Source of the DNA: Piscirickettsiaceae bacterium
GTDB lineage: Bacteria; Pseudomonadota; Gammaproteobacteria; Nitrosococcales; Methylophagaceae
NCBI GenBank assembly: GCA_013215775.1
Contig: JABSQO010000013.1
Coordinates: 1 to 54,298 of the forward strand
DNA: 54,298 nt
Reading direction: 5' to 3'
Every line of letters starts with the position of its first letter. The first letter of the stretch is position 1. A program made the translations under genes and the position numbers. Of this stretch, positions 1-54,298 are shown one piece after another. The notes below the pieces were generated by a model that saw only the letters and a list, made by a program, of their open reading frames with translations, had not been told where the DNA came from and did not search any database.

Positions 1-892
1 CTGTTACCGTCACAATACGGGAAATTAATGGCTCACCATGTTTAATTGCACGACCTATCGCATAGGTGGTACCAATATTGTGGCAAACAATACCGAGATC
101 AATAGCTAAACCACTGCTTGGAACTTGTTTACCAGTAAGGACTTGAATAAGTTGTTTTTCACTACCTGTTGGGTAGCGAGTTGGTATAACAATAATTTTG
201 GTATTGGTGATATTTTTTCGTAAAGCTAACGCTTTCTCCATGATAGAGATAGCTTCTAGTTTGTTATCTTCAATGGCAATTACACAGTTATTAACACGCA
301 TGGCATAACGCATAATTTCAACGCCATCAAGAATGCCTTCTGCACGTTCACGCATAATCATGTCATCACAAGTGATATAAGGTTCACATTCAATGCCGTT
401 GATAATTAATGTTTCAACATGATGATGAACACCAGGGTTCAGTTTGATATAACTTGGGAAGCCGGCACCACCAAGACCAACTAAACCTGCCTCACGAAGG
501 AGTTGGCGAATTTCATGCTCAGATAGTTGGGTGAAATCTGCTGTTGGATTGAGCTCTATCCATTGTTCTTTACCGTCAGTTTCTATCGTAATACAGAGTG
601 CTGACAGGCCGGATGGGTGAGGAACTGGCCGCTCATCAATCGCTGTAACCGTACCGGAACTAGGGGCGTGAAGATACACTGAGACATGACCCTCAGCGCG
701 AGCAATTTTTTGACCTTTTAGAACTCTGTCACCAATTTCGACGATAGGCACAGAGGCCTCACCAATATGTTGTTGGAGTGGTAGCGTTAATATTTTACCT
801 AATGGTGTTTGACGGATCGGTGTTTGAGTTGATCGTTTTTTCTGACCATCAAGAATTAACCCCCCTGGAAATGTGTTGAGTTTATCATTCAT
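1..892 (-). CDS. rnfC: Electron transport complex subunit RnfC (N-terminal part)
   Basis: Soluble NADH/ferredoxin-side subunit of the Rnf (Rsx) membrane complex, which couples ferredoxin:NAD+ electron transfer to Na+ or H+ movement. About 297 residues are present; the C-terminal part, with the two 4Fe-4S clusters expected in the family, lies beyond the left edge. Visible are the N-terminal FPGGL motif, the biotinyl-like fold region ending in HAPSSGTV, and the flavin/NADH-binding motif [12 protein letters not shown] (around residues 138-149) followed by NGIECEPYI. The ATG at 892-890 overlaps the rnfB stop by 4 bases (ATGA), so the genes are translationally coupled. Confidence 0.95.
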
Positions 893-1449
893 GAGGATTC
901 ACCCAATTTCAGGTCAATATGGGAGGGATCAGGCCAACGCCATGTATTGGGGTTAAGCTGTGTTTCGACCATATCAATACAATCAACAGGGCAGGGTGCC
1001 ACACATAACTCGCAGCCAGTACATTCGTCAGTGATAACAGTGTGCATTTGTTTAGCGGCACCGAGAATCGCATCAACAGGACAAGCTTGGATACATAAGG
1101 TACAGCCGATGCAACGATCTTCATCGATAACAGCTAATGTTTTGGGTTTCTCAACACCACATTCATCATCCAGTGGCTTTACTTCAAGCTCTAATAAATC
1201 GGCTAGTGCTTGAATAGTTGTTTCGCCACCCGGAGGGCAACGATTAATATCAGCTTCACCGGCAGCAATTGCCTCTGCATAAGGTCGGCAACCGGCATAA
1301 GTACACTGCCCACATTGAGTTTGTGGCAGTAACTTGTCGATTTGGTCGGCAATCGGGTCACCTTCAACTTTAAAGCGAATAGAGGCAAACCCAAGTAGCA
1401 AGCCAAAAACTAATGCCATCACAGTGATGGCAGCAATAGCGATTAACAT
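889..1449 (-). CDS. rnfB: Electron transport complex subunit RnfB
   Basis: Iron-sulfur subunit of the Rnf/Rsx complex, passing electrons between ferredoxin and the membrane subunits. The 186-residue product has an N-terminal membrane anchor (residues about 1-25), then a four-cysteine cluster domain starting CGQCTYAGC, then two bacterial ferredoxin motifs, [14 protein letters not shown] and [14 protein letters not shown]. Length is normal for gammaproteobacterial RnfB. It sits between rnfA (3 bases upstream) and rnfC (4-base overlap), the standard rnfABC order. In enteric bacteria the complex also keeps SoxR reduced; whether that holds here cannot be seen. Confidence 0.96.
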
Positions 1450-1452
1450 GAT

Positions 1453-2034
1453 TTAAACCTTAACTAGACTGGCAAAGCCCATAAAGGCCATTGACATCAA
1501 ACCTGCTGTAATTAATCCAATAGCAGCACCTTGGAAAGGAATAGGCACATCGGCAACCGCAATACGTTCACGCATGGCTGCAAAAATGACCAACACTAAT
1601 GAGAATCCAATGGCAGCACCGAAACCATATAATCCAGACTCAATGAAGCCATGTTGTTCTTGAACATTTAACAGTGCGACACCTAATACGGCACAGTTAG
1701 TGGTAATCAATGGTAGAAAGATACCGAGCACTTGATAGAGTAACGGACTCGTTTTATGAACGACTAATTCGGTGAATTGAACCACCACAGCAATGGCAAA
1801 TATAAAACTGATGGTACGTAAAAACTCAAGTTCCAATGGCGCCAATAGATATTCATTAATCAGATAACTGGTGATAGAGGATAAAGTTAAGACGAATGTA
1901 GTAGCAAGCCCCATACCTATCGCAGTTTCTAACTTGCGAGACACACCCATAAAAGGGCATAGGCCCAAGAATTTAACAAGGACAATATTGTTGACCAGTA
2001 TGGTGCTGATTAATATGAGGGCATAATCTGCCAT
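1453..2034 (-). CDS. rnfA: Electron transport complex subunit RnfA
   Basis: Integral membrane subunit of the Rnf/Rsx complex, homologous to NqrE. The 193-residue protein is almost entirely hydrophobic with about six membrane segments. It shows the family signatures [15 protein letters not shown] near residue 18-32 and [10 protein letters not shown] in the middle; the cysteine in each of these is the one that binds a shared 2Fe-2S cluster in RnfA/NqrE proteins. It is the first gene of the rnf operon on this strand; the 179 bases upstream (2035-2213) must hold its promoter, including the inverted repeat at 2068-2097. Confidence 0.97.
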
Positions 2035-2067
2035 GGAATAACCTACTAAAATTATCGGGCTTTAACA

Positions 2068-2097
2068 GTCGCTCATCATGAATGATGAGTTAGCGAC
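2068..2097. repeat. Inverted repeat upstream of rnfA
   Basis: GTCGCTCATCAT and ATGATGAGttAGCGAC form a 14-bp stem around a 2-base centre, with two unpaired bases in one arm. It lies 34 bases upstream of rnfA and 117 bases past the DAHP synthase stop. Neither side has a T-run, so it looks more like an operator or leader hairpin than an intrinsic terminator. Confidence 0.55.
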
Positions 2098-2213
2098 AGC
2101 TTTATAACTGATTTATTATAGCTGATTGTGGTGCTTTTCGTAGTATTAATATTCCAATTAATGCTTTTTTATTAGATACTTATAAGATAATTGTATATAG
2201 ATATTATGCTGAG

Positions 2214-3269
2214 TTATTTCTGGCGACGTTGACGAACAGCCTCGGCAAGTTCGTGTAATAACACTTCACTATTGTCCCAAGCCATACAGGCATCTGTAAT
2301 ACTTTGACCGTAGACTAATTTTTGACCAGGCTCAGCGCTTTGTCGACCCTCGATGAGATTGCTCTCAAGCATCATACCCATAATGCGTTTTTCACCACCG
2401 GCGATTTGGCTAGCAACGTCACGACACACAACCTCTTGTTGAATGTGACTCTTACCACTATTTGCATGGCTACAATCGACCATAAATAGGGCTTTTTGTC
2501 CGGTGCGGCCAATTTTTTCAGCTGTTTCCTGAATGCTGGCAGCATCATAGTTGGGTTTTTTACCGCCACGTAAAATCACATGGCAATCAGGATTGCCCGT
2601 AGTGGAAAATATGGCTGAATGTCCTGCTTTGGTGAGAGACATAAAGTGATGTGGTTTTGAGGCAGACATGCATGCATCAATAGCAATTTGTAAACCACCA
2701 TCTGTGGCATTTTTAAAACCAACAGGGCATGACAAACCAGAAGCTAACTCACGATGAGCTTGGCTTTCGGTAGTGCGGGCACCAATGGCACCCCAGGAAA
2801 TTAAATCAGCAATATACTGTGGACTGATGAGATCTAAATATTCACTACCAGTGGGGACATCCATTTCCGCTAAATCAAGTAATAACTTGCGAGCTAAATG
2901 TAAGCCATCATTAATTTTGAAACTGCCATCAAGAAAGGGATCATTAATCAGGCCTTTCCAACCGACAACAGAACGCGGTTTTTCAAAATATACTCGCATG
3001 ATGATGTGCAGATCATCTTTTAAGTCAGTAATAAGTGGTTTTAGACGAGAGGCATATTCACGCGCTGCATCAGGATCATGAATTGAGCAGGGCCCAATGA
3101 TTACGACTAGACGATCATCTTCGCCATGTAGGATATTTTGGGTAAATTTACGAGCATTAAATACGGTTTCAGATGCATGATCTGTGATCGGTAATGCTTG
3201 ATGCAATTGTACTGGAGGAATAACTTCTTGTATTCCAGTGATACGTAAATCATCGGTGCTATAAAGCAT
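2214..3269 (-). CDS. aroG: 3-deoxy-7-phosphoheptulonate (DAHP) synthase, type I, AroG-like
   Basis: Condenses phosphoenolpyruvate and erythrose 4-phosphate, the first step of the shikimate pathway; cytoplasmic. The 351-residue length equals the E. coli isozymes (about 350), and the sequence reads most like AroG. Conserved blocks include VIIGPCSIHDP (metal-binding cysteine), VYFEKPR, GWKGLINDP, GAIGARTTESQ, HRELASGL, GHSAI and DCSHANS. The N-terminal extension that carries the feedback amino acid site in AroF/G/H is present; which amino acid inhibits it cannot be decided here. It appears monocistronic, with the nhaD terminator upstream. Confidence 0.93.
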   Translation of the reverse strand: MLYSTDDLRITGIQEVIPPVQLHQALPITDHASETVFNARKFTQNILHGEDDRLVVIIGPCSIHDPDAAREYASRLKPLITDLKDDLHIIMRVYFEKPRSVVGWKGLINDPFLDGSFKINDGLHLARKLLLDLAEMDVPTGSEYLDLISPQYIADLISWGAIGARTTESQAHRELASGLSCPVGFKNATDGGLQIAIDACMSASKPHHFMSLTKAGHSAIFSTTGNPDCHVILRGGKKPNYDAASIQETAEKIGRTGQKALFMVDCSHANSGKSHIQQEVVCRDVASQIAGGEKRIMGMMLESNLIEGRQSAEPGQKLVYGQSITDACMAWDNSEVLLHELAEAVRQRRQK

Positions 3270-3290
3270 GAATTTTAATACTCTTACTTA

Positions 3291-3329
3291 AAACGAGAAA
3301 TGAATCGAGCAGTTTGTCTTCTCGATTCA
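3291..3329 (-). terminator. Intrinsic terminator after nhaD
   Basis: A perfect 9-bp stem (TGAATCGAG at 3301-3309 with CTCGATTCA at 3321-3329) and an 11-base loop, followed on the minus strand by a T-rich tract. It ends nhaD transcription 25 bases past its stop codon and insulates the DAHP synthase gene. Confidence 0.7.
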
Positions 3330-3353
3330 GTCACGTTACGTTGAAAAGTGGTG

Positions 3354-4820
3354 TTATATAACAGTCCCTGTGAACAAATCGGCATTAAGCCACAAGTGAA
3401 CCCAAATACTAGCAGCATATCCTAATGCAATTGCCCAGATCCATTTTAAGTGAGCGAAGAAAGTATAAATGCCACGAGCTTGTCCCATTACGGCTACTCC
3501 AGCTGCAGAACCAATTGATAATAGTGAGCCACCGACACCAGCCGTTAAAGTGACGAGTAACCACTGTCCATGATCCATATCAGGCATCATTGACAGCACT
3601 GCAAACATTACTGGGATATTATCAATAATAGCTGATAATAGGCCGACTATGATATTAGCATTCGTTGGACCTAAATCGCCATACATCAATTGCGAACCAA
3701 CAGATAAATAACCAATTGTGCCTAAGCCACCGACGCATAGAATGATGCCGTAAAAGAACATTAAAGTATCCCACTCAGCACGTTCTAATTGCTGAAAAAT
3801 ATTAAAAGGTTTATCTTGAGGAACACCTTCTACACTAAGTGCAGAATGACTATCATCTACCACGGAATGGAGTAATTGTTGATCACGCATTTTGATAGTG
3901 TAGCCATAGAGTTTAAGAAGGGCTAGACCTGTCATCATGCCAATAACAGGTGGGATGTGTAAGAAATTATGGGCACAGACAGCCATAGTGATGGTGACTA
4001 AAAATAGCCCCACAATAACTAAGGCACCATCTTTCATTTTCGCTGTTTCGTTTAGTGCTTCAGGCTGCTCATTAGGCACGGCCATCGACATAAGCACAGC
4101 AGGTATCAACCAGTTCACTACAGATGGAATAAAGAGTACAAAGAAATCTTGAAAATCAATCACACCTTTTTGCCACACCATCAAAGTAGTGATGTCACCA
4201 AATGGACTAAATGCACCACCAGCATTAGCTGCAACGACAATATTGATACACGCTAATGCCACAAATTTATGATTGTCGCCACCAACGGCCATAGCAACAG
4301 TCGCCATTAATAAGGCTGTTGTTAAATTGTCGGCAATAGGAGAAATGAAGAAAGCGAGAATACCGGTTAGCCAAAATATGGTACGTAATGAAAAGCCTTG
4401 ATTAACCAACCAGCTACGGAGAGCATCGAATACACCACGTTCCCCCATGGTGTTGATATACGTCATAGCTGCTAATAAGAATAGTAATAATTCAGCATAT
4501 TCAAGGAGGTTATGGCGTATAGCTTGTGCAACGGTATGTTGGTCGCCATGTTGTGCATAAACAAACGCAACCATTGCCCAGATAATACCAGCAGCTAACA
4601 TAACTGGCTTGGACTTACGCATATGAATCTCTTCTTCTAAAATGACTAGGACATAAGCCAATATAAAGAGAGTGAGCGCGGCATATCCAGCCCAATGGCT
4701 AGTCAAATCTAGCAGATGCATTTCTTCAGAAGCAAATGAGATTTGTGGGAAAGCAAATAGCAGTAAGCTTAAAATAAGAGTGGAGAGAATAGCGCGACTA
4801 TTTTGCAATTGCGTCAACAT
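3354..4820 (-). CDS. nhaD: Na+/H+ antiporter NhaD
   Basis: Sodium/proton antiporter of the inner membrane (NhaD family, ion transporter superfamily), exporting Na+ in exchange for protons. The 488-residue protein begins with a hydrophobic leader, then an acidic loop (LEEEIHMRKSKP) and about 12 membrane segments. Conserved stretches include SPIADNLTTALLMA, ANAGGAFSPFGDITTLMVW and SAIIDNIPVMFA, the paired unwound-helix motifs of the fold. The ATG at 4820 follows AGGGA. NhaD is frequent in marine and haloalkaliphilic Proteobacteria, and together with Rnf suggests use or control of a sodium gradient. Confidence 0.92.
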   Translation of the reverse strand: MLTQLQNSRAILSTLILSLLLFAFPQISFASEEMHLLDLTSHWAGYAALTLFILAYVLVILEEEIHMRKSKPVMLAAGIIWAMVAFVYAQHGDQHTVAQAIRHNLLEYAELLLFLLAAMTYINTMGERGVFDALRSWLVNQGFSLRTIFWLTGILAFFISPIADNLTTALLMATVAMAVGGDNHKFVALACINIVVAANAGGAFSPFGDITTLMVWQKGVIDFQDFFVLFIPSVVNWLIPAVLMSMAVPNEQPEALNETAKMKDGALVIVGLFLVTITMAVCAHNFLHIPPVIGMMTGLALLKLYGYTIKMRDQQLLHSVVDDSHSALSVEGVPQDKPFNIFQQLERAEWDTLMFFYGIILCVGGLGTIGYLSVGSQLMYGDLGPTNANIIVGLLSAIIDNIPVMFAVLSMMPDMDHGQWLLVTLTAGVGGSLLSIGSAAGVAVMGQARGIYTFFAHLKWIWAIALGYAASIWVHLWLNADLFTGTVI

Positions 4821-4898
4821 GAAAGTCCCTTAGATGTTCAAAAAAAAGATTCGCTAATGATACCGTGCTCACTATTGATGTGGAAGGTATTTAGTGAA

Positions 4899-5369
4899 TT
4901 ATTTCATGACCTCATCATAAAAGCCTTGTGAAGCTTCTTCTACCAAATCAAATACATGATTAAAACCATTTTGCCCACCAAAATAAGGGTCGGGTACGTC
5001 TCTTTCTCCACAGTTAGGAGCATATTCCAAAAATAGTTTTATTTTGTGATGATGTTCATTCGGGCTAGACGATAATAATATATGATAATTATCCATATCC
5101 ATCGCTAAAATATGGTCGAAATGGTTGAAATCAGATGGCGATACTTTACGAGCACGGATGGTTGATAAATTTACACCACGACTTTTAGCTGTTTGTTGTG
5201 ATCGTAAATCAGGTTGTTCGCCTATATGGTAGGCATGGGTTCCTGCCGAATCGACTAAGAATCGATCAGATGTTCCCCTGTTTTGAATAACTTTATTAAA
5301 TACACCTTCAGCAGTAGGTGATCGGCATATATTGCCCATACATACAAATAAAACTTTGATTTGACTCAT
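4899..5369 (-). CDS. Low-molecular-weight protein-tyrosine phosphatase family protein
   Basis: Cytoplasmic cysteine-dependent phosphatase of 156 residues, normal for the family. The P-loop CMGNICRS (C-x5-R-S) lies at residues 10-17 and the general-acid aspartate in VPDPYFGG near the C-terminus. Substrate is open. In several bacteria members of this family sit beside fructosamine/ribulosamine kinases and are thought to act as ribulosamine-5-phosphatases; that arrangement is seen here, with a kinase two genes upstream on the same strand. The alternative is a regulatory tyrosine phosphatase, but no BY-kinase or capsule gene is nearby. Confidence 0.9.
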   Translation of the reverse strand: MSQIKVLFVCMGNICRSPTAEGVFNKVIQNRGTSDRFLVDSAGTHAYHIGEQPDLRSQQTAKSRGVNLSTIRARKVSPSDFNHFDHILAMDMDNYHILLSSSPNEHHHKIKLFLEYAPNCGERDVPDPYFGGQNGFNHVFDLVEEASQGFYDEVMK

Positions 5370-5417
5370 GTTACAGAATTCTCTTTTTGATCAAAATTTG
5401 GAGCTGATGTAACAGGT

Positions 5418-5921
5418 TTATTTTTGACTACCCGTTAGTACGTCTAGAATGACACTTGTCGCATCCATTACCCGTACAACTCTGTCTTCAATACGTCGTA
5501 TTGAAGTGCCATCTGGTCCAGATGGTAATAGATCGATAATGTTTCTTGGGATGGATCTTGATGCTAAGTATAAGTCTCCTTCAAGTACTTCACCTCGTGC
5601 CACTTTTTTCTGCCAGCCAGGGGGAAGTTCTCCGCCACGTTCCAATTTTTTTTGTAATCCAAGTGGTAATGGTTTTTGTTTTTTATTTTTTTTGCCTTTA
5701 TATTCGTTTCTTATATCTTCATCACCGTGTTTATTGAGTGCACGATTACGAAGGTATTCATTGAGAATAGATTTCTCATCTTTAGTGAACAGTCGGTTTT
5801 CCATAGTCGTTGCGACTGTTTCACCGGTATCTTCCCAGAATTTCCACCAAGAGCGCTCACTTTCAGCAACAGCGGGCAGTGCAATTAACAAGAATAATAG
5901 AGAGAGAAAAGTTTTATACAT
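5418..5921 (-). CDS. Periplasmic protein, CigR/RcnB-like
   Basis: Exported 167-residue protein with a clear signal peptide (MYKTFLSLLFLLIALPAVA, cleavage about residue 19-20). A Trp-rich stretch (RSWWKFWED) and a basic linker with KGKKNKKQK are followed by GLQKKLERGGELPPGWQKK, a pattern seen in CigR-family and related RcnB-like periplasmic proteins. The C-terminal part, IRRIEDRVVRVMDATSVILDV, is predicted to be a beta-rich domain. It lies 48 bases upstream of the phosphatase and 66 bases downstream of the kinase, all on the minus strand, so an operon is likely. Function is unknown; the family call rests on motif resemblance. Confidence 0.7.
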   Translation of the reverse strand: MYKTFLSLLFLLIALPAVAESERSWWKFWEDTGETVATTMENRLFTKDEKSILNEYLRNRALNKHGDEDIRNEYKGKKNKKQKPLPLGLQKKLERGGELPPGWQKKVARGEVLEGDLYLASRSIPRNIIDLLPSGPDGTSIRRIEDRVVRVMDATSVILDVLTGSQK

Positions 5922-5987
5922 AGAATGCCCTTGCTATACGTTTGGAAATAATTAATAAAATAACATAAGTTATATGAAGTTTAACTA

Positions 5988-6869
5988 TTAGGTTTCTGCT
6001 AACAGTTGTTCAATCATACTTTCGGATTGGCCTAAATAACCGCCACCAAATAGATTTAAATGATTGAGTATGTGGTAAAGATTATAAAGTGTTTTTCTAG
6101 TTTTGTAGCCAGCGTCTAGAGGATACTCAGCTTGGTAAGCTGCTTGAAACTCATGGTCAAAACCGCCGAACAGTTCTGTCATGGCAATATCAGCTTCACG
6201 ATCTCCATAATAACAAGCCGGATCAAATATGACGGGATTGCCTTGAGAATCAGATGCCGCATTACCACCCCATAAATCGCCATGCAATAATGCGGGTTCA
6301 GGGGAATATCCCTCAAAGAAAACATGTACTTTATCAACAAGCTGTTGACCTTGATCTTGTAAACGGCCTCCAAAGCCATTTTGTTTGGCAAAGCTGAGTT
6401 GTTGTCCTAAGCGGTGTTTTAACCAGAAAGTCAGCCAGTTATGTTCACGGTCATTATGTTGTGGGGTGCTACCAATTGTATTATTGATATGCCAACCATA
6501 AAAAGGCTGGGTATGCTGGTGTAGTTGAGCTAGTTGCATGCCAAGTAGTTTCCCTGCAGAACCTCGTAAACTACTTAATTCAATATATTCCAATACGATA
6601 TAACTATGGCCATCTGCTTGGCCGTGACAGAGTACTTCAGGGATCCGGATACAGTTTAAGGCCCTCATTTCTTCCAAACCTTGTGCCTCAGCTTCGAACA
6701 TCGCTGATAAATGCGGTTGATTTAGTTTTATGAAATAGGATTGATCAGCTGTTTGTATTTTGTATGCGGTATTGATACCGCCACCACCAACAGGAGTAAG
6801 TTGATGGTTGTTAATTGTGTGGCCTGTTGCCCCTTCAATATGACGCACAATTGAATCGAGTTTTGCCAT
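5988..6869 (-). CDS. Fructosamine/ribulosamine kinase family protein
   Basis: Kinase of the FN3K family, phosphorylating sugar moieties attached to protein amino groups at O3 so that they fall off (deglycation). The 293-residue product starts at ATG 6869, behind AGGGAAG; an in-frame GTG at 6938 exists but has no good binding site and would overlap the rpiA 5' end. Signatures are GGGGINTAYKI (nucleotide loop), the catalytic LLHGDLWGGNA and the metal-binding VIFDPACYYGDREADIAMTEL. Bacterial members usually act on ribulosamines rather than fructosamines. Divergent rpiA and downstream LMW phosphatase fit a role in clearing ribose-5-phosphate glycation. Confidence 0.88.
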   Translation of the reverse strand: MAKLDSIVRHIEGATGHTINNHQLTPVGGGGINTAYKIQTADQSYFIKLNQPHLSAMFEAEAQGLEEMRALNCIRIPEVLCHGQADGHSYIVLEYIELSSLRGSAGKLLGMQLAQLHQHTQPFYGWHINNTIGSTPQHNDREHNWLTFWLKHRLGQQLSFAKQNGFGGRLQDQGQQLVDKVHVFFEGYSPEPALLHGDLWGGNAASDSQGNPVIFDPACYYGDREADIAMTELFGGFDHEFQAAYQAEYPLDAGYKTRKTLYNLYHILNHLNLFGGGYLGQSESMIEQLLAET

Positions 6870-6958
6870 TATTGCTTCCCTGATAAGATTTAAATTTAGC
6901 CAAATAGCATGGTATGCTGAAAACAGTGTGATTGCCAAGATATTGGAGGAAAAGACTC

Positions 6959-7648
6959 ATGTCAGAACAGACTGCGATAAATGATAAACAATTGGTGGCT
7001 ATTCATGCTGCAAATTTAGTTGAAGATGGCATGATCATTGGTTTAGGGACAGGCTCGACAGCAAATTATTTTATTGAAGAGTTAGCCCGAAAAAAACAAC
7101 AGGATGGTTTGCAGTTCATTACGGTAGCGAGTTCCGTGGTGAGTACCATAAAGGCGCAACAGTTAGGGCTTGATCTTGTTGCGATAGAACATTTAAGCCA
7201 ATTAGATTTGTATGTTGATGGTGCAGATGAAGTGACAGCCGATAAAACATTGTTGAAAGGTCGTGGTTTTGATTTAGTGAAAGAAAAACTGCTCGCGAAA
7301 GCCAGTAACTCTTTTTATGTATTGGCAGACAATACTAAATTGGTCGATCGGATTGGCGAAAAATATCCCATTCCAGTGGAAGTCAGCCCTTATTCATGGC
7401 AGTTAGTACTGCGAAGTCTTCAACAAATAGGTGGAGAGGGTAGTTTGCGTGCGAATGCCAATGGTGATGGTTTAGCCATTACGTCTCATGGTAGCTTGGT
7501 GTTAGATATGACGTTTGATTCCAGCATTGGCAGTGATGATCTTAATTCGAAATTAAATGCTATTCCTGGTGTAGTTGAGCATGGCATTTTTCATCAATTA
7601 GCAGCAAGTATTTTTATTGGTAATAATGGTGTAGTTGAGAAACGTTAA
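6959..7648 (+). CDS. rpiA: Ribose-5-phosphate isomerase A
   Basis: Interconverts ribose 5-phosphate and ribulose 5-phosphate in the non-oxidative pentose phosphate pathway; cytoplasmic. The 229-residue product has the family motifs GLGTGSTANYFIE (phosphate-binding), YVDGADEV (catalytic Asp), LLKGRG(F)DLVKEK and ADNTKLVDR. E. coli RpiA is 219 residues. The start is ATG 6959, preceded by GGAGG at the right spacing; an in-frame upstream codon at 6932 lacks this. In the catalytic loop the usual GRGGA is GRGFD here, an odd pair of substitutions. It is transcribed away from the ribulosamine-type kinase, sharing its 89-bp upstream region. Confidence 0.93.
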   Translation: MSEQTAINDKQLVAIHAANLVEDGMIIGLGTGSTANYFIEELARKKQQDGLQFITVASSVVSTIKAQQLGLDLVAIEHLSQLDLYVDGADEVTADKTLLKGRGFDLVKEKLLAKASNSFYVLADNTKLVDRIGEKYPIPVEVSPYSWQLVLRSLQQIGGEGSLRANANGDGLAITSHGSLVLDMTFDSSIGSDDLNSKLNAIPGVVEHGIFHQLAASIFIGNNGVVEKR

Positions 7649-7678
7649 CTTAAGGCTGACTAAATGCCAGCCTTAAGT
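7648..7678. terminator. Bidirectional terminator hairpin between rpiA and prx
   Basis: ACTTAAGGCTG (7648-7658) and CAGCCTTAAGT (7668-7678) form a perfect 11-bp stem around a 9-base loop in the 41-bp gap between two convergent genes. T-runs are weak on both sides, but position and stem strength favour a shared terminator. Confidence 0.7.
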
Positions 7679-7689
7679 GTAGATTAATT

Positions 7690-8196
7690 TTAGAGTTTTT
7701 CTAATAATGTTTCAGCTTTAGACACGCCAAACTCGCCAGAACCTTCAACACCAAGGTAAGTAACAACTCCGTCATCGACAATCATACCGAAACGGAAACA
7801 GCGAATGCCCATGCCTCCAGCCGTTAGGTCACGATCTAACCCAAGTGCTTTAGTATATTCGGCGCTACCGTCTGCCATCATTCGTACTTTACCAGTAGCG
7901 TTATTATCTTTTCCCCAAGAAGCCATTACAAAGGCATCATTAACCGCCAGACACCAGATATCGTCGGCACCTTTAGATTTAAGTTGCTCTGCTAGCTCGA
8001 CATAACCGGGCAAGTGTTGTGCTGAACATAACGGCGTGTAAGCTCCTGGGACACCAAAGATTACAATTTTTTTACCCTTAGTAAGTTCAGTAACATCTTG
8101 TGGTTGTGGATTTGTCGGGCAACCATTTTCCGGGTCAAATTCGTTGCATTCAGTTAAATTTCCAGCAGGTAAACGTTGTCCAATTTTGATAGTCAT
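7690..8196 (-). CDS. Peroxiredoxin, Prx5 family
   Basis: Thiol peroxidase reducing H2O2 and alkyl hydroperoxides; cytoplasmic. The 168-residue protein carries the peroxidatic cysteine C57 in VPGAYTPLCSAQHLPG, the Prx5/PMP20 active-site signature. Additional cysteines at 17 and 26 and in DIWCLAV and GIRCFRF might serve as resolving thiols. No fused glutaredoxin domain is present, unlike the Haemophilus hybrid enzyme, so a separate glutaredoxin (one is encoded at 19.4 kb) may reduce it. An inverted repeat at 8290-8310 upstream could be a control site. Confidence 0.9.
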   Translation of the reverse strand: MTIKIGQRLPAGNLTECNEFDPENGCPTNPQPQDVTELTKGKKIVIFGVPGAYTPLCSAQHLPGYVELAEQLKSKGADDIWCLAVNDAFVMASWGKDNNATGKVRMMADGSAEYTKALGLDRDLTAGGMGIRCFRFGMIVDDGVVTYLGVEGSGEFGVSKAETLLEKL

Positions 8197-8289
8197 GGTA
8201 ATTCCTCATATTGGGATGAATAATTTATAAGCACTAGCATAAGACAAAATTTAGCAGATAAAAACACTACACATTTCATGGGTTTGTTT

Positions 8290-8310
8290 TTGTTGGCGTT
8301 TAGCCAACAA
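8290..8310. repeat. Inverted repeat between divergent prx and Gfo/Idh genes
   Basis: TTGTTGGC (8290-8297) and GCCAACAA (8303-8310) are perfect 8-bp arms with a 5-base spacer, in the region shared by two divergent genes. No long T-run follows on either strand, so an operator is at least as likely as a terminator. Confidence 0.5.
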
Positions 8311-8349
8311 ATCGTTATGATATTCTCAATGTAAATTTTGGAGATAATT

Positions 8350-9363
8350 ATGGATAATCAGTCGGTTTTACGGTGGGGTATTTTAGGTGCAGCTAGAGTT
8401 AATGAGCGCTTATTACCTGCGATTGTAGAAGCTAAAAATGCACAATTGGTCGCTATTGCTAGTAGACGAGATGGTGCCGCAGCTGAAACATTAGCGAAAT
8501 ATGCATCACAAGAAACAAATGTACTGACATTAAATGATCTGGATGAGTTATTGAATAATCCTGATATTGATGCAGTTTATTTACCCATGGCGAATGAGGA
8601 ACATACTGAGTGGGCATTAAAAGCCATTAATAAAGGCAAGCATGTGCTAATTGAAAAACCAATGGCAATAAAGCTTGAAGATATCGTAGCAATTGAAGCG
8701 GCGGCTAAACAGAATAATGTCACGATTATGGAAGGATTCATGTATGTGTTTCATCCCCAGCATGATTTAGTACAACAAATCATCGATTCAGGTGCAATTG
8801 GTGATGTGAGAACTGTCAGAACCTGCTTTTCATTTCCGATGAAACCAGCACGTTTGTATCGAATTAATCGTGATATTAATCATGGTGGCGGGGCAATGTG
8901 GGATATTGGACCCTATGCAATTCATACAGCAAGAAAATGGTTTGACACTGATCCTGTTGCTACTACCGCAATGGCAAAATTTAACAGTAGTGGCGCGGAC
9001 GTAAGTTTAAGTGGTGTGCTTGATTATGGTGATGGTAAATATGCCCAATTTGATATGAGCTTTGAACGAGCTCGTCGTAGTGAATATGAAATTATCGGTA
9101 CATTAGGTGGCATTAAGTGTGAAACTGTTTGGCAGGGTGATGATAGTGCCCCTGTCATTTCATGGTGGACAGATGCAGGTGAAAAACATAACGTAGAATC
9201 AGTAATGGCCAATCATTTTGTACTTGAAATTGAACACTTTAGTGAGTGTGTGCTGAATGGAAAAGTGCCGGTATTATCAATAGAGGATGCCAAAGTAAAC
9301 TGTAAAGTTATTGAGGCAGCTTTACAGTCAGCCTCAACGGGCAAAACCGTCAATATAGTCTAG
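8350..9363 (+). CDS. Gfo/Idh/MocA family oxidoreductase
   Basis: NAD(P)-dependent sugar or polyol dehydrogenase-like protein of 337 residues. The Rossmann motif is WGILGAARV near the N-terminus; IDAVYLPMANEEH and the EKP motif (HVLIEKPMA) are the family's nucleotide/substrate-binding signatures, and the second domain has the GGGAMWDIGPYAI block with the conserved Asp. The ATG at 8350 is preceded by TTGGAGAT; an in-frame TTG at 8338 lies inside that binding site and is rejected. Closest in feel to trans-1,2-dihydrobenzene-1,2-diol/xylose dehydrogenase-type members, but the substrate cannot be assigned. It appears to be a single-gene unit. Confidence 0.88.
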   Translation: MDNQSVLRWGILGAARVNERLLPAIVEAKNAQLVAIASRRDGAAAETLAKYASQETNVLTLNDLDELLNNPDIDAVYLPMANEEHTEWALKAINKGKHVLIEKPMAIKLEDIVAIEAAAKQNNVTIMEGFMYVFHPQHDLVQQIIDSGAIGDVRTVRTCFSFPMKPARLYRINRDINHGGGAMWDIGPYAIHTARKWFDTDPVATTAMAKFNSSGADVSLSGVLDYGDGKYAQFDMSFERARRSEYEIIGTLGGIKCETVWQGDDSAPVISWWTDAGEKHNVESVMANHFVLEIEHFSECVLNGKVPVLSIEDAKVNCKVIEAALQSASTGKTVNIV

Positions 9364-9366
9364 ACT

Positions 9367-9585
9367 TTAAACTTTGCTACTAAAGCCCAAACGACGTCTA
9401 TCAGAAGAAACGCGACGTTCAATTTGTTGCTTAGTGGACGACGGCCCACGACGGGTTGGAGATAAACGTCTTTCGACTGCTTGTACTTTTTTTTCTTCAT
9501 CAGAGATCGCCTGGAATCTCACCATTCTGCCTGGTTGGCTAGGCGATGTGATCGGCGCTGAAAAATTTCGTGGTAACTCAATCAT
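9367..9585 (-). CDS. Small basic protein with RR/DRR motifs
   Basis: Hypothetical 72-residue protein starting MIELPRNFSAP at ATG 9585 (an in-frame TTG at 9597 is possible). The second half is rich in arginine pairs: VERRLSPTRRG and IERRVSSDRRRLGF. The ERRxxxDRR pattern recurs in the unrelated-locus protein at 17160-17441, so the two may share a small Arg-rich domain. It lies tail-to-tail with the oxidoreductase gene, 3 bases apart. No signal peptide or membrane segment. Function unknown; a competing plus-strand reading (9374-9634) looks non-biological. Confidence 0.5.
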   Translation of the reverse strand: MIELPRNFSAPITSPSQPGRMVRFQAISDEEKKVQAVERRLSPTRRGPSSTKQQIERRVSSDRRRLGFSSKV

Positions 9586-9707
9586 AATAACAACCAAAAT
9601 CTGTTTGACAATACCGTTAACGGCACAAAAATAAAAAGCTTTAATTTCAGTTGTTTATAGCCAAGTAGTTATCTTGAAGTGATTTAACGAGATAAGAATT
9701 AACTCTT

Positions 9708-10064
9708 TTATCTTGCCAATGAATCACGGTGTTTTGCCAACGCACCGCGCGCGAGGGAATTATAGCGTTCATTTGTGTCGGTGAAATGTGAGTAGAGAAC
9801 GGTACTCGATGCATTCTTAATGGACGCACTTAAGTTTGCCTCATGTTGAGCAAGTACAGCACGAGTGAGTGAGTTGTATTTCTCATGTTCATTGCTATAG
9901 GGTATTGCAGCTTTTAAGTTCGTTTGCGGATGATGGTTCATTGCGGCTATTTCAAGAACAGCCCCAGGCAATGAATTTATCCCTGTTAGGTAAGCAGTAG
10001 TGTGTGCCCAAGCAATATTAGATAATAAAAATGTTGAGAGTAGTGTTATCAGTAATTTAGTCAT
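9708..10064 (-). CDS. Small exported protein with a duplicated motif
   Basis: Hypothetical 118-residue protein with a convincing signal peptide (MTKLLITLLSTFLLSNIAWA, cleaved before HTTAYL). The mature part contains two copies of one unit: NEHEKYNSLTRAVLAQHEANL and TDTNERYNSLARGALAKHRDSL, about 37 residues apart, sharing YNSL-x-R-x-x-LA-x-H. Start chosen at ATG 10064, preceded by a purine-rich site; earlier in-frame start at 10124 would bury the signal peptide. No known family recognised. It is downstream of mfd on the same strand, separated by a hairpin. Confidence 0.65.
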   Translation of the reverse strand: MTKLLITLLSTFLLSNIAWAHTTAYLTGINSLPGAVLEIAAMNHHPQTNLKAAIPYSNEHEKYNSLTRAVLAQHEANLSASIKNASSTVLYSHFTDTNERYNSLARGALAKHRDSLAR

Positions 10065-10166
10065 TTTATTTTCCTTCATTAACAATAAAAGGAGACAAAA
10101 TTGATGTCCATGAAATACAGACAAAAAACAAATGAAAAAGTTACATAGAGATAAAGATTAAACTAG

Positions 10167-10190
10167 ATCGTGTTTCGTAGAAAACACGAT
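10167..10190 (-). terminator. Hairpin downstream of mfd
   Basis: ATCGTGTTT (10167-10175) and AAACACGAT (10182-10190) make a perfect 9-bp stem with a 6-base loop, 74 bases past the mfd stop. The trailing minus-strand sequence is only moderately T-rich, so termination is probable rather than certain. Confidence 0.5.
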
Positions 10191-10263
10191 AAGATACAGT
10201 CACTAAACTTCGATAGACATTAAGAAAATAGTGAGTTCACGATAGAATTATTTTTGGATATTG

Positions 10264-13200
10264 TCAGACAGATAAAATATCAAGCACTTTGTTTAAAGTG
10301 ATCAAACGGCTATCAGCATCAGGCATATCATTAATAAAACGCAATTTATCTTGACCATCAAGTTTATATGTAGCCGGTTGAGATTGGATCAATTGAATGA
10401 TGACAATGGGTTCAATATTAGGAACTTTGTCGAAAATAATCCGGCCACCTTGATCATAAACATCAATTTTACGAACCCCTAGTGCTTTTGCTTTAAATCG
10501 CAGCTCATGGATAGCAAATAATGTTTGTATATGCTCTGGTAGTAGACCAAAACGATCAATCATTTCAACTTGCAATTCACGTAAGGCTTCACTATTAGCG
10601 GCAGCTGAAATACGTTTGTATAACACCAAACGGGTATGAACATCAGGCAGATAATCGGTGGGGATTAAGGCTGGAACATGCAAGTCGATCTCAACGAAGT
10701 GACGATCGTGAATGTTTAAACTAGGCTCTTTACCAGATTTAAGAGCGGTAACTGCACGTTCTAATAGCTCGTTATAGAGGCTGAAACCAATCTCTTGCAT
10801 TTGACCACTTTGTTCATCCCCTAGTAATTCACCCGCACCTCGAATTTCCATATCGTGAGTTGCTAATGTGAAGCCTGCACCCAGATCTTCAATAGATTCG
10901 ATCGCTTCAAGACGCTTAATAGCATCTTTAGTCATGACTTTTTGCGGCGGTACAATCAAATAAGCATAGGCACGATGATGGGAGCGCCCAACACGGCCAC
11001 GGATTTGGTAAAGTTGGGCGAGACCTAATTTGTCTGCACGATCAATGAAGATAGTATTGGCCGATGGAATATCAATACCTGTTTCAATAATAGTCGTGCA
11101 AACAAGAACGTTAAACCGTTGATGATAAAAATCGAGCATAGTTTGTTCTAAGTCGCGTTCGCGCATTTGACCGTGGGCAATGCCGATTTTGGCTTCGGGG
11201 ACAATTTGTTCTAGTTCACGAGAGATACGTTCGATATCTTCGACTTTATTGTGTAGGAAATAGACTTGTCCTCCCCGTTTTATTTCACGCAACATACCTT
11301 CACGAATTTTTTCACTGTCCCACTGATCGACAAAGGTTTTAATGGCCAATCGACGTGCTGGTGGGGTAGCAATGATTGATAGATCTCGGATGCCTGAGAT
11401 GGACATGTTTAAGGTGCGTGGAATGGGGGTGGCTGTTAGTGTTAACACATCTATTTCAGCACGATATTTTTTGATTTGTTCTTTTTGAGTGACCCCAAAT
11501 CGGTGCTCTTCATCTAGGATAAATAAGCCAAGACGTTTAGGATCAATGTCTTGTTGAATGAGTTTATGGGTACCAATAATGATATCGGCGATGCCTTCAC
11601 TCATGGCATTTTTAACGGCATCAAGTTGTTTTTTGGAACGAAAGCGAGACATCACCTCAATATTGATCGGCCAATCAGCAAATCGATCTTTGAAATTTTC
11701 ATAATGTTGTTGCGCTAGCAAAGTAGTTGGCACTAACACCATGACTTGTTTGCCTGATTGAGTCGCTAAAAATGCAGCACGCATGGCGACTTCCGTTTTA
11801 CCAAAACCAACATCACCACAGATAAGACGATCCATAGGTGTATCGGATGTCATGTCTTTTATGACATCATCAATAGCGTCTTGTTGATCCGGTGTGGTTT
11901 CAAAAGGAAATGCGGCGGCAAAGGCGACATATTGTTCATCAGGATCGGTAATCGGTGGTTTTTTCTGTGCTGCCCGCTGTGCATAAATCTCGAGTAATTC
12001 AGCCGCCACATCACGGACTTTTTCAGCTGCTTTTCGTCGTACCTTTTCCCATTGACCCGATCCGAGTCGATGTAGCGGTGCTAACTCGGGTGCTGCACCA
12101 GAATATCGGCTGATTAAATCTAATGCTGCCACAGGCACATAGAGTTTGTCGCCTTTGGCATATTCAAGTGTGACATATTCAGTTGTGACGTCACCAATAT
12201 CTAATGTCTGTAGGCCGAGATAACGGCCTACACCATGATCTTCATGAACCACGGCATCACCAATAGTGAGTTCTGTAAGATTACGAATGACAGCATCAGC
12301 ATCACGTTTTTTACGACTGCGGCGCCGCCGCTGCATCACTTGCTGACCAAACAGTTGAGTTTCAGCAATAACAGCAATATTATTGCGGATTAAAACAAGA
12401 CCATTCTCCAGCGGTGCAACCGTAATACCAAGTAGGGCATCATCGGCTAGAAACTCATCCCAATTTTGATATATTTTGGGATGCACATTATTATCACGAA
12501 GTAATTCTAATAGGGTTTCACGTCGGCCCGCTGTTTCAGCTGCAAACAGTATTCGGCCATCAAAATCATTGATATACCTAAGTAGAGCCTCGCAGGTTTT
12601 ATCTTGGCGAGCATTCAAAGTCAATTGTGATGGAATAGTGGTGGAATAATTTTGTTTTCCAGCACCTTGTTCCAACTCGAATGTTTGTGTGTGCAGTCGT
12701 TGGTAGCTTTTGAAGCTAGCAAACAAGTCGTCAACGGGGAAAAACATATCGTTAGGAGCGAGTAGAGGTCGTTCAGTATCAACTTGATGTTGTTGGTAAC
12801 GTTGTTCTATCTCTTGCCAAAAATCAATGGCAGCCTGATGAGGGTCATTAACACTAAATAATAGAGTGTTATCAGGCAGATAGTCGATCAGACTATTTGT
12901 TTGATTAAGAAATAATGGTAAATAATAGTCAATACCACCAGGCATATTGCCAGCACTGACCTCTCGGTATATAAGGCTACGTTGAGGATCACCTTCAAAC
13001 ATTTGACGAAATTGCTGACGAAATAATTGAATACTGTCATCGGTAACAGGAAATTCTCGAGCGGGTAATAATTGAATGGAATCAATGGTTTCAATGGAAC
13101 GTTGTGTTTCGGGATCAAACGTTCTAAGTGTGTCGATTTCATCATCAAATAAATCAATACGAAAAGGCAGTTTACTACCCATTGGAAACAGATCAATAAT

Positions 13201-13722
13201 GGCGCCACGAACAGCAAACTCACCATGTTCCATCACTTGGGAAACATAACGATAACCTGCTTTTTCAAGTTTTCTACGCCATGATTCTATCTCAAACAAA
13301 TCTCCCGTTTTTAGGATTAATGTATTGCCTTCCAGAAATTCACGAGGAGCAAGGCGATGCATGATGGTGGCAATAGGGACTAACAATATGCCTCGTTTAA
13401 AATTAGGTAGTTGATGTAGTGTTTCGAGGCGTTCTGAAATAATATCCTGATGAGGCGAGAAAGTATCGTAAGGCAATGTTTCCCAATCAGGAAAATGTAA
13501 AATAGGTAATACTTGTTCACCGAAATAAAAGCGGGCTTCTAACTCTAATTGATGTGCCGTAGCCGAATCATCGGTTAAGACTAAAATAGGGCCGTCATGT
13601 TGCTGTGCGGTTTTGGCTAATAATAAACCTTGAGCACTGCCATAAAGTTGACCTGCTCGGAAAATATTTTTGGCTGTTGTAGGCAGTTTGGGCTGTAAGG
13701 GACTAAAAGTAGCTGGCGGCAC
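10264..13722 (-). CDS. mfd: Transcription-repair coupling factor Mfd
   Basis: ATP-dependent translocase that removes RNA polymerase stalled at DNA lesions and recruits UvrA. Length 1152 (E. coli 1148). Domain order: UvrB-like N-terminal module (NWxTLPYDTFSPHQD-type motif near residue 80), CarD-like RNA polymerase interaction domain (VVHEDHGVGRYLGL), SF2 motor with Walker A CGDVGFGKTEVAMRAAF, DEEH box LDEEHRFG, TATPIPRTLNM and motif VI QIRGRVGRS, then the C-terminal TRCF domain. Translation starts at GTG 13722; no ATG lies close upstream. It is in the same neighbourhood as uvrC and uvrB, but each is transcribed separately. Confidence 0.98.
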   Translation of the reverse strand: MPPATFSPLQPKLPTTAKNIFRAGQLYGSAQGLLLAKTAQQHDGPILVLTDDSATAHQLELEARFYFGEQVLPILHFPDWETLPYDTFSPHQDIISERLETLHQLPNFKRGILLVPIATIMHRLAPREFLEGNTLILKTGDLFEIESWRRKLEKAGYRYVSQVMEHGEFAVRGAIIDLFPMGSKLPFRIDLFDDEIDTLRTFDPETQRSIETIDSIQLLPAREFPVTDDSIQLFRQQFRQMFEGDPQRSLIYREVSAGNMPGGIDYYLPLFLNQTNSLIDYLPDNTLLFSVNDPHQAAIDFWQEIEQRYQQHQVDTERPLLAPNDMFFPVDDLFASFKSYQRLHTQTFELEQGAGKQNYSTTIPSQLTLNARQDKTCEALLRYINDFDGRILFAAETAGRRETLLELLRDNNVHPKIYQNWDEFLADDALLGITVAPLENGLVLIRNNIAVIAETQLFGQQVMQRRRRSRKKRDADAVIRNLTELTIGDAVVHEDHGVGRYLGLQTLDIGDVTTEYVTLEYAKGDKLYVPVAALDLISRYSGAAPELAPLHRLGSGQWEKVRRKAAEKVRDVAAELLEIYAQRAAQKKPPITDPDEQYVAFAAAFPFETTPDQQDAIDDVIKDMTSDTPMDRLICGDVGFGKTEVAMRAAFLATQSGKQVMVLVPTTLLAQQHYENFKDRFADWPINIEVMSRFRSKKQLDAVKNAMSEGIADIIIGTHKLIQQDIDPKRLGLFILDEEHRFGVTQKEQIKKYRAEIDVLTLTATPIPRTLNMSISGIRDLSIIATPPARRLAIKTFVDQWDSEKIREGMLREIKRGGQVYFLHNKVEDIERISRELEQIVPEAKIGIAHGQMRERDLEQTMLDFYHQRFNVLVCTTIIETGIDIPSANTIFIDRADKLGLAQLYQIRGRVGRSHHRAYAYLIVPPQKVMTKDAIKRLEAIESIEDLGAGFTLATHDMEIRGAGELLGDEQSGQMQEIGFSLYNELLERAVTALKSGKEPSLNIHDRHFVEIDLHVPALIPTDYLPDVHTRLVLYKRISAAANSEALRELQVEMIDRFGLLPEHIQTLFAIHELRFKAKALGVRKIDVYDQGGRIIFDKVPNIEPIVIIQLIQSQPATYKLDGQDKLRFINDMPDADSRLITLNKVLDILSV

Positions 13723-13857
13723 TTAAGATACTCGAAAACTTTATTATGTAAAAACACTATTTTCCCATAGATATCGGTTATAAATACAACTAATTCACTT
13801 CGCTAAATATAAATACTATTTATTAGCACACCGATTTATTCCCCATGATTTATGTGT

Positions 13858-13876
13858 GATAATGATCACCATTAAG
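13858..13876. promoter_or_regulatory. Putative Fur box
   Basis: The 19-mer beginning GATAATGATC and ending ACCATTAAG matches the consensus GATAATGATAATCATTATC at 15 of 19 positions by eye. It lies 28 bases upstream of the small membrane protein/uvrC start and in the divergent region with mfd, a normal place for an iron-responsive operator. Confidence 0.5.
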
Positions 13877-13904
13877 AATTTAGCCTCATGGTGGAGAACA
13901 ATAA

Positions 13905-14111
13905 GTGAAACGTACTGAGAATATTGTATTACTAAAAATAATAGGCACAGTTGAATTGCTTGCGGCAATAGCGATGTTTTATTTCTTTCGTGAAGAAGTA
14001 CCTGCACTGATCGGTGCAGTACTGTTACTTGGATTCTCCGCCAATAGTTTTTATCAAGCGCATAAGTGTTATCAACGTCAATATGCACCTAAGAAGACGG
14101 ATGATTCGTAA
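13905..14111 (+). CDS. Small inner-membrane protein
   Basis: Hypothetical 68-residue protein starting at GTG 13905, behind a good GGTGGAG binding site. Two hydrophobic helices are visible: IVLLKIIGTVELLAAIAMFYFF (about residues 7-28) and VPALIGAVLLLGFSANSFY (about 32-50), followed by a basic tail. It ends 9 bases before uvrC and is probably co-transcribed with it. No family recognised. A Fur-like box directly upstream hints at iron-linked expression of this gene and perhaps uvrC. Confidence 0.65.
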   Translation: MKRTENIVLLKIIGTVELLAAIAMFYFFREEVPALIGAVLLLGFSANSFYQAHKCYQRQYAPKKTDDS

Positions 14112-14120
14112 TCATTATCT

Positions 14121-15959
14121 ATGGTTGATGAGACTGTTCAAACATCCGATATCACATTTGATTCATCGATATTTTTAAAAACATTGACTAGTCGGTCGGG
14201 TGTTTATCGAATGATAGACGACACTGATACGGTTATTTATGTTGGCAAGGCAAAAAATCTCAAAAAACGTGTATCAAGCTATTTTCGTAAAACAGGACTA
14301 ACATCAAAAACCAGGGTTATGGTGGCACAAATTGCCAACATTGAAACGACGGTTACCCATACTGAAAATGAAGCACTTATCCTTGAAAATAATCTGATTA
14401 AGGAGTTAATGCCTCGCTACAATATTTTGCTGCGAGATGATAAAACTTATCCATATTTGTTTATTTCTGGTGATAAATTCCCACGATTAAGTTTACATCG
14501 TGGCACCAAGCGGAAAGTAGGAAAATATTTTGGGCCTTATCCTAGTGCAGGGGCTGTACGGGAAAGTCTCAATTTATTGCAGAAGTTGTTTCCTGTCCGT
14601 CAGTGTGATGATACCTATTATAGAAACCGCTCTAGACCATGTTTGCAATATCAAATTAAGCGGTGCACAGCGCCTTGTGTAGGGCTTGTTTCTGAACAGG
14701 ATTATCAAGCAGATATTGATCATACGGTTTTATTCCTAGAAGGCAAAAACCAACAAGTCATTGATTTATTGTCACAGCAGATGGACACAGCATCGACTGA
14801 TCTTGATTTTGAGCAAGCAGCGACTATTCGGGATAAAATTATCAGCCTACGTCGGGTGCAAGAACGGCAATATGTCAGCTCCGAACATGGTGATATTGAT
14901 GTCTTGGCCGCTAAAGTTAGTGATGGTATGGCTGTAGTTGAAGTCTGTTTTATCCGTGGTGGGCGTAGTTTGGGGAATAAGAGTTATTTCCCTAAAGGTT
15001 CAGGCGGTAGTTCAGCAGAAGAGTTGTTATCAGCTTTTATTCCACAATATTATCTTGGCAAAGATATTCCGACAGAAATTCTATTGAGTCATGTGCCAGA
15101 CGATATAGCGTTATTGCAAGAAGTACTGAAATCAGAATCACAACACCGCGTTTTACTACGCTGTCCACAGCGAGGCCTGAGTGTACGATGGATGAAAATG
15201 GCAAAAACAAATGCTGAGATTAGTCTTAATCAACGATTGAGCAGTCGGGCTAATTTATTGCAACGCTTCGAAACATTGCAGGAAGTGTTGGGTTTAGATG
15301 AAATGCCTAAACGTCTTGAATGCTTTGATATCAGTCATACCAGTGGTGAAAAAACAGTGGCTTCTTGTGTTGTCTTTGGTTTAGAAGGTGCGATTAAAAG
15401 TGATTATCGAAAGTTCAATATTGAGGGAATCACACCAGGTGATGATTATGCGGCAATGAATCAAGCCTTAATGCGCCGCTTTACTCGTTTACAAAAGGGT
15501 GAAGGTAAACGACCTGATTTATTGTTGATTGATGGTGGTAAAGGACAATTAACTGAAGCCAAAGCTGTCATGGCAGAGCTTCAACTCGATATTGATATAT
15601 TGGGCATTGCTAAAGGACCTGGACGTAGACCCGGTGAAGAAACATTATTTCTTGTCGGTAGAGAAGGTGAAGTGGACTTGTCTGCAGATTCTCCTGCTTT
15701 ACATTTATTGCAGCAGGTCCGTGATGAAGCACATCGCTTTGCAATAACAGGACACAGACAGCGTCGTGCTAAAGCACGTAAAACATCACCATTGGAAGAT
15801 ATTGCTGGGATGGGGCCAAAGCGTCGGCAAAAGTTATTACAACAATTTGGTGGCTTGCAAGAGGTACAACGAGCAGGGATAGAAGATTTGGTGAGTGTAG
15901 ATGGGATAAGTGCTTCATTAGCACAAAAAATCTATGATGTATTTCATGCTGAGAAATAA
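14121..15959 (+). CDS. uvrC: Excinuclease ABC subunit C
   Basis: Makes both incisions in nucleotide excision repair after UvrB-DNA complex formation. Length 612 (E. coli 610). Domain order: GIY-YIG nuclease (SGVYRMIDDTDTVIYVGKAKNLKKR, about residues 25-50), cysteine region RPCLQYQIKRCTAPC, UVR domain that contacts UvrB (around 205-240), UvrC RNase H-like endonuclease (LECFDISHTSGEKTVAS, LLLIDGGKGQL with catalytic Asp) and two HhH motifs at the C-terminus (EDIAGMGPKRRQKLL). ATG 14121 is nine bases after the small membrane protein; pgsA follows after about 50 bases. Confidence 0.98.
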   Translation: MVDETVQTSDITFDSSIFLKTLTSRSGVYRMIDDTDTVIYVGKAKNLKKRVSSYFRKTGLTSKTRVMVAQIANIETTVTHTENEALILENNLIKELMPRYNILLRDDKTYPYLFISGDKFPRLSLHRGTKRKVGKYFGPYPSAGAVRESLNLLQKLFPVRQCDDTYYRNRSRPCLQYQIKRCTAPCVGLVSEQDYQADIDHTVLFLEGKNQQVIDLLSQQMDTASTDLDFEQAATIRDKIISLRRVQERQYVSSEHGDIDVLAAKVSDGMAVVEVCFIRGGRSLGNKSYFPKGSGGSSAEELLSAFIPQYYLGKDIPTEILLSHVPDDIALLQEVLKSESQHRVLLRCPQRGLSVRWMKMAKTNAEISLNQRLSSRANLLQRFETLQEVLGLDEMPKRLECFDISHTSGEKTVASCVVFGLEGAIKSDYRKFNIEGITPGDDYAAMNQALMRRFTRLQKGEGKRPDLLLIDGGKGQLTEAKAVMAELQLDIDILGIAKGPGRRPGEETLFLVGREGEVDLSADSPALHLLQQVRDEAHRFAITGHRQRRAKARKTSPLEDIAGMGPKRRQKLLQQFGGLQEVQRAGIEDLVSVDGISASLAQKIYDVFHAEK

Positions 15960-16008
15960 CTTTGTTAAGGTGATATATTAATGCGGACGAATAGTTAAAG
16001 TGGGAATT

Positions 16009-16566
16009 ATGCTGAATTTACCGAATATTTTGAGTTTATTACGAATTGCACTGATACCTGTATTGGTAGGCATTTATTTGTTGCCGTATGAATCAGCACC
16101 ACTTTGGGCAACAATCATTTTTGTGATTGCTGCAATTACCGATTGGCTGGATGGCTATTTAGCCCGCAAATGGGATCAGACCTCGGCATTTGGTGCTTTT
16201 ATCGATCCTGTCGCAGATAAGCTTATTGTAGCGATTGCACTGGTATTAGTACTGTCTAAAACACCAGAGTGGTATATCTTACTTCCTGTCGTCGTTATTA
16301 TTGGGCGAGAGATTACTGTATCGGCTTTACGTGAGTGGATGGCGGAGCTTGGTCAACGTAATGCAGTGAAGGTTTCCTATGTTGGCAAGCTCAAAACAGC
16401 TTTCCAAATGATTTCAATTGGCTGTTTAATATTTTATAAACCATTGTTAGGCTTACCTATATTTGAGATAGGAATTGTTCTACTTTATATTGCAGCTGGA
16501 TTAACCCTTAGTTCAATGTTTAGCTACCTAAAAGCAGCATGGCCGATGATGGTGTCTAAAGGTTGA
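16009..16566 (+). CDS. pgsA: CDP-diacylglycerol--glycerol-3-phosphate 3-phosphatidyltransferase
   Basis: Makes phosphatidylglycerol phosphate at the inner membrane, the committed step to phosphatidylglycerol and cardiolipin. The 185-residue protein has several membrane helices and the CDP-alcohol phosphotransferase signature DWLDGYLARKWDQTSAFGAFIDPVADK (D-G-x2-A-R-x8-G-x3-D-x3-D) at about residues 43-69. Start at ATG 16009; an in-frame GTG three codons earlier overlaps its binding site. The uvrC-pgsA-tRNA-Gly order is typical of gammaproteobacteria. The stop codon is inside the -35 box of the tRNA-Gly promoter. Confidence 0.96.
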   Translation: MLNLPNILSLLRIALIPVLVGIYLLPYESAPLWATIIFVIAAITDWLDGYLARKWDQTSAFGAFIDPVADKLIVAIALVLVLSKTPEWYILLPVVVIIGREITVSALREWMAELGQRNAVKVSYVGKLKTAFQMISIGCLIFYKPLLGLPIFEIGIVLLYIAAGLTLSSMFSYLKAAWPMMVSKG

Positions 16567-16590
16567 CAGGAGCGCATAACAGCTTATAAT
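16563..16590 (+). promoter_or_regulatory. Sigma-70 promoter of tRNA-Gly
   Basis: Perfect -35 TTGACA (16563-16568) and perfect -10 TATAAT (16585-16590) with a 16-base spacer, ending 13 bases before the tRNA. The -35 box overlaps the pgsA stop codon. Confidence 0.9.
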
Positions 16591-16603
16591 GCTCGTCTTC
16601 TTA

Positions 16604-16679
<76 letters not shown>

Positions 16680-16686
16680 GATTTAA

Positions 16687-16715
16687 AAAGCCGCAGTATT
16701 TACTGCGGCTTTTTT
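16687..16715 (+). terminator. Intrinsic terminator after tRNA-Gly
   Basis: AGCCGCAG (16689-16696) pairs with CTGCGGCT (16703-16710) around a 6-base loop, followed by a T-run to 16715; flanking A residues extend the stem. Confidence 0.92.
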
Positions 16716-16792
16716 GTATCTGAAAGATGTGTACGAGTGCATCTGAAACCGCTTATTATTATCTCCATTTTTCAATGCACATTAAGCTAATT

Positions 16793-17092
16793 ATGAAAAT
16801 GAATGAAGGTGTGGCAAAAAACTATTCAGGATTTATTATGAATGGTGGCAATATGGTCCCGACGATTAAAGAAGGTGATCATATTGTTGTTGATTTAGAC
16901 CAGCGAGTCATTATAAGTGGTGAAATCTATATTGTTGAATATCAACAATCTAACGTTGTTTGCCGGTTATTACTAGACCGTGAAACAGTAACCTTTCTCT
17001 TTGATGGGCTTGAATATTCATTTGAAGAATCGCTCTATAACATCAATGTAATAGGCCGAATAATTGAGGTTAAGACTTTAACGGAAGAATAA
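16793..17092 (+). CDS. S24/LexA-like domain protein lacking catalytic residues
   Basis: About 99 residues resembling the C-terminal peptidase/dimerisation domain of LexA and phage CI-type repressors, without a DNA-binding domain. The Ser box, normally G-D-S-M-x-P-T-I-x-x-G-D, reads GGNMVPTIKEGD, so the nucleophilic Ser is Asn (N20); the Lys box, normally V-K-R-L, reads VVCRL, so the general base is Cys (C57). Self-cleavage is therefore not expected. Start is uncertain: ATG 16793 used here, ATG 16727 and ATG 16838 (behind CAGGA) are alternatives. It lies just past tRNA-Gly, possibly a phage-derived remnant kept for another role. Confidence 0.6.
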   Translation: MKMNEGVAKNYSGFIMNGGNMVPTIKEGDHIVVDLDQRVIISGEIYIVEYQQSNVVCRLLLDRETVTFLFDGLEYSFEESLYNINVIGRIIEVKTLTEE

Positions 17093-17159
17093 TCAGTTTT
17101 AGGATTTACTGTTCAGTTGATGATGCAAGATTCATCAAAGTGGAATTGTTACCGTGATA

Positions 17160-17441
17160 TTATTTTGTTTTTGTACGTAGAATCTCAATTTCATCAATAC
17201 TTAATAACTTAGGCACTGATATACGGCGATCACTACTGCGTCGGTGGCCCATTCTAAGAAGAATAACCTGTACTTGATCTACTTTACGCAGATTTCTGAT
17301 TTGCTCGTTAGAGAGGAATTGTGGTTTAGCTTGTCGACGATCTGTCTCACGCCTTTTGGATTGTCGACGCCGAATTACCTTGTAATTCGGATTATCTTCA
17401 TCAAAACTTTTATTTTCAGTTGAGTTTTTTATTGTAGACAT
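17160..17441 (-). CDS. Small protein with duplicated RR-x3-DRR unit
   Basis: Hypothetical 93-residue cytoplasmic protein. Two tandem units are visible: RRETDRRQAKPQFLSNEQI, then NLRK, and HRRSSDRRISVPKLLSIDEI, then EILR, sharing RR-x2-DRR-x3-P-x-LS-x-[ED]-x-I-x-x-LR about 40 residues apart. The N-terminus is acidic and probably disordered, followed by KVIRRRQSKRR. The RRxxxDRR motif also occurs in the 72-residue protein at 9367-9585. Strong positive charge suggests nucleic-acid or membrane binding, but no family is recognised. Upstream sequence includes AGGGAAGATGTT-type purine stretch before ATG 17441. Confidence 0.6.
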   Translation of the reverse strand: MSTIKNSTENKSFDEDNPNYKVIRRRQSKRRETDRRQAKPQFLSNEQIRNLRKVDQVQVILLRMGHRRSSDRRISVPKLLSIDEIEILRTKTK

Positions 17442-17612
17442 CGGCGTAACATCTTCCCTGAATTAAATATTTATTTAGCAATAACGCTTCTTAGATAAAA
17501 GCACTATATTCCATAGGGTGATCATACTTTAATATACAAATTTTATCATCCCTCTAAGGAGGGAGTATAGATGTAGGATGTCTCTATAGAAAATTGACAA
17601 CAAGACTTACCG

Positions 17613-17910
17613 CTATAGAGTGTACTTAGTTTTACCTGCTACAGTAATGGTAGTAATACGTATTGAGCATGCGATTTCCTTAGCTGTTTTGCGCGCTTTA
17701 ACCGCTCTTATTATTGTTAGCACACCCAATCAATATGCCAATTAGAACTCATGCTCTAGAGATACATTTACCTCTTGAGTTTCCTTCAAGCCCATCTGCG
17801 ATTAAACCTATAATTTCTTTCATATTTATTTCATAGATAGCATGTATTTCTGGATCTGTACGTACGACCTCAGGTGAAAGAGTTGTCATCGCACAACCAC
17901 TAGTTTGGGC
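17613..17910 (-). pseudogene. TetR-family regulator remnant (C-terminal ligand-binding part)
   Basis: The 469-bp stretch between the DRR protein and the AraC gene holds decayed coding sequence. Read on the minus strand from 17910, one frame gives SGCAMTTLSPEVVRTDP, EIHAIYEINMKEIIGLIADGL, EGNSRG, closing at a TGA (17749-17751); after a frameshift a second piece gives GVLTIIRAVKARKTAKEIA and stops at TAG 17613. Both pieces fit the C-terminal domain of TetR/AcrR regulators (GC-x-M-x2-L-x-P-E-V and G-x-L-x2-x-RAV). The DNA-binding half is absent. The first piece is in frame with the AraC gene, directly after its stop codon. Confidence 0.65.
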
Positions 17911-18816
17911 TCACTCGCTGTTAGTGCTTTTGGACTTTCTTACAGCACCGGGTGGCGTACCCATATGTTGTTTAAAGGCTTTTCGAAATGATGCTTCTGA
18001 CTGATATGTAAAATCATCGGCAATTTGGGCAATAGATTTGTTGGTGGTGATCAGTAATTCATGTGCACATTGCATACGCCAATGAGCAACGTAGTACATG
18101 GGGGTTATTCCCATAATTAATTGAAAGCGTTTTGCAAATGCAGAGCGAGACATTCCGGCTTGTTCTGCTAGGAGTTCAACGGTCCATACTGAAGTTGGAC
18201 TCGCATGAAATTGTTGCAAAGCTCGATATAGTTGAGAGTCTGCTAGAGCAGCTAAAAACCCAGACACAGTTTCTTTTTTGTTAATCCAACTTTTGATGAT
18301 TTGTACAAATAAAACATCACAGAGCTTATCCACAACAGCAGCAGAACCAAGAGATTCATTTTCCGTTTCTTGATAAATAAAACGCATAAGCGGATCGAGC
18401 CAGGCTGTATTATCGGGATCGTCACTTTTTATATGAACCACATCAGGTAATGCATTTAAGATTGGATTTACAAGACCACTTTCAAACTGAAAAGAGCCAC
18501 AGATTATTTTTGTTGTAGGCCCTGTAGCTGCAGGGTCGGAGATAATTCCAGGTTCAAGTACTTTAGACAGTGGCTCGCTGGTATCAGTGATAATGTGTTT
18601 TGCATCACGAGGGAAGAATATTAGATCACCACTGCGTAGTGTAATGGCTTGTTCACCATGAGGCATATGTAACCAACAGGTTCCTCGTTCAACAATATGA
18701 AATTTGGCTATATTTGATTCTGGTGATGAAAGTGACCAAGAGCCACAAAAATTAGCATGAAAATATACACTAGCTTTCAAACGTAACAATTTTAATACAT
18801 CGCTTAAAACATCCAT
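17911..18816 (-). CDS. AraC-family transcriptional regulator with cupin sensor domain
   Basis: DNA-binding regulator of 301 residues. The N-terminal half is a cupin-type effector domain (FHIVERGTCWLHMPHGE, LRSGDLIFFPRDAKHII), as in the AraC_binding/Cupin_6 group. The C-terminal half is the double helix-turn-helix: WTVELLAEQAGMSRSAFAKRFQ followed by SIAQIADDFTYQSEASFRKAFKQHMGTPPG. Members of this group often control redox or detoxification genes beside them. It is divergent from the cupredoxin/glutaredoxin/AhpD run, sharing a 142-bp region with two inverted 9-bp arms (18836-18879), so that run is the likely target. Confidence 0.9.
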   Translation of the reverse strand: MDVLSDVLKLLRLKASVYFHANFCGSWSLSSPESNIAKFHIVERGTCWLHMPHGEQAITLRSGDLIFFPRDAKHIITDTSEPLSKVLEPGIISDPAATGPTTKIICGSFQFESGLVNPILNALPDVVHIKSDDPDNTAWLDPLMRFIYQETENESLGSAAVVDKLCDVLFVQIIKSWINKKETVSGFLAALADSQLYRALQQFHASPTSVWTVELLAEQAGMSRSAFAKRFQLIMGITPMYYVAHWRMQCAHELLITTNKSIAQIADDFTYQSEASFRKAFKQHMGTPPGAVRKSKSTNSE

Positions 18817-18835
18817 TCCTTTCCGCCTTTAATAA

Positions 18836-18879
18836 ATACGATATGACATTAACTTCGGACTATATAGCATATATCGTAT
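18836..18879. promoter_or_regulatory. Spaced inverted repeat between AraC regulator and cupredoxin operon
   Basis: ATACGATAT (18836-18844) and ATATCGTAT (18871-18879) are perfect inverted 9-bp arms 26 bases apart. A TATAAT box at 18892-18897 lies just downstream for the plus-strand operon, placing the second arm near its -35 region. Likely binding sites for the divergent AraC regulator, though the lost TetR protein is also possible. Confidence 0.5.
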
Positions 18880-18958
18880 CGTTTCAATCCTTATAATAGC
18901 CATCAGTCGTTAATTAAAAGCGATTTAAATATGACTTTCAATTAAGAGGATTTAAAAG

Positions 18959-19333
18959 ATGAACATTAAAAATTTATTAGCAAGCGCAGTTTTCGGGGCT
19001 GCAATTCTGGCATCAGGCATTTCTTTTGCTGATCTACCAAAAACAGTTGATGGTGTAACAACTATTCATCTCCAAGAATACAACGGTTATTTTGCGGCTG
19101 AAGAAACATTGGCAGGCTTAAAGGCTGGAGAGTATGAATTTATTGTAGAGAATAAAACAAATAAGCTAGTGGGCTTTTGGTTACAAGATGGTGTTACACA
19201 GGAGTTTTTAGCAAGAACACCTATTGAGGTAGGGGAAACGTTCAGGACGAGAGTTACGGTTACGGACAATGGCTTTCGATATAAATGCCCAATTAATCCA
19301 ACACCATGGTACGAAGTAGGCGTGAGCAAATAG
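18959..19333 (+). CDS. Exported cupredoxin-like protein
   Basis: Small periplasmic protein of 124 residues with signal peptide (cleavage after SGISFA, about residue 24). The mature part is beta-rich: YFAAEETLAGLKAGEYEFIVENKTNKLVGFWLQ, then GETFRTRVTVTDNGFRYKCPINPTPWYEVGV. This resembles cupredoxin-fold proteins with a C-terminal loop holding Cys and an aromatic, but the typical His/Met ligands are not all present, so copper binding is unproven. ATG 18959 follows AAGAGGA. It is first in a likely operon with glutaredoxin (25 bases on) and an AhpD-like protein, divergent from the AraC regulator. Confidence 0.75.
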   Translation: MNIKNLLASAVFGAAILASGISFADLPKTVDGVTTIHLQEYNGYFAAEETLAGLKAGEYEFIVENKTNKLVGFWLQDGVTQEFLARTPIEVGETFRTRVTVTDNGFRYKCPINPTPWYEVGVSK

Positions 19334-19358
19334 CCATACTATTTAGGAGGTGATTAAA

Positions 19359-19589
19359 ATGCCAAATGTAGAAATTTATTCAAAATCAAATTGCACTAAT
19401 TGTGAAAAAACCAAGCAAATATTTGATGAAATACAACTGCCTTATTCGGAGATCTTTATTGACCAGGATTATCGCATTGCGGTGGATATGATCAATAAAT
19501 CAGGTGAACGTACCGTACCTCAAGTGTTCATCGATAAAGTATCCGTAGGTGGATATGGCGAAATATTGATGATGTTTGGTATGTCATAA
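19359..19589 (+). CDS. Glutaredoxin
   Basis: Dithiol glutaredoxin of 76 residues, reducing disulfides with glutathione; cytoplasmic. Active site CTNC at residues 12-15, cis-proline motif TVPQVFID and the glycine pair VGGYGE of the GSH-binding end are all present. Length is close to GrxC-type proteins (about 80). ATG 19359 sits behind a near-perfect AGGAGGTGA; the in-frame GTG at 19350 overlaps this site. The CTNC active site differs from the usual CPYC, having Thr-Asn in place of Pro-Tyr. Probably works with the AhpD-like protein that follows, or with the peroxiredoxin at 7.7 kb. Confidence 0.9.
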   Translation: MPNVEIYSKSNCTNCEKTKQIFDEIQLPYSEIFIDQDYRIAVDMINKSGERTVPQVFIDKVSVGGYGEILMMFGMS

Positions 19590-19597
19590 GAATAAAT

Positions 19598-19623
19598 GCC
19601 GGACTGAAATTGTTTAGTCCGGC
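19598..19623 (+). repeat. Hairpin between glutaredoxin and AhpD-like genes
   Basis: GCCGGACT (19598-19605) and AGTCCGGC (19616-19623) form a perfect 8-bp stem with a 10-base loop. No T-run follows. It may stabilise or partly terminate the upstream message. Confidence 0.6.
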
Positions 19624-19653
19624 TCAATGATAGATTTAATCAGGAGTATCACT

Positions 19654-20217
19654 ATGAATGCAGAATATAAATTAACGTTACAAAACAGATCTGAAGCGGA
19701 TGCTGACTCTAGATCTAAGGAGTTACTTAAGGATGCAAAAAATGGGATGGGGTTTATTCCAAATATGTATTCAGCGATGGCTAACTCTTCAATATTGTTT
19801 GATACCTATATCCATGGTTATAAATTATTTAGGGAGCAATCTAGCTTTACTCCTGTAGAGCAAGAAGTTATTTTTTTAGCTATTAGTCGTGAAAATGGTT
19901 GTAATTATTGCATGGGAGCACACAGTTTTATTGCTGATAATATGTCAAAAGTACCTGTGGAAGTAACGGATGCGATTAGAAATGATGACGCTATTTCTGA
20001 TGGAAAACTATCGGCTTTGACATTATTTGTAACAACGATGGTGAGTAAGAGAGGATTGCCGACCAATGATGATGTGAGCGAATTTTTAGCAGCAAATTAT
20101 ACCGAACATCATGTGTTGGAAATTATTTTAGCTATATCGGTTAAAACAATCAGTAACTATGCTAATCACATGTTCCATACTGAATTGGATGAAGTTTTTA
20201 AGTCTAGGGAGTGGTAA
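19654..20217 (+). CDS. Carboxymuconolactone decarboxylase/AhpD-like peroxidase-family protein
   Basis: Protein of 187 residues with the AhpD active-site pattern C-x2-C-x3-H in ENGCNYCMGAHSF (around residues 84-96), as in alkylhydroperoxidase AhpD and related proteins of the CMD superfamily. FIPNMYSAMANS and FTPVEQEVIFLAISREN are further conserved parts. Likely a thiol-dependent peroxidase or disulfide reductase. Start is ATG 19654, behind CAGGAG, not the earlier in-frame ATG at 19627. It follows the glutaredoxin gene, an obvious electron donor. Confidence 0.87.
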   Translation: MNAEYKLTLQNRSEADADSRSKELLKDAKNGMGFIPNMYSAMANSSILFDTYIHGYKLFREQSSFTPVEQEVIFLAISRENGCNYCMGAHSFIADNMSKVPVEVTDAIRNDDAISDGKLSALTLFVTTMVSKRGLPTNDDVSEFLAANYTEHHVLEIILAISVKTISNYANHMFHTELDEVFKSREW

Positions 20218-20238
20218 GGCTTAAATATAAGTGATTCC

Positions 20239-20312
20239 GGCTGGGTGGCAGAATGTTTATGCGGTGGCCTGCAACGTCACTAATGTTGGTTCAAATCCAA
20301 CCCCAGCCTCCA
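20239..20312 (+). tRNA. tRNA-Cys (GCA), atypical
   Basis: A 74-base cloverleaf can be drawn: acceptor GGCTGGG/CCCAGCC (7 bp), discriminator T and encoded CCA, anticodon stem GTGGC/GTCAC with loop CTGCAAC (anticodon GCA), T-arm GTTGG/CCAAC with loop TTCAAAT. The discriminator U73 and GCA are tRNA-Cys identity elements. The D-loop lacks the second G of the invariant GG (G19 is T, position 15 is A), so the G19-C56 contact would be lost. No strong promoter is seen. Either a divergent functional copy or one in decay. Confidence 0.72.
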
Positions 20313-20422
20313 TTATATAAAAGGGAGTATGCTTAGTTATTGTGGCATGGTACATGAGAGTACTTTAATTACTATTAATTTAAGAATGGAGTTTAGGTAA
20401 CTTAAATTATTAGGAGAAAGTT

Positions 20423-20629
20423 ATGAATGACGATGTTTTAAATATGGCGATTAGGAAATTTCTTAAGCAAGTTGGGATTACGTCCCAACGAGAAATTGAA
20501 CATGCTGTTTCCAAAGCTGTTGATAGTGGCCTTCTAAATGGTACAGAGACATTAGATGTGCATATGAGTCTAACCATACCAGCATTAGATCTCACTCATC
20601 AAATAAATGGCCAAATAGAATTAGAATAG
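20423..20629 (+). CDS. DUF6494 family protein (copy 1)
   Basis: Small cytoplasmic protein of 68 residues, family DUF6494 by recall. Sequence MNDDVLNMAIRKFLKQVGI, SQREIEHAVSKAV, DSGLLNG, then a beta-type tail LDVHMSLTIPALDL and INGQIELE. ATG 20423 follows TAGGAGAAAG. It is about 70% identical to the protein at 40655-40861, the same length, so the two are paralogs. It is followed by DUF2237 here. Function unknown; the C-terminal half reads like an SHOCT-free, amphipathic beta hairpin. Confidence 0.85.
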   Translation: MNDDVLNMAIRKFLKQVGITSQREIEHAVSKAVDSGLLNGTETLDVHMSLTIPALDLTHQINGQIELE

Positions 20630-20681
20630 AATGAAGGGCTAAGTTCTTATTATTTATTGTGGTAAGAGGGAAAGATGGATA

Positions 20682-21059
20682 ATGGAAATTGATGCGTCAC
20701 TTAATGTGTTTGGTGAAGTACTAGAATCATGTAGTGATAATCCGGTCACGGGATTTTTACGCGATGGCTGTTGCAACACCAGTGATACGGATATTGGTTC
20801 CCACACGGTTTGTATTGAAGTTACAACGGATTTTCTTGAATACTCCCGTTTTAAGGGAAATGATTTATCGACGCCAATGCTAGAATTTAATTTTCCCGGA
20901 CTGCGGCCTGGTGATCGATGGTGTCTATGTGCTCAACGCTGGCTTGAGGCATATCAACAAGGCATGGCACCCAAAATACATTTAATAAGAACACATCAAA
21001 AAGCACTTGAGATCATTCCGATAGAGGTATTGAAAATGTATGCTGTCGATCTCAATTAA
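20682..21059 (+). CDS. DUF2237 family protein
   Basis: Protein of 125 residues matching DUF2237: NVFGEVLESCSDNPVTGFLRDGCCN, then HTVCIEVTTDFLEYS, GNDLSTPMLEFNFPGL, PGDRWCLCAQRWLEAY and THQKALEIIPIEVLK. Six cysteines, in the patterns S-C-S, G-C-C-N, HTVC and W-C-L-C, are consistent with metal binding or thiol chemistry. The biochemical role is not known. It follows DUF6494 by 52 bases and ends 4 bases into the convergent GGDEF gene. A 42-bp relic of the same 5' end occurs at 41362-41403 beside the second DUF6494 copy. Confidence 0.88.
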   Translation: MEIDASLNVFGEVLESCSDNPVTGFLRDGCCNTSDTDIGSHTVCIEVTTDFLEYSRFKGNDLSTPMLEFNFPGLRPGDRWCLCAQRWLEAYQQGMAPKIHLIRTHQKALEIIPIEVLKMYAVDLN

Positions 21060-23347
21060 CGATATACGGTGGTCTGATTCCGACCATTTTTTTTGGACTG
21101 ATAAAGTGCCTTATCAGCATTGCTGAGGGCATCATTAATACTGAGCTCTGTTGTCATTTGACTCAGACCGGTACTAGCCGTTAGTGACCCGATAATAGAG
21201 AAAGAGTGTGTCTGGATTTGCTGTAATAATTTGTCAGCAAGTAGAGAGGCATCTTTTATTCCGATATTGGGACAGATAATAATAAATTCTTCTCCGCCCC
21301 AACGGCCGACATAATCCGTTTCTCTAACATAATGTTTAAGAATTTGTGCAAATTCAATCAAAACAGCATCACCAGTCAGGTGTCCGTAATCATCATTAAC
21401 ATTTTTAAATAAATCTATATCTAATAAAATAAGTGCCACTTCAATTCCGTAGCGATCAACATCTGCTTTTTTCTGAATGAGTAATTCATCGATTCTTACT
21501 CGATTATAAAGCCCTGTTAATTTATCGGTTGTTGAAAGTGTTAATAGTTGAGCGTTTAAATTCTTGAGCTTAAAGATGTGTAGAAAATAGCCTAAGCTAA
21601 CAAGTAGTAGAGCAATTAATAGCTTCCACAGCAACTTATAATCTAAAGATGCTTTTGGCTGAACAGCAACCCATTTATTGTAGATAGGTTGAAGTTTAGC
21701 ATCACTGATATTTTTGACGAGGATCTCAAACACTTGATTAAGTTGGGGTTGGTCATTTCGTGTGCCAATAGCGAGTTCTACATGATCGTCAAGACGAGAA
21801 GATATCTTTAATATGCTGATAAAATCTTTTTGAATTGAATTAGAAATCACCAATAAATTATCAATGTAACCAAATAATTCACCATTTTCTACACGAGCGA
21901 GTCCATCGGAGAGAGATTCAACATCAATGATATTAATACCAGGGATTTTGACGCGTAGTGTCTCTGCTATCGCATAACCTTTTACAACCCCTAGTTTTTT
22001 ATCTTTTATTTCAGCAATATCATTAATAAAAATGGTATCCATTCGTGTGGCCATGACAATAGGAATATCAAGGTATGGGGCGGTAAAATCCATATATTGA
22101 GAGCGCTCAGGTGTTTTTGCAGCGAGTGAAAAAATGTCACATTGTCGCTGTTTTGCTTTTGATAGTGATTCTTGCCAATCCTTTGTTTCAATCATTCGAA
22201 TAGGAATGGGTAATTGTTGATTGAAATCCTTGATAATATCAGCCGTTATGCCAATATGACGCCCATTTTCAATGCTTTCAAAAGGCATCCAATCAGGATC
22301 AATACACATGGTAATTTCTTTTTTGTTATAGAGATATTGCCATTGTTTATCAGTAAAATTAATGTCGCGATTAAATTTATTCAGGACATCTTCGAGCCTA
22401 AAGTCACCCAGTTTTACAGTTGTAGGCAGTAAGCCCGTGTGCTGAAGTTGTTTTAATACACGTAAACTTAATTCTTTATTAGACTCGCCAATCTCAAAAA
22501 AATCTAAAAGCATCATCTTCTTAGTAATTTCAGCTTCGAATCGGAGCGATTCAATACTCTTTTTGTTTGAATAGTGGTTATAAATTAGGGTGATCGTTTC
22601 CTCAGGATGAGAGAGCGCATAAGCCCACCCCTTATTTGAAGCTTTTACAAATTTACGTGTTCTATTGGGATGAGATAATGCTTCTGACAATGAGGTAAAT
22701 AAGTCAACGGCACTCATTGAAAACCCATAATCGGCAGGATCTAAAATGTTATATTCAATATTTTGCTTGTTAAGTTCGAAAAGTTCATTTGTTCTAAAGG
22801 CAGTCATAGCATCTACCTTATGCTGAGCAAAATCATCAATATTGAATGAATGTGGTTGGAATGTGGAATTTGTATCATTCACAAAGAAATGATTTAACAT
22901 TAATGCTACTGAACTGTATTTCAGTTCATCTATTGTCCCCATTATTTTTTTACCAATGAGATCTTTAGGCTGCTTAATTTCTTTTGAGGTAACAAGTACC
23001 AGAGGTGAACGTTGAAAATATGTTGCCATTAATATTGCGGGCTTAAGCTGACCTTCATGAATGACAATGCTGGAATTATGAATCCCATAATTATGTTGCC
23101 CTGAAAGTACGCTATCAACGATATCAATATCTTCTATATACTCAAGTATTTCAACATCAAGCCCCTCATCTTCATAGAAGCCTTTTTCTTTTGCCATGAT
23201 GAAACCAGCAAATTCAAACTGATATTTCCAGTCAAGTTGTAAAGAGACTTTTTCTAATGTTGCTGTGGCGTGAGAGATGATTGAAAACAAAGCCAAGACG
23301 ATAGTGGCGAGAGTGATGAGAAATTTTCTGTAAAACAACGAATCCAT
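21056..23347 (-). CDS. Membrane diguanylate cyclase with two periplasmic binding-protein sensor domains
   Basis: Sensor enzyme of 763 residues making cyclic di-GMP. Domain order: signal/anchor (residues 1-28); NMT1/THI5-like binding domain starting VSLQLDWKYQFEFAGFIMAKE (about 34-260); a second periplasmic domain of the SBP_bac_3 type (ITMCIDPDWMPFESIENG onward, about 345-565); one membrane helix LLWKLLIALLLVSLGYFL (about 577-595); GGDEF domain with RWGGEEFII, preceded five residues upstream by RETD, the product-inhibition I-site RxxD. No EAL domain. The first domain, shared with thiamine-precursor (HMP) and similar ligand-binding proteins, suggests a pyrimidine or related ligand. Ends in a 4-base overlap with DUF2237. 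Confidence 0.93.
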   Translation of the reverse strand: MDSLFYRKFLITLATIVLALFSIISHATATLEKVSLQLDWKYQFEFAGFIMAKEKGFYEDEGLDVEILEYIEDIDIVDSVLSGQHNYGIHNSSIVIHEGQLKPAILMATYFQRSPLVLVTSKEIKQPKDLIGKKIMGTIDELKYSSVALMLNHFFVNDTNSTFQPHSFNIDDFAQHKVDAMTAFRTNELFELNKQNIEYNILDPADYGFSMSAVDLFTSLSEALSHPNRTRKFVKASNKGWAYALSHPEETITLIYNHYSNKKSIESLRFEAEITKKMMLLDFFEIGESNKELSLRVLKQLQHTGLLPTTVKLGDFRLEDVLNKFNRDINFTDKQWQYLYNKKEITMCIDPDWMPFESIENGRHIGITADIIKDFNQQLPIPIRMIETKDWQESLSKAKQRQCDIFSLAAKTPERSQYMDFTAPYLDIPIVMATRMDTIFINDIAEIKDKKLGVVKGYAIAETLRVKIPGINIIDVESLSDGLARVENGELFGYIDNLLVISNSIQKDFISILKISSRLDDHVELAIGTRNDQPQLNQVFEILVKNISDAKLQPIYNKWVAVQPKASLDYKLLWKLLIALLLVSLGYFLHIFKLKNLNAQLLTLSTTDKLTGLYNRVRIDELLIQKKADVDRYGIEVALILLDIDLFKNVNDDYGHLTGDAVLIEFAQILKHYVRETDYVGRWGGEEFIIICPNIGIKDASLLADKLLQQIQTHSFSIIGSLTASTGLSQMTTELSINDALSNADKALYQSKKNGRNQTTVYR

Positions 23348-23563
23348 TATGAGATACCCTAGAGTCGATCTGGTAACTATCGGCTGATATGCGCCAGTAA
23401 CTCTACAGGTAAAAGCATGTTATGACCATGTTCGGTAATTATGTGAACCAAAAACTTGGGGCTTATAAAGGGAAGTCAGTTTCTTTAAAAAGAGTTTATG
23501 AATTCTATAAATGTCAAAATTAGTCAGATGCATATGATATAGAAAATATGCCGCACATTATCC

Positions 23564-23583
23564 CTCTACTCTAGCGAGTAGAG
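23564..23583. repeat. Inverted repeat upstream of response-regulator fragment
   Basis: CTCTACTC (23564-23571) and GAGTAGAG (23576-23583), perfect 8-bp arms with 4-base spacer, 58 bases ahead of the truncated response-regulator start. It may be the fossil operator of that gene, or a leader hairpin; no T-run follows. Confidence 0.45.
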
Positions 23584-23641
23584 TTGAAGAGTAAATTTAT
23601 GCATAAACTCCATCAGAGATAACATACTAAGTCTCCAAGTT

Positions 23642-23701
23642 ATGAAAATCCTAGTAATTGATGAGCATCAACTTTATGTCGAAGGTATGAGAACGCTATA
23701 A
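23642..23701 (+). pseudogene. Response regulator receiver-domain fragment
   Basis: An ATG at 23642 opens MKILVIDEHQLYVEGMRTL and stops at TAA 23699-23701. This is the very start of a NarL/LuxR-type receiver domain: hydrophobic strand, the acidic pair (IDEH, with the family's usual D-D/E-H) and the L-x-x-EGM-R-x-L helix. The rest of the gene is gone; what follows is a terminator and tRNA-Asn on the other strand. Deletion up to the tRNA locus is likely. The call rests on 19 residues. Confidence 0.6.
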
Positions 23702-23746
23702 AAATATTGCCCAAATGAGTCGCTAAATAATAAACGGTTGACCCAA

Positions 23747-23783
23747 TAAAAAAGCCCCAGCACTTATAAAATGCTGAGGCTTT
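23747..23783 (-). terminator. Intrinsic terminator after tRNA-Asn
   Basis: AAAGCCcCAGCA (23751-23762) pairs with TGCTGaGGCTTT (23772-23783); one mismatch. On the minus strand it is followed by a run of T at 23747-23753. Confidence 0.85.
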
Positions 23784-23791
23784 GGTATTCT

Positions 23792-23867
23792 TGGCTCCCC
23801 GAGCTGGACTCGAACCAGCGACCCATTGATTAACAGTCAATTGCTCTACCAACTGAGCTATCGGGGA
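23792..23867 (-). tRNA. tRNA-Asn (GTT)
   Basis: A 76-base cloverleaf on the minus strand with CCA encoded. The acceptor TCCCCGA pairs with TCGGGGA, anticodon loop CTGTTAA gives GTT, T-loop TTCGAGT. Terminator follows 9 bases on. Confidence 0.98.
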
Positions 23868-23926
23868 ATAGAAAGATGGCTATGATAGTGACTTGCCTTT
23901 GCTTGGTCAAGCATTATCACTATTTT

Positions 23927-25111
23927 TTAGGCAATAAATTCTGCAATACGTTGTAAGGCATTTTCTAGGTTTTGTTCGCTGGTGGCGATAGACAAACGAA
24001 TATGGTTTTTGAGGCCAAATGCAGTACCAGGAACTACGGCTACACCTTTATCTACCAATAGTGCTTCAGCGAATTCAAGATCATCATTAATGTTAGGCAT
24101 GCGATCTAGCACTTTACTAATATTTGGGAATACATAGAAGGTGCCATCACTATTGAGTGATTCAATACCTTCCATTGCATTTAGTCGCTCTACTACCATA
24201 TCGTGACGTTTCTTGAATTCAATCAACATATCTTGAATACACTGCTGATCACCATTGAGCGCTTCTACCGTGGCAGCTTGAGAGATTGATGCAGGGTTAG
24301 ATGTGCTTTGAGATTGAATCTTTTTCATCGAGGCAATCAATTCTGCTGGCCCAGCAGCATAACCAATTCTCCAGCCGGTCATTGAATAGGCCTTTGATAC
24401 ACCACTTAATACAATAGTCCGGTCATAAAGATCAGGGCAAGCCATGACGATATTGTAGAAGCCTTCCTCCGTCCAAAGGATATGTTCATACATATCATCG
24501 GTGGCAATTAACACGTGAGGATAGTTGCGCAGTACTTCGCCTAGTGAAATGAGCTCACTTTTTGTATAAGCCTTGCCTGAAGGATTAGATGGACTATTTA
24601 TAACAAATAGTCGTGTTTTGTCGGTGATGGCTGCTTCAAGTTGCTCGGGAGTGATTTTGAAATTTTGATCTTGTCCTGCTTCAATAATAACGGGTACACC
24701 GTCAGCAAGTAATACCATATCAGGATAAGAGACCCAATAAGGCGCAGGGATAATAACTTCATCGCCATCATCTAAAATAGTTTGGGTGAGATTGAAAAAA
24801 CTTTGTTTACCACCGGCAGAAACCAAAATCTGATTAGCTTGATATTCAAGCCCATTATCACGAGAAAATTTATCAATAACAGCTTGTTTTAATTCGGCTG
24901 TGCCATCCACCGCGGTATATTTGGTAAAGCCATTATTAATCGCTGTAATAGCTGCGCGTTTGATGTGATCTGGGGTATCAAAATCAGGTTCGCCTGCCCC
25001 CAAACCGATGATATCTTTTCCTTCGGCTTTTAGTGCTGCTGCACGAGCAGTAATGGCAAGAGTAGGAGAGGGTTTAATCCTTTGCACGCGTTGAGATAAC
25101 TTGATGTCCAA
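23927..25111 (-). CDS. aspC: Pyridoxal-phosphate aminotransferase, aspartate aminotransferase type Ib
   Basis: Class I aminotransferase of 394 residues, probably interconverting aspartate/2-oxoglutarate and oxaloacetate/glutamate; cytoplasmic. Motifs: LGAGEPDFDTP (substrate loop), SAGGKQSFFNL, the PLP-contacting NSPSNPSGKAY, the Schiff-base lysine in SGVSKAYSMTGWRIGYAAG, and C-terminal RLSIATS with the substrate-carboxylate Arg. Type Ib sequences begin IKLSQRVQRIKPSPTL, which fits a TTG start at 25111 with AAGGA upstream. An in-frame ATG at 25162 would place the start within the uvrB upstream region and is less likely. Confidence 0.9.
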   Translation of the reverse strand: MDIKLSQRVQRIKPSPTLAITARAAALKAEGKDIIGLGAGEPDFDTPDHIKRAAITAINNGFTKYTAVDGTAELKQAVIDKFSRDNGLEYQANQILVSAGGKQSFFNLTQTILDDGDEVIIPAPYWVSYPDMVLLADGVPVIIEAGQDQNFKITPEQLEAAITDKTRLFVINSPSNPSGKAYTKSELISLGEVLRNYPHVLIATDDMYEHILWTEEGFYNIVMACPDLYDRTIVLSGVSKAYSMTGWRIGYAAGPAELIASMKKIQSQSTSNPASISQAATVEALNGDQQCIQDMLIEFKKRHDMVVERLNAMEGIESLNSDGTFYVFPNISKVLDRMPNINDDLEFAEALLVDKGVAVVPGTAFGLKNHIRLSIATSEQNLENALQRIAEFIA

Positions 25112-25184
25112 AATCTTTCCTTCATAAAACAAATTATTGAGATCTCGGTTAATATACGCCAAACATGAATGATGCAGAAGGTGT

Positions 25185-27200
25185 ATGAATAAACAATTTG
25201 AACTGGTGAGTGAGTTTTCACCGGCTGGTGATCAACCAGCGGCAATTAAAGCCTTAGTTGAAGGATTGAATAATGGTGAAATGTGGCAAACTTTGCTTGG
25301 GGTAACGGGTTCAGGTAAGACCTTTACCATTGCTAATGTTGCGCAACAAGTCCAGCGGCCATTGATGATTTTGGCACCGAATAAAACGCTAGCAGCACAG
25401 TTATACGGTGAGATGAAAGAGTTCTTCCCCAACAATGCGGTGGAATACTTTGTCTCCTATTATGATTATTATCAGCCTGAAGCGTACGTCCCATCATCCG
25501 ATACCTTTATAGATAAAGATGCCTCAGTTAATGAGCAAATTGAACAGATGCGGCTCTCTGCAACCAAAGCCATGCTGGAACGACGTGATGCCATTATCGT
25601 TTCAAGTGTGTCATGTATCTATGGCTTAGGTGATAAAGACTCTTATCTTGGTATGGTTTTGCACTTAATCAAAGGCGATATCATCAATCAGCGTGATGTT
25701 TTAAAACGGTTAGCAGAGCTGCAATATAAACGTAACGATGTTGAACTTCATCGTGCGACGTATCGTGTACGTGGCGACGTCATTGATATTTTCCCAGCGG
25801 AATCAGAACGAGATGCGGTACGTATAGAATTATTTGATGATGAAGTTGAGCAAATCAGTTATTTCGATCCACTAACAGGTGAAATCTTACAACGTGTTAG
25901 TCGTATCACCATTTATCCAAAATCGCATTATGTCACACCACGAGCAAAGTTATTATCGGCCGTTGATAAGATAAAAGAAGAGTTAAGACTGCGGCTGAAA
26001 GTGTTAAATGATGATAATAAGCTAGTTGAAGCTCAGCGTTTGGAGCAACGAACACGATTTGATATCGAGATGATTATGGAGCTGGGTTATTGCAATGGTA
26101 TCGAAAATTACTCGCGCCATTTATCGGGTCGCGGGGAGGGCGAAGCACCACCCACGTTGTTCGATTATTTGCCTGATGATGCATTATTAGTGTTGGATGA
26201 GAGCCATATCATGGTGCCACAAATTGGGGCCATGTATAAAGGTGATCGTTCTCGCAAAGAAACCTTGGTGAATTATGGCTTTCGTTTGCCTTCAGCGTTG
26301 GATAATCGTCCTTTAATGTTTGAAGAATGGGAAAAATTAGCACCACAAACCATTTTTGTTTCTGCAACGCCAGCAGATTATGAAAAAGAGCATTCTAGTT
26401 CGATAGTCGAACAGGTTGTACGGCCAACAGGATTAATTGATCCTGCGGTGGAAATTCGCCCAGTGACAACACAGATCGATGATTTATTATCGGAAGTGAA
26501 TATACGAGCGGCTAAAAATGAACGGGTGTTAGTGACAACCTTAACTAAGCGGATGTCAGAAGATTTAACGGATTATTTGGCTGAACATGGTGTAAAGGTA
26601 CGTTATCTGCATTCGGATATTGATACCGTTGAACGGGTCGAAATATTGCGTGATTTACGTTTAGGGGTATTTGATGTTCTTATCGGTATTAATCTACTGC
26701 GTGAGGGCTTAGATCTTCCAGAAGTATCGCTGGTGGCAATTCTTGATGCCGATAAAGAAGGTTTTTTACGTTCGGAGAGATCGTTAATACAAACCATTGG
26801 TCGTGCTGCACGACATCTTAATGGTAGAGCGATTCTTTATGCTGACAAAATTACCGGCTCCATGAAACGTGCACTTGATGAAACCGACCGTCGTCGTGAA
26901 AAACAGGTTGCTTATAATAAAGAACATGGCATCACACCAAAAGGTGTTAAAAAAGCAATACAAAGGGGTCTAGATGATAAGCAAGAAGAGGCAAGGAATG
27001 ATAGACAATATATTGTCAAAATTGCTGAAGAAAAAGCTAAATATGCAGTATTAACACCAAAACAACTGGCAAAACGGCTGCAACAAATGGAACAAGCCAT
27101 GTATCGACATGCTCAGAATTTAGAATTTGAAGAAGCGGGAAAACTAAGGGATGAAATGGAACATATTCGTTCAATTACCTTAGGGCCAGAAGCGGGATAA
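25185..27200 (+). CDS. uvrB: Excinuclease ABC subunit B
   Basis: Damage-verification helicase of nucleotide excision repair. Length 671 (E. coli 673). Visible: [13 protein letters not shown] at the start; Walker [11 protein letters not shown] (about residues 40-49); the beta-hairpin region [16 protein letters not shown] box [21 protein letters not shown]; motif [17 protein letters not shown] and [13 protein letters not shown]; and the C-terminal UVR domain ([31 protein letters not shown]) that pairs with UvrC. ATG at 25185, divergent from the aminotransferase. tRNA-Val follows after 48 bases. Confidence 0.99.
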
Positions 27201-27204
27201 AATC

Positions 27205-27232
27205 TTGCGTTAAACAGATAGCACTGTATAAT
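27205..27232 (+). promoter_or_regulatory. Sigma-70 promoter of tRNA-Val
   Basis: TTGCGT (27205-27210) and perfect TATAAT (27227-27232) with a 16-base spacer, 17 bases ahead of the tRNA. Confidence 0.85.
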
Positions 27233-27248
27233 CCTCTCGCTTAACGGC

Positions 27249-27325
27249 AGGCGCGTAGCTCAGTTGGTTAGAGCACTACCTTGACATGGTAGGGGTCGGT
27301 GGTTCGAATCCACTCGTGCCTACCA
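27249..27325 (+). tRNA. tRNA-Val (GAC)
   Basis: A 77-base cloverleaf with CCA encoded. Acceptor AGGCGCG pairs with CGTGCCT (one G-U), anticodon loop TTGACAT gives GAC, T-loop TTCGAAT. Confidence 0.98.
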
Positions 27326-27338
27326 AATATATTTATTG

Positions 27339-27363
27339 AAAGCATCATTATAGGTGCTTTTTT
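27339..27363 (+). terminator. Intrinsic terminator after tRNA-Val
   Basis: AAAGCATC (27339-27346) and GGTGCTTT (27353-27360) pair with one G-U, loop of 6, then TTT within a T-rich stretch. It separates the tRNA from thrS. Confidence 0.8.
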
Positions 27364-27409
27364 GGTTTTTACGGCCCTTTGTATCGGTCACAACCAAGGA
27401 ATACAGCAC

Positions 27410-29335
27410 ATGATTTCTGTAACACTCCCTGATGGCAGTCAACGCCAGTTTGATCACCCTGTTTCTATTTTTGATATTGCTAATGATATTGGTGCCGGCT
27501 TAGCGCGTGCCGCATTAGCGGGTAAGGTCAATGGTCAATTAGTTGATACCTCACACATCATTGAACAAGATGCTGATATTGCCATTATTACCGACAGAGA
27601 TGAAGAAGGCTTGGATATTATTCGCCATTCGACTTCTCATTTGATGGCTCAAGCAGTGAAGCAGTTGTTTCCTGAAGCTCAAGTGACTATTGGTCCGGTT
27701 ATCGAAGATGGATTTTATTACGATTTTTCATATGCTCCAGGTTTTTCATCAGAAGATTTAACGCGCATTGAAAAACGTATGCAAGAGATAGTGAAACAGG
27801 ATCTTCCTATTGTACGGGAAGAAATTTCGCGTGAAGCGGGTATTGAGTTTTTCCGTGAAATGGGTGAAGAGTACAAGGCTGAAATTCTGGAAGATATTCC
27901 AAAAGGTGAAACATTATCCCTTTATCGTCAAGATGATTTTATCGATCTTTGTCGTGGTCCCCATGTACCAAGTACGGGTAAATTAAAAGCATTCAAACTG
28001 ATGAAACTGGCGGGTGCATACTGGCGTGGTAATTCGGACAATGAAATGCTTCAAAGGGTCTATGGCACAGCATGGACAGATAAAAAAGCCTTAAAACAAT
28101 ATCTATTCCGCTTGGAAGAAGCAGAAAAGCGCGATCATCGTAAAATTGCTAAAAAGCTAAATCTATTCCACCTACAAGAAGAAGCGCCAGGCATGATCTT
28201 TTGGCATGATAATGGCTGGCGGATTTATCGGGAAGTAGAAAATTATATTCGCAACGTATTAGAACAAAATGGTTATCAAGAGGTGCGTACACCACAAGTA
28301 GTGGATCGTTCTTTATGGGAAAAATCAGGACATTGGGATAAGTTTGGTGACATGATTTTCACCACTGAGACGGATAATCGTGATTATGCGATTAAGCCAA
28401 TGAATTGCCCATGTCATGTACAAATCTTTAATCAAGGTTTGAAAAGTTATCGCGACTTACCATTGCGAATGGCTGAATTTGGTTCATGTCACCGTAATGA
28501 ACCATCGGGTACATTGCATGGTTTGATGCGTTTACGCAGCTTTACTCAAGACGATGCTCATATTTTCTGTACTGAAGATCAGATTCAATCAGAGGTCTCT
28601 GCCTTTATGGATTTGCTACAAAACGTGTATGCAGACTTTGGTTTTAATGAAATTATCGTTAAATTATCAACTCGACCTGAAAATAGAGTGGGTAGTGATG
28701 ATGTTTGGGATAAGGCAGAACATGCATTAGAACGGGCGTTAAATGACAAAGGTCTTGAATGGGACTTGCAACCGGGTGAAGGTGCATTTTATGGCCCTAA
28801 GATTGAATTCTCATTAAAAGATTGTCTTGGTCGTGTTTGGCAATGCGGTACGATTCAAGTCGATTTCTCGATGCCAGGTCGTTTAGATGCAACATATGTC
28901 GCTAGTGATGGCAGTAAACAAGTACCTGTTATGTTGCACCGAGCGATATTGGGATCATTAGAACGATTCATAGGTATTTTGATTGAAGAGTATGCTGGAG
29001 CATTCCCAACTTGGTTGGCGCCGCGTCAAGTTGTCGTCATGGGAATCAGTCAAAATCAGTCCGAATATGTTCAAAAAATTGCTAAAGAATTACAAAATAA
29101 AGGATTTAGAACAGATATAGACTTGAGAAATGAGAAGATAGGCTTTAAAATACGCGAGCACACATTGCGTCGGATACCTTATTTAGTTGTAGTTGGGGAT
29201 CGAGAAGCGCAGGAGAACGCCGTGGCAGTACGTACTCGCAAGGGTGAAGACTTAGGTGTAATGACACTTGATGAATTTGCGCAAACCTTGTCTGAAGACG
29301 TCGCTAGCCGCGGTCGAATTATTTTAGAGGACTAG
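27410..29335 (+). CDS. thrS: Threonine--tRNA ligase
   Basis: Charges tRNA-Thr. Length 641 from ATG 27410 (E. coli 642); a much earlier in-frame codon runs back through tRNA-Val and is not used. AAGGAA precedes the ATG. Domain order: TGS (residues 1-60), editing domain with [11 protein letters not shown] (His pair region) and the SAD motif area, class II catalytic core with motif 2 [11 protein letters not shown] and motif 3 [18 protein letters not shown], zinc-site Cys in [10 protein letters not shown], and the anticodon-binding C-terminal domain. First gene of thrS-infC-rpmI-rplT-pheST-ihfA. Confidence 0.99.
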
Positions 29336-29339
29336 AAAT

Positions 29340-29855
29340 ATCGCTACTGATGATAAAAAGCTGAATGGTGAGATTACAGCCAGAGAAGTACGCCTTACTG
29401 GCGCTGATGGAACCCAACTAGGAGTTGTTCCTTTAGCGAAAGCAAAGGAATTAGCAGAAGAAGCGGATTTGGATTTGGTGGAGATTTCTGCGCAAGCAAA
29501 ACCACCGGTTTGTCGTATTATGGATTACGGCAAGTATGTGTTTGAAGCTAATAAGCAAAAACAAATTGCTAAGAAAAAGCAAAAACAGATACAAGTTAAA
29601 GAGATCAAATTTAGACCAGGGACAGAAGAAGGGGATTATCAGGTAAAACTACGCAACCTGACACGTTTCCTTGAAGAGGGTAATAAAACTAAAGTTAGTC
29701 TTCGCTTTCGTGGACGCGAAATGGCGCATCAGGACTTAGGATTGAAGTTGCTTGTACGAGTAGCAGAAGATCTAAAAGAACTGTCCGTTATTGAGCAACG
29801 TCCTAAGAAAGAAGGACGTCAAATGATTATGGTTTTAGCACCTAGTAAAAAGTAA
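29340..29855 (+). CDS. infC: Translation initiation factor IF-3 (non-canonical AUC start)
   Basis: Prevents premature 50S joining and checks start codon and initiator tRNA fidelity. The reading frame opens at a TAG (29325-29327) and has no ATG, GTG or TTG before 29469, yet the sequence is IF3 from [19 protein letters not shown] onward. AGAGGA (29326-29331) is 8 bases ahead of ATC at 29340, so AUC is the likely start, giving 171 residues (E. coli 180, AUU start). Conserved parts are VDLVEIS-like [37 protein letters not shown] and [10 protein letters not shown]. Such starts let IF3 repress its own synthesis. Confidence 0.93.
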
Positions 29856-29919
29856 TGTAATTGCCCATGGCTTGGGTTGTTATACATAATAATTAATTAC
29901 GAATGCGGAGTTCGAAATA

Positions 29920-30117
29920 ATGCCAAAATTAAAAACACATCGAGGTGCTGCCAAGCGCTTCAAAAAAACTGGTAGCGGTAAATTTAAACGTGCACAAGCG
30001 TTTACTAGCCACATCCTTACTAAGAAGAGCACAAAGCGGAAACGCCAATTGCGTTCTACATTGATGATTTGTAAAGCAGATCATATGTCAGTTCGTAAAA
30101 TGTTGCCTAATCACTAA
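29920..30117 (+). CDS. rpmI: 50S ribosomal protein L35
   Basis: Ribosomal protein of 65 residues, the usual length, with [20 protein letters not shown] at the N-terminus and [15 protein letters not shown] in the middle. Lies 64 bases after infC and 15 bases before rplT. In E. coli this gap is the L20 autoregulation region; whether an L20-binding fold exists here was not tested. Confidence 0.98.
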
Positions 30118-30132
30118 TTAAGGAGTTATCTC

Positions 30133-30492
30133 ATGCCAAGAGTAAAACGTGGTGTAGTCGCTCATGCGCGACACAAAAAAGTTATCAAGCAGGCCAAAGG
30201 TTATAGTGGTCGTCGTAAAAATGTCTACCGTGTTGCTGTTCAAGCAGTAACCAAAGCGGGTCAATATGCATACCGTGATCGTCGTCAGAAAAAACGTGTA
30301 TTCCGTGCTTTATGGATTGTTCGTATTAATGCCGGCGCACGTGAGTGTGGATTGTCATACAGCAAATTGATCGATGGCTTGAAAAAAGCAGCGATCGAAA
30401 TTGATCGTAAAGTTCTTGCTGATCTTGCAATGAATGATACCGCAGCATTTGCGGCAATTGCAGAACAAGCGAAGGCTGCACTAGCAAAATAA
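30133..30492 (+). CDS. rplT: 50S ribosomal protein L20
   Basis: Assembly protein of the large subunit, 119 residues (E. coli 118). Signature [23 protein letters not shown] and [21 protein letters not shown] are present. AAGGAG precedes ATG 30133. It is the last ribosomal gene before a strong terminator and pheS; in related bacteria L20 represses rpmI-rplT translation. Confidence 0.98.
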
Positions 30493-30534
30493 TGTTGTCG
30501 CTTGTCAAAAGCGAACAATATTATGCTGATTTAG

Positions 30535-30562
30535 AAAAGGGCCGTTTTGACGGCCCTTTTTT
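30535..30562 (+). terminator. Terminator/attenuator between rplT and pheS
   Basis: AAAAGGGCCGT (30535-30545) pairs perfectly with ACGGCCCTTTT (30550-30560) around a TTTG loop and ends in a T-run. A second weaker hairpin (about 30494-30518) precedes it. As in E. coli pheST it may attenuate, but no leader peptide with Phe codons upstream of the stem is seen. Confidence 0.9.
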
Positions 30563-30573
30563 GTTTATAGTGA

Positions 30574-31629
<1,056 letters not shown>

Positions 31630-31646
31630 TATTGAGATAACACACG

Positions 31647-34025
31647 ATGAAATTTAGTGAAAAATGGTTACGTGAGTGGGTTAATCCTGAGATTGATACG
31701 ACAACATTGGTTGAACAACTTACGCTTGCAGGTTTAGAGGTCGATGCTGTTGAACCTGTTGCTGGTGAGTTTTCTGGTGTAGTCGTCGGCCAAGTTGTGG
31801 CGGTTGAACCGCATCCTGATGCTGATAAATTACAATGCTGCCAAGTTAATGTTGCGGGTGATGAATTATTATCAATTGTTTGTGGCGCAGCAAATGTTCG
31901 CCAAGATTTAAAAATTCCAGTTGCTATTGTAGGTTCGGTGTTACCTGGAAATTTCAACATTAAAAAAGCCAAATTACGCGGTGTCGAATCATTTGGCATG
32001 TTGTGCAGCGCGAAAGAATTAGGTTTAGCTGAAAGTGCTGATGGTTTAATGGAATTAGCTAATGATGCACCTGTTGGAACAGATTTTAGAGATTATTTAG
32101 ATCTTGATGATGTGTCGATTGATGTTGATTTAACTCCAAACCGTAGTGATTGCTTAGGTATCGCTGGCATTGCTCGTGAAGTGGGAGTGTTAACAGCTTG
32201 TGATGTTACCAACTGGCCTCAAAAAACGATTAATGAACAAAGCCAAACAACATTTAAAGTTGAAGTTGAAGATAACAAAGCCTGCCCTCGTTATGTCGGA
32301 CGTGTTATTGAAAATGTGGATGTCAATGCGGCAACACCCATTTGGATGCAAGAAAAATTACGACGCAGTGGCTTACGTTCACTGAGCCCTGTTGTAGATG
32401 TCACTAACTATGTGATGCTAGAACTAGGTCAGCCGATGCATGCATTTGATTTAGATAAATTAAATGGTGGCATTCATGTTAGAACAGCCCAACAAAATGA
32501 AAAAATAACATTATTAAATGGCCAAGAAGTTGAAATTAATGCTGAGACCTTAGTTATTGCTGATGATTCATCTGTCTTAGCGCTGGCAGGTATTATGGGT
32601 GGGCAAGATTCAAGTGTTGGCGATCACACGACTAATTTATTCCTAGAAGCTGCATTCTTTAATCCACTTTCGATTGCAGGTAAAGCACGAGGGTATGGTC
32701 TTCATACAGATTCATCACACCGTTTTGAGCGTGGTGTTGATCCTGAGTTAGCGGCAAGTGCAATGAATCGTGCTACTGAATTGTTGCTTGAAATTGTTGG
32801 TGGCCAAGCAGGTCCTATCACGGAAGTAGTATCTGAGTCTGATTTACCAGTGACACAAGTGATCACATTACGTGCAGCTAGAATCAAACGTGTATTGGGA
32901 ATTACGATTGAGGCACAACAAGTTGAAGAACAACTAACACGACTTGGTTTAACGGTAGAAAAAAATAATGAAGCTTGGCAAGTAACGATACCTAGTTTCC
33001 GTTTTGACTTAGCGATTGAAGTTGATTTAATTGAAGAGTTAGGTCGCTTATATGGTTATGATAAATTGCCGGAAACACGACCACAAGGCGCTATATTAAC
33101 TAGCGATATATCTGAAAACACATTGGCAACACACCGTCTGCAATCGTTATTAGTTGATCGTGGATACCAAGAAGCGATTACCTACAGTTTTGTTGATCCT
33201 ACCATTCAACAACACTTAGCTGTCGAGGGTGAACAAGCAATTGCATTAGCTAATCCAATTTCGGCTGACTTATCCGTTATGCGGACATCACTATGGCCTG
33301 GGCTTCTTCAAGCATTAGCTTATAACCTGAATAGACAACACGATCGAGTACGTTTATTTGAAGTTGGCAGAATCTTTAGTGGTACCCAAGATAATGTAGA
33401 GCAACATCGACATATTGGTGGAGTACTGTGCGGAAGTCGTTATGAAGAGCAATGGGCGGATAAACAGCGTCCAGTAGATTTCTTTGATGCTAAAGCAGAT
33501 GTTGAAGCGCTATTAGATCTTGGTAGAAATACCGATGTTCGATTTGTTGTAGAACAACACCCAGCATTACATCCAGGGCAATCTGCACGAATTTATAAAG
33601 GTGACAAAGCCATTGGATGGATAGGGGCTCTACATCCAAGACTCAATAAGCCACTCGAGTTAAAAACCAGAGTTTATGTGTTTGAATTAACGTTGTCAGC
33701 CGTATTAGCTGCCAATATACCTAAATTTGAACAACTATCACGATTCCCTGCAATCCGTCGTGATTTAGCATTAGTTGTTGATAGTCAGATAACGGCTGGG
33801 AAAATTGATCATTGCCTGAATGGTGTTAGATCTGATATTCTTAAGTCAATTCAACTATTTGACGTCTATTCTGGAGATGGTGTCGAGCTTGGTAAGAAGA
33901 GTATTGCAGTTGCATTTCATCTGCAACATGCTGAGCGAACATTAACAGATGAAGAGGTTGATGCACTTATGCTGACGGTGACCGAAAGGTTACAAGAGCA
34001 AACTGGTGCAACGATCAGAACGTAA
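31647..34025 (+). CDS. pheT: Phenylalanine--tRNA ligase beta subunit
   Basis: Beta subunit, with editing and tRNA-binding functions. Length 792 (E. coli 795). Order: tRNA-binding OB domain (VVGQVVAVEPHPDADKLQCC, residues 40-150), B3/B4 editing region (GQPMHAFDLDKL), B5 (RIKRVLGI...), catalytic-like core (GYQEAITYSFVDP, MRTSLWPGLLQAL) and C-terminal FDX anticodon-binding domain (FPAIRRDLALVVD, FDVYSGDGVE). Confidence 0.98.
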   Translation: MKFSEKWLREWVNPEIDTTTLVEQLTLAGLEVDAVEPVAGEFSGVVVGQVVAVEPHPDADKLQCCQVNVAGDELLSIVCGAANVRQDLKIPVAIVGSVLPGNFNIKKAKLRGVESFGMLCSAKELGLAESADGLMELANDAPVGTDFRDYLDLDDVSIDVDLTPNRSDCLGIAGIAREVGVLTACDVTNWPQKTINEQSQTTFKVEVEDNKACPRYVGRVIENVDVNAATPIWMQEKLRRSGLRSLSPVVDVTNYVMLELGQPMHAFDLDKLNGGIHVRTAQQNEKITLLNGQEVEINAETLVIADDSSVLALAGIMGGQDSSVGDHTTNLFLEAAFFNPLSIAGKARGYGLHTDSSHRFERGVDPELAASAMNRATELLLEIVGGQAGPITEVVSESDLPVTQVITLRAARIKRVLGITIEAQQVEEQLTRLGLTVEKNNEAWQVTIPSFRFDLAIEVDLIEELGRLYGYDKLPETRPQGAILTSDISENTLATHRLQSLLVDRGYQEAITYSFVDPTIQQHLAVEGEQAIALANPISADLSVMRTSLWPGLLQALAYNLNRQHDRVRLFEVGRIFSGTQDNVEQHRHIGGVLCGSRYEEQWADKQRPVDFFDAKADVEALLDLGRNTDVRFVVEQHPALHPGQSARIYKGDKAIGWIGALHPRLNKPLELKTRVYVFELTLSAVLAANIPKFEQLSRFPAIRRDLALVVDSQITAGKIDHCLNGVRSDILKSIQLFDVYSGDGVELGKKSIAVAFHLQHAERTLTDEEVDALMLTVTERLQEQTGATIRT

Positions 34026-34059
34026 TTGATATATATGATTAAGATTTTTAGAGGTATAC

Positions 34060-34356
34060 ATGGCACTTACTAAAGCCGATATGACGGAACAACTTTATGA
34101 CGAGTTGGGGTTTAATAAGCGAGAAGCGAAAGAATTAGTAGAAATGTTCTTCGAAGAAGTTCGTTCCGCGTTAGAGAGTGGCGAACATGTCAAATTATCA
34201 GGTTTTGGTAACTTTGAATTACGTGATAAAAGTGAACGACCAGGTAGAAATCCAAAGACCGGCGAAGAAATCCCTATTTCTGCGCGTCGCGTTGTCACCT
34301 TTCGCCCAGGTCAGAAACTAAAAGCAAAGGTGGATAGTTATGCTAGAAGCGAGTAA
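34060..34356 (+). CDS. ihfA: Integration host factor subunit alpha
   Basis: DNA-bending nucleoid protein forming a heterodimer with IhfB. Length 98 (E. coli 99). [47 protein letters not shown] (the arm with the intercalating Pro) and [14 protein letters not shown] are characteristic. GAGGTATAC-type binding site ahead of ATG 34060. Overlaps the MerR gene by 17 bases. Conserved position after pheT. Confidence 0.98.
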
Positions 34357-34699
34357 TAACAATGAATTACCAGTCATTCCAGGAAAGCGTTATTTCACTA
34401 TTGGCGAGGTAAGTGAACTATGTGGTGTTAAGCCGCATGTACTTCGTTACTGGGAGCAAGAGTTTTCACAACTTAAACCTGTTAAACGCCGTGGGAATAG
34501 ACGTTATTATCAGCGTCATGATGTGGTCTTGATTCGTGAAATTCGTGGACTATTGTATGAAGAAGGTTTCACTATTGGTGGTGCACGCCAACGTCTTGAA
34601 AATGATGCTAAACCTACATTATCAACAGATACGAATAAAAAACAAATCATTCAAGAAATGCTGACAGAGCTTGCTGAAATCCGCGCTCTATTAGCTTAA
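34340..34699 (+). CDS. MerR-family transcriptional regulator
   Basis: DNA-binding protein of 119 residues with the N-terminal winged helix: [45 protein letters not shown]. The C-terminal part is a short coiled coil ([18 protein letters not shown]) with no Cys or ligand domain, so no obvious effector. This small MerR-like gene next to ihfA is widely conserved in gammaproteobacteria; role unknown. Its start lies inside the ihfA 3' end, implying coupled translation. tRNA-Pro follows 46 bases on. Confidence 0.9.
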
Positions 34700-34745
34700 A
34701 TACTATTTTCTAGCACCACATTCGTGGTCTGCACTTTACATATAT

Positions 34746-34822
34746 CGGGGCATGGCGCAGTCTGGTAGCGCACTTGTCTGGGGGACAAGGGGTCGCAAGT
34801 TCGAATCTTGCTGTTCCGACCA
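34746..34822 (+). tRNA. tRNA-Pro (GGG)
   Basis: A 77-base cloverleaf with CCA encoded. Acceptor CGGGGCA pairs with TGTTCCG (two G-U), anticodon stem CTTGT/ACAAG with loop CTGGGGG gives GGG, T-loop TTCGAAT. No clear intrinsic terminator follows. Confidence 0.97.
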
Positions 34823-34959
34823 TATATACCAACAGTTTACGAAGTTTTAAATTAGTCTAATATTTTGCTTTGTGGGGTCTTGTGACAATCCATTTTATTG
34901 TCCATTGCCAAAGAAGCTAATGTCTAAAAACACACATACTTTGACCATGACAAATGACA

Positions 34960-35787
34960 TTATCTATGTTGAACTGCAACCACAACGTTCTGCCATAGAT
35001 TCTGAACATTGTCTTTTAACTGCAGTAAATCAGTTTCATTTTCAGCGTTAGGAAAAACAGTGAAAAGCATTTCTATCCCAATCGTTATGTAATTTGCACT
35101 TGTCATAAGCAATAATGACATCTCCCCCGTTTTCTGGGTAAAGGAGTTGATACTAATAATTTCATCATCATTGTCATCAAAAATCAGGTCGGTTTCGATT
35201 GAATGCACTGTGGAGTGAACTGCTTCACTGAGTAGTGGATATGTCGTACGATAGTCATTAAGCATTCCAGCCATATCTGCTTTCATGTAGATTTTAAAAT
35301 TTTCTCGGTCGACATCTTCAGCACTGGCTATAATTTTATCTAAAGTTTTGAGTTCATCATGGGTATACGTTGCTGTCGTTTTTTGTTGTTCCCTGATACG
35401 CTTTAGCAGTATTAATCGCTGATCATCATCGCCCAATATTAAGGCATCAAATAAATCCGCATTTTCATGTAATGCGACTAGATTGAATAACGTTTCAAGC
35501 ATGCAACGTAACATGATCTCTACCTGGTGGACCATTCCTCGTTCGGCCATAATAATTAGCGCTTGGTAATGAGATAACATTCTCTGAAAATACAACATGA
35601 CATACACTTCTTTTCTGTCATCCGGATGAACAACAGCTTTATTTAATGCAGAATGGGCTAGTACATTTAGATTATTGCAAACTGTAAAATGTTCAGAAGT
35701 GATGACTTCTAAGGCAATATGGTTTGTACTACTTTCATCGGATAAAAAGCCAACGTCATTGAATTTAGGCTTATTGTTGATATTCAT
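34960..35787 (-). CDS. DUF5677-type protein
   Basis: Predicted all-helical cytoplasmic protein of 275 residues resembling DUF5677. The helical core has MLYFQRMLSHYQALIIMAE, then GMVHQVEIMLRCMLETLFNLVAL (with the R-x2-LE motif typical of the family), LKRIREQQ and SEAVHSTVHSIETDL with a conserved His. No catalytic function is known for the family, which is often found in accessory or defence-type regions. It is a single gene next to tRNA-Pro, and the perfect inverted repeat at 35877-35893 lies about 90 bases upstream. Family call is from motif recall. Confidence 0.65.
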   Translation of the reverse strand: MNINNKPKFNDVGFLSDESSTNHIALEVITSEHFTVCNNLNVLAHSALNKAVVHPDDRKEVYVMLYFQRMLSHYQALIIMAERGMVHQVEIMLRCMLETLFNLVALHENADLFDALILGDDDQRLILLKRIREQQKTTATYTHDELKTLDKIIASAEDVDRENFKIYMKADMAGMLNDYRTTYPLLSEAVHSTVHSIETDLIFDDNDDEIISINSFTQKTGEMSLLLMTSANYITIGIEMLFTVFPNAENETDLLQLKDNVQNLWQNVVVAVQHR

Positions 35788-35876
35788 GATGTTTCCTTTC
35801 TGCTTTTGTAAAATATTTACTTTAATTCTATTCCATATCTATGACTATCTGAGAAGGTATTTAAAGGTATAGATTG

Positions 35877-35893
35877 AACGGTAGTGTACCGTT
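35877..35893. promoter_or_regulatory. Perfect inverted repeat, likely repressor operator
   Basis: AACGGTA (35877-35883) and TACCGTT (35887-35893) with a 3-base spacer GTG. This compact form is typical of TetR/MarR-type operators. It lies between slipin's 3' end and the DUF5677 start, about 90 bases upstream of the latter. Confidence 0.5.
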
Positions 35894-35949
35894 GCATCAT
35901 TAAAAATATGATGTAGCAGACTAAAAAAATACAAAACTTTCTCCTGAAA

Positions 35950-36723
35950 TTATTTTTCTGTGGGTTTGGTTGTGTCTTTCATTGTTTGACTCAGCGAGTT
36001 AAGAAAATCAACGGGTAAAGGAAATACAATTGTAGAAGATTTATCACCCGCTATTTCTGTCAAAGTTTGCAGATAGCGTAATTGTATCGCTTGTGGTTGC
36101 TTTGCCAAGATAGTAGCGGCAGCAAGCAATTTCTCTGAGGCTTGTAGTTCACCTTCAGCGTGAATGATCTTGGCTCGTCTTGTTCGCTCTGCTTCTGCCT
36201 GTTGTGCAATCGCCCGGACCATACTTTCATTTATATCAACATGTTTTATTTCAACATTGGCAACTTTAATTCCCCATGCATCCGTTTGGGCATCCAGTAG
36301 GGTTTGAATATCCACATTGAGCTTGTCTCGTTCAGCAAGCATTTCATCAAGCTCATGTTGCCCCAATACCGATCGTAGCGTTGTTTGAGCTAATTGACTG
36401 GTGGCATCATAGTAGTTCTCAACTTGAATAATAGCCTTTTCTGGATCGATAACTCGAAAATAAACGACCGCATTAACCATCACTGAAACATTATCTCTTG
36501 AGATAACATCCTGAGTGGGTACATCCATAACAATAGTACGAAGATCGACCCGAACTATTTGTTGAATAAATGGAACAATGATGACGAATCCTGGCCCTTT
36601 AACCTTATAAAATCGACCTAGTAAAAAAACTACTCCCCGTTCATATTCTCGTAAGATCCTTATCGCACTGAAGATTAATGCCAGTACTGATAGTCCCAAA
36701 ATTGATAGAAAAGGTAGTGTCAT
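35950..36723 (-). CDS. Slipin (SPFH/stomatin family membrane protein)
   Basis: Prohibitin/stomatin-like protein of 257 residues, thought to organise membrane microdomains. An N-terminal membrane hairpin ([20 protein letters not shown]) is followed by the SPFH domain: [47 protein letters not shown]-like [23 protein letters not shown] and the C-terminal coiled region [26 protein letters not shown]. Two bases separate it from the NfeD gene upstream; the pair is a classic operon (serine protease plus stomatin target). Confidence 0.93.
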
Positions 36724-36725
36724 AT

Positions 36726-38099
36726 CTAGTCCTCCTTGTTAATTTTCGGCATTATATCTAGGCGTAAACCATGAATAGCCATTACCTTGGCTTTCCCCCC
36801 CTTTTTTATTGGCAAGTTAGTATTGGCAATCCAGGTTTCACTATGAACTCGAACATGTCCAATTTGATCAAACGTTTCCAAAGCTTCACACACTGCACCG
36901 ATCATTTCTTCTCTTCCAGATACAATGGGATTGCGTCTGGCTTTGAAAATAATACCAAATGCAAAAATAAAAAATGCAGCTGATGTCATGGTAAATCCAG
37001 CAATTAAGCCAAGATGAATGCCATAACCTGACAAATCGGTATCAATGAGAATGACCGATCCTGCAACAAAGGCAATAATGCCACCCATCCCCAATATGCC
37101 AAAACTAGGCTGAAAGGCTTCAGCTGTCATCAACGTAATTCCAAGAATAATTAATGCTAATCCAGCATAGTTGATAGGCAGAATTTGAAACGCAAATAGG
37201 GCGAGTAAAAGACAAATTGATCCCACAGTACCGGGCAAGATGGAGCCTGGATTGGAAAACTCGAAAATAAGCCCATAGATACCAATCAACATCAGGATGT
37301 ATGCAATATTTGGATTGGTAATGACTTCTAATAACTTGTTTCGCCAGTCAGGTGCAAGTTCTCTCACAATCACGCCAACAGTATTTATTGTTTTCTCTGT
37401 GCCCAAAATGTTGACCGTTCGACCATCTAATTGTCGAAATAAATCAGACTGATCAGTTGCTACAATATCGATAATATTATTTGCTAGAGCTTCATCAGCA
37501 GACAGGCTTACAGCTTCTCGTACTGCTAGCTCAGCCCATTGTTCATTACGGCCCCTTAATCTTGCCAAGCCTTGAATATAGGCAACGGCATCATTGATTA
37601 CTTTTTTCATCATCGGATCAGTTGATCCTGAATTAGGTGTTTTGGCTTCCGTTTCATCTTCTAGAGAAGGTTGCTTATCGCTAGGATTAGCGGAAGGGAG
37701 CATTTGCACAGGAGTGGCCGCGCCGAGATTGGTTGCTGGTGCCATGGCAGCTATATGACTCGCATATAGAATATATGTACCTGCACTGGCTGCACGAGAG
37801 CCGCTCGGAGTGACGTAGGTAATGATCGGGACTGGGGATGCGATGATTCTTTTGATGATTTGACGCATTGATAAATCTAATCCGCCCGGAGTATCCATAT
37901 TTAACAGGATGAACTCGGTATGCGCTTGAGTGCTTTTATCCAGTGAACGTGCAAAGTAATCGGCTGTTGCTGGACTGATGATGCCATTTATTTCTAGTAC
38001 AACTACGTGTTTAGGCTGATCTGGATCAGTATTAGCCCATGCCGTTGATGCTCCGGTAATGATCAAACAAAACATATTTAATATAAGGAAAAACTTCAT
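36726..38099 (-). CDS. NfeD family membrane-bound serine protease (ClpP-class)
   Basis: Long-form NfeD of 457 residues. Signal peptide (about 1-22), then a ClpP-like protease domain: [37 protein letters not shown] and the Ser motif [22 protein letters not shown] with a downstream lysine region. Four to five membrane segments follow ([76 protein letters not shown]), then the OB-fold NfeD domain at the C-terminus ([21 protein letters not shown]). Known relatives cleave the C-terminus of the partner stomatin, encoded 2 bases downstream. Confidence 0.93.
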
Positions 38100-38195
38100 A
38101 GCATGGCACCTTGAATGTTTTACACCTTAGGTTCAGATTACTCCACCTTAAAGAATTAAACAATATGATTTGAAACGATTATTCAGGTAGTGATT

Positions 38196-38224
38196 TTGAC
38201 TTAATTAGTATGCGGTACCATACT
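38196..38224 (+). promoter_or_regulatory. Putative promoter with embedded inverted repeat
   Basis: TTGACT (38196-38201), 17-base spacer, CATACT (38219-38224; 4 of 6 to TATAAT). The -10 is one arm of AGTATG-N6-CATACT (38207-38224). It lies about 48 bases ahead of the epimerase start, so a repressor could sit over the promoter. Confidence 0.4.
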
Positions 38225-38271
38225 GTAAGGCATTGAAATTGAATTGTTTCTAGTTCTATACGGTGGCTGTA

Positions 38272-39180
38272 ATGAAACATTATCTGATAACAGGGGGCAC
38301 CGGATTAATTGGTTCTGCGTTATGCCAACAGCTGATTGTTCAAAACCATCAGCTTACGGTGTTAAGCCGTCATCCTGAGAAAGTCGCAGCAAAATGTGGC
38401 CAAAAGGTCAAAGGTGTTTTATCCCTAGCAGAGATAAGTGCTGATACACAGATTGATGTTGTGATCAATCTGGCTGGGGAACCTATTGCCGATGGACGGT
38501 GGACTAACAAACGTAAAGCCTTATTAGAAAAAAGCCGAATCATTCTCACTCGTGATTTAGTAGATTGGTTGATACACCGTCAAAAGAAACCAGAATGTTT
38601 AATTAGCGGTTCAGCCATTGGTTGGTATGGTGATAGAGGTAGTTCAATTTTGACCGAACAAAGTACTTATCACGATGAATATACTTATCAGTTGTGTGAT
38701 GCATGGGAAAAAGAAGCGCTTCGTGCAGCATCACATAGTATACGAGTATGTATTGTCAGAACGGGTTTAGTGTTAGCGTCAAAGGGTGGTTTTTTACAAA
38801 AAATGCTATTGCCATTCAAATTAGGTTTAGGAGGACGATTAGGTGATGGTCGCCAATTTATGTCGTGGATTCATATATCGGATATGGTAAATTTATTGGG
38901 ATTTCTAGCCACAAATAAGCAATCAGAAGGTGTGTTTAATGCTTGTTCATCATCTCCGGTCACCAATAGAACCTTCACTCAGATACTGGCACAACAACTG
39001 CACCGACCCGCTTTTCTGCCTTTGCCGGCATGGGTATTAAAAATTCTGCTGGGAGAAATGTCATGTCTTTTATTGAAAGGGCAGCGGGCATTGCCTGAAC
39101 GAATACAGGAAATGGGATTCCAATTTCACTATACGGACCTCAACTCAGCACTGACTAAACTATTTAACCGAGAAAAATAA
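38272..39180 (+). CDS. yfcH: TIGR01777 family epimerase (YfcH-like)
   Basis: NAD(P)-binding extended SDR protein of 302 residues, substrate unknown. Rossmann motif YLITGGTGLIGSALCQQL, then INLAGEPIADGRWTNKRK (family-specific), SGSAIGWYGDRG (Tyr of the active site), RTGLVL and the C-terminal domain FLPLPAWVLKILLGEMSCLLLKGQRALPERI which is diagnostic for TIGR01777. Start at ATG 38272 with GGTGG nearby; a GTG at 38263 is possible. Appears to be a single-gene unit between nfeD (divergent) and a convergent HAD gene. Confidence 0.9.
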   Translation: MKHYLITGGTGLIGSALCQQLIVQNHQLTVLSRHPEKVAAKCGQKVKGVLSLAEISADTQIDVVINLAGEPIADGRWTNKRKALLEKSRIILTRDLVDWLIHRQKKPECLISGSAIGWYGDRGSSILTEQSTYHDEYTYQLCDAWEKEALRAASHSIRVCIVRTGLVLASKGGFLQKMLLPFKLGLGGRLGDGRQFMSWIHISDMVNLLGFLATNKQSEGVFNACSSSPVTNRTFTQILAQQLHRPAFLPLPAWVLKILLGEMSCLLLKGQRALPERIQEMGFQFHYTDLNSALTKLFNREK

Positions 39181-39255
39181 ACCCCTAACGATAACTATAG
39201 CAATAGGTTGACATTGATAGCCTATATACAATTGTCCCATCGGTTTAGCATTTAT

Positions 39256-40008
39256 TTATAAAAAAGGTTTAATGACCTCGACAACAGATGATGCAAGATT
39301 GGCTCTCGGCATTTGAATGGTATCTTCATCACCGTGCCGATATTTACCTGTTTGTACTAGGCAGGCTTGCAATCCCACATTGAGTGCTCCTAGTACATCG
39401 GCTTCAGCATCATCACCGATCATTAATACTTCTTCTGGCAAACAATCTACCGAATTCACTGCTGCCATAAAGAAAGCTGGAGACGGTTTGCCGATAATTT
39501 CAGCTTCAACATCTGCTGCATATTCCAGTGCGTGAATGAATGGTCCAGCATCTAAATATAATTTACCGTTACTTTTGAAATATCGGTTCCGTCCAATTCC
39601 AATAAGAGGAGCACCTGCAATAAGCAATTCAAAAGCAATATTCATGCGTTGGTAATCAAACCGTTCCGCAGCATCAGCGACTACTACAGCATTGGGATCT
39701 AACTGATCAAAATCGGCAAATTCCGGCTCTAAATCTGGATGTATTAAACAGTAAGGTCTCAAATTTTTAATCTGCAACAAACGTTTAACTGCTCCTGGTG
39801 CTGTAAAAACTTGAGAAGCATTTATAGAAAAGCCCATCCTTTGCAGAGAAATCAAAATCATGGCTTCTGTTGCACGAGAACTATTGGTCACAAATCTTAG
39901 CGGTATTCCAGATTTTTGTAATTGATTTATTGAATCGACAGCACCGGTTATCGGAGTTTTATCCTCATAGAGTACGCCGCTGATATCAAACAAAATTGCT
40001 TTAATCAT
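39256..40008 (-). CDS. HAD hydrolase, LHPP/HDHD2-like (TIGR01458)
   Basis: Phosphatase-like protein of 250 residues in HAD subfamily IIA. Motif I is DISGVLYED (residues 8-16), with Ser in place of the second Asp; this is the normal form in the LHPP/HDHD2 group, which hydrolyses phospholysine, phosphohistidine or imidodiphosphate. Motif II FVTNSSRA, motif III IGKPSPAFF and motif IV MIGDDAEADVLGA follow. Cap domain of type C2 between II and III. Convergent with the epimerase. Substrate here is not known. Confidence 0.88.
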   Translation of the reverse strand: MIKAILFDISGVLYEDKTPITGAVDSINQLQKSGIPLRFVTNSSRATEAMILISLQRMGFSINASQVFTAPGAVKRLLQIKNLRPYCLIHPDLEPEFADFDQLDPNAVVVADAAERFDYQRMNIAFELLIAGAPLIGIGRNRYFKSNGKLYLDAGPFIHALEYAADVEAEIIGKPSPAFFMAAVNSVDCLPEEVLMIGDDAEADVLGALNVGLQACLVQTGKYRHGDEDTIQMPRANLASSVVEVIKPFL

Positions 40009-40163
40009 TGCTAGAATCCTCTATTAGAAACTGCAGTTTTAGTATGCTCTAATCCCACAAAAAAGGACACTTTTCTCAGGGTATGTCGTTGTTCGTAATT
40101 GTCATAATCTAAAGCAAGAACCTACAATATGTATTCTATTCTTGGATCTTGAAAATACTGTTC

Positions 40164-40197
40164 TTGACAGGACGATATAAATAGGACTATTTATATC
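40164..40197 (+). promoter_or_regulatory. Promoter with long perfect palindrome
   Basis: GATATAAATAG (40174-40184) and CTATTTATATC (40187-40197) are perfect 11-bp arms around GA. A consensus -35, TTGACA (40164-40169), lies just upstream, putting the palindrome over the spacer and -10 area. The first gene (pterin dehydratase) starts 29 bases on. It does not match the Fur, IscR, FNR, NsrR or LexA consensus as recalled. Confidence 0.65.
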
Positions 40198-40226
40198 TAT
40201 GACTACCTTTTTATTGGAGAAATGTC

Positions 40227-40610
40227 ATGGGTTGGAGAGAGAAAACAGAAGAACAAACCTATAGCGATGATGAAATTGAAGCCCGATTAAAGGATGAGCT
40301 TCCCCATTGGTATCTTGAAAATGGTTGGATACGGCGTAAATACAAAACAAGTAGCTGGAAAGGAACGTTAATGATAGTGACCACCGTTGGCCACTTAGCC
40401 GAAGCAGCCTTTCATCATCCTGATATGAGTTTATCTTATGCCTTTGTAATTGTTAAATTAATGAATCATGCAGCCAAAGGTATTACCAATAAAGATTTCG
40501 AATTAGCGGGCAAAATCGAAGATGTCATTATGTGGCAACCTGGAACAGAAGGTGGAGCATTGGTTGGTACCCCTGATGATCCTCGATTTAAATATATTAA
40601 GTATGACTAA
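40227..40610 (+). CDS. 4a-hydroxytetrahydrobiopterin dehydratase (PCD/DCoH family)
   Basis: Pterin-4a-carbinolamine dehydratase-like protein of 127 residues, which recycles pterin cofactor in aromatic amino acid hydroxylation. The motif AEAAFHHPDMSLSY has the catalytic His pair and Pro, and the end WQPGTEGGALVGTPDDPRF is an extended tail. No phenylalanine hydroxylase gene is near, so its role may be in another pterin or molybdopterin context, as seen for orphan PCD proteins. First gene of the cluster with DUF6494 (45 bases), ferritin-like and VOC proteins; palindromic operator upstream. GGAGAA binding site precedes the ATG. Confidence 0.88.
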   Translation: MGWREKTEEQTYSDDEIEARLKDELPHWYLENGWIRRKYKTSSWKGTLMIVTTVGHLAEAAFHHPDMSLSYAFVIVKLMNHAAKGITNKDFELAGKIEDVIMWQPGTEGGALVGTPDDPRFKYIKYD

Positions 40611-40654
40611 TTTATAGAAATTTTATCCAAAATTTACGTTATCAGGAGGATGTT

Positions 40655-40861
40655 ATGAATGAAGACACGTTGAATATGGAAGTGAGAAAATATCTTAAAA
40701 AAGTCGGAATTTCATCCCAACGAGAAATTGAACATGCCGTTGTCAAAGCTGTTGAAAATGGTGCCTTAAATGGTACAGAGATATTGGAAGTACATATGAG
40801 CCTGACAGTGCCATCGTTGAATATAAATTATCAAATTGATGGCGAAATAGCACTAGAGTAA
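40655..40861 (+). CDS. DUF6494 family protein (copy 2)
   Basis: Same family and length (68 residues) as the protein at 20423-20629. MNEDTLNMEVRKYLKKVGI, SSQREIEHAVVKAVENGAL, NGTEILEVHMSLTVPSL and YQIDGEIALE align end to end with it. AGGAGGATGTT gives a strong binding site. Here it lies between the pterin dehydratase and the ferritin-like gene. Two paralogs in different redox/iron contexts suggest a small adaptor or cofactor role, but nothing biochemical is known. Confidence 0.85.
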   Translation: MNEDTLNMEVRKYLKKVGISSQREIEHAVVKAVENGALNGTEILEVHMSLTVPSLNINYQIDGEIALE

Positions 40862-40912
40862 TAATTGATAATGGCTGAATAGCAGACATATTTATGAAAA
40901 AGGAGATCTATT

Positions 40913-41356
40913 ATGACTGAGTTAAATTTTGATACTAAAGCGGTTATCGCAGTATTAAATGAAATCCTTGAAACGGAGTTAGCTGGCGTAGTTCGCTACT
41001 GTCACTATTCGTTAATGGTTTTTGGTTATGGGCGTATTCCTATTGTTTCTTGGATGCGTAGTCAAGCAGATGAATCACTGTTACATGCACATGAGGCAGG
41101 TGAATTGATCACTCATCTAGAACATCATCCATCATTGGGTATTGGCCCCTTACTTGAAACCCATAAACATGATGTTGGAGACATCTTACGTGAATCATTA
41201 GAGCATGAAATACTGGCATTATCTGCCTACCGCCGGTTATTGGAGCTTGTTGAAGGTAGCAGTGTGTTGTTGGAAGAGTATGCACGTCGTTTAATTTCTC
41301 AAGAAGAAATGCATGTTGGAGAGGTTCGTAAAATGTTAAGAAGCCCGGGTGAATAA
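40913..41356 (+). CDS. Ferritin-like/bacterioferritin protein
   Basis: Four-helix-bundle protein of 147 residues, related to bacterioferritin and Dps-type proteins. Helix 1 carries EILETELAGVVRYCHYS, helix 2 has the metal-type E-x3-H motif ADESLLHAHEAGE, helix 3 EHEILALSAYRRLLELVEG and helix 4 LEEYARRLISQEEMHVGEV (E-x-H-x3-E). These Glu and His residues could form a di-iron ferroxidase site. Likely iron storage or detoxification. A strong AAGGAGAT binding site precedes ATG 40913. It follows DUF6494; a DUF2237 relic follows it. Confidence 0.85.
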   Translation: MTELNFDTKAVIAVLNEILETELAGVVRYCHYSLMVFGYGRIPIVSWMRSQADESLLHAHEAGELITHLEHHPSLGIGPLLETHKHDVGDILRESLEHEILALSAYRRLLELVEGSSVLLEEYARRLISQEEMHVGEVRKMLRSPGE

Positions 41357-41361
41357 TCGCG

Positions 41362-41403
41362 GTTGATGCGTCAGTTAATCTGTTTGCTAAGCGACGAGAA
41401 TAA
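41362..41403 (+). pseudogene. Relic of a DUF2237 gene (5' end)
   Basis: The 42 bases match the start of the DUF2237 gene at 20688-20729 at 32 of 42 positions (22 of 24 over the best part). The reading is VDASVNLFAKRRE followed by TAA, against IDASLNVFGEVLES in the intact gene. It lies between the ferritin-like and VOC genes in the second DUF6494 locus, and marks a lost DUF2237 copy. Confidence 0.6.
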
Positions 41404-41404
41404 T

Positions 41405-41770
41405 ATGCACCTTGACCATACCATTATTCCAGCACGAAATAGCGTTAGTTCAGCTGCATTTTATGCTGATATTCTTGGGCTGACTAATCTTGGACTTTAT
41501 GAGCATTTTCATGCTGTAGCAGTTGATGACACGTTAAAGCTATTGTTTAGCCAGAAAGAAAGTTTTGAATCACGACACTATGCATTTATTGTGACTGAAC
41601 AGGAGTACACGGAAATATTTAGCCGAATCAACAATAACCCTGCGGTCAGTTTTGGTGATAGCCCTGCTGACAGGACAAATAAACAGGTCTATTTGTCAGA
41701 TAGTAGAGAGGGGTTTTATTTCGACGATGAGAACGGACATATTTTGGAAGTCATCAAGTTGATTGAATAA
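41405..41770 (+). CDS. VOC (glyoxalase/dioxygenase) superfamily protein
   Basis: Protein of 121 residues with the beta-alpha-beta-beta-beta fold. It opens MHLDHTIIPARNSVSSAAFYADILGL, the usual N-terminal metal-His and helix of the superfamily; FDDENGHILEVIKL at the C-terminus supplies the usual metal Glu. HYAFIVTEQEYTEIFSRI is in the middle. Substrate cannot be inferred; fosfomycin/glyoxalase-like, or a catechol-type member. Start at ATG 41405 chosen over the earlier in-frame TTG at 41363. Two bases follow the DUF2237 relic's stop, so it may have been expressed with that gene. Confidence 0.8.
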   Translation: MHLDHTIIPARNSVSSAAFYADILGLTNLGLYEHFHAVAVDDTLKLLFSQKESFESRHYAFIVTEQEYTEIFSRINNNPAVSFGDSPADRTNKQVYLSDSREGFYFDDENGHILEVIKLIE

Positions 41771-41911
41771 AAAGCTTTATAATTTCTTTCGTCTTTACAT
41801 TCTAGAACGGACTGTTATTTGGATGTTACATCAAACTTATAAGAGATAAAATTTCCTCAGTAATAGATAATTAATTTAGACTGATAGCTTTGATAGAATA
41901 AGTCGAACACT

Positions 41912-42958
41912 ATGCGATATAACATACTCGGGAAGTCAGACCTAAAAGTCAGTGCTATTTGTTTAGGAACAATGACATTTGGCGAGCAAAATACTGAACA
42001 AGAAGGGCATCTACAGTTAGATTATGCTCTTGACCAAGGCATCAATTTTATTGATACGGCAGAGTTATATGCTATACCACCTAAAGCGGAAACCTATGGT
42101 CGAACGGAACAAATCGTTGGTGCTTGGTTGGCGAAACGAGGTCGGCGTGATGATATTGTTCTGGCGAGTAAAATTGCCGGCCCTGGAGCTGATTGGGTAG
42201 CTCATATCCGAGGAGGAAAAACACGCTTTAACGCTGATCATATTTCGCCAGCATTAGACGCGACTCTAGATAGGTTAAAGACGGATTATATCGATCTTTA
42301 TCAATTACATTGGCCGGAAAGGAATACTAATTACTTTGGTGAATTGAGTTATCAAGCAGTAGAAGATGAAGAAAAACTCACGCCTATTCACCAAACACTT
42401 GAAGCACTTCAACAACAGGTGAAAGCGGGTAAAATTCGATATATTGGCTTATCTAACGAAACCCCTTGGGGAATAATGCAATTTTTAGCGATTGCGAAAC
42501 AATATGACTTACCGGCCATCGTGTCTGTCCAAAACCCGTACAGTTTGATTAATCGAAGTTATGAAATTGGTTGTGCTGAAATTAGCCATCGTGAAAATAT
42601 AGGTTTATTAGTTTATTCACCACTGGGTTTTGGTGTGTTGACGGGAAAATATTTGAAAGGTGTCCAACCAAAAGGTGCGCGTATTACATTGTGGCCAGAT
42701 TATAGCCGATATAGTAATGAACAAGCGGTATTAGCAACACAATCCTATGTTGATTTGGCTAGAAAACATGGTTTGGATCCTGCTCAAATGGCATTAGCAT
42801 TTGTGAATCAACAATCGTTTGTCGCCTCTAATATTATCGGTGCGACCAATCTGACGCAGTTAAAAATTAATATTGAAAGTATTAAGCTAACACTAGAAGA
42901 AGATGTGCTTGCTGGTATTGAGAACATACATCAACAACATCCGAATCCTGCACCCTAA
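41912..42958 (+). CDS. tas: Aldo/keto reductase, Tas-like
   Basis: NADPH-dependent oxidoreductase of 348 residues, close in sequence to E. coli Tas (346). TIM-barrel features: LGTMTFGEQNTEQEGHLQLDYAL at the start, catalytic Asp/Tyr in FIDTAELY and Lys in LASKIAGPG, His in LYQLHWPERNTN, and the NADPH-binding GLSNETPWGIM, QNPYSLINRSYEIG and LAFVNQQSFVASNIIGATN. Physiological substrate unknown. Starts ATG 41912; convergent with ygfZ, 2 bases apart at the ends. Confidence 0.92.
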   Translation: MRYNILGKSDLKVSAICLGTMTFGEQNTEQEGHLQLDYALDQGINFIDTAELYAIPPKAETYGRTEQIVGAWLAKRGRRDDIVLASKIAGPGADWVAHIRGGKTRFNADHISPALDATLDRLKTDYIDLYQLHWPERNTNYFGELSYQAVEDEEKLTPIHQTLEALQQQVKAGKIRYIGLSNETPWGIMQFLAIAKQYDLPAIVSVQNPYSLINRSYEIGCAEISHRENIGLLVYSPLGFGVLTGKYLKGVQPKGARITLWPDYSRYSNEQAVLATQSYVDLARKHGLDPAQMALAFVNQQSFVASNIIGATNLTQLKINIESIKLTLEEDVLAGIENIHQQHPNPAP

Positions 42959-42960
42959 TT

Positions 42961-43935
42961 TTATTCAGGTATATCTTGATTTTCAAGGGTGATTTGAGCA
43001 CCATTTTCAAGGAAGATAGCTACTGTTCTATTCGTTAGTTTCAAACTAATTAATAGCTGTAGACTATCTTCATTTTTGAGATTAATGCGTACTATTTGGC
43101 CAGCGACAGAGCCTTCTTTAGTGAATATATTACTCGCAATATCAGGTAATGTATTTGTTTGGGCGTGAGCTACAAACATTCTCCGACTTGGTTTGCCAAG
43201 ATAATGGAGTCTGGCAACTACTTCTTGTCCGGGGTAACATCCTTTTTTAAAGCTAACTCCACCGACTAAATCAAGATTGACTTGCTGAGGTGTAAATTTT
43301 TCTGTGCTATCAGGGAAAATCATCGGTAATCCGGCTTCTACAGCCAATTGTTCCCACATTGCATCTGATGTGATCTGCCATTGTTGTTTTAGTAATGCAT
43401 TGGCTAATTCAACAGCCTTTTGAGAGGGGCAAATATAGAGATAATGCGGATGTGTACTTGGGTATTTCATTAAGAACTGATCATCTTGCTCATTGGCTTG
43501 GTAGTCCTCAATAGGCAGTGCCAATGAATCTATAGCGCTCCCTGTCGCAGGCGTGAGACTAATACAGACAATATCCTGACTGATATCGGTAATGGTTACT
43601 TTTGATCTCAAGATATACATGCTCAAGCGTTGTTGAAGCAGCGTGCACATGTTTAAGGGTAAGACTAGCTGATAACTATCTTGGCGGCGAACCAGTACAA
43701 ACAATGAAAATAAACGTCCTTTAGCATTACAAAAGCCATTCAATTGACCTTGATTTACATTTAAAGCATTTACGTCATTGGTAAATAGATTTTGCAAAAA
43801 GTCTTGGGCATCTTCACCCGCAACCTGTAGTACACCAAGCTGTGTTAATGGTGCTACGCAGGATATTGATGGCGAATACTCATTTTTCTTAGTCATTGTT
43901 TGCTGTTCTATCAATGTTTGCCAGCTATCAATCAT
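42961..43935 (-). CDS. ygfZ: tRNA-modifying/folate-binding protein YgfZ
   Basis: Folate-binding protein of the GcvT-like (COG0354) family, 324 residues, helping assemble or repair certain Fe-S enzymes. The diagnostic motif KKGCYPGQEVVARLHYLG with its key Cys is near residue 235. The N-terminus DSWQTLIEQQ, then LGVLQVAGEDAQDFLQNLFTNDV, and GRLFSLFVLVRR in the middle fit. E. coli YgfZ is 326. Divergent from ygfX, near nadB, the usual gammaproteobacterial neighbourhood. Confidence 0.92.
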   Translation of the reverse strand: MIDSWQTLIEQQTMTKKNEYSPSISCVAPLTQLGVLQVAGEDAQDFLQNLFTNDVNALNVNQGQLNGFCNAKGRLFSLFVLVRRQDSYQLVLPLNMCTLLQQRLSMYILRSKVTITDISQDIVCISLTPATGSAIDSLALPIEDYQANEQDDQFLMKYPSTHPHYLYICPSQKAVELANALLKQQWQITSDAMWEQLAVEAGLPMIFPDSTEKFTPQQVNLDLVGGVSFKKGCYPGQEVVARLHYLGKPSRRMFVAHAQTNTLPDIASNIFTKEGSVAGQIVRINLKNEDSLQLLISLKLTNRTVAIFLENGAQITLENQDIPE

Positions 43936-43993
43936 AATATTTTAAGCTTAAGTTAAAAGATGCCGTATTGTATCTCACTCTGCTGGTTAATAA

Positions 43994-44449
43994 ATGGAAT
44001 TAGCTTCAATGATAAGGATAGTGTTTAGTCTTGATATTGCTCGATCAAATCACTTACTCAGCTATTTAGTCATCTTACATGGAATGATGTTGATAACAAT
44101 GGTGAGTTTATCGACAGGCTTTTGGTGGTCAATTGTTGCATGTGTGCTGATTGGTTTGAGTTTGCGTCATTATTGCCAACGGCATCAATGGCTACAAAGT
44201 ACACAGTCAACTGTTAAGATTGAGAGAATGGCAAGTGGACAGTGGTCTTTAAGGTATCGTGATAATAGACAATCTTTAGGATTAACGCTGGTAAAAAGTT
44301 TTGTAAGCCCTCAGATCGTTATTTTATATTTTAAGGGTTCAAAATGGTGGGCTCACAGTTCGGTCACTATTGTGGCGGATGCTGTTGATGCTGAATTATT
44401 TCGACAATTACGTGTGTATTGTCGTGATCCTAAGACTTTCCAGCAATAA
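43994..44449 (+). CDS. YgfX/CptA-like membrane protein
   Basis: Protein of 151 residues with two membrane helices near the N-terminus (LLSYLVILHGMMLITMVSL, WWSIVACVLIGLSLRHY), then a soluble beta-rich domain (ERMASGQWSLRYRDN, LTLVKSFVSPQIVILYFKG). This fits the YgfX family (CptA), reported as a toxin inhibiting FtsZ/MreB polymerisation, or simply a partner of the flavinylation factor SdhE. The usual sdhE gene is not found next to it. ATG 43994 or 44009 may be the start. It overlaps the 3' end of convergent nadB by 20 bases. Moderate confidence from weak sequence conservation. Confidence 0.7.
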   Translation: MELASMIRIVFSLDIARSNHLLSYLVILHGMMLITMVSLSTGFWWSIVACVLIGLSLRHYCQRHQWLQSTQSTVKIERMASGQWSLRYRDNRQSLGLTLVKSFVSPQIVILYFKGSKWWAHSSVTIVADAVDAELFRQLRVYCRDPKTFQQ

Positions 44450-46031
44450 TGGTGTCGGCAGGCGGATGGTCATTATCTATTTCAGGATAATCTAAGGTGT
44501 AATGCAGACCGCGACTTTCTTTACGTTGTAATGCGGAGATTATGATCAATTCTGCAACATCAGCAAGGTTACGTAATTCAAGAAAATCGCTGCTAATACG
44601 GTGTTGGCTATAATAATCATTTATTTCTTGCTGTAATAATTTGAGTCGTTGTTGTGCTTTATGTAGCCGTTCATTTGTACGTACTATGCCAACATAATCC
44701 CACATAAAACGGCGAAGTTCATCCCAGTTATGACTGACAGAAATAGCCTCTTTTGCGATCTGGACACGGCTTGCATCCCATGCTGGAATTGCTTCAATGT
44801 CTTTAGATAATGGTAATTGTTGTTTTATATGTTGTGCAGCAGAGTGGGCAAATACCAGACATTCTAAAATTGAATTACTCGCCATACGATTAGCGCCATG
44901 TAGACCAGTATGTGCTGTTTCACCGATAGCATACAATCCGGCAATATCAGTTTGTCCATAAATATCTGTCATTACTCCACCGCAGGTATAGTGGGCCGCA
45001 GGTACAACAGGAATTGGCTCTTGAGTCATATCAATACCAAATCCGAGACAGCGCTGATGAATGGTGGGGAAGTGTGCTTCAATAAATTCTTTCGATTGAT
45101 GGCTAATATCAAGATAAACACAATCATCACCGAGCCGCTTCATTTCATGGTCAATCGCTCGTGCCACAATATCTCTTGGCGCTAACTCCGCCTGAGGGTG
45201 GAAATGTTCCATAAATTCAGAGCCATCTGCCAATAATAATTTGGCTCCCTCGCCACGTAATGCTTCTGTGATCAAAAATGATTTGGCTTTGTGATGATAG
45301 AGGCAAGTAGGGTGAAACTGAATAAACTCCATATTGGCTACGCGGCAACCTGCACGCCAACCCATTGCAATTCCATCACCCGTAGCGACGTCAGGATTAC
45401 TAGTGTAGAGGTATGCCTTTCCTGCACCTCCGGTGGCTAATACAGTAATAGGCGCTGTAAATGTCAGTGGGGTATCTGTTTTAATATCCAGTACATAACA
45501 GCCAAGACAATGGTTATCTTGATGGTTCAATTGTTTTCGACTGGTAATCAGGTCTATGCCAATATGATAAGGAAATAAATGAATGTTAGGGTGTATTTGA
45601 GCTTTGCCTAATAAAGTGGTTTCAACTTCTCGTCCAGTGGAATCCGCTGAATGAATAATTCGTCGATGACTATGGCCACCCTCCTGAGTGAGGTGATATG
45701 TTTCAGATGTAATGCCATCTTTGGTAAAAGACACACCTTGATCAATTAACCATTCAATACTGTTACGCGCATGTTCAACCGTAAAACGCACGATTTCTTC
45801 GTTGCATAAATCCGCACCTGTCTGCAAAGTATCATCAATATGAGATTGTAGAGAATCTGCTTGATCTAATACAACTGAAATGCCGCCTTGTGCGTATAAA
45901 GATGCACCTTCTTCAAGTTGATCTTTAGATAGCACGGCTACTTGAGCATGATCGGCTAATTGTAGTGCTAGTGTTAAACCAGCGGCACCGCTGCCAATAA
46001 TAAGAACGTCAAAGTGATGTGTTGCAGTCAT
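44430..46031 (-). CDS. nadB: L-aspartate oxidase
   Basis: Flavoenzyme oxidising L-aspartate to iminoaspartate for quinolinate and NAD synthesis. Length 533 (E. coli 540). FAD motif FDVLIIGSGAAGLTLALQLAD, YAQGGISVVLD, the active-site region GGHSHRRIIHSADSTGREV, VLATGGAGKAYLYTSNPDVATGDGIAM, FIQFHPTCLY, HYTCGGV and HGANRMASNSILECLVF are all present. Divergent from rpoE, the conserved arrangement in gammaproteobacteria. Its end overlaps ygfX by 20 bases. Confidence 0.97.
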   Translation of the reverse strand: MTATHHFDVLIIGSGAAGLTLALQLADHAQVAVLSKDQLEEGASLYAQGGISVVLDQADSLQSHIDDTLQTGADLCNEEIVRFTVEHARNSIEWLIDQGVSFTKDGITSETYHLTQEGGHSHRRIIHSADSTGREVETTLLGKAQIHPNIHLFPYHIGIDLITSRKQLNHQDNHCLGCYVLDIKTDTPLTFTAPITVLATGGAGKAYLYTSNPDVATGDGIAMGWRAGCRVANMEFIQFHPTCLYHHKAKSFLITEALRGEGAKLLLADGSEFMEHFHPQAELAPRDIVARAIDHEMKRLGDDCVYLDISHQSKEFIEAHFPTIHQRCLGFGIDMTQEPIPVVPAAHYTCGGVMTDIYGQTDIAGLYAIGETAHTGLHGANRMASNSILECLVFAHSAAQHIKQQLPLSKDIEAIPAWDASRVQIAKEAISVSHNWDELRRFMWDYVGIVRTNERLHKAQQRLKLLQQEINDYYSQHRISSDFLELRNLADVAELIIISALQRKESRGLHYTLDYPEIDNDHPPADTIIAGKS

Positions 46032-46082
46032 AAAGTTAGGATACAGGTAGAATGGACATACTGATTATTTTGCACTGTTTAA

Positions 46083-46110
46083 GGAACAAAGTTAAATCAT
46101 TATGGTCAAT
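46083..46110 (+). promoter_or_regulatory. Putative sigma-E promoter of rpoE
   Basis: GGAACAA (46083-46089), 16-base spacer, TCAAT (46106-46110) resembles the sigma-E consensus GGAACTT-N16-TCnAA. It lies about 54 bases upstream of rpoE, where autoregulation is expected. Confidence 0.5.
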
Positions 46111-46132
46111 CAGACTACAAACAAATATATTC

Positions 46133-46156
46133 TCCGGCAGTATGGAGATAGCCGGA
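46133..46156 (+). promoter_or_regulatory. Hairpin covering the rpoE ribosome binding site
   Basis: TCCGGC (46133-46138) pairs with GCCGGA (46151-46156) around a 12-base loop. The GGA in the right arm is the best Shine-Dalgarno match, 7 bases ahead of ATG 46164, so the fold would hide it. Confidence 0.45.
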
Positions 46157-46163
46157 ATACAGG

Positions 46164-46745
46164 ATGAATGTGGATTTAGAGTTAGTACAGCGTGTACAAG
46201 CGGGTGATAAAAAGGCATTTGATGTGTTGGTATTGAAATATCAACAGCGAATTGTTCACGTTATCACTGGCTTTGTGCATGATCCGGTTGAAGCGTTGGA
46301 TGTCGCTCAAGAGGCATTTATTAAAGCGTATCGTGCTATTCCAAATTTTCGAGGTGACAGTGCATTTTATACATGGCTCTATCGTATTGCGATTAACACA
46401 TCAAAAAATCATTTAACATCGAGAGCAAGAAGACCACCAGCAATGGATGTTGATGCGATGGATGCGACAAATTTTTATGATGCGCATGAGCTAAAAGAGT
46501 TTGACACTCCAGAAAACAGCTTGATGAGTGATGAATTAGAACAGAAAATTCATCAAGCGATTGAAGACTTGCCTGAGGATACTGCGACAGCAATTAAATT
46601 ACGTGAATTTGAAGGCATGAGTTATGAAGAAATTGCACAGGTAATGGATTGCCCAATAGGTACCGTCCGATCGAGAATATTTCGTGCTCGAGAAGCGATA
46701 GATAAACAAATACAAGAAATAATGGGTGAAGGAGATCAACAATGA
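46164..46745 (+). CDS. rpoE: RNA polymerase sigma-E factor (RpoE/AlgU)
   Basis: ECF sigma factor controlling the envelope stress response, 193 residues. Region 2: LVLKYQQRIVHVITGFVHDPVEALDVAQEAFIKAYRAIPNFRGDSAFYTWLYRIA; region 4: LPEDTATAIKLREFEGMSYEEIAQVMDCPIGTVRSRIFRAREAI. E. coli RpoE is 191. Ends in a 4-base overlap with rseA. Likely autoregulated from the sigma-E-like promoter upstream and possibly controlled at translation by the hairpin at 46133-46156. Confidence 0.98.
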   Translation: MNVDLELVQRVQAGDKKAFDVLVLKYQQRIVHVITGFVHDPVEALDVAQEAFIKAYRAIPNFRGDSAFYTWLYRIAINTSKNHLTSRARRPPAMDVDAMDATNFYDAHELKEFDTPENSLMSDELEQKIHQAIEDLPEDTATAIKLREFEGMSYEEIAQVMDCPIGTVRSRIFRAREAIDKQIQEIMGEGDQQ

Positions 46746-47305
46746 CAGTCAATCAAAATGAATTATTGTCGGCGTTAGTTGATGGGGAATTGCAAGGTCA
46801 AGAATTAGATCAGGTTTTGCAATTTCTGACTAAAGATGAACTGGCAATGCAACAGTTACAGCGTTATCAGTTATCAAGTGATGTATTAAATGGCCATGGA
46901 GCTGTGAGTCAGAATGCAAGTTTGAGTGAACAAATTTCTGCTGAAATAAGTAATGAGCTTGCTTACGTTTTAGCGCCTGAACGTAAACAATCAGCACAGA
47001 TTATTTCCTTCCCACAACAATTTTGGAAGCAAACAGCTAGTTTAGCTATTGCTGCCTCAGTTGGTGCATTAGCAGTAGTCGGTGTCATAAGCCAACCTCA
47101 GAATCAGTTAGTGCCCGTAGCGCCATTAGCAGTAATCGAAGCGCCAGTAACGGCTACAGCAGCATATGCGAGTAACAGATGGACTGTCGGTGAGCAGGAA
47201 GTTGAAGATCGATTGAACACTTATTTGGCCGATCATAATGAGTATGTGGGTGAAGCAAGTGTGTTCTCGTATGCTCGGGTTGTTTCTTATGATATGGGAC
47301 GATAA
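46742..47305 (+). CDS. rseA: Anti-sigma-E factor RseA (MucA)
   Basis: Inner-membrane anti-sigma factor of 187 residues that holds RpoE until cut by DegS and RseP. The N-terminal cytoplasmic part LLSALVDGELQGQELDQVLQFL is the sigma-binding domain; a membrane segment (ASLAIAASVGALAVVGVI, about residues 100-117) follows and the periplasmic tail ends in ...VSYDMGR. DegS cleaves in the periplasmic region in relatives. Overlaps rpoE by 4 bases. Confidence 0.93.
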   Translation: MTVNQNELLSALVDGELQGQELDQVLQFLTKDELAMQQLQRYQLSSDVLNGHGAVSQNASLSEQISAEISNELAYVLAPERKQSAQIISFPQQFWKQTASLAIAASVGALAVVGVISQPQNQLVPVAPLAVIEAPVTATAAYASNRWTVGEQEVEDRLNTYLADHNEYVGEASVFSYARVVSYDMGR

Positions 47306-47308
47306 CTG

Positions 47309-48298
47309 ATGAGGCGATTGTTCCGAATATTGTTAAGCTTTTGCATACTATTCTTTAGTATTAATATCTACGCTGAGACGGAGACGGATGCGGTAAAAAT
47401 GTTAGAACGCATGGGCGTGGTGGCTAAGCAATTGAATTACGATGGTGTGTTTTCATATCGAGCTGGCAAGAGATTGCAGTCGATCCGTATTATTCATCGC
47501 GCTGATCAACAGGGTGAAATTGAACGGTTGATTTCATTAAACGGTGAGGCTAGAGAAGTTATTCGTAATAACGATATGGTGACGTGTATTTATCCTGAGG
47601 GTAAAAGTGTTCAGCCAAATCGTCGCCCATTGGGCCGAGGTTTCCCAACGGATTTATTGAGTCGTTTAAGATCGGCTACTGCCTACTATCAACTAACATT
47701 GGGCGAAGAAGAGCGGGTGGCGGCCCATCATACACAGGCTTTAATTGCCGTGCCAATAGATAATTATCGTTATGGTTATCGTTTATGGGTTGATAAAGAT
47801 AGTCAATTATTATTGCAATCAGATTTAGTGAATGAGCATGGTGAGGTATTAGAAACCTTTGCTTTTTCAGCGATAGAAATGGGCCTTCATATTCCTGATG
47901 TGTTACTACAACCTCAAATGAGTGGCAATGCGATGACATGGAACCGAGCTGAACAAAAGATGCGTTCTAAAATGATAGCTCAGAAAAAATCTTCTTCGTG
48001 GCAGGTAACATGGTTGCCAGAGGGTTTTGAGTTAGTCGTACAGCAAAATAGAATCAAAGCAAAAAATGGCGCATCGGTTGAACATAAAGTTTATAGCGAT
48101 GGTTTAAGCTCAATTTCTATTTTTATCGAGAAAATCAGAGCAAGGCATAGTCATTTGCATGGTGGTTCAAAAAGGGGTGCAGTGAATGCCTTTGGTACAA
48201 TTATTAATGCTCATTTTGTAACAGTGGTGGGTGGCGTACCTGCACGCACAGTCGAAAAAATGGGTAATTCCATTAGCCTTGTTAATGTAGGTAAATAA
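47309..48298 (+). CDS. rseB: Sigma-E regulatory protein RseB (MucB)
   Basis: Periplasmic protein of 329 residues that binds RseA and shields it from DegS; senses mislocalised lipoprotein/LPS. Signal peptide MRRLFRILLSFCILFFSINIYA; lipid-sensing LolA-like N-domain (MLERMGVVAKQLNYDGVFSYRAG, SIRIIHRADQQGEIERL, DNYRYGYRLWVDKDSQLLLQSD) and the smaller C-domain (WQVTWLPEGFELVVQQNR, YSDGLSSISIFIEK). E. coli RseB is 318. Three bases separate it from rseA. Confidence 0.95.
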   Translation: MRRLFRILLSFCILFFSINIYAETETDAVKMLERMGVVAKQLNYDGVFSYRAGKRLQSIRIIHRADQQGEIERLISLNGEAREVIRNNDMVTCIYPEGKSVQPNRRPLGRGFPTDLLSRLRSATAYYQLTLGEEERVAAHHTQALIAVPIDNYRYGYRLWVDKDSQLLLQSDLVNEHGEVLETFAFSAIEMGLHIPDVLLQPQMSGNAMTWNRAEQKMRSKMIAQKKSSSWQVTWLPEGFELVVQQNRIKAKNGASVEHKVYSDGLSSISIFIEKIRARHSHLHGGSKRGAVNAFGTIINAHFVTVVGGVPARTVEKMGNSISLVNVGK

Positions 48299-48300
48299 TT

Positions 48301-48720
48301 GTGATAGAACAAAAAGCCAAAGTCGTAAGTTTTGATGATGAAACCGTTTGGTTAGAGGCTGAACGCCAATCAACCTGTAGTGGATGCCAAGTTAGACAAG
48401 GCTGTGGAACGGGCATGCTCGCTAAGCATGTAGGACAGAAATTTTCGCGTATAACGGTCAAAAAAACGAGTGATGTTGAAATCGGTCAACAAGTTCAGTT
48501 AGCTATTCCTGAAGAAACTTTATTGCAAGGTGCTGCATTAATGTATCTGTTGCCATTGGTCTTGATGTTTATCTTTGCCGCCATTGCACAAAGTTTAAAT
48601 TTTAATGAAGCGTTGGAAATTATTGCTGGAATAAGTGGTCTATTTATTGGGTTTTATTGGGTTCGGATTCGATTACGGAATAAAAAAGATGGCTTTCAAG
48701 CCAAGATTGTAGAGGAATAA
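48301..48720 (+). CDS. rseC: RseC/MucC-like sigma-E regulator
   Basis: Inner-membrane protein of 139 residues. The N-terminal cytoplasmic part has a Cys cluster TCSGCQVRQGCGTGML, as in RseC; two membrane helices follow (AALMYLLPLVLMFIFAAIAQ and EIIAGISGLFIGFYWVRI). The start is GTG 48301, 2 bases after rseB. In E. coli RseC is linked to thiamine and SoxR reduction; link to Rnf is reported there, and rnf genes lie in this window too. Confidence 0.9.
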   Translation: MIEQKAKVVSFDDETVWLEAERQSTCSGCQVRQGCGTGMLAKHVGQKFSRITVKKTSDVEIGQQVQLAIPEETLLQGAALMYLLPLVLMFIFAAIAQSLNFNEALEIIAGISGLFIGFYWVRIRLRNKKDGFQAKIVEE

Positions 48721-48722
48721 AA

Positions 48723-50150
48723 ATGAAGAATGTGAAAATTTGGAGTGGCGCATGTATTTTCTTAGTGTGGTCATTATTGAGTATGAATATTTATGCTCAA
48801 GCCTTACCTGAATTTACTGAGTTAGTAGCTGATAATAGTGCAGCTGTAGTGAATATCAGCACCACAACCAAGCAGAAAAGCAATCGTAAAATGCCGAGGT
48901 TGCCACCTAATATGCCTAACCCAGAAGGCACACCTTTTGAAGACCTCTTCAAGCACTTTTTCGACCAACCAGGACAACCGCAACCGCAACCGCGCAATGC
49001 TCATTCACTAGGTTCAGGTTTTGTATTGTCATCAGATGGGTATATTTTAACTAACCATCATGTGATTATGGATGCTGATGAAATTATTGTTCGTTTCAGT
49101 GATCGAAATGAGCTCGTGGCAAAAGTATTAGGTAGCGATGAGCGTAGTGATGTGGCGCTATTAAAGGTAGATGCAACAGGATTAAAAGCCGTCAAATTAG
49201 GCGATTCAACTAAGGCAAAAGTAGGAGAATGGGTGCTGGCAATCGGTTCCCCATTTGGATTTGACCATTCAGCAACTGCCGGTATTATCAGCGCCTTGGG
49301 ACGTAGTCTCCCAAGTGATAGTTATGTACCGTTTATTCAGACTGATGTTGCGATTAATCCGGGAAATTCTGGTGGTCCATTATTTAATATGGACGGTGAA
49401 GTAATTGGCATCAACTCCCAAATATATAGCAGAACAGGTGGGTTTATGGGGTTGTCATTTGCAATTCCTATGGATGTCGTTATGAATACGGTCGCTCAAA
49501 TTAAATCACAAGGGTATGTTAGCCGAGGCTGGTTAGGTGTTGTTATTCAAAATGTAACGCGTGAATTAGCAGAATCATTTGGTTTAAAAAAACCTCATGG
49601 TGCATTAGTGTCAAGAGTATTACCGGATAGTCCTGCGGCAAAAGCAGGTTTTGAACCAGGTGATGTGATTTTGAAATTTAATAGTAAAAAAATCCCGAGT
49701 TCATCAGCATTACCACCGATTGTTGGTAGAACGGAAATCGGTACAACGGTTCCAGTTGAAGTCATGAGACAAAAAAGTCGACAAACGATTTTTGTTGAGG
49801 TTGAGCAATTACCAGAAGAAAACGATATGGTTAAAGCGAGCCATGACTCTGGTCGTTTGATTGATGAACGTTTAGCCATTGAAATTGCTAGCTTAGATGA
49901 TGAGAAGCGAGAACAATATGGTGTTGATACTGGCGGTGTAGTGGTTGTTTCGGTAGAGCAAGGTGTGGCTGCGGAAGCAGGAATACGTCAAGGTGATGTG
50001 ATCTTAAGTATTAATAATCAGAAAATTGATGATGCGAAACATTTTTTAGATATTGCCAAAAAATTACCAACAGACAAAGCAATTCCAGTCTTAATACAAC
50101 GAGGTGGTGGCGCTAGATTTTTAGCATTACGATTGTCTGAGAAGGGGTAA
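48723..50150 (+). CDS. mucD: Periplasmic serine protease DegP/MucD-like
   Basis: HtrA-family protease and chaperone of 475 residues for misfolded envelope proteins. Signal peptide (about 1-25), trypsin-like domain with the catalytic triad in LTNHHVIMDADE (His), RSDVALLKVD (Asp) and INPGNSGGPLFN (Ser), followed by two PDZ domains (GWLGVVIQNV, SRVLPDSPAAKAGFEPGDVIL; and GVVVVSVEQGVAAEAGIRQGDVILSINNQ). The last gene of rpoE-rseABC-degP. In many gammaproteobacteria lepA follows; here the mobile element starts instead. Confidence 0.96.
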   Translation: MKNVKIWSGACIFLVWSLLSMNIYAQALPEFTELVADNSAAVVNISTTTKQKSNRKMPRLPPNMPNPEGTPFEDLFKHFFDQPGQPQPQPRNAHSLGSGFVLSSDGYILTNHHVIMDADEIIVRFSDRNELVAKVLGSDERSDVALLKVDATGLKAVKLGDSTKAKVGEWVLAIGSPFGFDHSATAGIISALGRSLPSDSYVPFIQTDVAINPGNSGGPLFNMDGEVIGINSQIYSRTGGFMGLSFAIPMDVVMNTVAQIKSQGYVSRGWLGVVIQNVTRELAESFGLKKPHGALVSRVLPDSPAAKAGFEPGDVILKFNSKKIPSSSALPPIVGRTEIGTTVPVEVMRQKSRQTIFVEVEQLPEENDMVKASHDSGRLIDERLAIEIASLDDEKREQYGVDTGGVVVVSVEQGVAAEAGIRQGDVILSINNQKIDDAKHFLDIAKKLPTDKAIPVLIQRGGGARFLALRLSEKG

Positions 50151-50732
50151 ATTGCTTGACACTATTGCTGTGACACCACGTGAAGAAGCATTAGTGAGTG
50201 TAATAAATAAAGAATAATTATATTCAGTGTTTTTAAAAATCTCCGAGGGTGGATAGAGATACTCGGGGCTCAATAATTCTCTATAATGAAGAATTTTTAT
50301 ACTTTCCGGTAATAAACAGATAATAGTGTTTTTATAATATCTTCATTCTTTATGTATCTTAAGTTTGACAGCATATATAATGTGTTCCATTTGAAATATG
50401 CAGCCACGTAAATACACAACTAATAAAGGCTAGTCTTTAGCCATATTATTTGTAATCAAGGATACAAAAAATCAAAAACATAAGAAACTTTTCGATCATT
50501 GCCCACATGAATAATAGAGCTTTTGTCAAGCCAAGACTGACGATGCCAAGCAAGCGCTAAAACCCACGCAGTAGAAAGCTATCAGAGCGACAACCACAGA
50601 CAAGCGAAACCCGTCAAAGCGAATGTAAGCCGTAAAATGTTGTACCAAGTTGAGTACCAAATTCTCACAAGTCTCTCTTCACAATAAATTTGGTACGTGT
50701 TATAAAATAACTGGCACAACGAGGAGAGCAAT
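50151..50732. other. Intergenic region at element boundary
   Basis: The 582 bases between degP and the integrase hold no supported gene. A 21-codon frame (50152-50217, LLDTIAVTPREE...) of unknown nature follows degP. A weak hairpin (CTCCGAG with CTCGGGG, about 50241-50269) may terminate transcription. Base composition turns AT-rich from about 50.28 kb. The junction with the integrated element should be here, but no direct-repeat partner is visible in the window. Confidence 0.5.
50642..50706. repeat. GTACCAA/TTGGTAC repeat group before integrase
   Basis: GTACCAA at 50642-50648 and 50654-50660 in direct repeat, the second extended as GTACCAAATT, which is repeated inverted as AATTTGGTAC at 50697-50706. 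Likely binding sites for integrase or its regulator, 27 bases ahead of the integrase start. Confidence 0.55.
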
Positions 50733-51947
50733 ATGGCATTGACAGATGCTTGGCTAAAAGCAAACAGCGGCAGGGCTAACAACAGTCTTGTGGAAAAGAA
50801 CGACCGAGACGGCCTGAGCGTAAGAATCTCACCAAGAGGCAAACTTGTATTTCAAGTTAGGTACAGATTCAAGAGGAAAGCCAAGAGATTAAAAATTGGT
50901 ACATATCCGAGCATGACTTTAAAAGAGGCTCGCGATGAGGCGGTAGTGATGAAAGGTCACTTAGATCAAGGTTACGATCCGGCAGTGGTTTTCTTAGCTA
51001 GAAAGATAGACGCAAGTGACCAACATTCGGTAGAAGAAGTTGTCAGAGAATGGTACGCAAAAGAATGTACCAAAGATTCAAAAGCTCACAAGCAGATATT
51101 AAGGTCATACGAGATTCACGTATTCCCAATTATAGGTAAGCAAGCTGTAAAGGCGATGACCTCACGAGAATGGATTACGATAATAGAAGACGTGGCAAAG
51201 CTGAGACCACAGATTGCATCAAGACTGCTAACACAGACAAAGAAGGTGTATAGGTGGGCTTACAAGCGCAACTACACCATCAATAAGCCATTAGAAGGTC
51301 TGACTGCCAGTGCTGACTTCAAGATAGCCAAACCCAAGTCAAACAGAACGCTGTCGGACGATGAGCTTGTTATGGTGTGGAAAGCATTGCGTGGTTGTAA
51401 GATGGCAGAGAAGAATAAAATGTTCATCAAGCTGTGCCTGCTATTTGCTAATAGAACAAGTGAGTTGAGATTGTCCAAAAGAGAGGACTTTGATTTCGAC
51501 GAAGGGTTGTGGACAGTGCCGTGGCAAAATCACAAGCTGGGTGAGAAGACTAAGATGCCAATTGTCAGACCAATACCTAAAGAGTTTGAGGTCATCATTA
51601 AACACCAAATGGCAATCTCACCTAGCAATGTTCTGATGTTTGTTAATAGAGACAAGCCTAATGAAGTGTGGCCCGTAGGTGCAAGCGTATCGCTGCCATA
51701 CATTCTGAACGCTTGGATATTTAGGCACTTAGAGCATAAAATGAAGTCGTGGTCTCTTCACGACTTGAGGCGCACTGCCAGAACTAAGTTCTCAGCTATC
51801 ACTGAGCGTGACGTGGCAGAGATAATGCTCGCTCACTCCTTGCCTGGAGTACAGGGCGTGTATGACTTGCACAAGTACGTTGACGAGCAACGAAAGGCAT
51901 ATACAAAATGGTGGTACGTGCTGGAAGAAATAGTCGGTAAGATTTAA
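50733..51947 (+). CDS. P4-type tyrosine integrase
   Basis: Site-specific recombinase of 404 residues. N-terminal Arg-binding domain (LSVRISPRGKLVFQVRYRFKRKAKRLKIGTYPSMTLKEARDEA) typical of P4-family integrases, a SAM-like core-binding domain, then the catalytic domain with Arg in ANRTSELRLSKRED, the H-x2-R motif in HDLRRTARTKF, His in LAHSLPGVQG and the Tyr nucleophile in LHKYVDEQRKAY. AGGAGAG precedes ATG 50733. Rich in AGA/AGG codons, unlike its neighbours. It faces AlpA tail-to-tail (4-base overlap). No tRNA is adjacent. Confidence 0.93.
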   Translation: MALTDAWLKANSGRANNSLVEKNDRDGLSVRISPRGKLVFQVRYRFKRKAKRLKIGTYPSMTLKEARDEAVVMKGHLDQGYDPAVVFLARKIDASDQHSVEEVVREWYAKECTKDSKAHKQILRSYEIHVFPIIGKQAVKAMTSREWITIIEDVAKLRPQIASRLLTQTKKVYRWAYKRNYTINKPLEGLTASADFKIAKPKSNRTLSDDELVMVWKALRGCKMAEKNKMFIKLCLLFANRTSELRLSKREDFDFDEGLWTVPWQNHKLGEKTKMPIVRPIPKEFEVIIKHQMAISPSNVLMFVNRDKPNEVWPVGASVSLPYILNAWIFRHLEHKMKSWSLHDLRRTARTKFSAITERDVAEIMLAHSLPGVQGVYDLHKYVDEQRKAYTKWWYVLEEIVGKI

Positions 51948-52132
51948 CCATGATCGCCAAGCTCCCATTCCTCAACGGTTTCGTAAGACCATCGGTTAAG
52001 TGAGCCTGTTGCTGGAATGGTTGGTTTTGGGAATGGGTGACTCGATCTGTTCTGCCACCTATTGAGAGTGCGTGAAGATATTTTGTACCGCTCTCCCAAT
52101 TCTTTTGATGTAAAGAAGCCTGTTATTGTCAT
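51944..52132 (-). CDS. AlpA-like regulator/excisionase
   Basis: Small MerR-like helix-turn-helix protein of 62 residues: FFTSKELGERYKISSRTLNRWQ, then SHPFPKPTIPATGSLNRWSYETVEEWE, the AlpA pattern with the wing Pro and Trp. Such proteins act as excisionases or integrase regulators of P4-like elements. AGGGGGA precedes ATG 52132; a good sigma-70 promoter lies upstream (52182-52210) and an inverted repeat (AAGTCA-N4-TGACTT, 52152-52167) lies between them. Confidence 0.85.
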   Translation of the reverse strand: MTITGFFTSKELGERYKISSRTLNRWQNRSSHPFPKPTIPATGSLNRWSYETVEEWELGDHG

Positions 52133-52181
52133 TTTTAAATCCCCCTAATACAAGTCACCAATGACTTACTAATGGGGCGGC

Positions 52182-52210
52182 ATAATAGATGATGTTTTTT
52201 TTAATTGCAA
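52182..52210 (-). promoter_or_regulatory. Sigma-70 promoter of alpA
   Basis: On the minus strand TTGCAA (52210-52205), 17-base spacer, TATTAT (52187-52182). An inverted repeat AAGTCA-N4-TGACTT (52152-52167) between the start and the gene could be an operator. Confidence 0.65.
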
Positions 52211-52242
52211 TAGGTAGTTTCGTGAACTGCGTCACATTATAG

Positions 52243-52255
52243 TTTGGTGACCAAA
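52243..52255. repeat. TTTGGT-G-ACCAAA palindrome upstream of alpA
   Basis: Perfect 6-bp arms around one G. The arms are close to the TTTGGTAC/GTACCAAA repeats before the integrase, so one protein (AlpA or the integrase) may bind both places. Confidence 0.45.
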
Positions 52256-52277
52256 AAAAAGGCCGCTTTCGCGACCT
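52253..52277 (-). terminator. Intrinsic terminator after XRE regulator
   Basis: On the minus strand AGGTCGC, GAAA loop, GCGGCCT then eight T (52260-52253). It lies 33 bases past the XRE stop. Confidence 0.9.
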
Positions 52278-52309
52278 GATTTAATACTATATCGTTACTA
52301 GATATAAGG

Positions 52310-52699
52310 CTATAAGGACTTTGAAAAATCCTTTAACTTTTTCTGTTGTTCTTCTGTGGCGATCTTAGGATTGTCATTCTCACTGTCAGAATTTCGTCTG
52401 ATAAATTCAATCATCTCCATTTCATTTTCCGTAATAACATTTCCCAGAGTAGCCTCAAGCGCTTCCCATGTTTCGGGCATGTACTCAAGCATGGCAATTC
52501 TAAGCATGTTGACTGGATCAACGCGAAGCGCTATAGCAAGCGGTCTAATTTTATTAATAGGTACTTTTGTTTTGTTCTGCTTAAACATAGTAATGATATT
52601 TGGCTTTGTGTAGCCGATCTCTTCTGAGATTTCTTTTTGTGTACGACCGCAAACCGCTAGTTGCTTTGCGATATATTCGTGTAGTTTTACCTGTGCCAT
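52310..52699 (-). CDS. XRE-family transcriptional regulator
   Basis: Protein of 129 residues with a Cro/CI-type helix-turn-helix: LHEYIAKQLAVCGRTQKEISEEIGYTKPNIITMFKQNKTKVPINKIRPLAIALRVDP. The C-terminal third (ENEMEMIEFIRRNSDSEN) is helical and acidic, with no S24 domain. Likely the element's maintenance regulator. GAGGGGAAATAAA precedes ATG 52699. Divergent from the plus-strand genes beginning at 53064; the region between would hold its targets. It has a strong terminator. Confidence 0.88.
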   Translation of the reverse strand: MAQVKLHEYIAKQLAVCGRTQKEISEEIGYTKPNIITMFKQNKTKVPINKIRPLAIALRVDPVNMLRIAMLEYMPETWEALEATLGNVITENEMEMIEFIRRNSDSENDNPKIATEEQQKKLKDFSKSL

Positions 52700-53063
52700 T
52701 TTATTTCCCCTCTATATATTCCTTGTTGGTGTATTCGATTGTTAATTCGACGCGCCAGCTCCAGGGCGCACACATCGTTTCGATGCGTTGGTGTAAGATT
52801 ACAAAATAATCACTACATGTACAAGTATAGATTGGAAGATGTTGTTAAACGGTGACTTACTGAACCCGCACAAGTCCACATAAAGATAAGTAAGTAGTGA
52901 ATTATTAGGTGGCGTTGCCAATTCAAGTGGTAATGATCCAAATCGTGGTTGATTTATTCTCCTTAATGTGAGTAAGGCTATCGTTAATATATTTCTTGAT
53001 TTCCCTGATTTGCTTGTCTATTATGTCTTTGCTTAATTCAAGCAAGCAAAGGGAAATGTATAT
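52700..53063. other. Divergent control region of the element
   Basis: These 364 bases between the XRE gene and the next plus-strand gene contain no supported coding sequence. Visible are a GC-rich imperfect hairpin (GCGCC...GGCGC, near 52752-52770), a short one (CATCG-TTT-CGATG) close after, a TACATGTA palindrome (52814-52821) that could be a repressor operator, and the hairpin at 53027-53051. Confidence 0.5.
53027..53051 (+). promoter_or_regulatory. Hairpin just ahead of a ribosome binding site
   Basis: CTTTGCTT (53027-53034) pairs with AAGCAAAG (53044-53051) around a 9-base loop. The AAAGGGA Shine-Dalgarno element of the gene at 53064 begins inside the right arm. Confidence 0.5.
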
Positions 53064-53264
53064 ATGACGACAGAAGAAACAACAATAACGGCGCGTATAG
53101 AGACGGATTATGATTTGGAGCAGATAGTAGAAATGGTTGAGGGTTTAACAGTTATTTCCAATGTCGATCTCGGAATGGCATCTGTGAGTATATTAGAGGG
53201 TGACTCTGGCAGAGTGACGCTAATTACGACGGCAAACGGAAAGTCAGCATTAGTTCACGCATAA
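53064..53264 (+). CDS. Hypothetical small protein
   Basis: Protein of 66 residues, MTTEETTITARIETDYDLEQIVEMVEGLTVISNVDLGM, then SVSILEGDSGRVTLITTANG. Acidic, no membrane segment or signal peptide; predicted helix followed by two to three strands. No family recognised. AAAGGGA binding site partly in a hairpin. It is followed by a strong terminator 20 bases on, so it is likely a separate transcript from the next gene. Codon use is like the rest of the element. Confidence 0.6.
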   Translation: MTTEETTITARIETDYDLEQIVEMVEGLTVISNVDLGMASVSILEGDSGRVTLITTANGKSALVHA

Positions 53265-53284
53265 ACTATTACCTGAAAAAAATA

Positions 53285-53317
53285 GCGCTGGGTGCTTTTA
53301 GTTCCAGCGTTTTTTTT
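53285..53317 (+). terminator. Intrinsic terminator
   Basis: CGCTGG (53286-53291) pairs with CCAGCG (53304-53309), followed by eight T (to 53317), with A residues on the left that can extend the stem. Confidence 0.85.
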
Positions 53318-53374
53318 GTAATATAGAAAGTAAGTCATAAATGACTAAGAAACGAAACAACTGGGGAGAGATGA

Positions 53375-54298
53375 ATGTCATCATTAGATATAAACGTACT
53401 GCGAGAATCTATCGGAAACATCACTAAAATTCTATCGGGCAGAGGAATTAAAGTGACACAGCGAGGCTCGCGAGCCTACGTTCAGTCTACAAAAGAAGGT
53501 GTGCCAATTAGAGTCAACCTTCCATACATACCAGATACAGCAAGTGAGACCTTAATAGACGCGATTAACGGCTTCTTGGATCACGAGGTTGGCCACTTGA
53601 TGTTTTCGGACTTCAGCACAATCTCGCAAGCAATGAAGCACGGCAAAGCAGCCGCAAATATGCACAATATAGTTGAAGACACCTACGTTGAACGTATGAT
53701 GGCTAAGCGGTTTAAGGGTTCTGCTATGAATCTCGATAACGTCGGTAAGTTCTTCTTAAGCAAGTACACGACACCAACAGTTGAAGAGGCCATTTCGGAA
53801 GGCGACATGGCGAAGATAGGCGCTTGTTTGATGGTTCCAGCTATTAGAGCGTGGGCAGGACAGCAAATATTTATAGACTACATGGAAGACAAGTGGGAGT
53901 TGATCGCCGACATTACAAAGAAAATACCGCAAGAGTTGCGCGACAAACTTCCGACAATTAGAAACTCAAAACAGGCTCTTGATTTAGGACTTGAAATTCA
54001 TCAATGCTTAAAAGAAAAAGAAGAAGAGCCCGAAGATGAGAAGGATAGCGGCGACGACTCTAAGAAGTCAGAGAAAGATGGTGGCAGCAAGGGTGAGTCC
54101 GATGATGACAAAGGCCACAAGGGTGACGACGATGAAGGTGATGTTGGTGACGAAGAAGAACCAGAACCGGAAGAAGAACCAGAGCCAGAGCCAGAGTCAG
54201 AAGGCGGTTCAGATTCGAGCGGCGAGGGTGATGAGTCCGATGAGGGTGAGGCCAAAGACGGTGAGGGTGAAGATGAAGATGAAGGTGGGGGCGAAGAT
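53375..54298 (+). CDS. CobT-like metallopeptidase/VWA-type protein, N-terminal part
   Basis: Open at the right edge; 308 residues present. The N-terminal domain has the zinc-type motif HEVGH at residues 70-74 (LDHEVGHLMFSDF) and 27 residues on NIVEDTYVE (98-106), the Glu-bearing second motif of this metallopeptidase group. From about residue 215 a low-complexity, mostly acidic tract follows (runs of EEP, EPEP, GDD, GEGD). This is the layout of CobT-like proteins of phages and mobile elements, in which a VWA domain comes next, beyond the window; these usually pair with a CobS/MoxR-type AAA+ ATPase. GGGGAGAG precedes ATG 53375. A minus-strand frame across the acidic tract is only its shadow. 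Confidence 0.75.
   Translation, partial: MSSLDINVLRESIGNITKILSGRGIKVTQRGSRAYVQSTKEGVPIRVNLPYIPDTASETLIDAINGFLDHEVGHLMFSDFSTISQAMKHGKAAANMHNIVEDTYVERMMAKRFKGSAMNLDNVGKFFLSKYTTPTVEEAISEGDMAKIGACLMVPAIRAWAGQQIFIDYMEDKWELIADITKKIPQELRDKLPTIRNSKQALDLGLEIHQCLKEKEEEPEDEKDSGDDSKKSEKDGGSKGESDDDKGHKGDDDEGDVGDEEEPEPEEEPEPEPESEGGSDSSGEGDESDEGEAKDGEGEDEDEGGGED

Follow-up and report, generated by a model that had tools for sequence, protein, structure and literature searches.

The cobT-like gene at the end of the sequence analysed here, together with the cobS-like gene that follows its second half, probably encodes a remodelling machine of the MoxR-VWA type, with a zincin-type N-terminal domain, which acts in early phage replication and is not a cobaltochelatase. 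This sequence, referred to here as the window, is the complete contig C5 (54,298 bases), and belongs to a host genome of 2.22 Mb in 48 contigs, which is 99.82% complete. CobT-CobS pairs are already known from phages, under a questionable label. What this analysis adds is the case against cobalamin as an explanation for this host, and a link between the N-terminal domain and that of CobT and, less surely, NorD.

A divided gene in an integrated phage

The cobT-like reading frame begins with an ATG and is open up to the contig end, over 308 amino acids (aa), and given that the window is a whole contig, the gene has been cut by the assembly, inside its low-complexity tract. The initial annotation had described a frame that runs off the window, with an HExxH motif, a downstream NxxED motif, and an acidic tract, all of which were confirmed in the sequence, with this tract forming the tail of the frame (aa 213–308; Table 1). 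The matches to the Pfam CobT family (PF06213; residues 9–123, E 1.2e-10, 41.9 bits against a cut-off of 26.1) and to PHROG 1576 (residues 5–303, E 1.6e-80, profile positions 6–310 of 729) identify the product as a homologue, rather than a chance resemblance.

PHROG 1576 has two strong places in the host genome, the window and C26:17494–18417 (−), which sits at the end of a contig of 18,419 bases and covers profile positions 425–728; up to about 115 positions of the profile fall between the two pieces. The C26 piece contains the CobT_C/VWA domain (PF11775, E 2e-36), in which the DxSxS pattern of the MIDAS reads DCSGSMGG, and is adjoined by a CobS-like AAA+ gene with AAA_5 and CbbQ_C domains. 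Both the VWA domain and the CobS/MoxR-like AAA+ gene had been forecast to lie beyond the window. Both terminal portions of the viral CobT-like family profile are matched, and a MoxR-class AAA+ gene stands beside a VWA protein with a MIDAS, as in the MoxR AAA+/VWA pairs. A third, weak match to PHROG 1576, on C12, is the NorD-like protein of the host (L004), whose closest match among solved structures is NorD (E 2.2e-46), in an alignment confined to the VWA half.

The closest relative, a viral contig of IMG/VR (L017) whose N-domain is 64% identical, carries all the parts of CobT in one frame of 705 aa, and its gene order (integrase, repressor-like gene, unbroken CobT, CobS, and sigma-like gene) is the same as that observed here. 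This order supports the view that the window and C26 halves belong together, across a junction that we infer. The CobS-like gene is followed on C26 by genes for a sigma-70-like protein, the DNA polymerase III alpha subunit, a gp32-like single-stranded DNA-binding protein, a 5'-3' exonuclease, and RecA, and further on by weak similarities to SbcC/Rad50, Mre11, and RuvC, and by a class I NrdA. In the relatives, CobS follows CobT on the same strand at 83 of the 88 loci with at least 1 kb of following sequence (within 400 bases in 76), while DnaE is present at 73, and a sigma-like gene at 67, of the 81 loci with at least 3 kb, counts that include duplicates and some loci also used to build the profiles. 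These counts make the CobT-CobS pair an almost invariable component of the replication operon.

The mobile element of the initial annotation proved to be a prophage, most likely that of a siphophage, about 105 kb long (3.8 + 18.4 + 83.1 kb), the pieces of which are found at the end of the window, on C26, and at the end of C23, contigs that are separate in the assembly. It is related to SSU5, RHEph10, and Nickievirus. The evidence of its integration is a fall in the G+C content from about 0.45 to 0.39 near C23:67,000, phage genes that extend from the C23 end towards lower coordinates (matches to the portal, large terminase, central tail fibre J, DnaB, and primase), and an att-like repeat of 38 bp, shared by the window and C23:67684–67721, at the 5' end of lepA (TIGR01393, 983 bits), which scores 51, in comparison with 28 for the best of 96 other stretches. 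The end of C23 contains an apparent NrdA C-terminus, and then NrdB. The insertion lies, most likely, between a gene of the degP/htrA family (TIGR02037, over the cut-off) and lepA. Both ends of the prophage carry a 38-bp copy of the stretch coding for NFSIIAHI, with five mismatches; the lepA frame spans positions 15145–16968 (−) of the segment C23:50784–70783 (L169), and the phage end seemingly supplies it with a new TTG start. A tRNA attachment site was discarded, as there is no tRNA near the integrase and the Rfam search was empty at 40000–54298. No match above 25 bits, the level of the NorD-like proteins, was found in 28 other genomes of the host genus. The small frame between the repressor and cobT has no family match in the Pfam and PHROG profile searches; small frames of similar size occupy the same place in two relatives (L014 and L016) and in an Acinetobacter plasmid (L162).

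Table 1. Features of the prophage end carried by the window.
Feature	Position	Strand	Evidence
CobT-like N-terminal half: zincin-like domain (predicted; aa 1–212) and start of the acidic linker	53375..54298	+	Pfam, PHROG, L017
HEVGH codons (aa 70–74)	53582..53596	+	Sequence; conservation among relatives
NIVED codons (aa 98–102)	53666..53680	+	Sequence; E101 in 83/83 relatives
Acidic low-complexity linker	54011..54298	+	49 of 96 residues D or E; matching region disordered in the L017 model (pLDDT about 40)
Small frame (66 aa) between repressor and cobT	53064..53264	+	Reading frame
HTH repressor-like gene, divergent from cobT	52310..52699	−	Weak HTH matches
Excisionase-like small DNA-binding protein	51944..52132	−	phrog_4745, phrog_1553
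Tyrosine integrase of the prophage	50733..51947	+	Pfam and PHROG matches
att-like repeat (38 bp), taken as the left prophage end	50471..50508	+	33/38 identical to C23:67684–67721

The HExxH domain in phages, plasmids, and cellular machines

Relatives of the CobT-like protein are widespread in mobile elements. Thirty phage records match in tblastn, under labels that include CobT, cobaltochelatase subunit, and porphyrin biosynthesis protein, together with 1,143 plasmid records, 920 of which cover at least 80% of the N-domain; many of the listed plasmid matches, of 106–128 kb, are taken for phage-plasmids (one region, that of L162, was read). The viral CobST pair of SSU5, RHEph10, Nickievirus, and their kin is the same pair as that described here, and lies upstream of the DNA polymerase III alpha gene in the records read.

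The HEVGH motif had been expected to be conserved among the homologues, and this is the case in most of the relatives seen: 80 of the 83 distinct phage N-domains retain HExxH (from 98 rows; 80 of 285 viral-contig relatives were examined), a count obtained in partly biased searches. The viral search pattern contained D[HS]E and the bacterial-genome pattern DHEV, motif letters that make these rates lean high, including the 23 intact loci out of 23 in the named bacterial genomes. The least biased subset, the distinct viral loci with the NxxED pattern, is small and intact throughout (11/11), and HExxH and the downstream ED motif are also present in all 11 of the more distant relatives that were aligned, which come from other genomes of the same class and family (the class being taken for Gammaproteobacteria), as well as in the viral sequence L012. 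By residue, H70 is kept in 81 of the 83 phage N-domains, E71 in all of them, H74 in 80, and E101 and E106 in all 83. The two histidines, the glutamate, and a downstream acidic residue that define a zincin in sequence terms (H70, E71, H74, and E101) are all present in the window protein, with E101 the candidate third metal ligand.

The motif is intact here and has been lost in four groups. Among the 12 named phage records read for the state of the motif (out of 30), five are intact and seven have lost it, that is, five Nickievirus records (SEISK or SEIAK) and two Stenotrophomonas phages (REVST); the other losses are found in L045 and L046 (HEVAR) and in the Acinetobacter plasmid L162 (QEVAK, assigned by alignment). 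The glutamate of the motif is kept in all four of the groups that lost histidines, which would be unusual in a peptidase, and points to a structural part for E71. A homologue of the HTH repressor lies upstream of cobT at 79 of 89 distinct intact loci, in comparison with one of seven distinct motif-lost loci, while a tyrosine integrase is present in 17 of 34 motif-intact records, in comparison with one of eight. This trend is weak, given that there are only about four loss events, that the sequences are not independent, and that L162 has lost the motif, yet keeps both repressor and integrase.

The aligned columns of real CobT proteins (the 30 best scorers among 94 same-phylum genomes with matches) contain no HExxH in any of the 30, while the glutamate of AVEQARVE or AMExAR is kept; in the solved cobaltochelatase CobT (9uka), for example, GLGDSMALRQARHN and AVEQARVEA occupy the motif positions, again with no HExxH. 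In the 14 NorD-like proteins from the host and its kin, the motif reads HMAAH in 13 and HMASH in one, with a methionine at the position of the catalytic glutamate in 14 of 14; EDARVE is found in 10. In the NorD-like protein of the host (L004, C12:76419–79775), HMAAH and FIEDARVE stand where the phage protein has HEVGH and NIVED, a hint that its N-domain may be a degenerate zincin-like domain.

In the comparison of profiles by hhalign, the broad HExxH family matches CobT with a probability of 92%, the N-domain of the 14 NorD-like proteins with 57% (E 1.1e-4), and the whole NorD-like protein with 44%, whereas nine unrelated or reversed control profiles reach 1.5% at most; restricting the family to phage sequences lowers the probabilities to 45% (CobT) and 11% (NorD-like N-domain). 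On these profiles, the phage N-domain appears clearly related to that of CobT, and tentatively to that of the NorD-like proteins. We read this as one shared domain, from which the motif is absent in the cellular machines, with the order of loss or gain an inference. No earlier description of this link was found in the literature searched, much of which was available in part, nor was any paper found on the solved CobNST structures. In a 2023 study, the part of NorD that precedes the VWA domain is described as lacking obvious homology, and as a domain that is not conserved (PMC9976466). A match of the N-domain profile to AcrIIA26 (PDB 9zq6_B, E 0.0032) covers only the stretch after HExxH and is probably due to chance; the matches of the same profile to CobT (E 0.027 and 0.086) also begin after the motif.

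The N-domain model, built from 65 sequences, has a pLDDT of 90, and places HExxH on a helix (58–77) and E101 and E106 on another (91–112). Metallopeptidase folds fill 10 of the first 12 rows of the VIA-align search of this model, at weak scores (Z 3.8–5.0), with the best match, jannalysin, being weak (Z 5.0) by the tool's own note. These rows include selecase-type metallopeptidases (4jix, 4qhi, 4jiu, and 4qhg), aminopeptidases and LTA4 hydrolases (6ydx, 3cia, 5nie, and 2xpz), and ArdC (6sna and 6i89), while row 10 (1rp3) has an unrelated fold; 3iuk (DUF885), which we take to be a zincin, would make eleven of the 12, and the fold labels are in part our assumption. Foldseek gave no match for the N-domain at E ≤ 0.001, and CobT is absent from the 50 rows listed. 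The full-length model of L017 has an unstructured linker at about 217–370, and its VWA domain matches the midasin MIDAS (Z 23) and the NorD entries (Z 17–22).

Other systems share parts of this architecture. NorQ/NorD (PDB 9qhd) likewise combines a MoxR AAA+ protein with an N-domain, a disordered linker, and a VWA domain. The cobaltochelatase CobT/CobS (PDB 9uka, 21vu, and 9ujv) has homologous VWA (L017, E 1.5e-20) and AAA+ (E 2.4e-32) domains, and CobT also has an acidic linker. A phage family labelled 'peptidase' (PHROG 459) shares the HExxH region (aa 53–115, E 4e-7) in a weak and partial match. VWA proteins of large conjugative plasmids have a similar N-domain and VWA domain, and 817 of the 864 plasmid records matching one of them (L152) are typed as conjugative. 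In an Aeromonas conjugative plasmid (L161:6569–10731), the VWA relative has a YqaJ recombinase and a DUF3150 gene as neighbours, with no CobS gene annotated next to it, a context which is, once again, that of DNA metabolism.

The losses of histidine with retention of the glutamate, the lack of the motif in CobT, and the presence of HxxxH alone in the NorD-like proteins would all agree with a pure remodelling ATPase, in which the N-domain is a folded adaptor and HExxH is structural, with no catalytic zinc. The conservation of both histidines and the downstream glutamate across very different elements is, however, hard to explain without a metal, which makes this alternative rather unlikely.

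Metal insertion and the cobalamin label

A second alternative retains the metal and dispenses with the cutting: on the NorQD model, the pair would be a chaperone for metal insertion or activation, acting on the di-metal site of NrdB, for example, with HExxH carrying the metal. NorQD is described as inserting iron (PMC13036017), and the MoxR pair of Bacillus phage 0305phi8-36 was named a metalloprotein chaperonin as early as 2007 (PMC2147016). The position of NrdB near the phage end of C23, its presence in eight of the eight named related records searched, and the retained glutamate and weak zincin fold, which allow for a non-catalytic metal site, are consistent with this proposal. The survey of 37 related records (of at least 96 kb, some possibly fragments) recovered NrdB in 22, a ribonucleotide reductase (RNR) similar to RTPR, below the cut-off, in 13, and neither in two. 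The lack of NrdB in 15 of these 37 CobT-like records makes it an unlikely general target, and RNR was discarded in this role; the gene order, in turn, ties CobST to DnaE and not to RNR. This alternative is decidedly improbable.

A label often attached to these genes implies a viral cobaltochelatase, in which CobST recruits the CobN of the host and raises the supply of cobalamin during infection. A 2021 PLoS Biology paper makes this proposal for viral CobST (PMC8651126), which is also favoured by the homology to Pfam CobT, CobT_C, and CobS, and by the RTPR-like RNR, possibly dependent on B12, of the 13 records mentioned above. The initial annotation had seen no sign of cobalamin synthesis in the element, and this observation was extended to the whole host genome, in which no match to CobN (PF02514) was found. 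Of the 13 genomes that carry such proteins (12 with an HExxH protein, and G352 with a C-terminal match only), CobN is absent from 10, the host included, and present in three. A further case is phage PhiR41_1 (CobT motif HEVAH), whose recorded host is Escherichia coli K-12 MG1655: E. coli was included in the set of 14 control genomes, and CobN was not matched in it either.

The NCBIfam equivalog models argue in the same way. The CobT model (TIGR01651) gives 112 bits for L017, scored in place of the split gene of the prophage, against the 759 required, and the CobS model (TIGR01650) gives 112.1 bits for the CobS-like protein of the prophage itself against 558.55, whereas six of six controls, drawn from the 30 real CobT proteins, pass the CobT model. 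The NrdA of the phage is of class I, which is independent of B12 (TIGR02506, 517 bits, cut-off 341), and none of the 37 related records reaches the cut-off of the B12-dependent RNR models (TIGR02504 and TIGR02505). The RNR class switches among the CobT-bearing records while CobT stays. With no CobN, low equivalog scores, and a class I NrdA in this host, and with HExxH kept in most phages and absent from real CobT, a role as cobaltochelatase is rejected for this host, and is very improbable as a reading of the viral pair. The admission of the initial annotation that the real role was not known stands in part, with the cobalamin role now unlikely for this host. Cobalamin may matter, as a side issue, in the 13 records with the RTPR-like RNR.

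Proposed mechanism and significance

The remodelling machine with a zincin-type domain, which is the reading preferred here, draws on the order of the domains (zincin-like N-domain, acidic linker, and VWA/MIDAS) and on the place of cobT in an early replication operon, beside a repressor and upstream of the DNA polymerase III alpha gene. For NorQD, it has been proposed that the AAA+ ring drives a movement of the linker and N-domain relative to the VWA domain (PMC13036017), and MoxR-VWA pairs have been presented as a chaperone with its co-chaperone, accompanied in some cases by a zincin-like peptidase encoded in a gene of its own (PMC7159879).

By analogy with NorQD, CobS would drive CobT to remodel a bound protein. 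A CobS hexamer may grip the VWA domain of CobT, as NorQ grips NorD, and the hydrolysis of ATP would then shift this domain in relation to the N-domain, through the flexible linker, and thereby remodel the protein bound by the MIDAS and the N-domain. The outcome suggested by the zinc-type site is cleavage or the transfer of a metal, and in most members of the family the bound protein may also be cleaved, or have a metal removed or supplied, at a putative zinc site formed by H70, H74, and E101, with the participation of E71. The most likely target would be a protein that takes part in phage replication or in the lysogeny switch. No large gene separates cobT from the repressor-like gene before it, and a part in this switch fits loosely with the pattern of the repressor and integrase.

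Two more specific versions of this mechanism can be considered. It is possible, if somewhat doubtful, that the phage CobT-CobS pair is an ATP-driven zinc metallopeptidase machine, and that the N-domains of CobT and NorD are relatives without the active site. ImmA cuts ImmR, and the neighbouring phage repressor is a candidate substrate that would be cut at induction; this is quite unlikely, and the cleavage of the repressor was demoted as the main reading, because L162 keeps both repressor and integrase without the motif.

Cobalamin or porphyrin labels are common for the CobS and CobT genes of phages and phage-plasmids, and these labels mislead if the products are remodelling or peptidase machines. 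The shared N-domain, if true, would indicate a common origin for MoxR-VWA systems such as NorQD and CobST.
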